A DNA stretch of 64,000 bases, taken from NCBI GenBank assembly GCA_037447655.1, contig JBBHKE010001504.1, forward strand, positions 62,001-126,000. Reading direction: 5' to 3'. The stretch's first letter is position 1. Every line of letters starts with the position of its first letter. The stretch is from Zygnema cylindricum. Taxonomy: Eukaryota > Streptophyta > Zygnematophyceae > Zygnematales > Zygnemataceae. Positions 1 through 64,000 of the stretch are shown here, in pieces. The notes under the pieces are model-generated. The model ran no database searches and was not told where the DNA came from. It was given only the letters and a program-made list of their open reading frames with translations. The position numbers and the translations under genes are program-made.

Positions 1-656
1 TAGGAAACTTAATTTATTTTATGAATTGTACCAGGCCGGACATAGCGGCAGCAGTTGGTGTACTCAGTAGGAGTCTTAATGATCCTAGGAAGAGGGATTG
101 GGAGGCAGCCAAGAGAGTCATGAGATATCGGGTGGGAACTAGAGAGTTATGGTTGCATTTGGGAGGGGAGCACACTGACATCACTACTTGGAGTGATGCT
201 AGTTATGGGGACGCACCTATGAGACGATGCACTTCTGGGTATGTGTTGTATGTTGGGGAAGGTGCTTGCTGTTGGAGCAGTAAGCAACAAAAGGTGGTTG
301 CTCAGTCTACTATGGAGGCTGAGTATATGGCGTCTTGTTCAGCTGTGAAAGAACTAATGTGGGTGAAGTCATTGTTGCAAGAACTGGGATATATGAAGGA
401 GGGAGTGCATGAAATCTTTTGCGATAATCAAGCTGCAATCGCAATCGCAGCCAATCCAAAACATCATTTCAAAGCAAAACATATGGACATAAGATTAAGC
501 TTCGTAAAAGAAAAAGTTGAAAACAAAATTTTAAATCTTGTGTATAGACCTGATGAAGAAATGGTGGCTGACATGATGACCAAACCTGTGCCCTCTTCTA
601 AATTAAAATATTGTCGGGAGAAATGCGGGTTAAAAGAAAAATTAAAATTTGACTAG
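1..656 (+). CDS. Ty1/copia polyprotein, 3' end (RT tail and RNase H), partial
   Basis: This is the C-terminal part of a copia Pol polyprotein, running in from outside the window (frame open from base 3) to TAG at 654-656. It carries the end of the reverse transcriptase connection (GNLIYFMNCTRPDI) and an RNase H domain, which removes the RNA strand during reverse transcription in the virus-like particle. The three RNase H acidic sites are seen in WSDASYGD, TMEAEY and CDNQAA. The usual copia end motifs follow (HHFKAKHMDIR, then MVADMMTKP). No stop or frameshift occurs in this part. A polypurine tract (AAGGGGAG) and an LTR follow directly. The protein is almost the same as the minus-strand copy at 24555-25421, so the two elements belong to one family. 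Whether the whole element is intact cannot be judged. Confidence 0.93.
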   Translation, partial: GNLIYFMNCTRPDIAAAVGVLSRSLNDPRKRDWEAAKRVMRYRVGTRELWLHLGGEHTDITTWSDASYGDAPMRRCTSGYVLYVGEGACCWSSKQQKVVAQSTMEAEYMASCSAVKELMWVKSLLQELGYMKEGVHEIFCDNQAAIAIAANPKHHFKAKHMDIRLSFVKEKVENKILNLVYRPDEEMVADMMTKPVPSSKLKYCREKCGLKEKLKFD

Positions 657-669
657 AAAATAAGGGGAG

Positions 670-1711
670 TGTTGAAATAAGTAGTTTTTAGTATATTTTC
701 TAGGTCTAAATTTATTAGAAAAGAAAATGTAGGCAGCCTGCCTCTATCTCTTCTCTCTCTCTCGCCCCCATACTTGTTGTAGTTACTGAAAGAGAGAGAG
801 AGAGAGCAATGGAGCCATGGTTGCCTCTACTCCATAGGAAGGACTAAAGAGTGGCTTAAGCCACTCTCAACAAAAGGTTGAGTCCGGTAGGACTCGAACC
901 CCCGACCGGCAAAGCGCGGCGTAGCGTTAGCTCTAACCAGTCTGTCGTAGAAGTGCGTTAGGAGATATAGGGTTTCATTACTATTTAAACTATTCTAATG
1001 TAATAGATTCCTTTAGCTGAAACCCTTAATGCCACACATAGATACAGTTCTACAAAATACGAAGTACTGTACTTGTTTGAAATGGATATCGCGCATTTTG
1101 TTTCGACAGCGAAACAAATATCGCGCAAGTATTTATTACGGTCGAGATTGAATTTCGCATGAAATCTAACTGCGCGCATCATCGCCGAAATCCCGGAATG
1201 GTCATTTTGGCATTAAGTGACGTGGCATGACCTGGCGCCACGTGGGAAGACATCATTCGGTCGCGGGAATTCCGATGAACGTACGGACGAGTGGAAAGTG
1301 GACACGCGTCCACTTAATGGCCTTATCGTACAGAGGTCGTACAGAAAGTACATCGGCAGTAGTACTTCCTAGTACTATACAGTTTTGTGATTGGTTTGTA
1401 CAGGCAGTAGATAGGAGCTGTGAGAAGGAATTAGGAAAAACTAGGACTTAGGAAAATTTAGGTAGATAGTCCTCTCTCTCTGAGAGTTTGTATAAATTGG
1501 CATCTTTGCCACCCTATAACTTATCGGATGGTTAGCCGTTTTCAGTGATTCTTTTTGCTACGGACTCAGGGGAGTCCAGGCTGCATAAGGGTGCAGTCAA
1601 ATTGTCAGTTTGACTTCTTGGGCAGAAGTGGTCGTGGCTGAAAGTGGGTTAGTTAAACACTATCTAGAGGCTTCCTGTATTCTGTAGTCCAATGGAGGAC
1701 ACAGAATTGCA
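670..1711 (+). repeat. copia 3' LTR
   Basis: The repeat starts TGTTGAAATAAG just after the polypurine tract and ends GAATTGCA, so it has TG...CA ends and is about 1042 bp long. It matches the LTRs at 23526-24530, 38149-39170 and 42829-43846 along its length. A CT/GA-rich stretch lies near 740-810, with the CCATGG-containing block common to the family. The 5' partner is outside the window, so a target duplication cannot be tested. Confidence 0.88.
876..950 (-). other. tRNA-like module antisense in LTR (copy 1)
   Basis: Read on the minus strand, this has a D-arm-like GGTTAGAGC and a B-box GGTTCGAGTCC, followed by GGACTCAACC and four Ts. The B-box half can also form a hairpin (GAGTCC with GGACTC). 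It is not a normal tRNA gene, because the acceptor and anticodon stems are degenerate. A similar module sits at the same place in the other LTRs of the family. Confidence 0.6.
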
Positions 1712-3639
1712 CTTGTATCACCGAGTTAGTCTATTCCAAACTAACCCTTACAAGTCCGTTCACAGCTAGGTCTTAGCAGGCCACAAGAAGTCACTTTCAA
1801 CCACACCAAGAAGAAACATGACACTTATGAAAGGCCATTTGTGGCCAGATTGAATAAAACAGGAAACTATCAAGGCCACCAAGGCCAGATGTAATAAAAC
1901 AGGAAACTATCAGGGCCAACAAAGCCAGATGTAATAAAACAAGAAACTATCAGGGCCAACAAGACCAAATGTAATAACACAAGAAGCCGCTATCCAAGAC
2001 CAATCACGGTCAGATCTAAAGAAAATGTGATAAAATGCCCTTTACGAACAGAAGGCACAACCTTCTTTCAAGTATAGATTCCTCTAAACTATTGCACTTA
2101 TCTACCTACTTTGCGCTTGCACCCACAAGGACCAGATTATTCACTTTTGAGCTATAGCACCCACTATTGTACTGTGAATGTCTTCCAGTGGAGCTGTAAC
2201 TCCTCTCCAACCGAGAATGGTCGATAACACACCACTGCTCAATTATCAAATTAGTTAGTAGCCTGTTAGGGCACGCATATCAGCACTATGCCACGCTTTG
2301 CGCGTCTATAAAGCACCGATAATTCGATGTTATAATTCGTGCAACCTAATATATATATATGTTTTTATATATATATTTTAGGGTTTTTATTTAGGTTTTT
2401 TTTTATTGGTTTAAGCTTGCTAGGTGTTCTAAGTGAGTATATCCTTTAGGAAGAAAGAAGAGAAAATGATACGGGACAGTTCAACAATCTCATATTTAAC
2501 CGCTCAAAAACAAACTAGACACTAATAAAATGGAAATGAAGCAGAATAAAAATTTCAAAAAATACGAACAAATTCACAATAACTAGACAGAGGAAAACAA
2601 TTGACACAAAGAATAAATAAAATTAGAAAATGATACAAAATTAACACACGAGAATATTTGCTACAATAGCCACAAGGCCCTAAAGTCTTTAATATTCCCT
2701 TCAGGAGTCCAACCATCGGACAAGAACCCTTCCTTAACTAGACGAAAGAGCCGAGAGAGCCGGTATTCCCCCAAAGCCAGACAGGACTAGAGCCAGCCGG
2801 AACAGTTGGCGCTCTTTACAGCAAGAAAGCACAAAGTCTACAGAACAGAAGTCAAACGCCACAGCAAGTAGACAGCAGTCTGGAGGGAAACCTTGAAGGC
2901 CAGCTTGCGCGAGTAGATTAGGTAATGACTTGTTACAAGAGAAAAAATATGGAGCTCAGAGACAATTCACTGGCATCAAACTATGGGCCTTTTCAGAAAA
3001 AACCTAACTCAAAACTAACTTCTCACTAAAATACTTATGTGAAACCCTAACTATCAAACTATTCAACAAATCGCGAGAAAACGCCCGCCAAAAAACGACA
3101 AACTTCCAATGTTGGATTCCCATGTTTTAATTTGCAAAGTGTTTCTAACATGCCAATTGGCATTTATCCCATGTCTTCGCTAACCGTACAGCTACACTAA
3201 TTCCTATATGTCACTGAGCCTGCAGGTTGGTTTCTATGTTATAACAGTGCCAGTTCTAGAGCACCGATGCGTGCCGCCAATGCCTTACATCTACACCTCG
3301 GGATGAAAACCCTCCTAACTAAATGATGCATGAACCTCGGGGTTCCTGACTTCGCATTGTCGATTTGGAGTCGTTTGATTTGCGAAATCTTATACCGACG
3401 CAGTCCGGTTCCATATCGATTCCAATTATTCCGTCGTGAAGGTAATTCGTCATTGTTCGTCCGACCTTGAGCTACACGCCCACTTATGAACATGTCACGT
3501 CACATGTACATCAATTAGTATGGGCCGGCGCAATAATACCCGCCGACGCCTTACGGCATACATTACTCCAGTCTCAAAATTAAAAGTACACATGAAGAGA
3601 ACCAATTCACGTAGGAATGTGTTTCATAGTTTTGTGTAT
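1712..3639. other. non-coding AT-rich stretch
   Basis: Apart from the 40-bp tandem repeat at 1844-2003 and a short TA-rich run near 2350-2378, I see nothing I can name. Open frames are short and have no recognisable protein. Confidence 0.6.
1844..2003 (+). repeat. 40-bp tandem repeat, four units
   Basis: Units begin at 1844, 1884, 1924 and 1964 and follow the pattern GCCAGATGTAATAAAACAGG, then AAACTATCAGGGCCAACAAA. The first three units are close to each other and the fourth has decayed. It lies about 130 bp beyond the end of the copia LTR. Confidence 0.85.
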
Positions 3640-4370
3640 TGCTAGCCATTTGCCGATAAACAACATGTATTTTTTTTTTCAACGATAACCGATAAACTGA
3701 CTCGGTATATAGGTAAAAATATTATCACGATGATTTTCCGATATATCGTGATTAATTACCGATAAGTATCGGGCCGATAACTATTGGCGATAACTCCATA
3801 CAATGGTATGGGATGGATTTTGCAAAAATTTCCAAAAGCTCCTCTGCACCCAATTCGCAATATCTTCGTACTCATTTCGTACTCTATTTCCATACTATAA
3901 CTTCGTACTTTTCCTATGGACCACCCCTACAAACCGATAATATCGGCGATATTTTTTGTTGGTTCCGGAGCAATATATCGTGACCCCTCACTGTATAATT
4001 ATCGATATTATTGTTGTCACTTTTATCAAAATAGGTTTTTTCTCGATACACAACACTTGTGTTTCAACAAGTGTATTGTATAATTTAATATCAATATCAT
4101 CCGTTATGGAACGGTGAGGGGACTACATATGGGGGTTTTTGCAATCCGGTCCATGAAAAAAAACATTAGAGGTGTACAATTATAATGTCCATGTACAACG
4201 ATGATTATACCGTACATTTAACGTTAGAATTTTCGGCCCCATAAATAAAGGTTTTTTTGCTCGAGATATCTTTGTAATTTATTGTTATCACTTCATTGGC
4301 AGTATAAGTAAACGATATATCAATTATCGATATGTAAAAAAAGGTACATATCAGTAACTGGTAATACGCT
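3640..4370. repeat. CGATATATCG-rich dispersed repeat
   Basis: The stretch is full of short self-complementary words (CGATAA, TCGATA, CGATATATCG, TATCGTGAT). Similar stretches occur at 7260-7520, 8060-8200, 42300-42400 and 44110-44250. No protein or clear terminal repeat is seen. It is most simply remains of a non-autonomous element family with unclear ends. Confidence 0.5.
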
Positions 4371-5756
4371 TCCAATACACAAGATGATTTCTAATTTTGA
4401 CTATATTGAACAGTTTTCATGTAACAAAAAAATCATAAAGCTTTACTAAGCATAGATTTGTACTCCAAATTCTTTCAATTTTTGACAATTATCTTCTTGA
4501 AATTTATTTAAATTTGTCGCCCATGTTATGTTTGATCGTCGAGAAGCACTACTTGCTCATAGGCAAGTATTTTCGGATACTCTTTCATGGTTCTCAACTT
4601 GCGCCCAACAAACATGCTAACGCCATCGCTTACCTAACAAGTTGGGCTTTGATATCACCAATCATCAATTTGAGGTTTTTAGTGGGCGACTCTCCTATTT
4701 AAGCCCATATCTTGTATAAGGTCTATGAGGGTTTATTGTGATTTTAACAATCCCTATTGTCTATTTGTTCATTTCACAGTTCGAGGCTCATGAACGAATT
4801 TCCATCGTTTTTTTCTTGTACGATCAGAAGTTTCCCAAGGGTGCACCTATGGTCATATTATCTATGAGTTAAACGCCAATTAGCCACCTATAAGAGATCT
4901 ACTCTATGGATGAACCGAAGTTCCATTCAAGTTAAAAGGTTCGTGGACTATAAAACTTTATGCCACCGGACTTGATTTACCTAAACGACATTTGCCATTA
5001 CAACCCTTCATGTGGCATACTCATACGTTTTGGTTGAAAGCAAGCTATCTATTATGTGGTATAAAGTAGTTTTCGTGCTTATACAATTATATATGCGATT
5101 TAATGTTTCATTTATTTTTGTTATTTTAAATCAATAACTATGTTATTATTTATTGTTTGTTATGTGTTTGGCATTTAATGATTTCCATCACTTATATGTA
5201 ATTATCGACGACAATTCTATACTCCAATCACATTTTCTACTTTGATAGTTTCGCCATCACGTTTTTTTATTAATTTTCTTTCTTATCGATTAGCGGCGTG
5301 AAAAAAAAGGATGGTATGTCTAAACTTTAACACCAAATTCCCTCAATAAAAGGTTTAAATATTATAAAGATGTTAATATACAAAAACATTTAACAATAGT
5401 TATAAGATATGTTTGTAGTTGAGAGGTAAAAAAAGTTTTGTAAACTTTATAATGTATGAAATTAGTGCATGTCGATTTTCAAAAAAATGCAGTAAACCAA
5501 AGTCTCATAAAATATATAATTTAATTCCAATTAGTTCATTTTATTTTTATCTAACTAGAAAAAATGATCTTATTATTACTTTTAGTTGTTTTTTTTCCTT
5601 TGTGATCTTCCTAAAAATTAGAATTTTTATTTTGAAGTTGTTATTTTGCCGTTATTCTTTTGCAAAACTAGACTGCATGACACGATGTACATCGTGAATC
5701 GTTTCTAGTGTGAATAACACTAATTCGGTGCCCGTAAATTTTGACCCTAAAACGTA
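4371..5756. other. non-coding AT-rich stretch
   Basis: The sequence is AT-rich with T and A runs and only short open frames. The longest (5419-5697) is Phe/Lys-rich, as expected from the base composition. I see no gene. Confidence 0.6.
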
Positions 5757-6961
5757 AACTACAATTAATAGTTAATATTTGAGTATTTTCTAGGTTTGTA
5801 TTAGGATAGAAAAAGAGATAGAAAAAGAGCAAAGGCAGTTTACCTCTAACTCCCCTCTCTAAGCCCCCACACTTGTCGTAGTCACTGAAGGCTGGATAGG
5901 GAGCTAGAGCCATGGCTGCCTAAGCTCACAAGAGAAGATAGGGGGTGAATTAGGTAGATTTACCAAAAGGTAATTGACGGACCCAAGAATTGATCCTGGT
6001 ACCTGCCGTACGTCAAGTCACCCGTAGCCGTTAGCTTTATCCGTTAATTTTAGGACTAGTGCTAAGATATATAGGGTTTGATAAATATATAAATAGTTAG
6101 AAGTAGAATAATCCGTTTAACAGGAAATAGATTCGCCGTGCCTAAATACAGTTTCATATAGTACGGAGTACGGTAGGTGACGAAACGTATACCGCGCATT
6201 TTGCTTCGTCAGCGAAACAAATACCGCACATCAATTTTCGACGGTTGTATTTTAAAGCCGGTTTTTATCGGACGGCCGCAATAGATGCCAGATCCCGGAA
6301 TAGGTTTTTGGTGGTTTGCGGTCACCGCCACGTCAATTGACACGTGGCACAATAACATTGGATTGCGACATCTCCGGGGATTATAGGAACTAATCCGGAT
6401 ATGGCATGTGTCGACCTTTTGGCCATGTCGTACGATGGCCATACAAAAGGTACACCGGCACCTGTACCTTTATATACTTTACAGTATTGCGATTGATTCG
6501 TACCTTAATACTAGGGGGTTTAGAGAGGGGGTTTTAGGACTTAGAAAATTTTTGTAGGTAACCACCTCTTTGCCAAAGAACATCTGTATAAACCGACAAA
6601 CTTTGCCATTTAATATCAACTCATTTAGTTGACCATTTCCAGTGATTCCTTTTGCTCCGAACTCAGAGGAGTCCAAGCTACACAGGGGTGTAGTCGGTCA
6701 AAGTGTTTGCCTGCTAGGGTGGCTGCATTTCTAAGGGAAAGTCAAAGTGGTGAATGTGTCCAAAACTCATTTTCTACCTTTGCATTATGTGATGGAACTA
6801 AGCACACGGAAAGTCTTATTTCACAAGGGTGAAGTTGTATTGGGGTTTTGATTGTCAAGGGGTCAGTCATTTGGGTTTATGTAAACTTGGATTCGGCACT
6901 TTCTAGATTAGCTTCTTTTAATCTGCGAATTCTGTGGGACAATGGAGCCCATAAAATTTCA
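5757..6961 (+). repeat. solo copia-type LTR, longer subfamily
   Basis: It follows the LTR family plan: TTTTCTAGG near the start, a CT-rich block, CTTGTCGTAGTCACTGAAGG, the CCATGGCTGCC block, an antisense tRNA-like module, a run of CACGTGGC-type words, and an end resembling ATTCTGTGG..CAATGGAG. No internal domain lies on either side, so it is a solo LTR. It is closest to 13913-15091. The 5' edge is degenerate and no target duplication was found, so both ends are good to about 10 bp. Confidence 0.72.
5975..6060 (-). other. tRNA-like module antisense in LTR (copy 2)
   Basis: On the minus strand it reads GGATAAAGC in the D-arm region, then AGGATCAATTCTTGGGTCCGTCA as the T-arm and 3' end, then TTTT. 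The B-box is weaker than in other copies. Confidence 0.5.
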
Positions 6962-8837
6962 TTAATTATTATAATTTTTCCTTTACGCTAGTATAGGTAA
7001 TGTTTTATTAGAGGCAATCACTCTAATTTAGATTGTTTTTACAGTGTGTGTACGAAATGTGTTAGTCTGTACTAACATTGCTCGCTATTTCATACAAATA
7101 TACAAAAAAAATGTCAGATCAATGACGTTGATATGTGAAAGTGAGTGTGTCGACACGAAAAAGCGCACTCAATTTTGGTTCGTAGCTTTAAAGACGGATG
7201 ACAATTTTACGAACCTATTGTCACATGTTCAAAGGTCGATTATGTGAACACAGACTAGATCAGCTAATGTTGGGTATCGAGGACCACTTGTCGATATTCG
7301 ACATATACCTAATTTTAGGTACCCGATAATCAATAAATGGTTTCAATATATCGAGGAGCTAGATATCGCAATATTTTGCCGGTATAAACTTTTGAAGCCT
7401 CGCGTCAGTCCCGTATCTTCCAAAATCCCCACGAGAGAACTAACCTTCAGCCTTTTTTACATCTTTGCAGTTCCCCGAATATCTGGACGATATGTTGGTA
7501 TATTTGATCGCGATATATCGTAGTTTTTTCTCTTGTTTTTTATAAAGATCCGTAGGTGTTTGCGTCCCCGTAGAGTTCGCATCCCTAAATTGATCTGCAA
7601 TTTCAAATGTTTTTTTTATGTCTATTGTTTCCATTTATGAAACCAGTTGAGTGTCATCTTCCTCCACCCTTCCCGTGTTGCCTCTTTTCCCTTGGGAATC
7701 CATGGAGAAATAAAAATGTAACCTTTATATAATACTAGTTGCTGAAAATGGTTAAGGATCGATATAATGCTTCCTACTTGCAGATTGGTAAATCTTCTTG
7801 GCTGAAACGAAGAGTTTGCAAAAAAAAGGTTTTTCAGATCATCAGTTGACTAGATTAGTGTGATATTTTCTCGTTTTAAAAATTTGTAGTTTTGTATGTA
7901 AATATCTATATAATTACTAATTATATTAGGTACTAATTTTTCTTCGGCTACATGCTGCGCCGTCTACATTGAAGTTACGTAACAAAATTCACGTCATACG
8001 TGGCGTATCAGACAATTCTTCGTTTTCGATGAAATACTACATGATATAAATTATTAAATGTAAAAAGTTCTATACATCGCGAAATACATCACGATGGTCC
8101 TGGTATTATTTATCGAGGCCTCTGACCGATCGATAATCGATATATGGAAATTATCGTGATGTGATTTTACCCGATACCCAATATTAATATCAGCTACAAC
8201 ATGGGAATGTATATCCAAATGAATCTTAGATGGATAAATTAGTGCTGATTTCTGTTGGCGGTAGGCCCTTGAGGCTTGAACCCGAAATAGGAATAGGAAC
8301 ACTTTTTGTTTCTTTACACTAATAATTTCTTTACACTAATAATAATAGCGATTCACGGTGTATTATAAATAAATATTTATACCATCGTGTTTGACGCACT
8401 GATACGTAGAGCTAAATAATTGAATACGTAAGTATATGTGAAAATTTACCAAGCTAAGAAGGTCGATCGGACGGCTCAATTTGAATATTGGCGATTCCCG
8501 TGGGATCGTAGACTCGTAGTTAATTTCAAACTTCAAAGTGATCTTAAACATTAGTGTATCGAGGAGGGTGTTCATTTTCAGTTATATATCGTACCCAATG
8601 CCGAAGCTTGTTATCAAAATCGGCGACTCAGCTGTACAGTACCTGTAAAAATGTCGCTATCAAGATAGTCACCCGAACAGAGAATCCGTACAAATTTTGC
8701 GGTACGCATTGCAATTTCCCGTTAGAAGTAACGCACGGCAGAATAACGATCGGGCGGTCAGGAGCGTCTCCAAGTACTGAGGTCGTCTAGGAATTCTTGT
8801 GTTTTGCCGTAGCGTATGTACTGTATTATTGTATATA
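6962..8837. other. non-coding stretch with repeat remains
   Basis: There is no supportable gene. Two CGATATATCG-rich pieces occur at 7260-7520 and 8060-8200. The part at 7920-8210, including ATTCACGTCATACGTGGC, recurs in the opposite orientation at about 42300-42600, so it is a dispersed element. AATAGCGATTCACGGTGTA at 8345-8364 resembles one end of the TA-flanked MITE family, but its partner was not found. Confidence 0.5.
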
Positions 8838-9375
8838 CACCGCCAATCGTTATTAGCGGTGTGTACACTAATTCCGTCCCATTTTTTTTTTTTTTATTCT
8901 CCATTAGTGTAGTTCATTCTATTTTTTTCTTTATTCTATTTAGGATTGTTTTCAGTACGTTGTCTCTTAAATAGAGTGGTGTACGGTCAGTGTTAGACCG
9001 TACATAAATGTACCTTTTTAAGTTAAAAAGTACAATAAATTATTTTTAGTAACCACGGACGCATGAGAATATGCGTTCTAAAAAGGAAAAAAACCAGGTC
9101 GTAAAAAAACCCGTTCGCACATATTCGTTCAGATAGTCGCGTTTCGACTGTGTGAATGTACGATTTGTGTACGATTTGTCATATTTTGTACTGAGACCTA
9201 TATTAGCGTAAGCATGCTTGCGACCGACATTTTTTTTTTCAAAGATCCAAATTACCATAATCAAAAATTAGAATGTATGATTTTTTCCAAAATTTTCAAA
9301 TTCTTAAATAGCGTACACCACGGTAATTTTTATTATACGCTAATCAAACTTCTACGCTAATAACGATTGGCGGTG
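8838..9375. mobile_element. MITE with TA target site, 538 bp
   Basis: The terminal inverted repeats are CACCGCCAATCGTTATTAGCG at the left and its complement CGCTAATAACGATTGGCGGTG at the right, and they are essentially perfect. TA flanks both ends (8836-8837 and 9376-9377), which is the target site of Tc1/mariner and Stowaway-type elements. No transposase is inside, so it would depend on one elsewhere. Shorter relatives lie at 61010-61204 and 63770-63968. Confidence 0.85.
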
Positions 9376-9874
9376 TAGCGTATCGCATAGTTTACATTTG
9401 CCGCTGATAACTATTTTCTCCGCACGGGTAAATTCGGTCGTAGATACGGAATTTTTCCAGGCCTGTGGTTGGTCCTCGCGACCATGCAATCCCGGGCGTC
9501 GTGCGTCGCAAGCTGAGAGTCGTTGAATGTCGCACGACTAGTTTGTTTCCGTCGCAGGCGTCGCAAAGTGGTTTTCCAGTTTCTGATGACTGGTAACAAC
9601 ACACTGTGGCAGTATCAAAGAGAGGAGGTCTGAGATTTGCTCGTTTGAGACACGTGTCGGCTTCAGGATACTCGATACGAGAAACCCTTGTTGACATGCC
9701 ATGTGGACAGACAATATTGTCTACGGAGAAGCAGGTGCACTAATGGCTGTGGGATTCTTATGATCCATTAGTAGCGGTATAGGACAAATCCAGGAGAGAA
9801 AGGTACCTGTTTATTAATTAATTAAAGAGTTTTCTAGGGTATTCTTGTGAGAAATACGGGGGGTGGGGACAGCC
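9376..9874. other. upstream region of the LysM gene
   Basis: No gene is seen. The frames on the minus strand here (up to 101 codons) match nothing I know. The start of the LysM gene's mRNA should lie here, but I cannot place a TATA box or transcription start with confidence. Confidence 0.4.
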
Positions 9875-10764
9875 ATGGCTAGCTCCATCTGCCCTAAAGA
9901 AATTCTGGTAGAGGAGGGTGACACGCTTTGGACTTTAGGGCAAAAGCTGAACGTTGATTGGTTAGAGCTCCAGGCTTGTAATGGTTTAAAAGATGACCTA
10001 ATCCTCACTGGTGAGGTGCTGAAAGTTCCACAGATATCACGTGTTGCCACCTCCAAGCCGCACGTGCCAAGAACAACGCCTGCACTTTCCACATCCAAAG
10101 CGCCGAAGCCAAAAAAGATAAAACCTATAGTGGTACAACCAGGAGATACAGCATGGGATATTGCGATAAAGTTTGGTTTAACCCTAGAAGAGTTGGAAGC
10201 CGTGAATGATTCCATCCCAGACCTAATTTATCCTGGAGACATCCTTTATTTGCCCGAAGATGCAGTGAAACGGCATCGAGCCTTCTCGTCACTTAAAGCT
10301 GTGAAGGCTAAGATAAAGGGCGTGTCTCCCAATGCACATTTCTTTGATGTGTTTCCTCCCGAGAAAAGTGAGTGAGCATCTTCGTTACAAATGTAGTTTT
10401 GAATTAAAGATAACATTCTTCAAATAGCTGAATCTTTAATCTAACATTCTGCATGTTTTCACTGAGAAATCTGCTTTTCGTTCCTGTGCGTGACCTAGAG
10501 TTGTTCGAGGAAATTTGTCAAACTCGACTGCATAAATGTGTGTTGTTAAATTGCTGCATTGCGTGAAAGATTGCCGTTTATTTCTGTCCATGATATGATC
10601 ACGAAAAGCAGTGATTTAACCATGTGAGTTTTTTTTGCAGATTTGGATGATTATCGTGACAAGCATCGCGGTCTCCTTGACGCTATGCGTTTGGTTGAGA
10701 CGAGCTTTATAATGCCAGCTCCTGTCGGGGATGATGGGTTAAGCATAGGGCCATTGCAAATTAG
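9875..10764 (+). CDS. LysM protein with lysozyme-like exon, 5' part of gene
   Basis: Two exons are visible: 9875-10367 and 10641-10764, with donor AAAA|GTGAGT and acceptor TTTTTTGCAG, and the frame is kept across the 273-bp intron. I start at ATG 9875 (GCCATGG context). Residues 10-53 and about 84-128 are two LysM domains, each with the GDT.W core and a closing VPQ or LPED; LysM domains bind chitin or peptidoglycan sugars. Exon 2 (residues 165-205) reads LLDAMRLVETSF and then GDDGLSIGPLQI, the pattern of lysozyme-fold enzymes: a Glu in an hE[ST]-type site (E184) followed by a G.S.GP.QI segment. A second donor (TTAG|GTGAAT) ends exon 2, so more exons must follow. No signal peptide is seen. The rest is lost at the N gap and copia sequence. 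LysM is certain; the lysozyme call is inference from the motif, and wall-sugar binding or degradation would be its job. Confidence 0.82.
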
Positions 10765-11159
10765 GTGAATTTCCTGGAATATGCCTCTTTTTTTTTTGAA
10801 TCTTGGCTCTGTGAGCTTGGCGTGTTATGAATTTCTCATAGTCCTTGCTTTTTGATCCCTGACTGGAAATGCTGTGGATGGCGGTTCTAGGATACCAGGC
10901 ATGTTCTTGTTTTTGGNNNNNNNNNNAAAGTAAAGTAGGTTCCGAGGAATTATGAGTGATCCTTCGGGAAAATTCTCTTAGTACCGAACTACTATTCTCC
11001 TCTTTCAGGGGGATCTTGTACGTAAAACACTATCATTGGAAGCTTTGACTGATCACGTAAGGTAGTACGATGGCGGATACATGAAAATGAGTATCTAGTT
11101 TGTTCTTCAAAATTAGAGTACGACCAGTGATCGAAATTGTATTCTTATAAAGTTACGTA
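10765..11159. other. intron sequence, then decayed copia leader
   Basis: The 150 bases after exon 2 look like intron. After the gap at 10917-10926 the sequence becomes the leader and gag start of a decayed copia element. No LTR is seen on this side. Confidence 0.5.
10917..10926. other. assembly gap of ten Ns
   Basis: Ten Ns break the sequence within the intron after LysM exon 2. The missing 5' LTR of the next copia element and the later exons of the LysM gene may be related to this gap. Confidence 0.99.
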
Positions 11160-13912
11160 GGGTGTTAAGTCTTACTTCAAGCAAGTGAAACTTATTGATG
11201 TGTTAAATGGATCCCTAGCAGAATATGATGCCAACTTTGATTAGAAAAATGACCAAGCTTTGTATTTAGTAGTGCTTATGATATCAAAAGAATTGCAGAT
11301 GATATATATTAAAGTTACAATGGCATTAGGATTGTGGGATGCATTGAAATATTCTTATGTTAAAGCTAGTGACCAGCATGAGATTAAAACTTCTTGTTTG
11401 ATCTATGAGTAAAAGTACATAGGCGGTAGCATGATGGAATGCACTAGTCAGTTTCGAAGGTTACTATCACAAAATGCATGTTCTAGGGGGACTTTCTCCT
11501 CTTATCATCAAGCCATGATTCTCTTAAAAGGGCTTCCTAGTGAGTATTAAGGAGCCTTGGATGAAATGAAAAAATTGTCTACACCTCTTTGGAATTTGCA
11601 AACAGCTATATAGTTTATCTTGGTAGAAAAGGCTACTCAACCATTCTTAAAATTAAGAAAACCAGTTGTAGCATTCACGGCTCAATTTCAGAGGGAAAGT
11701 AGATATTAAGGGAACCAATTAAATCCTCATTTTGAGAAATGTGTTTATTGATATACTGATGGTCATTCCTTTAGAGCTTGTTCTTTGTATATAAAAGCTC
11801 TTAAAAAAGGTATCTTCCAGAAAAGATGGAGACACCGCGGACCTCCCATTTCCCAAAAACTTTCGAATAAATTGTTTGGTCTTCAACGGAGGATACGGAA
11901 TTGGAGAAGAAGAAAACCGAGGAAGAGACACATGATGTGATCAGTTTTCCGAAAACTGATGACAATGATTATTTTTCTCTTTTAAAAATCGATATGATGG
12001 AAGGAGAAAAGGACCTTAGATGAATAATGGATTCTGGCAGCTCTTCACACATGTGTTGGAACAAGTCTTGGTTTAAGAAGATGTCTTTTATTCCTTTACG
12101 TCAACTCTTTTAAGCTTGTGGCTATGCCAATGAACCATATGCCAAAGGAAATATAGATCTGGATTTTGTGATAGATGGAAAGGTTGTTAAGAGAAATTTG
12201 TATGATGTCTTGTATGTTCCAAAGTTTAAGAAAAATATGTTTTCGACGTCTGTAGCTTAAAGCAAAGGTTTTGAGGTTCTCCAGAAAAATGGCAAGAAAT
12301 AGTGAGAAAGGATGAAAGAGTAGCTCTTGTAGGAACTAGAGGCCCAAACATTTTGTACCGTATGGACCTGGCTAATAAAATTGATTTTGAATACTCTAGT
12401 GTCTTATGTGATAATGTTTTGTGGCATAAAAGGCTTGGTCATGTGTATCATGAGAGACTTACTAAGGTGATAAAGCATGATATGATAGAGGGCGTCAAAC
12501 TTCGTCAAAAAGAGTCTCATGTTTGTAATGGTTGTGCTCTCGGAAAACTTCATTAGCTTCCCCTTACCATAAGTTTCAAATCACCGAGCCACAAATCTCT
12601 TTGGTATAATTCACTCTGATGATTTCGCCCTTCTAAAGTTCTCTCTGTTGGTGGCAATCGCTATTTTGTCACCTTTACAGAGGACTACTTGCGGTACAGT
12701 CGCATATACTTCATGAAGGTGAAGAGAGAAGTCTACACTCGCTTTAAACACTACAAAATCTTGGCAGAGAAACTTTACAGCAAATCTATACAGATAATGG
12801 TGGAGAGTATGTATCCCCTGCCATTGCTTTTTTTGAATGAAAATGGCATCTCTCGTGAATTTAGTGCTCTGTACACACCGAAAAAAATGGTGTGGCCAAG
12901 AGACTTAATTAGACTTTGATTGAATGTGCTCTCTCTATGATGGCTGATAAAGGTGTGAATCTAAATTTTTGGGGGGAAGCTTTTCATTGTGTTTCCTACA
13001 TCACAAAGAGAGTGGAAACCTAAGCTGTTAGGGGTTAGACACCTTATGAAGTGTGGAAAGGTAGAAAGCCAAATGTCGATCAGTTTAGTAGCAAATGATT
13101 TATCTTGGATAATCTTCCTAATTTGAAGCTTAGTCCAAAATATCTACCTGGTGTCTTTTTAGGCTATAATGATGAATCTACATGTTATAGAGTGTATAAT
13201 CCTCATAGAGGATGTCTTGAAGCAACCATGAATATTCAGATTAAAGAAGAGAGTCAATTTGTGGATGTTTTTAGTATAGATGCAACTGAAAGGAATGAGA
13301 AAATACAAGAGTATATCATTTTTGAGTAGGTACCTTTTTTTCCTTCTTCTTCTACTTCCTCTACCACTCTCCCAAATGCCTTTGGGCCGTAAGATCCTCT
13401 TTTCAGAGCTGCTCCTTCTCGTGATGATCTTACCAATCCGCGCCCTCTGCGGCAGACTAGGGGAACAACAGTTCTCGCGTTATATTTTATGTTGGGAAGA
13501 AGGTAAAGTAGCCGCCTTCGCGGCAACCGAGTTGAGAGTTATTTTTCTGCAAGCACAGGGGAGCCGCTTACTATTGAAGAAGTTTTTTCTGTTCCTGAAA
13601 AGGATCATTGGATCTCGGCTGCAAATGACAAGATAAAGTCAATTATGGAAGCCCAAACTTGGGAACTCGTGGAGCTCCCACCGAACCGAAAAGCTATTGG
13701 TTGTAAAAAGGTCTTCAAATTAAAATTTAATCTGATAATACAATTGTGAAATATAAAATTAGAATGGTCGCTAACCGATTTAGCTAGAAGGAGGGAATTG
13801 ATTATGAAGAAACTTTCTCTCCTGTGGTTCGTTTATCTACTGTTAGAGCTTTGTTGTCTCTTGCTGCAATAGAGGATATGGAATTGCATCAGATGGACGT
13901 TAAGAGAGCTTT

Positions 13913-15091
13913 TGTTATTCTATGGGCTCCATTGCCACACAGAATTCGCAAGTCCAAAGTAGTTAATCTAGATAGTGCCGACTCTAAGTTTATATGAACC
14001 CAAAATGATTGACCTATTAAAAATTTGAACCCCATTACAGCTTCACCCTTGTGAAATAAGACTTTCAGTGTACTCTGTTCCACCACAAAATTGAAAGTTA
14101 GAATATGAGTTTTGGATAACATTTCCCACTTTGACTTTCTCTTAGAAATTCAGCCACCGTGGCAAGCAAACACACTAACCAACTACACCCTTGACTTGCG
14201 TGGACTCCATTGATTCCGTAGCAAAAACAATCACTAAAAATGGTTGACTAAATGAGTTTATATTAAATGGCAAAGTTTGTCGATTTATATAGATGCTCTA
14301 TAGGAGAGAGGTGGCTACCTACCAAAATAATCTAAGTCCTACAACCCCTCTCTAAACCCTCTAGTATAGAGGTACGGACCAATCGCAGCACTGTATAGTT
14401 TATAAAGGTATAGGTGCCAGTGTACCTTTTGTACGGCCATCATACGACTTGGCCAAAAAGTCTATACATGGCATATATGGATTTGTTCCTATAATCCCTG
14501 GAGATGCCGCAAGCCAATGTGGTTGTGCCACATATCAATTGATGTTGCTATTACCACAAACCGCCAAAAACCCTTTCCGCGATATCGCCATCAATCACGG
14601 TCGTCCAATCAGAACCAGCATTTAATTGTAGCCGTCAAAAATTGATGCGCGATATTTGTTTGGCTATCTAAACAAATGCGCAATATTTATTTCTTCATCG
14701 TATCATACTCCCTACTATAAAAAATTGTATCTATGCACTACATATCTATTTCTCGTTAAACGAATTAGTCTATGTGTAATCATTTAAGAAATTATCAAAC
14801 ACTACTTATTATAACACTAGTGTTAGGCTTAACGGACAAAACTAACAGCTATAGGTGACTTAACAGACAGAGGTACCAGGATATATTCCTGGGTCTGTCA
14901 AGACCCTTTTTCGTAAATCTACCTAATCTAACCCTTGTCTTCTCTAGAGGGTCTAGGTAGCCATGGCTCAATCTCCCTATCCAGCCATCAGTGACTACAA
15001 CAAGTGTGAAGGCTTAGAGAAGGGAGTTAGAGGTAGACTGCTTCTGCCTTTTAGTATCCTTATATAGACCTAGAAAACACACAAATATCAA
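13913..15091 (-). repeat. solo copia LTR nested in the older copia element
   Basis: On the minus strand it starts TGTTGATATTTG at 15091 and ends at 13913 with CA. It interrupts the RT frame of the older element cleanly: GAGAGCTT lies to the left, and ACTT followed by TCTTGCG to the right. The flank is a 4-5 bp duplication with one change, and removing the LTR joins the reading frame. It matches the solo LTR at 5757-6961. Confidence 0.85.
14820..14905 (+). other. tRNA-like module antisense in LTR (copy 3)
   Basis: Antisense to its LTR, so read here on the plus strand: a decayed D-arm region, then CCAGGATATATTCCTGGGTC as the T-arm and five Ts at 14907-14911. The B-box is poor (ATATATT loop) but the stem is kept. 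Confidence 0.5.
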
Positions 15092-16319
15092 CAACTTTCT
15101 TGCGTGGTGATTTGGAGGAAGTAATTAATATAAAGCAGCCAGAGATGTATGCAGAAAAAGGGAAAGAAAATATAGTTTGTAAACTGTTGAAGTCCATGTA
15201 TGGTTTGAAACAGGCTACAAGACAATGGAACCTTAAATTAGACGAGTTTTTAACCAATCTTCGCTTTACTAGGATTAGTTCTGATCACTGAGTCTATGTA
15301 ATGCAAGGTGAGGATGGAGTGATTTATGTAACAGTGTATGTAGATGATTTGTTCTTGATTAGCAAATCTTTCAGTTAGATTATTGAAATAAAAGCGGCTC
15401 TGAAATCCCAGTTTGAAGTGAAGAACTTGAGTGAGGCTAAGTATATTCTAGGAATTCAGGTAGAAAGAGATAAGGAACAGAAAATTATTTATTTAACTCA
15501 GAAAGAAGCAATCGCGAACATGCTATAAAAGTTTAGCATGACAAGAGCAAAGGGGAGAGCCACCCCTATGGAATTCACGTAGAAGTTGAAGGATACGCAA
15601 ACAGATGGTTGTGTTATTGTTGATGATTTCTTGGATTAAGGGAAGGCATATTCTATGTCCTCTATTCCTTAGAGGCATATTGTCAGAAGCATCATTTATT
15701 TCATGAACTCTACTCGTACAAACATCACAGTGGCGGTAAGAGCTTTGAGGCGAAGCCTACAAAATACGAGGAAGTCGGACAATAAGGCAGCAAACCGAGT
15801 TCTTGGTTATCTTGCAAGAACTCGAAATCTTAGACTCTCTCAGGGTGGAGAGGAAGTCAAAGTTCATACATAGAGCGATGCGAGCTATAGAGATATGCCC
15901 AGCCAACGCTCCACTAACAAATACATTATGAAGATCGGCAAAAAAACTTGTTGCTTGAGCAACAAACTTAAGAAGGTAACAGCTCAATCTACCATGGAAA
16001 CTGAGTACATAGCTGCCAGCTCGCCAGTTAACGAGTTACTTTGGGTAAAGCCTCTACTATAAGAGCTTCTCTTTATGCAATTTAGACCTCAAATAGAGTG
16101 GTGTGATAATCAGGTAGCCATAGCAATTGCATTTAATCAGAGCCATCACTTTAAAAGTAAGCACATTTGTTGTTTTGAAAAGTTTGTTTGGAGCGTACAC
16201 GACATTTTGTGTAATTCTGACAGTTCATGCGCAATGGAATTAAATGTGGAGGTTTGAATAGATTCATGGTTAGGGAGCAAATGATCAGATATAATTTAAG
16301 TGGTGTAAAGGACTCATTG

Positions 16320-17262
16320 AGTGGCGTGAATAAGCATTGACAAATGGACGTCGGATCGCAAAGCAATGCGATGTGGAGTAAACGAAATGTTCAAATAGGC
16401 ACTTCCGGTACAGCGTAGTTTCGATGCAGACAGGACAACGCAGCCGTAGTTATTTTGAATAAATACGCGCCGCCAACACAGAGCAGCTGCGTGCAGACAA
16501 GTCAACGCAGCTGCGAATAATTTGATATGATCCCTACGAACAAAGCAGCTGTCGCTACTGCGGATAATATGAAAAGCTTTGATTCCGAGTAATGATATTT
16601 GTTTAGTGGTTGCTTAGTGGTAGCTTGGTTTTTGCTGTACAAAGATTGTGGAGATGTCTGTGTAAATATTTTGTACAACATAGGTTTGTATTTTTGCTAA
16701 GTAGTTTTTTAGTGTAGATTTGTTCAGTCTGACATACCTCGAATTATTCGCGTATACTTACAATAGTCTAGATAGATGGTAGATACTGTACGGCTCATAT
16801 GCCTACGTACATTTAGTAGTGAACTCTCTGAGTATAGCTTGTAGGACTTTACATATTTTGAGCGTCACGGTCAAGTTTACCAAAGCAATGGCTAACTGTT
16901 TTCTGCATCTTTGACCAGTTGGTGTGATCACCCTGTTTGGTTTTTTAATGTGAAAATCTTTGATGTTATTTTATGATATAGAATCTATAAGTGTGTGCGG
17001 TTTCATTCTATTATGTTATTTTTCTGTAAGATTGAGTGAGAGGTCTAAGTGGTTATTTTGTCAAGATGTCATTTGTTTTTGTGAAACGATGGAGCTTATA
17101 CCTTTTAGATTCCTTGGTGGATTTGGCTATACATTTGGGAGCTTACAGTGTCTAAAACAAACTGCGAATTGGTGCAATGTGAGGGGATTTTATTTATTGT
17201 ATTATAATTTGTGTTTTTTGCAAACACAACTGTTTGAGGGTTAGTCTGTGGTGCGTACGAGA
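16320..17262 (+). repeat. LTR-like sequence and leader of another copia element
   Basis: It has repeated GCAGCTGCG words near 16430-16560, then blocks such as GACATACCTC and TAGGACTTTACATATTTTGAGCG. These recur in order, diverged, in the LTRs at 17471 and 22572. It is followed by a gag start, so it acts as a 5' LTR and leader. The exact ends are unclear. Confidence 0.6.
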
Positions 17263-17269
17263 GTAGTCC

Positions 17270-17470
17270 ATGGCTGAAATAGGCTATGGACAACAGGTTT
17301 TGGGCCCACACCCATGGCTACCCATATTTGATGAATCAAAATATCACCAGTGGAAGGATTCACTTAAAAGCTACTTCGAGATGATAGGGCTAATGGATGT
17401 GGTGGACGGTACCTTGGCCGAAACATCAAATGGATGGAAAACGAAAAATCATGAGTGTCTAAGGGTTATT
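17270..17470 (+). pseudogene. copia gag N-terminus, truncated by another insertion
   Basis: ATG 17270 opens a Gag N-terminus: LPIFDESKYHQWKDSLKSYF is the usual copia Gag start (a W after a Y..W..... L pattern), followed by VVDGTLAE. The frame ends where the LTR of the next element begins (17471). The rest of this element is not found after that element's 3' end, so there has also been a loss. Confidence 0.72.
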
Positions 17471-18213
17471 TGCTGATTTTGGAAAACTTTGAGTCTCACT
17501 AAATTAGTGTGACGACAGAAATGTGGTAATTTGTAGCGTAAGTATCACAAGGATATGTGTCATCACTTGAGTGCGGTACAGGATAGCGCAGCTACTATGG
17601 AGACAAAGCAGCGCTGCAGCGCAACCGCTATGTAGATAGAGCAGCGCAGCTGCTATGCATACAGAGCAGACCAGCAGCAAAGCTGGGACATAGATAGGAG
17701 GACACAGCTACGATTACTTTGGATATGATCCGTACTGACAACGTAGTTGTTGATAACTTGGATATGATTCAGTAAGGGACACCGCAGCAGCGGGTGATAT
17801 AAATGTGATTCGTTACGGGAAAACGTTGTTGCGATTGATATGAATCAAGTCAATGGACGAGATTCATAAGAGTATCACAACTGACTTAGCCGACAAGTAT
17901 TTGCATAATCACTTAATATAGATTTTGAGTAATATTGACTGTACGATAATGATTGGGTTGGCAGAATTAAGAACACATAGATCTTAGTAGGTAGGTTGAT
18001 TTTGGACATACCTCTCACGTACACTTATATTGGCAGTAGAACACCGAGAGTATAAGACTTAGAACTTAGAGCATTTTATGTAACCAAACTTCTAAGTAGT
18101 AAAACTGCAAACAATTTTTGGGAAACTTATAATGTTATATCTTGAAAATTGTCGGGTTAATTCTGCTAAAACTTTTGGAGTTATCTGTTTTAATGCTGCT
18201 CTATAATTTGATA
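17471..18213 (+). repeat. 5' LTR of the complete copia element
   Basis: It starts TGCTGATTTTGG and lines up with 22572-23304 as far as CTCTATAATTTGATA. GCAGC/GCTGC words are dense at 17580-17660. The end is set by loss of match and may be a few bases off. A normal tRNA-Met primer site was not recognised after it. Confidence 0.8.
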
Positions 18214-18306
18214 GAGTTTTGTGAAGTTTGGTTGCATGTATAAGATTTGGTGAGCACTTGAAAATAGTTGTTTGGTAGGATTCTTGATAGCTTCTGAGAG
18301 TGTATC

Positions 18307-19100
18307 ATGTCTACTTCTACTACTACTAGTGCTCCTCCACCTGCATCGCTGGTCATAGAACAACAGGTTATAGTCTTGTCATCAAGAATTTCTATCTTCT
18401 CATAGGAGAAATATGTTTACTTGACGGATATGGTAGAGACTCACTTTGAGAATGTTAATCCGTGCGATATATTGGACGGTTCGCTAAATGAATCTGATCC
18501 GTCATGGTCAAAGAAAAATACACAGGCTCGGTCTATTCTAAAATTTTGTATATATGAGGACTTAGCAATGTCACATACAAAAATGAAAAAAACACTTAAT
18601 ATCTGGATATCTCTTAAAAATGATTATGAAAAAGCTAATTTCCAAGAAGAACTTCTCTTGGCTGGAAAAATTTGGGACTATTAGTACACTGGCGGTACAA
18701 TGGCTGAATATTCTAACAAATTTTGCATCCTTGTAGATGCACATGCTTGTACAGGTGGGGTGTTTCCTCAGTTTCAACAGGCAACATTGCTCATCAAGGG
18801 TCTCTCAAACAGAAAGATAAAGCTAGCTCGACTTTACAGTTAGCTATCAAGATTTTTCTAGATGAGGAAGCTACATCTAATATTCTCAATGTTGAGGAAG
18901 AAGAGGCTTTCAATTCAGAATTTGAGAGAAAATGACAGTTTAATCACCAAAGAAATCAGTTTCTTTCACAAAATCAGTTCACAAAGTTAAATCAAGGTGG
19001 AAATAGACAGTCAAAGAATGCATGTTTCTATTGTAGTGAGAGAGGTCATGGATATAAGTTCTGTCCTAAAATAAAAAAAGCTAACGAAAAAGGTTTATAA
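18307..19100 (+). pseudogene. copia gag with zinc knuckle, broken
   Basis: It opens at ATG 18307 (MSTSTTTSAPPP). A Gag core follows, with VNPCDILDGSLNESDPSW, and then a CCHC zinc knuckle at 19023-19064, C-FY-C-SERG-H-GYKF-C, which binds element RNA during packaging. Stops at about 18403, 18682 and elsewhere break it. A start of the same kind (MSTSTTT) is seen at 37757. Confidence 0.8.
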
Positions 19101-19269
19101 AGGCCGGGATGGCAACAAAGTCAGTTTTACAAAAGCTTCACGGGCCCTACACCTCGTGGAAATGCATTGTTTTCGGCTTTTTCGTCTCTCTCGGACAAGA
19201 CTTTTTCTGAACAAGAAGAAACGGATCTATTTGCTATGGCAGCGGAAATGGAGGGCCCGAAGGACACTT

Positions 19270-20640
19270 GATGGATAAGGGATATGGGAGCGTCAGCTCA
19301 CATGTGCTTGAACAAAGCTATCTTCAAAAATCTGAAAACAACACCGGAGAAAAATATTTATTATGTTTGTGGGATGAGTTTCCAGACACGTGTTGTTGGT
19401 GATGTGTCTTTCCAAGTTGATGTAGAAGGAAAAGCAATTGAAAGGACCCTTCACAATTTCCTTTTTATTCCTGACTTTAAGAAAAATCTGTTTTCTACGT
19501 CCTTGGTAGAGAATAAAGGCATTGAGGTCAATTTGAAAAATGGTCGGGAGGTTGTAAGCAAGAATGGCAAGGTTGCAATAATAGGTAATATAGATAGTAG
19601 CAAAATGTACCGCATGGATATGGCTAATACCACGAAGAATGATGTTCTGTACTCCGGTGTTTTGCAGTCAGATGAGTTATGGTAAAAAAGATTAGGCCAT
19701 GTAAATTATGATAGTTTTAAAAAAATGGTAGTTGCTGGAAAATAAATGGTGTATCAATCACAGATCACCCGGTTAAAACATGTGATCACTCCACTTTAGG
19801 CAAAATCCACAGATTGCCATTCCCTAAAGAGTCTGAACATCAGTAAAATAGACTCTTACAGCAAATTCATCGGTAAACTAGACTATTACAGTAAATTCAT
19901 TCTGATGTTTTTGGTCCTGCGAAGGTACCATTTGCCGGGGGGATGAAATATATCGTCACCTTCACAGATAATTTTTCCAGGTTTACAAAAGTTTATTTCA
20001 TGAAAGAAAATAGCGAAGTGTTTGGTCACTTGAACACTATAAAGCATGGGTTGAAAAACTCCATAACTTACCAATTTTGGAGTTCAGATCGGACAATGGT
20101 GGAGAATGTGCTTCGAAGGAGTTTGAAGCCTTTTTACTTGATGAAGGTATAAGTCATCTTTTGATTGTTCCGTATTCACCGGTACAAAATGGGGTTTTGA
20201 GAGATTAAATAGAACCCTTAGAGAGAGCTTTAGGTCGATGCTTGCAGATAAAAATTTGGATCCGAAATTCTGGGTTAATGCTCTAAATTGTGCGGTTTAT
20301 ATTTAGAATAGGATCGGATCAAGATCGATAGAGACTACTCCTTACGAGATCTAGACAGGTAGAAATCTAGATGTTAGTCATTTCAAAGTCTTTGGTAGTA
20401 AATGGTTTATCTTGGATTCATCTAATGATAGATGGAACATGTAACCGAAAGGATTACCAGGTATTCTGTTAGGAAATGATGATCACTCAAAGGGTTATAG
20501 AGTTTTTGTGTTTGAAAGGCAAAAAATAATTGTAGCGAGAAACATCATTGTTAATGATGAGCTTAACTCGATAGATTTATTTGAAATGACAGAGCAAGAA
20601 AAGCAGCAAAAGTACAGAAATATGTTATTCTAGATTGCAT
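19270..20640 (+). pseudogene. copia protease, GAG-pre-integrase and integrase, broken
   Basis: The protease site reads DMGASAHMC, where copia has D-S/T-G; the Ser/Thr is now Met. The chain runs on to NFLFIPDFKKNLFSTS, then the GAG-pre-integrase (RLGHVNYD, with a stop in front). Integrase remains include FGPAKVPFAGGMKYIVTFTD and the stretch around 20080-20190, where the second Asp region and the PYSPVQNG site lie in different frames. It is interrupted many times. Confidence 0.78.
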
Positions 20641-20956
20641 GCATAAAATTGTCCCACAAATACAAACTTCACTGGTGGGAACACGAGAGTCTGAAATTCT
20701 CCATGTTCCTTCACAAGTTATGTTCCGACCGAATCTACTGCGATCAATGCCTAGTGATCACAACCAGCCCAACAAGCGCAATGCAAGGGATCCGACAATT
20801 TCAGCCTCAGAATTTTCGGGGGGAAAAAGGTCCAACAGTTGCCAGCAAGTAAGCTCTCACTTCGTCTACTCGGCAGCCTCAGGGTAGCCTCTAACAATTC
20901 GAGAGGCCTTCTCATCATCAGAGCAGAACCACTGAATCGAGGCAGCAAACAATGAA

Positions 20957-22340
20957 ATGAAGTCGATCATAGAAGCTCAGACATGGGAGCTTGTGGGCCT
21001 TCCTCCGGACCAAAAAGCAATCTGCAACAAATGGTTATTTAAGCTGAAGTTAAATCGTGATAATACCATTGAACGATATTTTGCCGAACTTGTGGCAAAA
21101 TGGTACAATCAAAAGGAGGGAATTGATTTTGAAGAAACATTTTCTCTTGTTGTAAGATTTCCAACAGTTATGATTTTGCAGTCCCTAGCTGCTATAGATG
21201 ATATGGAAATACATCAGATGGATGTGAAATTAGCCTTTCTGCATGGAGAACTAGAGGAGAACATTTACATGCAGTAGCCTGAAATATATGCAAAACCAAA
21301 AAATGCGCACTTAGAATGTAAATTGTTAAAATATTTGTACGACTTAAAACAAGCCCTTTGGCAAAAGAATATGAAACTTGATGAATTCTTAACTAGCCTA
21401 AGATTTAAAAGGATATGTTTTGATCACTCTATCTATATTATAAAGGGTAAGGATGGGATAGTATATATAGCGGTGTATGTAGATGATTTACTATCAATTA
21501 GCAAATCAATGGCTGAAATTAACAAAATCAAAACTGCTCTAAATTCACGGTTTGAGATGAAAGACCACGGTGAGGCAAAATATATTTTGGGTATCAAAGT
21601 AGAGAGGGACAAAAATAAGAAAGTAATAAAGTTGACTCAAAAAGAGGCTATTGGAAACATGTTAGATGAGTATAGAATGCTGGGGGCAAAAAGATGTCTA
21701 ACTCCAATGGAGTTTAAGTAAAAGTTAGAGGGAGAAGAGAAAGAACCGGGTGTCATTGTTAGGGAGTATTTAGAGTCGGGGGAGAATGAACCTATAACAC
21801 TAATACCTTATAGACAGATATAGGAAAACTTAATATATTTCATAAACTTTACCAGTCTTAACATTGCTGCAACAGTTGGGGTACGGAGCAAAAGTTTAGA
21901 GAATCCGAGAAAATCTGATTTTGATACAACAATGAGAGTATTAAGATATTTCGCAAGAACCAAAGACCTCAAACTCACACTAGGCGAAGGACTTGGTGCT
22001 GAAGCAGCAAACATCAAAAGGTTATAGCAGAGTCGACAATGGAGTCGGAATTTATGGCAGCAAGCTCGGCCCTCAAATAACTCTTATGGGTAAAATCCAT
22101 GTTACAAGAACTACAATACATGCAAGTTTGTCCACAGATGAGCTGGTGTGATAACCAGGCTGCCATTGCCATTGCCTCTAACCCAAGTTATCACTTTAAG
22201 TGTAAGCATATAAATGTAAGATAACACTTTGTAAGAGAAAAAGTGTTCTTTAGGGTGATTAAATTATGCTATCTGGCAAACGCAAGAATGATTGCTGATA
22301 TGTTTACTAAAGCACTTCTTCTCCAAAGCTGAAGTATTGA
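20957..22340 (+). pseudogene. copia RT and RNase H, partly open
   Basis: RT opens at 20957 with EAQTWELV and runs to a stop at 21275. It resumes at 21323-21721, with the catalytic YVDD at 21476-21487 and LGIKVERDK. RNase H (about 21830-22340) is broken; the WCDNQAAIAIA equivalent and HHFK.KH remain. A polypurine tract (TTTAGGGGAG) and the 3' LTR follow. Confidence 0.82.
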
Positions 22341-22571
22341 AGGGATGTAGTAGGATTGGGTGAATAGCTGAGTTGCTGCACTACGATACTGCCATGCAAC
22401 ACTATTCCACAATCAAGGTGTAGTGGGACTAAGTGACTGGTTGATTTTCGGCGATGCTATGTTGCCATGCTACGCTCCAATGTTGCCATGCTGCGCTAAG
22501 TGTGACATTGCACCTGCGTGGCTTTGACATCACAACTGCGTTGATTTACTAAGTTTAATGCTTTAGGGGAG

Positions 22572-23304
22572 TGTTGATTTTGGAAAACTTTAAGTCTCAC
22601 TAAATTAGTGTGACGGCAGAAAGGAAGTAATTTGTAGCATAAGTTTCACAAGGACATGCGTCATCACTTGAGTGCAGTATAGGACAGCGTAGCTGCTATG
22701 CATAGAGAGCAGCGCTGATGCTATCTAGATAGATGAGCACAACAATACAACAGCTATACAGACAGAGCAATGCAACAGCGAAGCTGCGACACAAACAGGA
22801 CAACGCAGCTGCGGTTACTATGGATATGATCCGTAGTGACAACGCAGCTCTTGTTATCTTGGATATGATTCGGCACGAGACACCGCAGCCGCAGGTGATA
22901 TGAATGTGATTCGGTATGGGACAACCCAGTTGCGATTTATATGAATCAAGTCAATGGACAAGATTCATTAGAGTATCACAAAGTGACTTAGCTGACAAGT
23001 ATTTGTATAATAACTTAATATAGATTCTGAGTAATATTGACTGTACGATGATAAATTGGGTTGGCAGGATTAGGAACACGTACATCTTAGTAGGTGAGTT
23101 GATTTTTGGATGTACCTCTCAGGTACACTTGTATTGGCGGTAAAACAACGAGGGTATAAGACTTAGGACTTAGAGCATTTTATGTATCCGGACTTCGAAG
23201 TAGTAAAATTGCAAACAGTTTTTGGGAAACTTCTAAGTGTTGTCACGTCAATTCTATTGATACTTTTGGAGATGGCAGTTTATATGTTGCTCTATAATTT
23301 GATA
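22572..23304 (+). repeat. 3' LTR of the complete copia element
   Basis: It starts TGTTGATTTTGG straight after the polypurine tract and matches 17471-18213 from end to end, including the GCAGC/GCTGC-rich block at 22680-22870. Confidence 0.82.
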
Positions 23305-23525
23305 CTTGCGTATTACGTACGTGTACTTCGCAAGTGTACGGCGTCAACGTACCTTAGGGTGCGTCTCCATGTGCCTAAGTAAGGGAATATTTTTGTCATT
23401 TTCTTGAAAAACTTAGAGCCGTACCGCGTAAGTTTCAACCGTACAAAAAAATAGAAAAAATGAGAGGTACATTTAGCGTCATCATCGAATTTAAGATGTA
23501 TTACATGCTGTCGTCATGTGTTATT

Positions 23526-24530
23526 TGCAATTCTGTGTCCTCCATTGGACCACAAAATACAGGAAGCCTCTAGATAGTATTTAACTAACCCACTTCAAGC
23601 CACAACCACTGTTGTCCAGGAAGGCAAAATGGCAGTTTGATTGCACCCCTATGCAGCCTGGACTCCCTTGAGTCCGTAGCAAAAAGAATCACTGAAAACG
23701 GCCAACTAGCCGATAAGTTATGAGGCAGTAAAAATGCCAATTTGTATAAACTCTCAACGAGAGAGGTGACTACCTACCAAAATTTTCAAAGTCCTGATTC
23801 CCTCTAGTAACTTTTATCTACTGAAGTACGGACCAATCAGATTACTGTACCGTACCAAAAAGTATTACTGCTAGTGTACCTTTTGTACGTCATATGTACG
23901 ACAAGGCTATTAAGTGGACACGTGTCCGTTTTTCACTCGTTCGTACGTTCGTTAAAATTCCCATGACCGAAAGTCATCTCTCCACGTGGCTCCAGGTCAT
24001 GCCACGTCACAAAACGCCCAAGTGACCATTCCGGAATCTCGGCGAAGACGTATGCCGTTGGATAAGAACCGGCAATAAATGTCGTCCGTCAAAACAAATG
24101 TCAGATTCATTTGTTTCGTGCGGGATTCAGTCCACACTGAATTTAACCTGTTCTATGATGTTAGATTTACATTTCCGTTAATCCGATTACGGGACGTAAC
24201 ATACTTTAAATATGAGTCACACCCTATATACTGCAGGGAACATCTACGACAGACAGGTTAGAGCGGATGGCTACGCCACGCTCTACCGGTCGGGGGTTCG
24301 AGTCCTGCGGGACTCAACCTTTTTGTAGAGAGTGACTTAAGTTCACTCTTTAACCCTATCTATGGAGCTGAGGCAGCCATGGCTCTATCACTCTCTCTCT
24401 CCTTCAGTGACTACAGCAAGTATGGGGGTAAGAGAGAAGAGATGAAGACAAGCTGCGTGCATGTTTCTTTTTCCACAAATATATTAAGACCTAGAAAATA
24501 ACAAAAAACTAAAACCTATTTATTTCAACA
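23526..24530 (-). repeat. 3' LTR of the minus-strand copia element
   Basis: It starts TGTTGAAATAAATAGG at 24530 and ends GAATTGCA at 23526, about 1005 bp. The polypurine tract (ATAAGGGGAG) lies just inside it. Confidence 0.88.
24243..24319 (+). other. tRNA-like module antisense in LTR (copy 4)
   Basis: Read on the plus strand (antisense to the LTR): D-arm-like GGTTAGAGC at 24256-24264, B-box GGTTCGAGTCC at 24295-24305, a closing GGACTCAACC that can pair with the B-box half, then five Ts at 24320-24324. This gives the parts of a small Pol III unit. The tRNA fold itself is imperfect. Confidence 0.65.
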
Positions 24531-24554
24531 CTCCCCTTATTTTCTAGTCTAATT

Positions 24555-25421
24555 TTAATTTTCTTTTAACCCGCGTTTTTCCTGACAATAATTTAATTTA
24601 GGAGAGGGCACATGTTTGGTCATCATGTCATCCACCATTTCTTCATTAGGTCTATACACAAGATTTAAAATTTTATTTTCAACTTTTTCTCTCACGAAAC
24701 TTAATCTTATGTCCATATGCTTTGCTTTGAAATGGTGTTTTGGATTGGGTGCAATTGATATTGCTGCTTGATTATCACAAAAAACTTCATGCACTCCCTC
24801 CTTCATATATCCCAGTTCTTGCAACAATGATTTCACCCACATTAGTTCTTTTACAGCAGAACAAGACGCCGTATACTCAGCCTCCATAGTAGACTGAGCA
24901 ACCACCTTTTGTTGCTTCCTGCTCCAAAAGCAAGCACCTTCCCCCACATACAAAACATATCTCGAAGTCCTTTTTCTCATAGGTGCATCCCCATAACAAG
25001 CATCACTCCAAGTGGTGATATCAGTGTGCTCCCCTCCCAAATGCAACCATAATTCTCTAGTTCCAACCAGATATCTCATGACTCTATTGGCTGCCTCCCA
25101 ATCTCTCTTCCTAGGATCATTAAGACTCCTACTGAGTACTCCTACTGCTGTCGCTATGTATGGCCTTGTACAGTACATAAAGTAGATTAAATTTCCTACG
25201 ACCTGTCTGTAAGGAATAGACTTCATAAACTCTCTCTCCTCTAGACTCATCTGATCATCTAAGATTATCACTCCTCCTTCTACACTCCCATCACTTACTT
25301 TCTTCAAGTCCATGGGAGTGGTACAACTGGTAGCTTTCTCCATTTGAAATTTCATAAGCATATTTCCTATTGATTCTTTCTGAGTGAGTCTTATGATCCT
25401 CTTCCCCATATCTCTTTCCAA
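24555..25421 (-). pseudogene. copia RT end and RNase H (minus strand)
   Basis: This open frame of 288 codons holds the end of RT (MERDMGKRIIRLTQKESIGN) and the RNase H domain (WSDACYGD, TMEAEY, CDNQAA, HHFKAKHMDIR). It ends in LKEN with a stop 25 bp before the LTR. It is cut off from the upstream RT by a 40-bp tandem duplication, so it cannot be made as part of the normal polyprotein. Confidence 0.9.
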
Positions 25422-25980
25422 TTGAATTCCTTATGATCCTCTTCCCCCTATCTCTTTCCATTTCAATTCCCAAAATATATCTTGCCTCCCCTAAATCTTT
25501 CATGTCAAATCTACTTCTAAGATCTTTCTTCAACTTATTTATCTTTTCCAAAGACTTACTTAACACCAACAGATCATCCACATAAATTCCAATAAAGATC
25601 ACACCATCCTCACCTTCAAACATATAGATAGAATGGTCAGAACTGATCCTGATATATCCTAGACCAGTAATAAACTCATCTAGTTTCTTATTCCATTGTC
25701 TGGGAGCCTGCTTAAGTCTATATAAGAACTTTATGAGCCTGCAGACTTTGCTCTCTTGTCCTTCCTCCATAAACCCCTCGGGTTGCCTCATGAAAATTTC
25801 TTCCTCTAAGTCACCATTAAGAAAAGCAGTCTTAATGTCCAACTGGTGTATTTCCATGTCTTCCTCTGCTGCCAAACAGAGGAGAATCCTTACTGATGGG
25901 AACCGAACAACTGGAGCAAAGGTCTCCTCATAGTCAATCCCCTCCTTTTGGGTGAACCCCTTCGCTACTAATCGAGCTTT
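25291..25980 (-). pseudogene. copia RT core (minus strand)
   Basis: It holds the RT palm with MEIHQLDIKTAFLNGDLEEE and the catalytic IYVDDLL at 25573-25584, then KDLGEARYILGIEMERD. After the duplication the frame reads nonsense to 25291. Upstream (25875-26030) the start of RT continues with stops. Confidence 0.88.
25390..25469 (-). repeat. 40-bp tandem duplication inside RT
   Basis: Bases 25390-25429 and 25430-25469 are two 40-bp copies with three differences. As 40 is not a multiple of three, the second copy shifts the reading frame. Confidence 0.9.
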
Positions 25981-26028
25981 ATATCTCTCAATGGTATTAT
26001 TTGGGTTCAGTTTTAGTTTAAATACCCA

Positions 26029-26754
26029 TTAACACCCAATAGGTTTTCTGTCTGGAGGACAATCCGCTAGTTCCCAAGTATTTGCTTCCATGATGGAGGC
26101 CATCTCATCATTTATGGCTCTAATCCATCTTTCTTTCTCCGAACTATTTACTGCCTCTGAGTAAGACCGAGGCTCATCTGGGTGAGATAGCTTAGTTACC
26201 TTATGAGCGGCCTGTTTTTCCTGTATCGTTTTGCTGCTCCTTCTCCCTCCCTCAAAATCCGAAGCTGGAATGGATGGAAGTCTTGGATTTCTCCTCACTG
26301 TGTTATCGGCTCTCCTGTTCATGGAAGCCGGTTCTGGTCTCGCTTCTTCTATCTCCTCGAGGTCCATAGAAGTGTGTGAGGTTTCCGGTGAGTCTTTTGT
26401 ATCTCGGATCTCCCTTGAATATGCAATCACGGTTTCACTCATGTCCCTTTCGGGAACGACCGAGTCCTCCTCACTTTCGAACTCAAATCTGATTTTTATC
26501 TTCTGTGTATACTTGAAGGGATCAAATAACTTTCCTTCATCCATGACAACTAGGTGTTTGACTAGGTTGATATCCTTCTTTGCTAAGTCATAGACTCTAT
26601 ACCCCTTAACATCCTTATCATATCCCACAAAGTATCCAGGTTTTCCCCTAGCATCTAGTTTCCAGTTTTTCCTATCCGTGTCAAGACTGTAAACTTGGCT
26701 ACTAGAACACTTTAAGGTGTGAAACATCTGGTTTCCTTCCAACCCATCTCTCAT
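26029..26754 (-). pseudogene. copia integrase C-terminus and linker to RT (minus strand)
   Basis: This is the open frame between integrase and RT. GYFVGYDKDVKGYRVYD is the typical copia 'GY' motif after the integrase core, followed by a variable acidic linker and the first RT segment (ANTWELADCPPDRKPIGC). A stop follows at 26029. Confidence 0.85.
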
Positions 26755-26800
26755 AAGGTGTCACTCCCTTTACAGCTGAGGTAAGGACTCTACTCTTAAT

Positions 26801-27720
26801 TTAGTTGGCACAGTTCATTCGCTCTGCCCAAAATCTCTTTCCTATTTTCTTGTCGGCCAACATACTGCGTACACTATCTCCTAGTGTTCGATTCAACCTC
26901 TGAGCTACCCCATTTTGTTCCGGGTTATATGGTACAGTTTTCTGGTGCTGTACTCCCTCATCTCTCAGATATTCCTCAAACTCGTTAGAGGTATATTCCC
27001 CCCTATTATCACTCTTTATCCTTTTAATCGGGGTTTCATGCAACTTCTCACTCCAGACTGTATATTCTTTGAAGTAAGTTGATGTTTCAGACTTTGTTTT
27101 TAGAAAGTATACTCTAGAGTATATAGACCAGTCATTGGTTATTGTCATCATAAACATTTTTCCTCCAACCGAAAGTACTTTTGGAGGTCCCCAAATATCT
27201 GTGTGGACCAAATCTAATACTTTCTCACCTCTATATGTGGCGCCTTTGGGAAAGTGAAGTCTGTGAGCCTTACCTTGAGCACAACCACTACAATCATCCA
27301 TCATTTCATTATTCTCAAATTGAATGCCTTCTACTACCCCAAGCTTTTTCATTTCCCTCAACCTATCAAAATGTACATGTCCCAACCGCTTATGCCAAAT
27401 CATCAACTTAGGAACACCAACATAGTAAGCATTCTTCTTTTCATTACTCAGGTTAAGCCTAAACATTCCTTCGCTACCCTTATATGCCGTGAAGTAAACT
27501 TCATCCCCATACTTAGCTGTAAAGACTCCCATTCTAGTGAAGGTATCAAACTCTTTGTCATCTAACACAGACGTAGAGACAAGATTTTTACTCAGCTGAG
27601 GAATGTAGAGTACATTTGAGAATGTGAGTATAGAAGTCTTACCCTCCACTAAGACTTTCAGATCTACCGACCCCACTAGAGCTGTAGTAACCACTCTCCC
27701 ATCCCCATACTATATTTCTA
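26801..27720 (-). pseudogene. copia protease end, GAG-pre-integrase and integrase core (minus strand)
   Basis: It has NVLYIPQLSKNLVSTS (end of protease), IWHKRLGHVHFDRL with C..C (GAG-pre-integrase), then the integrase core: HTDIWGP (first Asp) and KSDNRGEYTS (second Asp). The third site reads NGVAQRLNRT, where the catalytic Glu is replaced by Gln (CAG codon). The enzyme would be dead as it stands. The frame is open for 297 codons, so decay is recent. Confidence 0.88.
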
Positions 27721-27839
27721 GAGTAGGGATTTTCCTTAGCTTAGTGAAGAGTTCCTCACATATGCATGGATGGAATTGAGTTAATGATCCATCTTTCCTG
27801 TGCAGCTTCTCGAATTGCTCTAAGGGCACACTTCTATCT

Positions 27840-28880
27840 CCGTAGGATCTCCTTCTCCTCTAGACTCTCGTCAAAGAGAAACTCCCCATCCTCCTCATAA
27901 GACTCATCCTCAGTTTCTCCTGTCACTTTTTTGACCAAAAACGCCTTTTTCTTTCCTTCAGAAGAACCCCCTCCACGGTTCTCTTGGAGCCTCAGCTCCG
28001 ACGGCTTGACACAATGTGCAATAAAGTGTCCCTGCTTTTTGCAAAAATGAAAAAGGCACTTTGGGGGCCTAGGTCCTCCAGACTGATCTCTTTCCTGTTT
28101 GTATGGTTTCTGCGAGTCTTTCCCCCATCGGTCCCCTCTTACTGCTAGAGCTTGAACACTCTTCCCTCCTCTCCTAATCTACATTGTATTTACCTACACA
28201 AGTATCATCCAAACCACTATATTCCACTTCCATGAACTATCAGTCATTTCCTGTACTCCGTACACTATGTTCTCGTTCTCGTATGGTAACTTCATGATGT
28301 GAGTGTTAACTTTCATTTTCATTGTACCTATCCATCCGGAACTTTCCATCTCCATATACAAACAAAAGAGATCATTACAGTAATCTAACATCTTTCCTCC
28401 TTTGTAAGTGTAACTCGCTAGCTTTTGCTCAGCCAACTAGACCTCGTGAATAACTCCAGCTCTATAGATCTCCCCGAAACTCTCCCACAACTCCTCGGCC
28501 TTGTAAATGTGAAGGTGAGGGGTGGCCAAACCTTAAGTGAGGTGTCTTAAAAAGAAGTTCTTGATAGCCATGTTTTCGTCTTCCCACACTAAAGTATCGC
28601 TCTCCGCGGTCTTCACGTCCACCGATCCCAATGCCATAGCAATACGGTTGAGGGGTGTTTCCTTCCTTTTCCCTTTTTCGGACACATTGTTGTCCACATC
28701 ATCTGCCTTCTCCGCGAAAGCAGTCGCTGCTGTAAAAAACCTTACTCCTCCAAATCCCGGCGGAATTCCCAAAGGTGGACATTTCACTTGTCCACTAAGG
28801 ATACCCCAGTATCGTTTTTCGCAAAATCATGGCTTCCCAATAGATGAAACTAGATCCATTGAAGGTGGGCACCCTAGAGA
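27840..28880 (-). pseudogene. copia gag with zinc knuckle, broken (minus strand)
   Basis: Gag pieces in several frames: VSEKGKRKETPLNRIAMAL (28670-28610), KMLDYCNDLFCLYMEMESSG (28400-28330) and a zinc-knuckle-like C....CKKQGHFIAHC near 28070-28020, followed by a Lys/Glu-rich tail. The knuckle's first gap is four residues instead of two. Stops break it. The first part recurs at 37808-38136. Confidence 0.75.
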
Positions 28881-28894
28881 GTGGGCCCATAACC
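28881..28894 (-). promoter_or_regulatory. primer-binding site complementary to the tRNA-iMet anticodon arm
   Basis: Next to the 5' LTR end the minus strand reads GGTTATGGGCCCAC. This is complementary to GTGGGCCCATAACC of the plant initiator tRNA-Met anticodon arm, not to its 3' CCA end. This fits half-tRNA priming as in Drosophila copia. Confidence 0.7.
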
Positions 28895-29243
28895 TGCAAT
28901 TCTGAGTCCTCCATTGGACCACAGAATACATGAAGCCTCTAGATAGTATTTAATTAACCCACTTCAAGCCACAACCAATGCTTTCCAAAATGGCAAACTG
29001 ACAGTTTGAATGCACCACTATACAGCGTGGACTCCCCTGAGTCCGTTGCAAAAAGAATCACTGAAAACGGCTAACCATCCGATAAGTTATGAGGCAGTAA
29101 AAAATGCCAATTTGTACAAACTCTTAAAGGGAGAGGTGACTACCTACCAAAATTTTCTAAGTCTTGATTCCCTTTATAACTTCTAGTAACTGTAGTACGG
29201 ACCAATCAGATTACTGTACTGTACCAAAAAAGTTCTACTGCCG
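28895..29243 (-). repeat. truncated 5' LTR of the minus-strand copia element
   Basis: Only the 3' third of the LTR is left. It matches 23526-23880 and 38149-38515. It stops at CTGCCGG, where a plus-strand LTR begins. Confidence 0.82.
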
Positions 29244-30330
29244 GTTGTAGAAATTAATGGTCCGTTTAAAGTAATTTCTAGGTCTAAATAGAAATATAGA
29301 AAGGAGCCGAGGCAGTCTATCTCTAACTTTTCTCTCCAACTCTCAAACTTGTCGCAATCACTGAGAAATTGGAGAGGAAGCTAGAGCCATGGCTACCTAG
29401 GCTATCCAGAGGTTTACGGGAAATATACATATTAGTTTATTTATCTTTAAGGGTTTATTCACTAATAGAATATGTGATGCCCCCAAGATTCGATCCTCGT
29501 ACCTGTCACACAGTAAGCAACCGGTAGCCAGTAGCCTTATTTGTTAAGTCTAGACCTAGTGTTACGTACTATAAAGTTTGATGTTTAATTAAACATTAAT
29601 ACGTAGGATAATTCATTTAACTGAAACAGTTTACGGGAGACATTGATCTAGTAATGTAAAAATACGCATTACGGTACGGATAAGAAACGAATACTGCACA
29701 TTTATTTCTTTAGCGAAACGAATACCGCGCATGTATTTATTACGGCTATGATTAAATGTGAATTTAATCGGACGGCCGAAATTAGGGAGATCGCAGAAGA
29801 CGTTTTCGGCGGTTTTTGGTCATCGCCACATCGGATGACACGTGGCGGAATGAAATTGGTTCGCGGCATCTTCGAGGATTAAGAGAGCGAATCCGGATAT
29901 ACCACGTGTCGACATTTAGGTCATGTCGTACAGAGTTTTTATAGAAAGCACATCGGCAGCTTTTCTATTGTGTACGGAAGTGCAATGTGATTCGCTCCGT
30001 ACATCAGTTGATAGAGTCTGTGAGAGAGATAGGACTTAGAAATATTAGGAGATAGGATCCTCTCTCCCAGAGAGCTACTGTACAAAAAGGTCAACTTTGA
30101 CCCTTTATAACTTACTTCTCAAGGGAGCAAATTCAGAGATTCTTTTTGCTATCGACTCAAGGGAATCTTCTCTTCATAAGGGTGAAGGTGGTTAGAGATT
30201 TATGTGCCATGGTGGCATTTTTTCTTGCTAAAACACAAAGGGGTCAGGGTTATCCTAGAGACATCATGGAAGCTGTCCATTTTGAGGACTCATGGAGGTC
30301 TTATGGAGGTCTTATGGAGTGTACAAAAAA
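29244..30330 (+). repeat. 5' LTR of a second copia lineage
   Basis: It starts TTGTAGAAATTAATGG and follows the same LTR plan (TTTCTAGGTC, CT-rich block, CTTGTCGCAATCACTGAG, CCATGGC block, antisense tRNA-like module, CACGTGTCGAC, GAGATTCTTTTTGCTA). It is more distant from the others. The right end is uncertain; a gag-like frame follows at about 30430. Confidence 0.65.
29477..29562 (-). other. tRNA-like module antisense in LTR (copy 5)
   Basis: On the minus strand it reads an AATAAGGCT D-arm-like part and the T-arm GAGGATCGAATCTTGGGG, a near B-box. I see no oligo-T close behind it. Confidence 0.5.
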
Positions 30331-30429
30331 CGACTAAGTCCGAAATCTCTTTCTCACACATGAGATATAGAGAGGACTAAAGGTTTCCAAAACAACACCA
30401 TAGTCACGCTGTCAAATCTCACTAACCAT

Positions 30430-31960
30430 TTGTTACATGAAGAGACGTGTTTGAATCTTAACAAACATGTCGTTTCTATTGATCGTTCGGCTTTTGTTGT
30501 CTCTTCCCCAAAGAAACCTCTAAATCTTGCAGTATCTCATCTCTTTTGCAAATATTTCAAAGAGCGGGACCACGTGGTCAACACGTGCCACGCATTGATA
30601 AAAAGACATGAAAAAGAAAGTACGGTTGGGGGACCGTGAGGACTTCCTTTGACAAATCCGACTTTGAAGTCCTTTGCGTACCCCAACGCATACATGCTGC
30701 CAGCTGGTCATACAGAGCACGCGATGGCCGTCTTCAATTTACCGTACGGCACATCGCCATTGTGGTACCCTACTCTTTAATATTACTACCCTCCACAAAA
30801 TCCTTCAGTTTCACTTTTTTATCACGACCTTCCAACCACCGACCAAAACTTTGGATGTGCGTCACTTGCAATTGTCCCTGTCCCATATACACCTCCCCCA
30901 CTTCCCCCCGTGGACTATGGTTACGCCTTTACTCAATCGAGTAATCCTTCTAATTCGCTAATTGACTCTGGCCCTTCTCACCACATGTGCTGTCCGCGTT
31001 ATAAGATGCTCAATATTGTTCCCTTTGACATTCATTTACTCATTTATTTGGGGAACAACATCATTTTAACTTCTACTCTCGTTGTACAGGTGGGTATTAT
31101 TTCCGTTTGCAAGCCTCTTGTCCAATAATCTTAGAAAAGGTTTATTTCTTTCCTAACCTCAAAAAGTATATTTTTTTGCTAGTTCCGCTTTGTGCCATGG
31201 AATTTTTGTGTAGTCACTGAATTCCAACGTTGAATTTTGCTCCTCCACTTGGGACCTCATTAGTAGTGGCACTTGGTTGGGCAATCTACATCTTTTAATT
31301 TTTTTTCATGATATTGCTCATGCTTCTTTAGCCCATTTTCCCTCTTCTTCCTCTTTTCTTACATGGCATCTTTGTTATGGCCATATTAATGGTGCTTGCC
31401 TAGCTTCCCATTCAAAAAAGGCTTAAACTTGGAATCGATAAATTTAATGAAAGAAAATTTTACTTTTGTCATGGTTGTTTCCTTAGTAAAATGCCTCGCT
31501 TACCTTTTCCTTATTCTTCTTCTCACTCTTTAGCTCGCTTTGATCTCATTCATATTGAGGTATGGCGTCCTATTTTTATTCCAAGTATAAGTGGCGCCTC
31601 TTCTTTTCTCACTTTAATTGATGACTTTTCTCGCTTTACATAAATTTATGTTTATTTTATGCGTCAAAAATCCGAAGTTTTCACCAATATTCAACATTTC
31701 AAATCACTTGTGAAAAATCATTTATCATCTCACATCAAAACCATCAGAACAGGTAACGAAGGGAATTTGTTTCCAATGTTTTTTTCGATTTTTTGCGAAC
31801 ACATGGCATTTTTCATCACAAAACATCTCCTTATTCTCCGCTACAAAATGGTGAAGTCAAGCGCTTAAATCGCACTCTCATTGAGATGTCTCGCTCTCTT
31901 TTCCATTTTGTTTCCATACCATTTCATTTTTTGGTTGAAGCTTTACCAAGTTCAAATACC
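30430..31960 (+). pseudogene. copia gag, protease and integrase of a second lineage, broken
   Basis: Pieces in order: a decayed zinc knuckle (FCKYFKERDHVVNTCH, first or second Cys now Phe; 30540-30590), protease LIDSGPSHHMC (30958-30990), GAG-pre-integrase TWHLCYGHING (31360-31395), CHGC (31473), and integrase remains: LIHIEVWRP in place of HTDVWGP, TLIDDFSRF, IRTGNEGN in place of the second Asp site, and QNGEVKRLNRTL (31850-31880). This is a different copia lineage from the others in the window. It breaks off near 31950, at the start of gypsy sequence. Confidence 0.78.
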
Positions 31961-32395
31961 TACGATGACGGAGGATGAAGCCGTGGATCGCTACGTGAAG
32001 GGGCTTAAGTCATCTATTCGTAGAGATGTGGAACAATGGCTTGCTCGAGAAAGCACGACTCCTACTCTCTCGCCAATCATCCAGTTTGCGGAGCGGACCG
32101 ATTCAATCGACTTTAACCTCTGGAGACCTTATCACTAAGGGTCGAGCAGTAGCGGAGGACACCGACGAGACGAAGGTCCAACCCCCATGGAGCTCGGCGC
32201 AATTAATGAGGATAAGGAAGCGGTCAACGTCCTGCGAAGAAAGAAGAAACCTACCAAGACCAAGACCAATGACTTATTCTTCGAGGAAATCCTGCGGAGG
32301 AGGCAAAATGGCCTATGCTTCCAGTGCGGTTCTCCATATTATATGGCTCGAGAGTGTCCAAAACGGAAAGGTCCCTAAAAGGGAAAACTTACCGT
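31960..32395 (+). pseudogene. gypsy Gag C-terminus and zinc knuckle
   Basis: TEDEAVDRYVKGLKSSIRRD (31970-32030) is the conserved end of the gypsy Gag capsid. The zinc knuckle near 32318-32360 reads C-FQ-C-GSPY-Y-MARE-C, so the His has become Tyr. A frameshift separates the two parts. Confidence 0.82.
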
Positions 32396-32396
32396 T

Positions 32397-32720
32397 ATGA
32401 GGTTGGTCGGTGAAGGAGGAGACCCTTTGATATTTAGGGGTCAAATAGGAGCGAGTGCATCTTACTTCATGGTGAACTCCGGAGCATTGGGGAAATTCAT
32501 TAACGAGGCGACGGTGAAAAGGTTGAAACTTCCTCTTGTGGTACTAAAGGATAATCAGTCGGTACAACTAGCCAACGGCAGTTCCTTCTCAATTACCCAT
32601 CGTACTCGAGGTTACGCGTCGAAATTGGGAAATTTCGATGGTACGAAACGTTTCATGTATTACCTCTTGGGGACCATGAGGTAATCTTTGGGAAGCCGTG
32701 GCTGCAAAAATGGAATTCGA
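32397..32720 (+). pseudogene. gypsy aspartic protease remains
   Basis: The frame reads FRGQIGASASYFMVNSGALG. The active site normally reads D-[ST]-G-A; here it is N-S-G-A, so the catalytic Asp has become Asn. VKRLKLPLV and QLANGS follow, as in gypsy proteases. It stops at about 32684. Confidence 0.8.
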
Positions 32721-32743
32721 CGATCGATTGGAGAAGTGGCGCC

Positions 32744-33705
32744 ATGAGAGTGAAGAAAGGTGAAGAAGAGTTTGAGGTAAAAGCGGGAGCGGCTGGCAAG
32801 GGAGCCGAAGAGGGACGCCTGCTTTCGGCCTTAAAGCTCAAGAGGGCACTTAAGAAAGGGGAAACGATTGGTATGGCGGTCGTCCAGCCAATGGAGGAGG
32901 CGAAGGAGGAGATCTCGGAAGAATGGAAGAAGAAGGACCTTGACTTCGAAGAAAGTGACGACATTGGAAAGACTTTCGAAGAGGCCTCGGAAGTCATGAC
33001 AAAACTTCTCGAGGAGTACGCAGATGTATTTCCCCTGAAGTTCCCCGAAGGATTACCTCCGAAGCGCGAAGTAGACCATAGGATAGAGCTTGTTCCTGGA
33101 GCGGTACCACCGGCTAATCGGATGTACAAGATGAGCTACACCGAGTAGGACGAACTGAAAAAGCAACTCGCGGAGTGCGTTAAAGCCGGAGCAATCGAAC
33201 CAAGCAAGTCACCGTATAGAGCCCCCGTTCTCTTTGTGAACAAGAAAGATGGAGGTTTCCGTATGTGTGTAGACTACCGAGCGCTGAACAAATTAATGGT
33301 GAAGAATGCGTACCCCCTGCCGAGGATAGACGAATTGTTGGATCGACTTCGAGGTGCTAAATAATTTTCGAAAATAGACTTGCGGAGCTGCTACCACCAG
33401 ATTAGAATTGCCAAGGAGATGTGGAGAAAACGGCGTTCAGAACTCGATACGGTCATTTCCAATTTCGGGTAATGCCGTTCTGGTTGACTAACGCACCGGC
33501 AACTTTTAAGCATTTAATGAATTCCATATTTCGGCAATATCTGGACACGTTTGTGATCGTCTTCCTAGACGACATACTGGTGTATAGCCAAACGCAAGAG
33601 GAGCATATGAAGCACTTACGGACGGTCCTCCAGGTCCTTCGGGAAAATAATTTGTACGTAAAAAGAAATAAATGTGACTTCTTCAAGGAGAAGATTGTTT
33701 TTTAG
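32744..33705 (+). pseudogene. gypsy reverse transcriptase
   Basis: It has YADVFPLKFPEGLPPKREVDH, then VPPANRMYKMS and a stop at 33146, [40 protein letters not shown], and [15 protein letters not shown] after a second stop. A frameshift near 33415 leads to [15 protein letters not shown] and the catalytic FLDDILVYS (about 33560-33590). The family usually has YLDD or FLDD. At least two stops and one shift break it. Confidence 0.88.
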
Positions 33706-33710
33706 GCCAT

Positions 33711-34340
33711 GTGGTGAGCCGGGACGGAATCGCAGTGGAACCAAACAAGACAAAGGTCGTTAAGGAGTGGCCCCAGCCAGCAAATATCACGCAGTTACGG
33801 AGCTTTCTAGGACTATGCTCCTATTATCGCCTTTTTGTCGAAGGTTTCACAAAAGTTGCTGCACCGCTCACGGAATTGCTCAAGAATGACGTTCCCTATG
33901 ATTGGAAAGCGGCACAAGGGACAGCCTTTAACACGTTAAAGAAGCGGTTGGTTACCGCCCCTGTGTTAGCTGTTCCCGACCCGGACTTACCTTGGACGAT
34001 TATTACCGACGCTAGCGATACGGCTATTGGAGCGATCCTTATGCAAGATCAAGGGAAAGGCCTTCAACCCATCGCCTACGAGAGTCGAAAACTAAAGGCA
34101 GCAGAGCTAAACTGGGCCACTCATGAGAAAGAGACAATAGCTATCATCAATGCGATGGAGGTTTGGAAGTGTTACGTTCAGGGGAAATAAATCACGATTA
34201 TCACCGATAACCACGCCTTACAATATCTCCAAACCCAACCGAAGTTGTCCAAAAAACAAGTGCGCTGGATGACGTTTTTTGTAGACCTTTGGTCTGGAAC
34301 TTGTTAAAGAATATAAGCCAGGCAAAACGAACCCGGCGGA
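33711..34340 (+). pseudogene. gypsy RNase H
   Basis: It starts after a one-base shift with VEPNKTKVVKEWPQP and LRSFLGLCSYYRLFV (RT thumb). RNase H has TDASDTAIGAILMQ (first Asp), ESRKLKAAELNWATHEKE (Glu) and, after a TAA, IITDNHALQYL (Asp). It ends in KPGKTNPADALSR-like sequence in mixed frames. Confidence 0.86.
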
Positions 34341-34494
34341 TGCGCTGTCAAGAAGAATCAGAGTCGCTGCGCCAGTAGCGGAGCAACCACCATAAACATC
34401 GTAGTATGGGAACGTAAGCTCTGCAAAAGGGGACACCGCAGCGTCGACTGCAGCGCAAGATCCGAAACTCAGCGCAGTCACCAGTACAATTCAA

Positions 34495-35333
34495 GTGGAC
34501 GAACAATGGTTAGGTGGGATAAAGGCCACCTATGGCAACGATGATTCACTAAAGGAACTCATTAAACAGAAGGTACTCGTTCGAACCGCCAATTGTATGT
34601 GGCGATACAGACCGAGTAAGACGACACGGTTTTATGTGCCATCAAACACGGAACTCCGTAACATGATTCTTAAAATGAGTCACGACGAGACGCTCAGTGG
34701 ACATTTTAGGCGGGATAAAACAACCGCACATGTCGCTGAGGCGTATTACTGGCCAAACATGACTCGAGACATTGCAGAATATGTTCAAACGTGTGACTCC
34801 TGTAATAGGAACAAACCAGATTCAAGGCAACAAGGTCTGTTACAACCCCTTCTGATACCATTTGTTCCTTGTGAGGCGATTTCGATGGATTTCATTGTGG
34901 CCCTTCCACTAACGAAGGAGGTTTACGACTTAATCTTCGTCGTCGTGGATTACCTGACAAAAATGGCACATTTTCTACCCATGTCTACCACAGCTACTGC
35001 ACGCGATATCGCGAACTTATTCTTTCGATGATATTCCGCCATCACAGACTTCCGACAATGATCGTCAGCGACCGGGATCGTAAATTCGTGAGCCACTTTT
35101 GGCAAAATCTATTTGCGTTATGTGGCACGCAGCTGGGCATGTCCACAACCTACCACCCTCAAACTGATGGTCAGACTGAAAGGGTGAATCGATCTTTGGA
35201 GGAAGCATTGCGGGCTTATGTTTTGGTGCACCAAACGGAATGGGTAAACAATTTAACAGTGATCGAGGTAGCATACAACAATGCACTACACTCGTCAAAG
35301 AATGCTACGCCATTCTCCCTCAATAGACGATAG
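34495..35333 (+). pseudogene. gypsy integrase
   Basis: This is an HHCC zinc domain (H in KMSHDETLSGHF, C..C in QTCDSCNRNK) and a DD(35)E core: MDFIVALP, IVSDRDRKFVSHFW and HPQTDGQTERVNRS. All three acidic sites are present. A TGA at 35029-35031 and a frame change at 35028 split the core between the first and second Asp. A stop at 35331 ends the second half. Confidence 0.88.
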
Positions 35334-35455
35334 CCCACTCTTCCCCAAACCTTATTGGTAGCGAACTGCCAAACACCGGCAGCTCTGGATTTTGCCAAAA
35401 CGTTGTAAGGAAGCATGGAAAAGGCGGCCATGGGGCTCCAAATGGCAAAAAAAAA

Positions 35456-35975
35456 TTGTCAAAAGTGCAGGCCGACGCTCATCGGAAGGACACCGTCTTT
35501 CGCGTGGGGGACAAGGTTCGCCTTAATATGGAAAACCTCACCTTGCCGGGTGCCCTCTCTACGAAGTTGGCAACGAAGTTCATGCGACTGTTCACAATTA
35601 TTTCCCGTGTCGGCGACGTGGCTTACAAATTGGATATCTCGACAGACTGGAATATCCACAATGTCTTCCATGTTTCCCTCTAACAACTATTCCACGATCT
35701 TGATTCAATGTTCCCTCATCGACGACAAAATACTCTTTTACCACCCGTTTGGGGAACCTCGGACGAGTATAAGATGGAAGAGATCCTTCAGTCACGCCAC
35801 TCTCGGAATTCCACCTCTACCCAATATTTGGTGCGTTGGAAGGGCTACGGTGCTGAGGACGACTCTAAGGTGGACGAGGGGGATCTGCATTCTCCGGAGA
35901 TGCTGCGCCAATTTCAGCGGAGTGAGGACACTCAGCTTTACCAGAGGGGCAATCGCAGCGGCCGCAATAAAGGAG
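35456..35975 (+). pseudogene. gypsy integrase tail with chromodomain
   Basis: The tail frame 35456-35683 has DTVFRVGDKVRLNMENL and FMRLFTIISRVGDVAYKLD, the GPY/F-type module of chromovirus integrases. A shifted frame (35708-35960) has YKMEEILQSR, TQYLVRWKGYG and a closing LRQFQ: a chromodomain, which in this family guides insertion to marked chromatin. The aromatic residues at YLVRWKGYG are present. It is cut off soon after by copia sequence. Confidence 0.85.
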
Positions 35976-36735
35976 CATGGAATTCGGGCAGAAATTGGAA
36001 GGAATTGATACAGATTCATGCATAATGGTTGGTGGGAGTCTAGAGACATGGGAGGAAGAGTTTATGGCTTCAAAGCCATATAGACAAGTAGGCAGAAGTC
36101 TTATATATTTTATGAATTGTACGAGACCCGACATTGTAGCAGTTGTGAGAGTCTTGAGTAGAAGTCTGCAGAATCCTAAAAGGGCATATTGGGAAGCAGC
36201 GAAAAGGGTGTTGAGATATCTTGCACGAACAGGAAATCTCAAGCTTCTACTCGGAGGAGGAGAGGTGAAAACATAGACGTAGAGCGATGCCAGCTATGGG
36301 GACATGTCAAGCCAGAAATCTACAACTGGTTTTGTACTTAAGATTGGAGATGGAACTTGCAGTTGGAGTAGCAAATTACAAAAGGTTACAGCTCAATCCA
36401 CAATGGAGTCTGAATATATGGCAGCAGCTTTGGCCCTCAAGGAGCTCCTATGGGTCAAGTCTATTCTACAGGAACTTGGGTACATACAAACAGGTCCTCA
36501 ATCTATTTGGTGTGACATCCAGGCAGCCATTGCTATTGCCTCTAACCCCAGCCATCATTTTAAAAGTAAACACATGGATGTTAGACTTCACTTTGTCAAG
36601 GAAAAAGTACTTGCAAAAGTCATTAAGTTGTGTTATTTACCGGATGAGAAGATGGTGGCTGACTTGTTAACAAAAGCCCTTCCTGCTCCTAAGTTACAAT
36701 TTTGCAGAGAAGGTGTTGGACTAAGTGAGAATTAA
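35976..36735 (+). pseudogene. copia RT end and RNase H
   Basis: It begins abruptly at the MEFxxKLEG segment, which in other copia elements here (21706, 15571) lies between RT and RNase H. It then holds IYFMNCTRPDI, a TAG at 36274, SDASYGD, TMESEY, WCDIQAAIAIA (D kept, N changed) and a complete C-terminus (SHHFKSKHMDVR, MVADLLTKALP) to TAA 36735. A polypurine tract and an LTR follow. One in-frame stop makes it a pseudogene. Confidence 0.87.
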
Positions 36736-36756
36736 GTCTAAAGATATAGGGGAGTG

Positions 36757-37756
36757 TTGAGATTTTAAATCTTTAGTTAGAAAATAGAGTAGACTTAGAA
36801 TATTTTCTAAGAAGTGGTATATAATACTTACTTTTATTAGTGTTACAGTAGGCAAAGTACAATAGAGTGTATTGTACCTCTGCAGGTTTTACGCAGTGAT
36901 GTCAACACGCGTCACGCAACAAACAATTAGAATCGCCAGATCAGACGGACAGAATCTGATCCGGATATCTTTGGAAAATATATGGTACGGCTATTTTTGG
37001 AGTCATACAGATATTTTGGCATTATATGGTACGGAATATTTTTATGATCATAAAATAGAAACGTCCGGATATTTCGGAAGTGAATTATGATCATTGATTT
37101 TGAGAGACGTCGACGGACGCGATTCACCTGGGACCATAATTATGATTCACGTGTACCGCAAATGACGAGGCGTGATTCACGTGGGACCACAATTGACGAA
37201 GAACTCAAGTGCTTCGTACTACACTACGACAATCGGCTGGACTTTAGCAATCACCGTGACTAAGCACCTGGAACATTTTTGTACGGCTCGTTATCTGAAA
37301 TATTTGAATAACAGAGTTTTGTAGTTTACTGTATTAAAATTTAGTGTTTCATTAATTAGTTTTCTGGAAATTAATAATTAGGTTTTTGGAGGTACTCTAG
37401 GTGTAGTAAAGTACATGCTGGACACTTTGTCGTTAGTCAAGATAGTTCCATACCACGGTCACCCGAATTTGTGTGACCAGCAGATACTCACTGTGAGTAT
37501 ATAATCTATGACTTAGCCAATTTTGTATCATCCAGTTTTGGGAATATGATTTTCTAAGGGCAATTTTTGGGAAACTTCTAGACAACATATCTTATGGTTT
37601 ACTATGTCATTTGGGCTGCAATTTTGGGAATTATCAGTTTATTGTATTGTAAGTCACTGTGGCAAATTTGAAAAATATTGGATTTCTGAGTCATATTTTG
37701 TGTCAGTTCTAAGTTGGCTGTTGAGTAAATACTTTGGTATTTTCTGTTGTTCTCCA
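36757..37756 (+). repeat. copia LTR and leader
   Basis: It starts TGTTGAGATTTTAAATC just after GGGGAG. Its right part resembles the LTR and leader at 18060-18306 (CAATTTTTGGGAAACTTCTA and a following ATG in the same context). The exact LTR end is not clear. It is flanked by RNase H on the left and gag on the right. Confidence 0.68.
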
Positions 37757-37807
37757 TGTCTACTTCCACTACTACTGCTGGTTCTGCAGCTGCAACGATG
37801 GTTGTAG
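37757..37807 (+). pseudogene. copia gag start, 17 codons, truncated
   Basis: MSTSTTTAGSAAATMVVEEH matches the gag start at 18307 (MSTSTTTSAPPP...VIEQQ). It ends at the join to the minus-strand fragment at about 37808. Confidence 0.65.
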
Positions 37808-38133
37808 AAGAACATTTACGTCTTCCCACATTTCAGTATCGTTCTCCACGGTCTTCACCACCGCCGATCCCGGTGCCATGGCAATAGTGGTGAGGGGTGT
37901 CTCCTTTCCTTTCCCTTTTTCAGACACACTGTTGTCCCCATCATTTGCCTCCTCCAACGAAGCAATCGCTGCCGCAGAAAAACCTTAATCCTCCAAATCA
38001 TGGCGAAATTCCCGAAGGTGGAAGTTTCACTTGTCCACTGATGATACCCCAGTATCGTTTTTCACACAAAGCTCCCATCATCATGGCTTCCGAATAGATG
38101 AACCCAGATCCATTGAAGGTGGGCACCCTAGAG

Positions 38134-38148
38134 GGTGGGCCCATAACC
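38134..38148 (-). promoter_or_regulatory. primer-binding site complementary to the tRNA-iMet anticodon arm
   Basis: GGTTATGGGCCCACC directly follows the LTR end (GAATTGCA). All 15 bases are complementary to the initiator tRNA-Met anticodon arm as I know it from plants (GGTGGGCCCATAACC). Confidence 0.75.
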
Positions 38149-39170
38149 TGCAATTCTGTGTCCTTCATTATTCTGTGTCTTTCATTGGACTACAGAATAC
38201 AAAAAGCCTCTAGATAGTATTTAAGTAACCCACTTTAAGCCACGACCACTGTTTCCCAAGAAGGCAAACTGACAGTTTGGCTGCACCCTTGTGCATTTTC
38301 GACTCTCCGGATTCCGTAGCAAAAAGAATCACTGAAAACGGCCAACCAGCCGATAAGTTATGAGGCACTAAAAATGCCGATTTGTATAAACTCTCAAAGG
38401 GAGAGGTGACTACCTACCAAAATTTTCTAAGTCCTGATTCCTTCTAATAACTTCTATTTACTGAAGTACGGACCAATCAAATTACTGTATCGTACCAAAA
38501 AGTACTGCTGCCGGTGTACCTTTTGTACGGTCTATGTACGACAAAGCTATTAAGTGGACGCGTGTCCACTTTTTACTTGTCCGTACATTCCTCGGAATTC
38601 CTATGACCGAATGTCATCTCTCCACGTGGATCCAGGTCATGCCACATCACAAAACGCCAAGGTGACCACTCCGAGATTTCGGCGATGACGTGCGCCGTCG
38701 GATTCGTAATGAGATGTAACCTTAACCTTTATAATTACTTGCGAGATGTTTGTTTTGCTGTCAAACAAATGCGAGGTATTCATTCTGAAATGATGTCGTA
38801 ATAAAACTGTATCTATGCACGCCGTATCTAGTTTTAGTTAAATGGATTTCTTACTTCCTTAATGTATATATATCTATCATACTCTATAGCACTTAGCATT
38901 GGTCCTAGTCTAGTAGGATAAAGCTGATCGCTATCGGCCAACTTGACGAACCGCAGGTTCCGGGTTCAAATCCCAGGTCCGTCAGGACTATTTTTAGTAA
39001 ACTAAAATTAACTACCTGTTGAACTAAGGCAGCCATGGATCAACCACCTTCTCTATCCTTAAGTGACTACAACAAGTATGGGGGCTAGAGAAAGGAGGTG
39101 GAGGCATGCTGTCTGTCCTTTTACTTTTTCCTAACCTAGAAAATACTATAGAAATCTATGAATTTCAACA
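38149..39170 (-). repeat. LTR of the minus-strand copia fragment
   Basis: It starts TGTTGAAATTCATAG at 39170 and ends GAATTGCA at 38149, 1022 bp. A short internal duplication (ATTCTGTGTCYTTCATT) lies near its end at 38153-38187. Confidence 0.87.
38900..38985 (+). other. tRNA-like module antisense in LTR (copy 6), best boxes
   Basis: On the plus strand, A-box TAGTCTAGTAGG (38906-38917) fits TRGYNNARNNG. B-box GGTTCAAATCC (38963-38973) is a full consensus. The T-arm CCGGGTTCAAATCCCAG is nearly complete, and TTTTT lies at 38991-38995. Box spacing (45 bp) is normal for a tRNA gene. The anticodon stem is not clear, so I call it tRNA-like. Confidence 0.68.
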
Positions 39171-39470
39171 AGCACCACCGCTGCGTTGACAGAAAAGTGC
39201 AACGGCGCAATTGTATTTCACTATGTGGGTAACGACGAACCCTCAGTTTCGCCGCAATAGCGCAGTTTTATAAATGATGGATGTTGCGATACCCTCGCAC
39301 TTTGCGACACTTCACAAAGTCCAAAATTGAAACCCTCAACCCCCGTGAATAAAGCCGCCATCCGTCCTCGCGACAAACTTAGTCTCGGCAGCTTGGAAAT
39401 TGCTTCTCTCTACAGTGTTAGTTTACCTTCGCTTCTGGAATTACCGGAATTGTCTTGTTCAACAGTGTTT

Positions 39471-39818
39471 ATGGCGTCGTCATCCTCTCCACCACAGAAA
39501 AAGAGGAGACTTCTACGAGTGGGACAAAGAGATGCGAACGATTCCGAGAGATTGTTAAGGGGGGCGGAGGCCATGGTGGAAGGAAGCAGGCGAAGTGAAG
39601 TTGAAGTGGATTTGGAACCTGAGGAAAGCACTAGTAGCGAGGCAGGACCGGCGAAGACCAGTGGAGGGGAGTGGTTAGAAAACTCACAGGACCCCGAATA
39701 CACCCCAACCCGAGAAGGGGATGAGAAATTTAAGAGAGATCATGAGGTATCGGAGGCGGAGGAACCAGAACAAGAACCAACACCTCCGCCAATTGAGGAG
39801 CGCGCCTCAGATCTAGAG
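39471..39818 (+). CDS. acidic nuclear-type protein, first exon (candidate)
   Basis: This open frame of 116 codons starts at ATG 39471 and reaches a donor GAG|GTAATG at 39819, phase 0. The protein begins MASSSSPPQKKRRLLRVGQR, with a basic patch (KKRR) like a nuclear localisation signal, then a long Glu/Ser/Pro-rich part (LEPEESTSSEAG, EAEEPEQEPTPPP) with no fold I recognise. The composition is unlike the AT-rich, low-coding surroundings, and no repeat family matches. The upstream frame is open but has no ATG. Following exons were not found; a (TA)n run lies 100 bp downstream. It could also be a chance GC-richer frame. Confidence 0.5.
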
Positions 39819-39914
39819 GTAATGTTAACAGTTTGCCTACCTACCTGTTAACTGTCTCACAACCTGCTTCTCAACCGCCTCTCTGCCTCCCGGCCAAATA
39901 CATACATAGACATC

Positions 39915-39959
<45 letters not shown>

Positions 39960-42828
39960 ATAGATATGTATTTGTATGACTTTATATAAAGCTATGAAAA
40001 GTTGATATCAAAAATTATATTTAATCCTAATTGGTTGTTAACGTCTTAAAGTAAGCTGCATAGGTATACATACTTTGACACACTTATGTTCTAACACTAT
40101 TTCTTCAACGAAATATTCTTGCTGTTTGGAAGTATGTATGTTTTCTATGCTTATACCATCACTCTATGGTTGTTGTTCCAATAAAAGTTGCAAATAGACT
40201 CTTTACATATAATGCATATCGTACAATTGCTTATTGAACACATAAACGTATATTTGTATACTACTTTGGTAAGGCTCAACAAAGCGTGATAAAACAACAC
40301 GATACATGCCCATATAACAAGCATAACAATCATGTCCGTGTAACGGGTATTGATTGACTAAAGTGAAAAAAAACACATTGTGTAACAAAATACACCAACA
40401 TGAGATCTGTAGCTAAAAAAAACATTTGATTTTTGACAGTTACACATAGATATAGGCGGAGAATGGTTAGTTAAGTATAGTTAGTCAATTGAAATTGCTA
40501 GAGCCAGACACCATTGAATGTTATTACAAAGGTGACACTCAGTCATCAATAAACCTATTTAATCTCAACTATTATATTCCTGTTGTGAAGTAGACTAAAT
40601 ATGATTATGAACTTCAAAACATGTTTGTTTGCACAGAATGACATCTTACATGGGACATTCCCTCGGTTTAAAATTGTCTATATTTGTGTTGTAAATCAAA
40701 ACACCCTATGGTTGTTAATCCCATGTATAATTTACAGTTGTATAGTTCATCAAAAAACCCACCTGTAGTTGTTCCCAAATATATAGAGTACAAAAACTCT
40801 ATACAACCTTCAACACACACAACACGACCTTTGCCTGTGTAACAGGTATTAATTTATTAGTCTCCCAAAAACGAAAAAAAAAATCTTGTCAGACGCTTCC
40901 ATTGGTAGTATTCACACAAGCGACAAATGTGTGACAGAATCTCGAGTCCAAAATATGGAATGGAAAACCCGAACCCGCCCAAATTTCTCCTCAAACTGTA
41001 CAAGAAAATAACTCACATTCTCGCGCTCCTAGTATAAAATTAGCGTCAATACTCAATGGCCATGTTCTCACTTGCGGCTGTTGGTCGTCGTTCAGTCAAT
41101 CTTAATGATTTGGGTCGTAGTTTAGAAGTTGTTGGCTACTTCGGTACAATTCTTTGGTTGTGGGTAGTCATGTTTCGCGGGTATTTCTCCCCGTAGTCAT
41201 CTTTGGTAATTTATCTATGTACTTTTGTTTTGGTGGTTACTTGTTTTTAGTTAAGGTTTGTCTCTTATTTTCCGTAGTTAAATGTTTTATTTTCCTTTTT
41301 TACCCTTTTTATACCTTGATGGTTCTTCCATCGCACATTTTGCAATAAAGTTTGGTTTTGCTTTTATAAAACGACGCGAGTTCCAAAAATTTGACACTTA
41401 ACAAAATAGGTTTTATTGCCAAAAACGCGGTGGTAAGACCATCAAAGTGCAAAAAAAATATTTTCACTAAAAGGAATAAATGACCAACAAAGGTAAAAGA
41501 CCATAATCCTAAAAGACTTACAACACAGTAGATGTGGTTTAAAAGCCTAAAAAAAAAAAAAAAAACAAATACAACAAAAACCAAACCGCCAAAACACTAC
41601 AAACTACCTTAGACCCTAAAGCATAAGATTATGTCCAAACTAAAGATTAAAACTTTTAATATTGTCTTCTTAGAATATGTAAATGTTTGGTGTCAGCGCA
41701 ATCGATCAGTTACCTTTTCTTTTAACAAGTCCTAATAGCGTATTCCATGCAGATTTGGTTATAGTCATTCACCATTTTTTGGCTAGATTGATCGGACATT
41801 CACCAAAGATTGACTGAACGATGACCAAAAGCGGCAAGTGATAGCACCTCATACTTTCAAATTCTTAAACCTACGATAAAATAATACCGCTACTGTAATA
41901 TAATAAAGTGTAAAGGGACCTCAAGTGTTTTTCTACACCTCCAATACTTCATTACACCTCCAATAATTTACTGCACCACTAATATTAACCTTAGGAACTG
42001 TTCGTGTTACGACTACATTTTCCCTCTATTGTTGCAATTTCGATATAAAGTGTGGCAATTACATCGCTCATCGTGTTTGGTGTTAAAAATTTTTTCACCA
42101 TTTAAAACGTCTTTCCTCCATGGAAACTTGTCGGATTGTCAATAGATGATTGCATTTAGAATGCTAGATGCTCGTCTGTTATTGGCGATCTATCAGTCGA
42201 CAATTAAACAAGTGTGGACGGAAAAAAAGTGTTTTAAATGACGAAAAAACTTTAACACCAATAATAATTAGCGATTTAATGTTGTGTGTCGGGTAAGAAG
42301 TTGTTGCAATAAAAATGATGTTCCATATATCGAATATCGAACGGTTAAAGACATCAATATATCGCATTGGGACCAACTTATACCGCGATACATAATGGAA
42401 AATATATAGTAATATTTAAATTTAGTAATTCATAAGTTCATATAATATAGTATTTCACTGAAAATATTAAATAGTATTGTATGCCACGTATGACGTGAGT
42501 TTAACTACACAACTCAATATGTAACAAAAAAAAATAGTACGTTATAAAATTAGTGCGCACATAGCCAAAAAAATATTAACGAATACGTCACATTCACATC
42601 GCTAAATGGAAATGGATCATTAGTCAACATCATTTTTGTAGACTTTTCGGTTTTTCTCCAACAATATAGAGGCACGAAGCATTTCGTAGTTGTTTTTTTT
42701 GTGAGCTATTCTAAAACTTTGACGGATTTATGTTTTCTATCTTTCCGCCCACTACAATAGTTTCACCTATTTGTTATTTTATAGAGCATACTTTGCAAGC
42801 ATAATGACAATATGTCATTGTTGAAATT
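39819..42828. other. non-coding AT-rich stretch
   Basis: It holds a (TA)n run at 39919-39957, A- and T-runs, a CGATATATCG piece at 42300-42400 and an inverted copy of the 7920-8210 element at about 42300-42600. TGTGTAACRGGTATT occurs twice (near 40338 and 40836). No protein is supported. It may include introns of the 39471 gene. Confidence 0.5.
39919..39957. repeat. (TA)n microsatellite
   Basis: About 19 uninterrupted TA units. Confidence 0.95.
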
Positions 42829-43846
42829 AGTAGATTTCTAGAGTATTTTCTAGGTTTAAATATGTTAGTGAAAAGGACGGGCAACCTTCCTCCACCTCCT
42901 CTCTCTAGCCCCCATACTTGTTGTAGTCACTGAAGGATAGAGAGAGTGGTTGATCCATGGCTGCCTTAGTTCAACAGGCAGTTATTTTTAGCAGGTTACT
43001 AAATATATACCTGATGGACCCGGGATTTGATCCCGATACCTTCGGTTCGTCAAGTTGGCCGATAGCGGTCAGCTTTATCCTATAAGACTAGGACCAGTGC
43101 TAAATGCTATAGTATGTGATAGATATATATATTTGTTTAGGGAGGAACAAATCCATTTAACTAATACTGTATACGGCACGCATAGATACAGTTTTATGAA
43201 AGTACAAAGTACGATTCTATTTCAAAACGGATACCACGCACTTTGTTTTGACAGCGAAACAATATATCGCGCAAGTATTTATAACGGCTAAGATTGCGTC
43301 TCGCTGCAAATCCAACGGCGCACATCATCGCCGAAATTCCAGAGTGGTCACTTTGGCGTTTTGTGACGTGGCATGACCTGGAGCCACGTGGAGAGACGAC
43401 ATTCGGTCATGGGAATTCCAAGGAATGTACGGACGAGTGAAAAGCAGACACGCGTCCGCTTAAAAGCCTTGTCGTACATAGGCCGTACAAAAGGTACACC
43501 TGCAGTAGTACTTTTTGGTACGGTACAGTAATCTGATTGGTCCGTTCTTTAGTAGAAAGAAGTTATTAGAGGGAATCAGGACTTAGAAAATTTTGGTAGG
43601 CAGTCAACTCTCCCTTTAATAGTTTGTCCAAATTGGCATTTTTACTGCCTCATAACTTATCGGTTGGTTGGCTGTTTTCTGTGATTCTTTTTCCAACGAA
43701 CTCATGGGAGTCCAAGATGCACAAGGGTGCAGTCAAACTGTCATTTTGCCTCCATGGACAGCAGTGGTTGTGGCTTAAAGTGGGTTAGTTAAATACTATC
43801 TCGAGGCTTTCTGTATTCTGTGATCTAATGGGGGACACAGAATTGC
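42829..43846 (+). repeat. solo copia LTR with target duplication
   Basis: It starts TGTTGAAATTAG and ends GAATTGCA, 1018 bp, with no internal domain next to it. GTCAT precedes it and ATCAT follows, a 5-bp target duplication with one change. It is nearest to the LTR at 38149-39170. Solo LTRs arise by recombination between the two LTRs of one element. Confidence 0.88.
43011..43096 (-). other. tRNA-like module antisense in LTR (copy 7)
   Basis: On the minus strand, TAGTCTTATAGGATAAAGC resembles an A-box region and GGGATCAAATCCC a B-box. The T-arm stem TCGGG/CCCGG is a full five pairs. No oligo-T is seen close behind. Confidence 0.6.
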
Positions 43847-45773
43847 AATCATAACTGCACATATTAATTTAATTAGAAACACTACTAATTGCAATTATTT
43901 ATAATCCATTAATATGTTTTGTCCCACATTATGGCAAAAAGAATTATATAATGGACCAAACAATGAATCACAAACCAATAAAACATTTTATGGAAGGGAT
44001 ATGGGAGCCTAAAAACCCATAAGAAATTGCACAAAAAACACTAAAAACTAGAAAAGACAAACATTTTGGAACGAATATGGGGGCTTACAAACTAGAAAAA
44101 TTACAAAACAAGAAAGTTGGGGTCAGTATATCGCGATATAAACATATCGTCATATCGACACGACATATCGGTAAAATATCACAATTCTCGATATTTCAAA
44201 GACATATATTGATTATCGGTTACCCAAATATAGATACATATCAAATATCAGCAAGAGGCCTTCGTCACACAACACTACACTAGAGTAGTGGCAGCCCTAT
44301 GAGAATATGGTTGATGTATTTTTTTCGCCATGTCTATAACTTCTCTTTGTGCACACATTTTTGATTTCGTTTAAAGGTCGCCAAGTGAGAAGCTAAGTGT
44401 AGTTTCCATGTGGTAAAGTAAGGGCTTTTTGATGTCGTTTTCCTTTAAAACTTAGCTCGCAGCAAGAAAATTGGCAACCGTACCAAAAAACTGAAATTAC
44501 CACAATACAATTTGCGTCAATTGTACTGCAGTTTGTCGTCTAGCGCGTTTCGACCCACTTTCGCGCCCCTTCAGCTCGTCTTCAAACTAATACCGAAATC
44601 ACCTCACGAGTTGATTTTAACTAAAGCTTGAAGATGTGAACGAAAAGGCAAACATTGTCGCACGCGCCAAAGGTTTTTGCATTTTTTTTGCAGTACGTGG
44701 AGTACTTAGAAAAAAAACCACTCTCCATTTTAACCTGCTCGGACTGTTTTCCGTGCAGGGGTCGTGGAGGGGTCTCGAGCAACGGATGCCATTTCACAAA
44801 GGCGAAGTACGTGAAAGTGTCTCTTTCTCTCTCTCTCTCTCTCTCTCCCACTACCGCTTCTATCTCACAATTTTCTCAATAAAACATTCAGAACAAAAAT
44901 TGGACCAATTAAAACATTCGGACCAAAAAAAATGTTTACACGTCAGATTCGGACAATCGAACGGTCGCTGATAGAAGTAGCGATCTAAGAAGATCACATG
45001 AAAAGCCCATAACACAACTTACGATAAAGGCGCCTACCAAAGGCCTACCATAAAAACGCCTACTTTTGAACTATGGGTTAAACCCATGACGACTGCACAA
45101 GCTCCTTGCCCGCGCCATACGCGCGCTAACGACAGGCAAAAATGTGAATATGGGGGGGGGGGGGCGGGCATATGGCGCGGGCAAAGGAGCCTGTGACGCG
45201 AAAGGAGCAGTTTCGCCTGCCGTACCGTACGGCCTGACAATTATAGGCTACTGTGGATTTTTTCAAAATTGTCCCTTAAGCTCGCTTTCCCGTAGTTCCG
45301 ATTTACATTTTGGGTCGATGACGACGATTCTTGTCGGTCGATGTGAATATCCCAAAAACTATAATTAAGGCCGGATTTCCGTTAGCAAAAAATGGTGCTG
45401 TTTATTGAAGGTTGTACCTTTTCGTACAAGTTCGTGCCGACTGTACCCCCTCCTCCAGAGACAGTTTATGCCTCACAATTTAAAGAAACGATTTCATTGC
45501 GTTACAGCGGAACGCTTTGAAAGTAGTACGGAAAATTTTCGCCAAAAATCAAAGTAACACGATTAAGTTTATGTTTCACGGGAAAGTACCCTAAGACTCA
45601 ATGACCCTTTCCTCTCCATCGTAACCGTCCGATTAATAATCTGACGCGTGTGCACGGAGAAAAGATATTTTTAAGTGGCCAAAGAGGTGAAAAACTGAAA
45701 ACGCACCGCTACTAAGGATTGACGGTGTAGCCGTAGTGAAGGCACGAAGCAGCAGGCCTCCATAGCAAAAGCT
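43847..45773. other. non-coding stretch with simple repeats
   Basis: It contains a CGATATATCG-type piece (44110-44250), a (TC)n run (44824-44849), a run of about 14 Gs (45153-45166) and AACGCACCGCTACTAAGGATTGACGGTGTA at 45698-45727, which resembles both ends of the TA-flanked MITE family placed back to back. Short open frames near 44640-44970 match nothing known. Confidence 0.5.
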
Positions 45774-46382
45774 ATGAATACTTCGCAGACTTTGCACAAA
45801 AATATACTTTTTCAGACGACCTTTCCGCGTCCGTCCACTTATCGCTCGGTCGCCGTTCACTATGGACGCTTTCCCTCTCCCTTTGTATCGTCGGGAGTCT
45901 CACAGGACCGTCCAGAAACTGCCAAGACTGAGACGCAGAGGTTATCTTTCGTGACAGATCGTCGCACTTTGGTAGGAATCAGTGCGTTAACCTGTGGAAA
46001 CATTGGATTAAGGACAGATAGGGTTTTGGCTTATGAAAAAGGGACTAAAAGACAACGAAAGCGAAGAAAACCTCTTGTGTTCCCTCCAGAAGATGTGGTA
46101 GAAATGGAGCAAGAATCAGAAGGAGGCACAGGGGCCACGTGGCTGGTTGGGAGCGAAGGAGAGGCAAGTTTGGTGGAATGTTGGGGGGATTCTATGAAGT
46201 GTTTCAATGATTACTCGACACGTGGTCCCTATCGAGTGAAAACAATGAAAGGGATGGAATATAAATGTGAAGAATGTGTACCATTAGGTGCTAAAGGTAA
46301 AAAAACTAAACCGCAAATGACGTGTAATAATAATGTTTACAATGATAATGGTTGTAGAATTAGGGAAGAGTTTGACAATTGA
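45774..46382 (+). CDS. unidentified protein or first exon with plastid-type N-terminus
   Basis: The frame opens at ATG 45774 and runs 202 codons. Residues 1-65 are rich in Ser, Thr, Arg and poor in acids, and end in RRTLVGISALTCGNIGL, which looks like a chloroplast transit peptide with a twin-Arg, lumen-type hydrophobic part. A strongly basic stretch (GTKRQRKRRK) and an acidic part (PEDVVEMEQESEGG) follow. Possible donors occur near its end (GCTAAAG|GTAAAA, 46289-46296), after which the frame turns Asn-rich, so the coding part probably stops there. It may be a 5' exon of the hydrolase gene starting 2.5 kb downstream, on the same strand, or a separate gene. I do not recognise the family. Confidence 0.5.
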   Translation: MNTSQTLHKNILFQTTFPRPSTYRSVAVHYGRFPSPFVSSGVSQDRPETAKTETQRLSFVTDRRTLVGISALTCGNIGLRTDRVLAYEKGTKRQRKRRKPLVFPPEDVVEMEQESEGGTGATWLVGSEGEASLVECWGDSMKCFNDYSTRGPYRVKTMKGMEYKCEECVPLGAKGKKTKPQMTCNNNVYNDNGCRIREEFDN

Positions 46383-46841
46383 TAACAAAACCACAAATAA
46401 TGGTACACTTATAATGGTACTAGAAATATACGGAAGAGTTTGAACATTGGTTAAAAAAAATAAATAACAGGTAACACCTTACATTTCCGCAAAGACTAAA
46501 TGAATACAGTTCCGCAAAAGCAAAAAAATCATAATAATTATTTTTTCCCGTGATAAATAAAAACTAAACTTTTAATAAAATTTTGATGCAGAGCTCTTGA
46601 AATATTTGAGCGCGAATCTTATTACACTGCTCAAAATTATCGACAAACAATTGTAAATCGTTAGGAACCATTGTACCTTTCACATTCGATTGCAACGTAA
46701 CCTCGCAATTACTTACAATGTCTTTTTGTGGATCTCAAATGATTATGCAAACACATTTTGTGTGGCTTTTATTTATATGATTATTTTTTTAACACACACT
46801 ATTTGGTAGCATCTTTACATATTGTTGCAATAGTACACTGC

Positions 46842-47033
46842 CCATCGCTATTAGAGTTAGTGAAATATTTGTGTTAACACTTTATTTGAATTAACTACTT
46901 TCAACCATCTTTTGCAACGTGGTTAATTGTGGGCCACTTTTTTAAAAGAGTTACAAACTCTCATTTGATTTCGGTTCAGAAAAACACTGCCTGGAACTAG
47001 GGTGATCAATTATAATAGCAACGGTCGGTGTTG
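46842..47033. mobile_element. possible MITE, about 190 bp
   Basis: The ends CACTGCCCATCGCTATTA and (complement) AACACCGACCGTTGCTATTA form imperfect inverted repeats. The middle (TTTTGCAACGTGG, AGAGTTACAAACTCT) recurs at about 57930-58030. No clean target site is seen. Confidence 0.45.
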
Positions 47034-47137
47034 TAATAACCAATGTATTTAATGCGCTTGTTTTGTTATTTTGCTACTAAACATTAATTCATCGATTATT
47101 CCATGTTAGCGTATATTATATATCTATCTATAAATGG

Positions 47138-47139
<2 letters not shown>

Positions 47140-47208
<69 letters not shown>
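47140..47208. repeat. (TA)n microsatellite
   Basis: About 30 TA units with a few changes at the right end. Confidence 0.95.
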
Positions 47209-47209
<1 letters not shown>

Positions 47210-48895
47210 AATTATACAGCGTTGTCGACAAAGGTAACAAATGTTTATTTTTTTGTTAATTTGCTCGACATTGTTTTGTCTAGCTTTCTGATTCTCGTGC
47301 CCCTAAAGGTATATATTGCAAATGAATGAATCTTTTTTTATTGTGAGTTCTTGAAGGTGACTCGAACCGAAAGCCACAAGACATACCATCAACTTAAAAA
47401 CCGTTGCAATAAAATGCAAAAACTAGACAATGTTTACCGTAGTAAAACTCATTGTTAAAGGAAGTTCAACTTGTGACAAATTGAAAGATTCCTTGACTTG
47501 GGTTGTTCAATCTACAAACAAAGTAAAAGTAATAATTATAACTCTTGTGTTTTACTTCAACACTTCTGGTATCATGGGTATGTGTAGGCCGTCTTTACAG
47601 CCATTTAGGATGGCTGTTAATGTTTGTCATTGCATCGACGTGGTTATTATATAACCAAAGCCCTCCCTCTCCTCCCCTTGCCCCCTCTCCCCCTCTCCCA
47701 CTTTGGACTTTCTTTTGTACTGGAAGAGGTAAACCCTGTTAGGGAATATGGTCTGAAGCATAATCCATCGTTGAACCTCAAAAGAGTAGAATACTTGCAT
47801 TGTTTATGTTTTTCTGGTTCATCTTCTTTTCATCTTTGTTGCACAGCCTTTCACTTATTTTTGTTTAGTAAGTGTCTTTTTCAAATTTGACTCTTATCCC
47901 GATATCTGGCCCTAAGGACACCTGTACAATTTGTCGTTTCATTTTATTTCCTTTCCACGTTAAGTGAAAATTTTCTAACACATAATTTTTTTGGTCATCA
48001 GATGATTTCAAGAGCTCTGAGTATTGGTTGAACAGATGATAGCGTTAAAGCTCTGTAAAGTTAAATCTAGGACAAAGATGTCGTCAATTCTAGAACCTTT
48101 TACTCTATTCAACTCCAGTATTTGTAAATCTCATTTCAAGATGTCATTTTTTCTCTGTGTTTTGTATCAGTCGGTGCACGCGGTGTTGAGACATGCCTTA
48201 CATGATGTCGATGTCCTTACAAAATGATTTTGGTCAACACATTAAGCTATACAATATACAAACAAAAGACTGACTGTTTTCCAAGACTTGGTTGTTTTCA
48301 AAGACTGACTGCTTTCAATAACTTAAATTGGGCAGGTGAACTTCTCCTTGTGATTGATGCAAGTTTTCCAGATATGCAGAGTTCTCAAGAAACATTTCAG
48401 GTTTGTTGTTTACAACTTGCAAGTTTTTTTTTTTTTTTTTTTGTGCCTCCTGTCTCCAACACATAAAGATAAATACTAATAAATGGAAAGTGCTTGGTTC
48501 CATAGATAATTTCTTGAACATACGTTTGCATCATGACCTTTTTGTGCTTTTCTTTTTAGTGGGTAAAGGGGAAGCCCAGGGCGCGAGATACGCAATACCA
48601 TTTATGGTGTTTACTACTGTGTGTGATCTTTTGAAGCTGGCATTGAATTAGTGTGGACAATAATATTTATGAAAGGCACTTTTTTTTGGATAGAAAGCGT
48701 CCGTCTGAGCCCTTTTTTGCATGTATTGTTTGGGATAGACCTACGATAGTTATGGTAGAAACAGAAAGCTATTCAAACAGTATGCAAAGACCAACTGTAT
48801 AGGAGAGGTTTTACCTTAGTGAACTCAGTGAAAGTCGAGTGGTATAGATGAGAGAAATGTTTCTGAGAGGAGAGTTGTGGTAGCGGTAGGAGAGA

Positions 48896-51800
48896 ATGGC
48901 GCTAAAGGGAGGAGATGGAGGAGATGGAGAGGGAGGGACTGTGAGGCTGATTCCCTTTCTCAGTCGACGTGGGTCATTGGATAATAACAACACCATGAGA
49001 TTGTTTGTGGAGGTTATCCATTTTTACAAGGGAAGGATCTTTGGATTATCTTAGGGACAAAATTAAAAACTTTTTGAAAACTTTCTTCTTTCCCCTGATT
49101 ATTTTCCAGGAGACGAAAAACTTTCCTCTCGCAATCTTTACCTCAGGTTATATGATAGATTCTTCTCAGTATCGTAGTTATTCTGAGCATCTTGCCTCCT
49201 GGGGTTATATTGTCCTCACTTACAACAAGGTCAGGTACAGACTTTCTGAACCAATGAATTTCTACAACCTTTTTAAAACTTTCAACATTTTTGTGCTCTT
49301 GTGAGTTCTTTTTATGCATATTCTTTTAGTATTTTTGTAAAGATGGAAAGGATCCCGCAGTTTTTTTGTTTGTGATGATAGTCGGCTCGAAAAATTGGCT
49401 TTTATATTAACGTTGTGTTTTGTCTATTCTGTACCTTCAATCATTTCCCTGTGTAATTTAAACTGACTTGTTTTAGATTTAGTCCAGAGGGAAAAACTTT
49501 CTACAAGATTGAACGATCTCGACTGTGCTCGAATCATCTCAGAGTTAATCAACTGGGCAAACACCAAGTATGTCTGGCTTTTAAAGTTGTTTCTTTATTT
49601 ATTCTTTTATTTTCTTTTATGGTTTATGTCTTCCTACTCCATTTCCATGACCATATTCTCGAGCCTATGCCGTCCGAGTCCGAGGCGCATAGACTAACAA
49701 TTTTCATTTTTGAGTTTTTAAATTAAAAACCAGCAACTGAACTTGCCTGGAAATGTTTCTCCCCCTTCACCCTGATAGGATACGGCTTTTCCTTTTTTTT
49801 TAACACCAATGACATTTTTTGACAGTTTCAAACAGTTTGTGATTGCAGTTCCATTTTCGAGAACCTTTTGGGATCCCAGGGAGTTTATTTATGTGGTCAT
49901 TCTAGAGGAGGTTTGGACCAAATCTCTTGTGGAAGTAGAATTATGTGTATTTTTTTGCTTTAGACCTATGATAACAAATGCAATAAAAAAAAGATAAAGT
50001 TGGCTTCTGATTGGTTCGTACAGGATTTTGTTAGTACGAAACAAGTGTGCGTATTGAAATATAAAATATGATTTGAACTGTATACGTTTTTGTATTTTAA
50101 GTACGTCTGGAACATAGCTGAACACATCGGTATTTTCTATACACAATTGCATTAGCTAGTTTTACAGCTAATAGGTTGTCATTTTACCATATAACTTGGT
50201 TAAGTGAAGAAAGTCTTCTTCCTTTCTTTTCTTCCATTCACCTCTCACCTGTGGCAGAGAGATTGAATAATTAAGGTCTTTGTTCTTTTTGCAGAGTCCA
50301 AAAGTGCGAAAAAGCCCAGAACCTCTATATCTGGTAGCCTTGTATTATATGCGTATAGTATGGGTTTTCCATGTGTGTCGCGTATAGTATGGGGTAACCA
50401 CATATGGCGTTTCCATACTATATTCGCTTTAGGACTACGCCTATTAGTACATACAAATGTTAATTTTTGTAATTTGGGCTGGTGAGATTTGCAGCCAAAG
50501 TCAGTGTACTGGCCGCATCACAAGATGAGAGAGTGGCTGCCATATGCATCCTCGATCCGGTCGATAATACAGGTCAATATCTCTCCTCTCTCCTCTCCCT
50601 CTTCTTGTTCTAAACCGCTACCTCCTAAAAACTACCTTTCCAACTCGCTACTTCTGTCTTACCTTTCCCACGCCTGTCACTCCCTTTCACATTCCTCCTC
50701 CTTCTCTCCTGAAAAGAATTTACTATTTACTCTTCCACGTCTGTTCCCCCCCTCCTGCCGCTCTAACTTCACTACACTTGAAATCGTTTTAGTTAACTTC
50801 ATCACACTGAACACATTTAGTTAACAACTAACTTCACTGTAGTTTTCTTTCCTACAGTTAATTTCATCATAGTTAGCTTCATAACAGCAAACTTTGCGAT
50901 AGTTAACTTCGCACGGCTAACTTCCCTAAACTTCACTTTAATTAACTTTATTGGAAGTATCTTCATTATAGTTACCTACACTGCAGTTAACATCATTATA
51001 AAAAACTTCACCACATGAAATCTTTCTTCAACTTTACAAACGTGAGAGATGTTCAAAAGTGTACTGTTTCTCCCCTTCGTTCTTCACTACATTGTCACTA
51101 ACATTCTCTGTATCATTTTTTTATTATTTTTTTGCAGTTTATGCCCCCTTGGCACCTGGATACCCATCAGCAGTGGAGGCACTTCTTGCAAGAGAGAGAT
51201 ATGATACGGAGATGAGAGGAGAAGTAAATGAGAAGAAGAGAGAGAGGAATCTACCGGTGCTCGTGGTGGGGGCTGCGTTGGTCGGAAACTGTGCCCCTTT
51301 AAATGCCAATTTCAGGTGTGTTAAGAACAGTTATTTACCATTTATTGTTCTAAAGTTGATTGTTCTGGTTTTCCCACGATTTAAAGTTCTCTGCCTGTCA
51401 TAGTGTTCTGCAGCATTCTTCCTTTTACATATGTCCCTTTTAAATCTTACGTGTTTAGCTGTATCCCTTTTGTAACTCGTGTTTTTTTTTTTGTTTTCAT
51501 TATGTTCCAGACGTTTTTTTCGGGCAGCTCCGGCGCCATCTTGGGAGCTTGTACTTCTCGAAGCAGCGCATTTGCAATTTTTGGATGCACCCCCTATTTT
51601 TGAGGTGCCGTTTTTACACCCTTGGACAAATACAACTGCAAGTACAAAGAACTAAGTATAAAGAACTAAGTACAAAATACAAATAGGAATATAAGTACAA
51701 ATGTAAGTACAAACACAAGCACAAACACAAACATGAATACGAACACAAATACAAACACAAATGCAAATACAAATTCGACGTTCTACAAACATTAACCTCT

Positions 51801-52454
51801 AAATTACAAATACAAATACAAATTCGACATTGTACAAATATTAAACTCCAACTCGCTTGCTGAAGCTAATTATATATGAAACACTTCACCGATGGTTAGT
51901 TTTGTGAATGCACAAGCAATATTCATGAATGGTAAGAATCTTTAAACTTTACTTAGGCTTTTGAGTTTCCATATTGACAATGTGTACCATTCACTAACAT
52001 TCTCTCCTATTCCCCAAACCTCCTTTAAAATACAAATTTTGGTTCCTGTCTAGTAATTGGTAATCTAGACAAAAGACTGAGAGGAATAGGAGGCAACGAT
52101 GTCAACAATAGCAAGTTTCCTTGACAAACCATGCTCGTTGCTATGCAGAGTGATGTTTGCGGAAACGGAAATGAAGAAGATTCCGTAATTAGTTTCGTTG
52201 CGAGAACGGTAATGGCTGTTTGGGGAGACCTCATTTTAAAAGAGGCGTATTCTCATAAGAAACAACAAGCGATACCTTCAGAAGGTGTTTCCAAAGAAAC
52301 AACAAATCATATAGAAAGCAATTTAGGACAACCTTCTTCTAGTGTTTGTCCCTTCGAGATGTCTGGTATTTTAGATACAGTGACATGTGTCACAAAGGAG
52401 TTGGGTCAAGTAACTCCGGCTGTCTCACGAGTCAAAGTAAAAATGGATGATTGA
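48896..52454 (+). CDS. chlorophyllase-type alpha/beta hydrolase, eight exons
   Basis: Exons: 48896-49012, 49110-49229, 49488-49567, 49849-49910, 50495-50572, 51138-51315, 51511-51604, 52149-52454. All have AG acceptors and GT donors, and phases agree through to TGA 52454, giving 344 residues, near the usual size of plant chlorophyllase. Segments in order: FPLAIFTSGYMIDSSQYRSY and HLASWGYIV (strand and oxyanion region), RIISELINWA, GHSRGA (residues 122-127, Ser124 nucleophile), ICILDPVDNT (Asp147), VYAPLAPGYPSAVEAL, LPVLVVGAALVGNCAP, and AAHLQFLD (His232). GHSRG followed by an LDPV-type Asp is typical of chlorophyllases, which cut phytol from chlorophyll; related PAF-acetylhydrolase-like and PET-type hydrolases are alternatives. 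The start at 48896 follows an in-frame stop but could be an internal exon; a transit-type ORF lies upstream. Exon 1's donor (GAG|GTTATC) is weak. Confidence 0.85.
50295..50436. mobile_element. foldback MITE in an intron of the hydrolase gene
   Basis: The ends AGTCCAAAAGTGCG and (complement) AGTCCTAAAGCGAATA are inverted. Inside are GCGTATAGTATGG words on both sides. It lies in the intron between the exon with GHSRG and the exon with KVSVLAAS. It is related to 52520-52660. Confidence 0.7.
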
Positions 52455-52519
52455 GGATAAATTTTAATATAATGAACACCATGGAGTTGACTAAAAAGTG
52501 TTATCGACGTTATTGAACT

Positions 52520-52660
52520 CATGGTTCAAATGTGCGAAAAAAGTTGGAAACATTATATGTGGTTACCCCATAGTATACGCGCAATACACAGTAAAGCACG
52601 TGTATCTTATGGTGTAACCACATATAGCGTTTCCAATCGTCTTTGCACATTTGAACTATG
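52520..52660. mobile_element. foldback MITE just after the hydrolase gene
   Basis: The arms CATGGTTCAAATGTGC and GCACATTTGAACTATG are inverted and go on through GTGGAAAC-like and ATATGTGGTTACCCCATA words to near the centre. AACT flanks both sides. No coding sequence is inside. Confidence 0.78.
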
Positions 52661-54659
52661 AACTATGATTGGACGTGGTTGTTTGCAATTTCTCGATGTT
52701 TCTGTGCCATTGAATTTATTGGTAGATGTTTGTATGGGCTTAAGTACCATTAATGATTGTCCACTCTATTTTCCGTCGTACAGTATTCAAGTTTTATTTT
52801 GAGTTTTATTGTGATATCCTGAATTTAAAATGGCTAGTTGTGAGGAAAAACTCACTATTTTCACTCCTTGTGATAATGCATTGCGAGTTTTGATAAATTA
52901 TGTTTACTTTTTTGGCAAATCTCGTACAAAATTTGGATTCTATTCACAACATTCCAGTAGTACGGGTGATGTACAATATATGGGGCCCAGAATTTCTTAG
53001 TAATATTGCTCAATTTTTTTGCAAATTGAGCTTGACTGTGTCGGTCAGAGGTGTAATTGTCGAAGGACCCGAAGCAAGCTTAATGGGAAGAATGAGTTGT
53101 GAAAGAGATGTGATGAGAAAACTCAAAAATATACACTTTTTAGAGTAATTGTACAAGCGCAATTATTGGCGTTACTGGAAATCAAAGAAATTCTACAAAA
53201 AAATTGTACTGATTCTCAATAATTGTATAATTCTGTAAGATATCTTTCATTACTGGCCAGTGTTGCCAGTACTCACATGCATAAACTACCCTATTATGTG
53301 GCTATTATGCTATAATCAGGTGCTATGTTATTGGCCAGAATCAAGAGTAATCACGCACGTGTAACTACATTATTAGCCGGTGCGACTTGATTGGTCGAAT
53401 CAAACAATCAAATCATCATCTTTCCTGCCCGGACCCGGAAGCTTGAAAAAGCCTACTGTATCTGTATAGTAGGCAACTAATTTGAACTTTTTTTTTTTTT
53501 TTTTACTAATGTGAACTACCGAATTTGAAACATTTGATCTTTATGACGACACAGCCTCGTTTTTTATGCTTACACAGTTGTGCCATACATCCATTTTCAA
53601 AACCTTTTTTTTTTGTTTTCCACCTGCTGTTGAAAACAGCTTTTAAAATATGTTATTAAAAATGTAATACAAGTAAAATTGAAAAAAGTAAAAAAAACGT
53701 GAAATCAGAAATTGTGTAAAAAGAAAGGATGAAAAAATCGGAAACTCGAGCAAATGAAATTGCAACAAAGTATAATTGAATCAGCATTAGTTAATAGTAC
53801 TACAAAGTTAAAGGGGCAGGATAAATTAAAAAGCACGATGGTAAACCATCCGAATCCGGGGGTACAAAAGGGGTGGCATGGCCAAAACTGAAAAACTACA
53901 AGCATGGCAATAAAAAACAAAGAAAGCAAAGTGAACGCAATTCACTACAAAATTCAAGACAAAAAAAAAATAGTGAATCAAAAATACTATGAAACGAGCT
54001 AAACGTAGAAAAATGTGGGACTACAAAATATTGCTGTTACATTGTAATTAAACACATAATTCGCCCAGGATCTTTTTTTGAAAAGCCAGGCAATTTATCC
54101 AATTAAACCCATTAAGTCTATCGTCCTATTTTAAACTGAAAAAAGCTCTGTGCCTGTAAGGGAGCCATTTATTACTGACAACCCATCTCCCTCCTTTCCC
54201 CTTCCCTCCCCTCCTTCCAAAGCATTTCAAAAAAGTTGCCTCTATCGGGTATCCAGTAGATCTCATTCACGGGCATCAAAAACGTTTTAAATTAAAGCCG
54301 AGAAATAAACCTTCACACCTAAAAATTGTTGAAACTGACCGCAATATTTTGCTCTGTCAAATGATCTACACTATATGTCGAACAGCTTAACCTACAGAGT
54401 TTAAAAAGTGCAAGAAGTTGCCTTTTATATTTTTGTCCTCCTCACATTTTACACGACCTCCGAGTGATAAAGTGTACCCTTCTCTCACATTCTCTCTCTC
54501 TCTCTCTCTCTAAGTCTAACTCTCCTTCCAAAATTATCTTTTTTTCTGGATTCTAAAACAACATACGCAGATACTCAAAAAACAAAGCGAACAATAGTTG
54601 GATAACCACCCTAATTTACATCATTACGACACATTTGAACCTTAACTTCTTTGTTGTTC
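52661..54659. other. non-coding AT-rich stretch
   Basis: Open frames are short (up to 82 codons) and none is recognised. There is a poly-T run near 53489-53504 and a (TC)n run at 54488-54512. It is likely the intergenic space between the hydrolase gene and the minus-strand gene, and may hold downstream exons of the latter. Confidence 0.5.
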
Positions 54660-57182
54660 TCACTTCGAGACTCGTAGTGCAAGAGGAGTCGGAGGACCTG
54701 ACTGGGAAGGGGTACAAACGGGAGGAGGAGGACGAGTCCGAGAACCTCCTCCTCGTTCTCGCCTTCGTGACCCCAAAAAAGGCTGTACACATTTTATTTC
54801 GACATTTCCCCATGATTTGTTACCCACCGACGATGTGAGATCCGCTTCATTAAACTGCGTGGAAGCATTTATTCTGCGACTCTTCCCTCCATTCACATGT
54901 GGGACCTGTTCCGTGTCATACGACGGTCTACAAAAATAACCGATATCGGGATCATACATCCATGCCCTCTGTGGCGGTGCACTATGGTTTTCAAAAGCTA
55001 CTGCTTCGGAAGTTTTTTTGTGTCTCTCTCCATTTCTTCTCCCTCTCTGTCGCTCTTTTCCTAAATCTGAAACAATTCCCTGACCTAATCTCTCTTCAAT
55101 TTCCACCCTATTATTTCCCATCGCAAAACTCGACTTTTCTCTAATGTCTAGTTCTACCGCCTCATCTACTTCCTGTCCTCTTCTGTATGTGTAGGACCCA
55201 GACACTTTCTCTCTCTTGTCGTTGTTTCTTTTGTCATTTACTGAAAGTACGGGAAAGTTACCACCTGACTGACGCAAATTCAAATTAGAATTCACGGGAA
55301 CTGTGTTGGTCATCAGCACATTTGGCTGACGTGGCACCATTCCTTTACTGCCACGTGTCACCAAACGATTGGTATTTTTTGATGTCACCAAAACATTCGG
55401 CTGTGCTGCGACAACATCTGTCCACCATTTCACTCGTCTCTCATGTCCCGAGTCCTCTTCCATTCCCCTCTTCGAAAACCGTACAGGACATCCCTCGCGT
55501 GAAACCCTAACTTCTTCCACTTCCGATTCCGATTCAGAATCTGTACCGCCCAATGAGACATCGTGGTTTCTCTGGAGCCTTACTTCCCAATGTCGAGCAA
55601 AAGACTCTTCCTCCTCAAAGCATCTGGAAAAAGAAGTGCAAGGAAGTGCATCTCCTATTTGTCGCGTATTATGCAATGCATTGCTCCTCCCCTCCTCTCT
55701 CTCGTCCTCTCGCTCATCCTCCCTCTCATCCTCTCTCTCGTCCTCCCCCTCATCCTCTATCTCGTCCTCCCCATCGTCTTCCCTCTTGTCCTCCCTCCCG
55801 TCTTCCATCTCATCTTCCCTCTCATCCTCTCTCTCTTCCTCTCTCTCTTCCTCTTTCTCTTCCCTCTGTTCCTCCACATGGTCCAAATCAGCAACTGGAA
55901 TACGGCTGCTTGTGCGAGAAAGGCCTCCTCCCCCTCCTTTCCCTTGTCTTCCTGCCGACCAAATAGAACGTTCCCTTTCTCCTCTCCCTCTTCCTCTCTC
56001 TTTACCTTTCTCGTGTTGGGGTTCGGGCAATTTTCCTTTTCCGTCGACAAAACTCACTGCCCTCCTTCGATCCCCTAAAGACAAACCTTTTAAACAAATT
56101 CCATTCCCGTCCACACCATTTCCTGTGGGACACCTGCAAGTATTCTCTCCTCCCACCGGTCTCACTCCATGGGCAAACGGACTCGCTCCTCCTCCTCTCT
56201 CCATTTGGCATCGAGGACAAATGCTTCTAGTTCCCAACCCATGGCTCCCTTCTGCTCCTACTCCTCCACCTCCACCGACTATTCCTATTCCAACTGCTCC
56301 TCCCCCGCCTCCTCCTCCTCCTCCTCCTCCTCCACCTCTCATGGCAGAAGTGGTAGGCGGGCGTCGGGGCGTGGTCCAGGGGAGGGAGTTGGCTGTGACG
56401 GTGCTATGGGGGCTGCTGTCGGGCGACCACGAGGCGTACGACGGAATGTTCAACGGAACAGAACTCGTCTTACGGAACTGTACAGCCTCCTTGGAACGGC
56501 TCATAGTGAAGTCGAGGGCACGTTGCCACGCACTTACCTCGCCCACACTCCTCCGTCGACGAGAATTAGAAGAAGACATATCCACTTTCCCATATGTTTC
56601 CTCCTTATGCTTCCCTCCTCCTCCTCCCCCTCCTCCTCCCCATAGCACTATCCCTCTCCCTCCTTTTCTCTGTAGAGCCTCTTCTGGACTGCTTCCCTCT
56701 CCTCTCCCCTCTCCCCTTCGCTCTCCCCTACCCTCTCCCCTTTCCTCTTCCCCTCTTCCCCCTCTCTGTCTCCCCTTGCCTTTTATTTCCACAGGACATT
56801 CTATGCTTCGTCTTCTTCCCCGAGAATCCTCTTTACTATTTGCAAATTTCCTCTCTTTGGTCGTCTCTTGGTCCGCCATGTCTGACACAGCTCGTCTCAA
56901 TCCCTTCCCTCCACCTCCCGGAAGCCCCTTCTCTATCGCCTCCCAAATCAAATCGCGATTTTCTCGTCTCCTCCGAAGCTCTCCCGTGCTCTGACGGCTT
57001 AGCTCCGGCTCCTCGAATTTATCGAATTCCTCGAATTCCTCGAATTTGTCGAATTTAGCGTTTTTTGAAAGGCAGCCGTGGATAAAATCGTCCCGGATTT
57101 CATCTTCCCGGGAAGAAAGGCTGAGGTCGTCGATCGAAGTGTCCCACCCGGAAACTGAAAGAGGAGACATGCGGTACGCCAT
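54660..57182 (-). CDS. large disordered protein with Gly runs and Glu/Asp/Arg repeats
   Basis: One frame stays open for about 840 codons from ATG 57182 to TGA 54660. The N-terminus (MAYRMSPLSVSGWDTSIDDL, then a DKFEEFEEF repeat) is not low-complexity noise, and unique parts such as AWQRALDFTMSRSKEAVQF and VKWWTDVVAAQPNVLVTS lie between simple stretches: two poly-Gly runs, an ERGEGRGE-type part, and a long EDEREDER repeat (about residues 430-500). No enzyme domain is recognised. It should be mostly disordered, charged and perhaps nuclear or RNA-related. The C-terminal tail after EIKC (about 54790) looks less natural, and a GTACAG donor there suggests that splicing may end the exon. The opposite strand also has a long frame (541 codons), but it is Ser/Pro-rich as a mirror of the repeats. 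No family name can be given. Confidence 0.62.
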   Translation of the reverse strand: MAYRMSPLSVSGWDTSIDDLSLSSREDEIRDDFIHGCLSKNAKFDKFEEFEEFDKFEEPELSRQSTGELRRRRENRDLIWEAIEKGLPGGGGKGLRRAVSDMADQETTKERKFANSKEDSRGRRRSIECPVEIKGKGRQRGGRGEEERGEGRGERRGEGRGEGSSPEEALQRKGGRGIVLWGGGGGGGGGKHKEETYGKVDMSSSNSRRRRSVGEVSAWQRALDFTMSRSKEAVQFRKTSSVPLNIPSYASWSPDSSPHSTVTANSLPWTTPRRPPTTSAMRGGGGGGGGGGGGGAVGIGIVGGGGGVGAEGSHGLGTRSICPRCQMERGGGASPFAHGVRPVGGENTCRCPTGNGVDGNGICLKGLSLGDRRRAVSFVDGKGKLPEPQHEKGKERGRGRGERERSIWSAGRQGKGGGGGLSRTSSRIPVADLDHVEEQREEKEEEREEEREDEREDEMEDGREDKREDDGEDEIEDEGEDEREDEREDEREDEREEGRSNALHNTRQIGDALPCTSFSRCFEEEESFARHWEVRLQRNHDVSLGGTDSESESEVEEVRVSREGCPVRFSKRGMEEDSGHERRVKWWTDVVAAQPNVLVTSKNTNRLVTRGSKGMVPRQPNVLMTNTVPVNSNLNLRQSGGNFPVLSVNDKRNNDKREKVSGSYTYRRGQEVDEAVELDIREKSSFAMGNNRVEIEERLGQGIVSDLGKERQRGRRNGERHKKTSEAVAFENHSAPPQRAWMYDPDIGYFCRPSYDTEQVPHVNGGKSRRINASTQFNEADLTSSVGNKSWGNVEIKCVQPFLGSRRRERGGGSRTRPPPPVCTPSQSGPPTPLALRVSK
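55690..55880 (-). repeat. hexamer-type GAGGAY/GAGAGR repeat coding for charged residues
   Basis: The minus strand has serial GAGGAT, GAGAGG and GAGGAC units coding for EDERED-type repeats. Confidence 0.85.
56306..56338 (-). repeat. GGN repeat coding for poly-Gly
   Basis: GGA/GGT triplets run in frame and code for about 13 Gly. A second, shorter run lies at 56610-56641. Confidence 0.9.
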
Positions 57183-60100
57183 CAATTTTAGGTTTTCAAA
57201 AGTTTAAGTTTTTTGGGATTTCAGGTTTTGAGATTTAAGTTTTTGGGATTAGCGTTTTTTTTGGAGTTCAGGTTTCTTTGCGCTTCGAGGTTTCGTGGAC
57301 CGTTCCGGTGGTTGTCGATTTATGCGACGAAATAAATAAAAGAGTGAGTTTATGGATAAGAAAGAAATTAAGTTTTTGGGTGAGGCAAATTTTTGGTATT
57401 AAGAAATTTAGGGTTAAGAGTTACAAGTTCCTGAGAAGTATAGTCTCCATGTCAAGTTTCCTAAGTTTTGAAAAAAATGAGAATATGATACCAAAAACAA
57501 AGGTCTCAAACGGTAGGAAACGGAAGAGAAGGGAAGTGTGACTTAGGAAGGTAAATAGAAAGGACGCATTAATGAGAGGCGGGAGTGGGCGGGGATCCGA
57601 CACAAAAAGTGTCGATTTGGTCCACGTGTTCGGTTGCAAGTGGCGAGAGCAGAGGGCCACCTTCGAAACGGACGGCGAATCGCCGTGGTAAAGATCCTGT
57701 GGAATAGTTCCCGGGCAGCAAAAAAATAAAGACGGAGGTACTGGTCAGTTTGTTTTCTTTAGGGGTTCAAAAGTTTCAGATCTGAAAAGTGAATAACGGG
57801 CAGGGGAAGAACTCGGCAAAAAGTATACGAGAAACAAAGAAAATGTTTACTACACCTTGCGTCGCTTTAGAGTTGATGAATTATTAACGTTAACAAATTA
57901 TAATTAAATACTCTAAATTGTGTTTTGCAACGTGGATTATTTTATGGGTCGTTTACGTAAAGAGTGTTATAAACTCTAATTTTTTTTTCCAGTCGAAAAA
58001 CGACTCCCTGGAATTGCGACTGGTTAATTCGAGTAGCGACAGGCGTTGTGTTGTGCCTGCTAATTGAGTAGCGATGCTCGTGATGATATCCTAAACCGTG
58101 ATGTCCTTTTTGTATGTCCAACCTGTTGTCCACCAACATACTCATAAAAAGATACTAGGAAAATTGCACATCTAACATTGTTGTGATGAGAATAAAATTG
58201 CCATGATACACTAAATCATTCATACCTTAGTGAAATCACAATTTCAACATTTTTTTGCGATAAAGAAGTTAGAACTATACGTAAATCCATACTTGCACAA
58301 CAACGCGAATGTGTACGATATAGTACACTCTTACACGTGGGGAAAAGTGTGTGTGTACATAGAGTTGCACCTTTAAACATACTTTAAACGAAAAAATAGT
58401 ATGGCATAAATGTCGTTGGTGACATTTTATAGCTTATGAATCTTTTTTTTTTAGGTTGCCATAGTTCACATCTCGGTATGTACAAAACCATGGTGTTATA
58501 TTGATACCATGCGCTAACAACAAAACAAAAAAAACATTCAATTTCAACTAGAGAAACAATACGTCCTTAGGTGCTCGAACAATACATTACAACGAAAAAG
58601 GTTAGTTTAAACTCAAACGTGGTTTCCAATAATGTTTAAATGTTCAAAGTACCCTAAAAGTGTAATATTTATAGGAGTATCAATGTAAATACAATGCTAC
58701 TTATAATAAGCATTTAAATTTTGGGAAAATTTAGATAAAGGTTATGAGTAAGACTACCGCGCCAGCTGCATTTTTACACGTTAACGAGCTTATACGATGA
58801 CCTAATTCATATTGCGTTATTAAACATACAATTCGTGATGTCATCTTCGACATTTTTTCTCAAACATGCGAGAATACAAACTAACACAAAACAACGTTAC
58901 AGATTACCGTCAAGTTCGTAAGTGAATTAAATGTTAATCTTATACCGCTATCCCCAAAAAAATATAAGAACATTCAAGTGACAATATACTTGTTGGTAAA
59001 TATTGAACGAAATATAATTCGGGTCATCATATACCTCACTAAACGTACCGCACGCCGTCAACAACCTTAAGTTAAAAAATACAAACCTCGACTTATTCAA
59101 ATTCACTTATGTGCCCTTTTGTATTAACGCTACAACAAATAAAGGTTAACAAATTAAATATTTCACACAACCATTTATAAACTATAATAAACAGTAACTA
59201 AAATGAAACAGGGTGTAGTAACAAGTTATCACTCTTACGTTCAATTTTAAATCTTAAGTCAGCACCATTTTTATGAATGTTGGAATCATAAAACAGGGTC
59301 GTTACCTTTAACAATTTGATTATGACCACGAAATGTGAATATATAACTTGTCTAAAAAATAACTTAGTTATGCGTATTACGCGCATTTATTAAAGCATGT
59401 GCTATAAAGCTATTTAAAAACACGCGTATTCGTTTTTAAGACGTTTGTATGAAATGAATTAAAAAAGGTCGAGTGAAATTCAAAACATCATATGAGATCA
59501 AATCATATAAATAACATTTTGTACATAAAATGGCAAGCTAAAGACACTATATACTAAAAATAATAACGGATTCATGGTTTAATAATGCAAAATCTAACAT
59601 ACGGTGGATATACATTGGTTTTATACAAATATTAAAACATACATATTATACAAAGTACATTTATGAACCTCGATATCGACGTAAACGTTTTTATAAGTTG
59701 AAGTATTAAACTACTAACCCGACCGATAACGTTACCGAAACCACTAAGCGGAGGCCTAGCCGTAGATTAAAATATGTGATTTACTCATTGATTATTTGCT
59801 ATTCTTATCCGAAGATATAATTTGTCATCGTTTCAAGAGGTTTGACACTCCGAACGTTTGATTCAACGTCTTTAAGGTGAAACGTGTATAAACACTTTAT
59901 TTAATTGAGTGTGCTCAATAAAGTAGGCGAAACAACATATGTGTGGTAAAACTACAATGGATTAGTTTTTTTGCAATATTTTTTTTCACCTTGAATACAA
60001 ACTTAGAGTAACCATATTGTTGTGTGTCGTTTCCATAGTAGAATGTTTCAATCTACATGGCATAATGCTTATGAACCAAATAAATAATGTGACTAAATTC

Positions 60101-61007
60101 GAAATTAGAATGTGCAACAGTATACCGTGTCTTGCTACTACTGTAAAGGTGTTTGTCGCCACGTAAAACATATTTTCACCGTGCACAATTGTGGGGCTGT
60201 TAATCCGACGGTTGCGATTGAAGTAAACGATCCTCACCTTCCTATTAGTGGCCTCCAATCGAAAATCGAAAATATGTGTACGGAAAAAAATGTTTAAAAT
60301 GGCCAAAAAACCTATATACTAATAGCGATGCACGTAGTTTCGTGTGGGAAGACGTAGCGGATCGTAGACTCCTCCCTTAAATAGTGTTATTGTTGTTTTT
60401 TCATGATTTTCGGCCAGAAAATGTATCGACCTGTTATTAACACTGTGGAAAGACAGGCGGTGTACTTTGTATATTAACGTACCGAATAGAAATTCCTTTT
60501 TCACTTTAGGGCATTTTAGGCTTATGGTCGTCATAGGAAATTTTGTTCATTTGAACCATTCGTTTTCGTATTATTTCAGTTTTGAACCTTTTGTAAACCT
60601 ATTTCAATATCCATATTGACCTTTCCAGAAAAAGTTTGTTCACAGACAGAGTGCATTAGATGCTACGATTCGATGGACGCTGTACGGCAGTCCTCATGGA
60701 GCAGTCTGGAGTTCTGGACTCCGTACAGGGTAGAATCAGTACCCATACTGTACTGACTCGGGATGTCACTATTCCCCATCCGGATTCCATAGTCGACGTG
60801 GCTCCATCATGTGCCGCTGCCAGGTCGGCTTCTTGTCCTTTGGGATGCAGCATTTGGCATGCGTCATTGTCAACACCTACACCGCACACGTCATAGCGTA
60901 CGGTACATCATGAAATGTAACATTGTCGCCTTTCACTGTACAAACATGGCAGGACTCGGATTATAAATTGACGGCTCATCGTCCTATTTTGACGGGACCC
61001 GCGACAC
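57183..61007. other. non-coding AT-rich stretch
   Basis: The first 400 bp may hold the promoter and 5' UTR of the minus-strand gene. A piece at 57930-58030 (TTTTGCAACGTGG, then AGAGTGTTATAAACTCT) repeats one at 46910-46960. The remainder is A/T-rich with short frames. The overlapping 77-78 codon frames at 60656-60896 on both strands match nothing. I see no gene. Confidence 0.5.
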
Positions 61008-61009
61008 TA

Positions 61010-61204
61010 CACCGCGAATCGTTACTAGTGTCAAAGTCACTAATTTGGGTTCTTAAAATTCTGATTTTTTTCCCGAAATAGAATTAATAACTCTATTTAA
61101 GGACGTGGACCATAATATGCCACGTCTCTCGCACTAAATTAGAATCAATAACACTATTTTTTTTTACGCTATTTAAACTTTGACACTAATAACGATTCGT
61201 TGTG
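61010..61204. mobile_element. MITE with TA target site, 195 bp
   Basis: The ends CACCGCGAATCGTTACTAGTG... and (complement) CACAACGAATCGTTATTAGTG... pair over about 28 bases, up to CAAAGT. TA flanks both sides (61008-61009 and 61205-61206). Same family as 8838-9375 and 63770-63968. Confidence 0.83.
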
Positions 61205-61362
61205 TACTGCACTTGGAAATACCGAAATACAGCCCCCGCTACTAATGTTAGTCAATTGATAGCGTTACCACTTGATATTAAAAGTAGCTTTACTAAATTT
61301 TGTCTTACAACGTCGAGCCACTTAAATAAATAGTGTTGCTTACTCTAATTTATCGTTATAGG

Positions 61363-62221
61363 CATAGATGTCCAATTCGTACGGATTTGGACTTTTTAAC
61401 GAAAACTACGTAGTATTCGCGTGTTTCGTAAATTTCGTAAATTTCGTACGTCTCATATTGTACAAAAATTGTACGGACAATTTTAAAAAATGCTTCATTT
61501 ACGCGCGCATATTGTTTGTGTCGTCCACTCCGTATTCAGAAGGAAGCCGCCGTTGGAGACGCCGTAAATTCCGCCGCTCGTCGCTTGTTCGTTGCACTTT
61601 TCAGTTTTGCACTTTTGCTTCATTTGCGCACGCGTATCTTTATATGAGCGGCGAGCCGCAAAACTTATGGCGTCTTGCACGCGTATTTTTATATCAGCGG
61701 CGAGCCGCGGAAGTTATGGCGTCTCGCGCGCGTATTTTTATCTGAGCGGCGAGCCGCGGAACTTATGGCGTCTTGCACGCGTATTTTTAGCTGAGCGGCG
61801 AGCCGCGGAAATTATGGTGTCTCGCACGCGTATATTCATCCGAGCGACGAGCCGCCGAATTTATGACGTCTCGCACGCGTAATTTATCTGAGCGGCGAGC
61901 GGCGAAATTTATGGCATCTCCAACGGCAGCTTCCTTGAGCCGTTTTGCGTCATTTGCGCGCGCGTATTTTCATCTGTCCTCCACTCCGTTCTTAGAAGGA
62001 AGCCGCCGTTGGAGACGCTGTAAATTCAGGCGCTCGCTGCGAGTACGTTGCACTTTTCATTTTTTTAGGGTATTGAATATTGAAAATATTTGAAATTTGA
62101 AAGTCCAAAAAAAAACACGAATTTTACCTACGAATTTTAAAAGTTTGAAATTGTTTTATGCGCACTCTACGTAGTATTCGTTAGTTTACTCCGTGCGTTT
62201 TATACGCATAGGACATCTATG
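61363..62221. mobile_element. hAT-like non-autonomous element, 859 bp
   Basis: The ends are CATAGATGTCC and its complement. Behind them the left reads TTAACGAAAACTACGTAG and the right, in complement, CTAACGAATACTACGTAG, so the imperfect inverted repeats reach about 50 bp. GTTATAGG precedes and GTTCTAGG follows, an 8-bp target duplication with one change, as made by hAT transposases. No transposase is inside. Two direct copies of AGAAGGAAGCCGCCGTTGGA (61538 and 61996) flank a 49-bp tandem array. Confidence 0.82.
61632..61924 (+). repeat. 49-bp tandem repeat, six units, GC-rich
   Basis: Units start at 61632, 61681, 61730, 61779, 61828 and 61877 with GCGTATTTTTATCTGAGCGG, then CGAGCCGCGGAACTTATGGC. 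The last is 48 bp. GC-rich words (GCGGCGAGCCGCGG) stand out from the AT-rich surroundings. Confidence 0.93.
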
Positions 62222-62229
62222 GTTCTAGG

Positions 62230-63767
62230 TTAAAAAACAGCCAAGCGATGGACGTCTCGGTCCCATGTTAGGTCAGAAATACGGTTCGATTGCGAAATCA
62301 CCGTAGCCCAATGTTCGTGTGAGATCCTACCTTCATAATCCGTACAATCTTATAGTCTGGAAATTCTAAAGATACTGTACTGACCAGGAATCCTCGTAAG
62401 CAATTAGAGACACGTTTTTAATACTGGTTTTAGCCTTTAGGCGGATGCAGTCGCTAAAAAACAAACAAATATTACATCATATCGGGCCAAAATGGTAGAG
62501 TACGAATGTAAGACACGGTAGGCTAACAGTGTGACAAAAAACGGTACGAGATCGCTACAGAATACTACAGTACGGTATAAACGGTACAGGCTGTACAGTC
62601 TTTTACCGCGCTGTAGTTGAAATTAAGAAAGTACTGTAACACACTATTTGATACGTAATCACAAAGTCGATGCCACGAAGCATATAGACAGGTGCGATTT
62701 GACGCGTGGCAGTTCGTGTCGGTTGAGGGCGTGCAGCGAAGTACGAACGGGTTTATAGATCTAGCTTTTTGTGATAAGGACAAAAAATATATATTTGGAC
62801 AAGGCCAGAAAAAAATCTTCAATAATTTCATCACATTATCCTGTTGCTGTAATTTTAAAACAAAAAAATATTTTGGAAGTCGCAAAAAAAAAAGATGGTC
62901 CTGCTTTGTTTAACGCTTGTCGGCAACAGTTGTCATTACGCGGATAATATATGACTTTGTCGGCAGACGGAGAAACCGGACACGGTGTATTATGACATAT
63001 GGACAAAAGCTCTTGTCATCTAGATTGTCCGGTCAACACGAGCAGTACGGAGTTATGAACTGGCATCCGAGATGCTTCTTGCAGTCTTGCTACCTAAACT
63101 GTACGAATGTCCCACGGTTTTGCGAGAGGAAACTAGAACACGTGTCAATTCCCGATCAGATTTCTGTTCATTTTGTGTATCTAACTGAAACGGTCAGTTT
63201 GCAGTATTGCACATCGAGGCTGTCACGTTTTCTATCATCATATCAGTTACGACACGTAATGGAAGATTATCATAGAAGCGTCAGTACATACGTCATTTTG
63301 TTTCATGAAAACGTCGTTTAATTATGGGCTTTCGCACGATTTTTACTAGAGAACCACAGGGTGTATTTGGAACATGTTCCCCGGTATCCCGGGACGCGTG
63401 GGCGGCACGTTACCGTGCGCGAAATGCGCCAAGTCCCACCAGTCCACCACTCACAAGATCCCTATAAGTACAGTACCTTGTTAATTTTTTTTTTTGACGG
63501 ACTTGAATTGTAATAGGCGCTGTGTACGTAATTTTTTTACTAACGTTGCTGCCCGAATTATGAAATTTTTCTTTCCCTTCTTCCGTCGACCAAAGTGGGT
63601 ATACAATTATATATAACGCAAACGTTGCAAATGTAAAATAGTTGTTATACTTGTGCGCTGCCCATAGTTGTTAGGGTGAATGAAAGTAAATCGATCGCGG
63701 CTCATCTTGGCCCGAAATTATAAACTACAGTGGTGTTAATTACACTATTTAAGGCTGTAGAATACAG
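62230..63767. other. non-coding stretch
   Basis: The longest frame (62917-63321, 134 codons, plus strand) has no recognisable domain and lies in sequence of similar composition to its flanks, so I do not call it a gene. Repeated CGGTACAG-like words are seen near 62540-62600. Confidence 0.45.
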
Positions 63768-63769
63768 TA

Positions 63770-63968
63770 CACCTTGAATCGTTATTAGCGTATAGAAATT
63801 ATTAGTGTAAAGAAAAAATTAGCGTCATTTATTATAATTTAGTGCCAGGAGACGTGGCAGATTATAGTCCACTTCCTTAAATAGTGTAATTTAATTTATT
63901 TAAGGTATCAATGTCAAAATCTTGGGGTGCTTGTATAGAGTACATAAGGCTAATAACGATTCACGGTG
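63770..63968. mobile_element. MITE with TA target site, 199 bp
   Basis: The ends CACCTTGAATCGTTATTAGCG and (complement) CACCGTGAATCGTTATTAGCC are flanked by TA on both sides (63768-63769 and 63969-63970). The match goes beyond the TA (ACAG on the left, CTGT on the right). Same family as 8838-9375 and 61010-61204. Confidence 0.83.
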
Positions 63969-64000
63969 TACTGTAAAGTTTGCCACATATCTTTACGCCA

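Follow-up and report, generated by a model that had tools for sequence, protein, structure and literature searches.

LTRs that carry sequence from a small-RNA gene are already known, with tRNA sequence in the Helenus TRIMs and 5S rRNA sequence in Cassandra. Helenus elements are miniature LTR elements with tRNA-like LTRs, the sole plant family being from Selaginella, and their tRNA portion has been proposed as the source of the elements' own template RNA; autonomous partners of Helenus are argued to need Pol II (Kojima 2024, PMC10886601). The same study, which uses TRIMs only, notes that a fair number of Repbase LTRs look like a portion of a tRNA, and the words "antisense" and "opposite" are absent from its main text. 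By word search, "tRNA," "antisense," and "orientation" are absent from the searchable text of the Cassandra paper PMC10853983, as are "tRNA," "Pol III," and "polymerase III" from the main text of the plant TRIM survey PMC4717578. A literature word search with most subscription papers outside its scope returned no earlier description of a tRNA-like module lying antisense in the LTR of a coding copia element. New here are a pol-bearing copia element, a long LTR, an antisense placement, and an apparently swapped module.

The window, a 64-kb stretch of DNA analyzed as a whole, contains one copia clade of seven LTRs that alignment divides into sub-clades A1 (L1 and L24), A2 (L38 and L43), and B (L6, L14, and L29B). 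The original prediction placed a tRNA-like module at one position in each of these LTRs and always antisense to them, and LTR alignment and orientation confirm this in 7 of 7 cases (Table 1), with the module at an offset of 194 to 219 within the LTR. Being homologous, the seven LTRs count as one or two events, not seven.

Table 1. Coordinates of the LTRs, coding region, primer-binding sites (PBS), and modules in the window
Feature	Position	Strand	Remarks
LTR L1	670..1711	+	3' LTR; downstream of copia pol ORF end (ORF 3-653) and purine tract
LTR L24	23526..24530	-	3' LTR, behind minus-strand copia pol
LTR piece	28895..29245	-	Taken as 5' LTR of L24's element; 88.8% identical to L24 over 348 columns; stops at start of L29B
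LTR L38	38149..39170	-	5' LTR, followed by PBS
LTR L43	42819..43847	+	Identified by LTR matching
LTR L6	5771..6957	+	Matched extent, not exact ends
LTR L14	13917..15092	-	Matched extent, not exact ends
LTR L29B	29246..30216	+	Abuts the LTR at 28895-29245, apparently inserted in it; 3' end approximate; no TSD shown
Broken copia gag-pol ORFs	24558..28178	-	Adjoin LTR L24; identified by Pfam
PBS, tRNA-iMet anticodon arm	38134..38148	-	15/15 complementary; after L38
PBS, tRNA-iMet anticodon arm	28881..28894	-	14/14 complementary
Module in L38 (A2)	38900..38985	+	A box 38906-38917, B box 38963-38973; TTTTT behind
Module in L43 (A2)	43011..43096	-	B box altered to GGATCAAATCC; TTT only behind
Module in L6 (B)	5975..6060	-	GGATCAATTCT; TTTT behind
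Module in L14 (B)	14820..14905	+	GGATATATTCC; TTTTT behind
Module in L29B (B)	29477..29562	-	GGATCGAATCT; without T-run
Module in L24 (A1)	24243..24319	+	Exchanged or strongly diverged type; GGTTAGAGC, GGTTCGAGTCC, TTTTT; predicted to form two hairpins
Module in L1 (A1)	876..950	-	GGTTAGAGC, GGTTCGAGTCC, TTTT

The ORFs adjoining L24 encode gag_pre-integrs, Pol_BBD, and rve (26804-27709), SH3_retrovirus (26032-26760), and RVT_2 (25294-26028) domains, and the order of rve before RVT_2, together with the PBS and purine tract, identifies a copia LTR retrotransposon. The two outer ORFs of this region have no Pfam match, nor does the ORF upstream of L1. Orientation was set by the minus-strand pol domains (25294-27709) for L24, by the match to the pol end plus LTR of the L24 element for L1, by the PBS for L38, and by LTR alignment for L6, L14, L29B, and L43. 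The A1 and A2 LTRs start with TGTTGAAAT, and their ends lie near GAATTGCA. About 510 to 540 bp beyond the module there is a TATA-like stretch, TTTGTATAAATT at about position 1487 in L1 and TTTATACAAATC at about 38390 in L38; on this basis the module is probably located in the U3 part of the LTR. The copies are old, given a difference of 11% between the two LTR pieces that are taken as mates in the pol-bearing element. The module-bearing part of the 28895-29245 piece was not found, and among the elements identified in the window none has two complete LTRs.

No match to this LTR clade occurs in the other copia LTR regions of the window (16150-18300, 22200-23520, and 36600-38160), and a sequence search of viral contigs returned no further copies. 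Six short contigs in bacterial and archaeal assemblies (L001-L006) encode copia-like reverse transcriptases with 41 to 50% protein identity; they are likely contamination by eukaryotic DNA. Elsewhere in the window, Gypsy-type reverse transcriptase RNase H domains lie on the plus strand at 33678-34187, with more pol-like ORFs around them (about 32379-35680). LysM and copia proteins encoded in the window suggest that the DNA is from a plant. A long foldback at 41307-41454, perhaps MITE-like, has sub-threshold MIR5512 matches of 34.7 bits on one strand and 32.8 bits on the other (cut-off, 139), and an imperfect palindrome of 143 bp at 52519-52661 is 75.5% identical to its own reverse complement.

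The analysis shows the homologous position and strand of the modules, their likeness to tRNAs, their T-runs, and the anomalous divergence of those in A1, whereas their route of origin, the exchange in A1, and any Pol III activity are inferred. At slightly better than even odds (a probability of about 0.55), they descend from an old captured sequence of tRNA or SINE type that was inherited with the LTR and is mostly a passenger, at most weakly active in the best copies. A tRNA gene or the head of a tRNA-type SINE would have been inserted, antisense, into the U3 of an ancestral copia LTR and from then on copied along with that LTR. Since all seven LTRs have the module, uptake would predate the split of the clade. 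In the best-kept copies (38900-38985, 24243-24319, and 876-950), binding of TFIIIC to what is left of the boxes and T-run is conceivable, and the putative product would be an RNA of about 90 nt antisense to U3, a region also present at the 3' end of the element's transcript. In A1, either the module would have been exchanged, with recombination with a different LTR lineage as the probable route, or a second capture would have taken place.

The likeness to tRNAs emerges from pairwise comparison and not from tRNA models. A cloverleaf was recognized neither in the whole window nor in the L24, L38, and L1 modules searched singly: ARAGORN found no tRNA in the window, Rfam found nothing there at gathering and no match to a tRNA family even at E values of up to 10, and Rfam gave no tRNA match for these three modules. 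The best Rfam match of L38 is a weak one (15.6 bits, E=0.73; cut-off, 42.5) to mascRNA, which is itself tRNA-like.

Against a panel of 20 generic plant tRNAs, with reversed tRNAs as the control, modules take ranks 2 to 5 of the best non-overlapping segments among the 6392 scanned (L24, L29B, L1, and L14, scoring 38, 36, 33, and 32), behind an unrelated segment at 60701-60786 with a long gapped match (score, 39; Gly). On the strand given in Table 1, the exact modules score 28 to 38 in all seven cases, compared with 17 to 23 for the reversed tRNAs. Among 6320 background segments, a score of 28 is reached by 61 with tRNAs and likewise by 61 with reversed tRNAs, and a score of 36 by two and none, respectively. 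When gaps are cheap, L24 (42.0) and L1 (39.8) rank first and second, L29B fourth, and L38 sixth; L14 (32.0) is masked by an overlapping, better segment on the opposite strand at 14901, and L43 and L6 fall outside the top 15 with 28.0, a score reached by 203 of 6286 background segments. In BLAST searches with the panel (E up to 5), 14 of 43 matches lie in modules on the same strand as in Table 1, covering six of the seven modules, which constitute 0.9% of the window length; one further match touches L1 on the other strand, and L43 has none.

The best-matching isotypes are iMet or Ala for L6, L14, and L29B, Lys, Asn, Ile, or Glu for L1 and L24, Cys, Leu, Arg, or Glu for L38, and Val for L43, and because different modules match different tRNAs best, no single source tRNA is shown. 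A single isotype for the module family was rejected, as no one tRNA fits all modules, and so was the extension to the family of a tRNA-Arg identity for L38, Arg ranking second in L38 and 8th to 16th in the other six. The comparisons indicate that the module is probably tRNA derived, without a clear isotype.

The foremost alternative, which we consider unlikely, is a chance resemblance, helped by inverted repeats, that arose in a fast-changing U3 and that homology repeats seven times. One LTR offers many segments on two strands, ARAGORN and Rfam are negative, and the segment at 60701 is a strong match in unrelated background. Boxes in relaxed form are also cheap: a looser box pattern recovers the same L38 site alone and means little, because 27.5% of shuffled windows contain at least one instance and 6% contain one with a T-run. 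Chance is opposed by the low score of the reversed-tRNA control for all seven modules, and by the fact that two of the most tRNA-like copies, L24 and L1 (ranks 2 and 4, or 1 and 2 with cheap gaps), are those least like the other modules. It is also opposed by the enrichment of T-runs, which were predicted behind five modules and are there: TTTT occurs no more than 20 nt behind five of seven, against a background of 5 to 14% of same-strand 20-nt LTR windows.

Ranked next, and in our view doubtful, is a Pol III unit or TFIIIC site that works in antisense under selection and would make a short RNA complementary to the U3 RNA end or serve as a boundary. The best copy is as originally described: in L38, the A box TAGTCTAGTAGG and the B box GGTTCAAATCC have 45 nt between them (57 from start to start), with TTTTT behind. 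A box pair in every module was also claimed, and this fails, since the strict A+B pattern is present in one of the seven copies only (38906-38973); by the strict pattern, one of seven modules accordingly has the full set for a type 2 Pol III promoter, namely an A box, a B box, and a T-run. Such a pair occurs in 1 of 200 shuffled windows, and a pair with a T-run in none of the 200. The L1 and L24 modules have a complete B box with a poor A box, and the B boxes of the modules at 5975, 14820, 29477, and 43011 are altered (GGAT...), so that the boxes are broken in most copies. Three of the five strict B boxes in the window are inside modules (shuffles: mean, 1.7; maximum, 7), and loose B boxes are fewer than expected (18, versus a shuffle mean of 30), which counts against the captured-tRNA reading. 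A degenerate pattern built from the modules recovered L1, L24, and L38 in the window, which is circular and not counted as evidence.

A working unit is further disfavored by its predicted folding, which follows no consistent course. The z scores on the LTR strand are -2.9 to -4.4 in L14, L24, L38, and L43, -1.0 in L1, +0.7 in L6, and +1.5 in L29B, and those on the tRNA strand range from -3.0 to -0.35. In the T-stem, four of six predicted pairs have changes on both sides among the seven sequences. Two adjacent hairpins are predicted in both L1 and L24, strong in L24 (z of about -3 to -4 on both strands) and weaker in L1; one of them holds the B box and could mimic it, a point against the captured-tRNA reading. 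A conserved RNA structure was rejected, the energies being inconsistent between copies and strands.

Nor is the module clearly more conserved than the LTR around it: for the ten pairs among the five A2 and B modules, conservation of the module is equaled or exceeded in 10 to 68% of LTR windows of the same length, and between A2 and B the modules (55 to 74% alike) and LTRs (56 to 67%) are much the same. With no clear excess conservation, boxes broken in most copies, and negative tRNA finders, selection keeping the module finds no support. The claim that an LTR family took up a tRNA or SINE head and kept it therefore divides: alignment, scans, and BLAST favor the capture of a tRNA-like sequence, antisense and at a single LTR site, but retention by selection is not supported.

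The A1 modules depart from this pattern. Between A1 and A2, module identity is 0.45 to 0.55 with 8 or 9 gap columns, versus 0.67 to 0.78 for the LTR sides; the likeness of the module is matched or exceeded by 98% of equal-length windows in L1 and by 71% in L24, the latter figure being lower because of another divergent stretch downstream in L24. The A1 modules are 9 to 11 nt shorter at a nearly unchanged offset, which points to exchange or strong divergence and not to an added insertion. Their 70-bp left flanks are related to those of L38, L43, and L6 (0 of 300 shuffles in six of six comparisons), and their right flanks in three of six; in the rest, 14, 14, and 84 of 300 shuffles do as well. 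Among ten comparisons of A1 with A2 or B modules, three are clear (L1-L6, L24-L38, and L24-L29B, reached by 0, 2, and 3 of 300 shuffles) and the remaining seven are reached by 19 to 85 of 300; the L24 and L38 modules align in register over about 59 columns. Since these results are mixed, a common older ancestor of the two module types is conceivable, and A1 and A2/B may share one.

That A1 has the position, strand, B box, T-run, and tRNA-likeness of the module, although the module is otherwise replaced or strongly diverged, speaks in favor of more than decay and for a working unit. In the fullest version of this idea, less probable again, a pol-bearing copia lineage would maintain in its U3 a tRNA-type unit for Pol III or TFIIIC, placed antisense, and a lost unit would be refilled at the same place and on the same strand because it is useful to the element, through control of its own 3' RNA end or as a silencing shield.

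Both PBSs in Table 1 were assigned with a generic tRNA-iMet sequence, which was also used for the pairing comparisons; another of the same type (13/14) lies at 17296-17309, adjoining another copia. An anticodon-arm PBS suggests a half-tRNA primer, as used by Drosophila copia and Ty5, and such a primer lacks the T arm. Better matches to tRNA-iMet than in 500 of 500 shuffles are found in the L6, L14, and L29B modules, and those in L1 and L24 stay at shuffle level, being equaled or surpassed by 222 and 131 of 500, respectively. By duplex energy, tRNA-iMet is the best of 20 partner tRNAs in L6 and L14 only (two of seven modules; about 3 standard deviations below shuffles), 5th in L29B, and 13th to 15th in L1, L24, L38, and L43. 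That the module in the element RNA tethers the primer by pairing with the T arm of tRNA-iMet, for which the PBSs at 38134 and 28881, the L6, L14, and L29B matches, and the U3 part of the Ty3 bipartite PBS (PMC5371799) can be cited, is very improbable, given the low rank of tRNA-iMet in both sub-clades that show a PBS, the shuffle-level matches of L1 and L24, and a half-tRNA primer without a T arm; a primer-tRNA origin or tether was rejected as the main reading, tRNA-iMet being the best partner in two of seven modules only.

If the module is active, Pol III units directed against the element's own transcript would occur in coding LTR elements and not in miniature ones alone, which would offer a simple and testable example of an element producing its own antisense control. 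Should it instead be a relic, as in the preferred reading of a captured passenger, it suggests that tRNA-type sequences enter and change places within long copia LTRs, and it serves as a warning that LTRs of this kind could give rise to spurious tRNA or SINE calls.

Among known systems, the bipartite PBS of Ty3 likewise places a tRNA-complementary stretch in U3, but that stretch is specific for tRNA-iMet, and five of the seven modules here do not prefer this tRNA; by comparison with generic tRNAs, tRNA-iMet is the best partner in two of seven only, and pairing specific for the primer tRNA is thus not seen. The tRNA-derived SINEs (SINE2) have a tRNA-type head with A and B boxes, whereas the modules are inside LTRs, five of seven end in a T-run, and no SINE body or tail was noticed on inspection. 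Cassandra TRIMs, like the LTRs described here, have a small-RNA gene sequence with a Pol III promoter in the LTR, but the sequence is 5S rRNA and not tRNA, and the elements are non-autonomous. Their transcript starts in the 5S portion of the 5' LTR and ends in the 5S portion of the 3' LTR, which makes it sense (PMC10886601). Helenus TRIMs resemble the present elements in having tRNA-like sequence with A and B boxes in their LTRs, often of unclear isotype, and most of their fungal families have an anticodon-loop primer site, chiefly for tRNA-iMet, as found here at two LTRs (PMC10886601). As to the tRNA-derived LTR sequence that characterizes Helenus, the modules are tRNA-like by panel scan and BLAST but not by Rfam or ARAGORN. 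Helenus elements are short and non-coding (families of 311 to 1263 bp) and their boxes are proposed to drive their own transcript (PMC10886601), unlike the elements in this window, in which one LTR alone is about 1 kb, gag-pol lies beside L24, and the module is antisense to the LTR in all seven copies.
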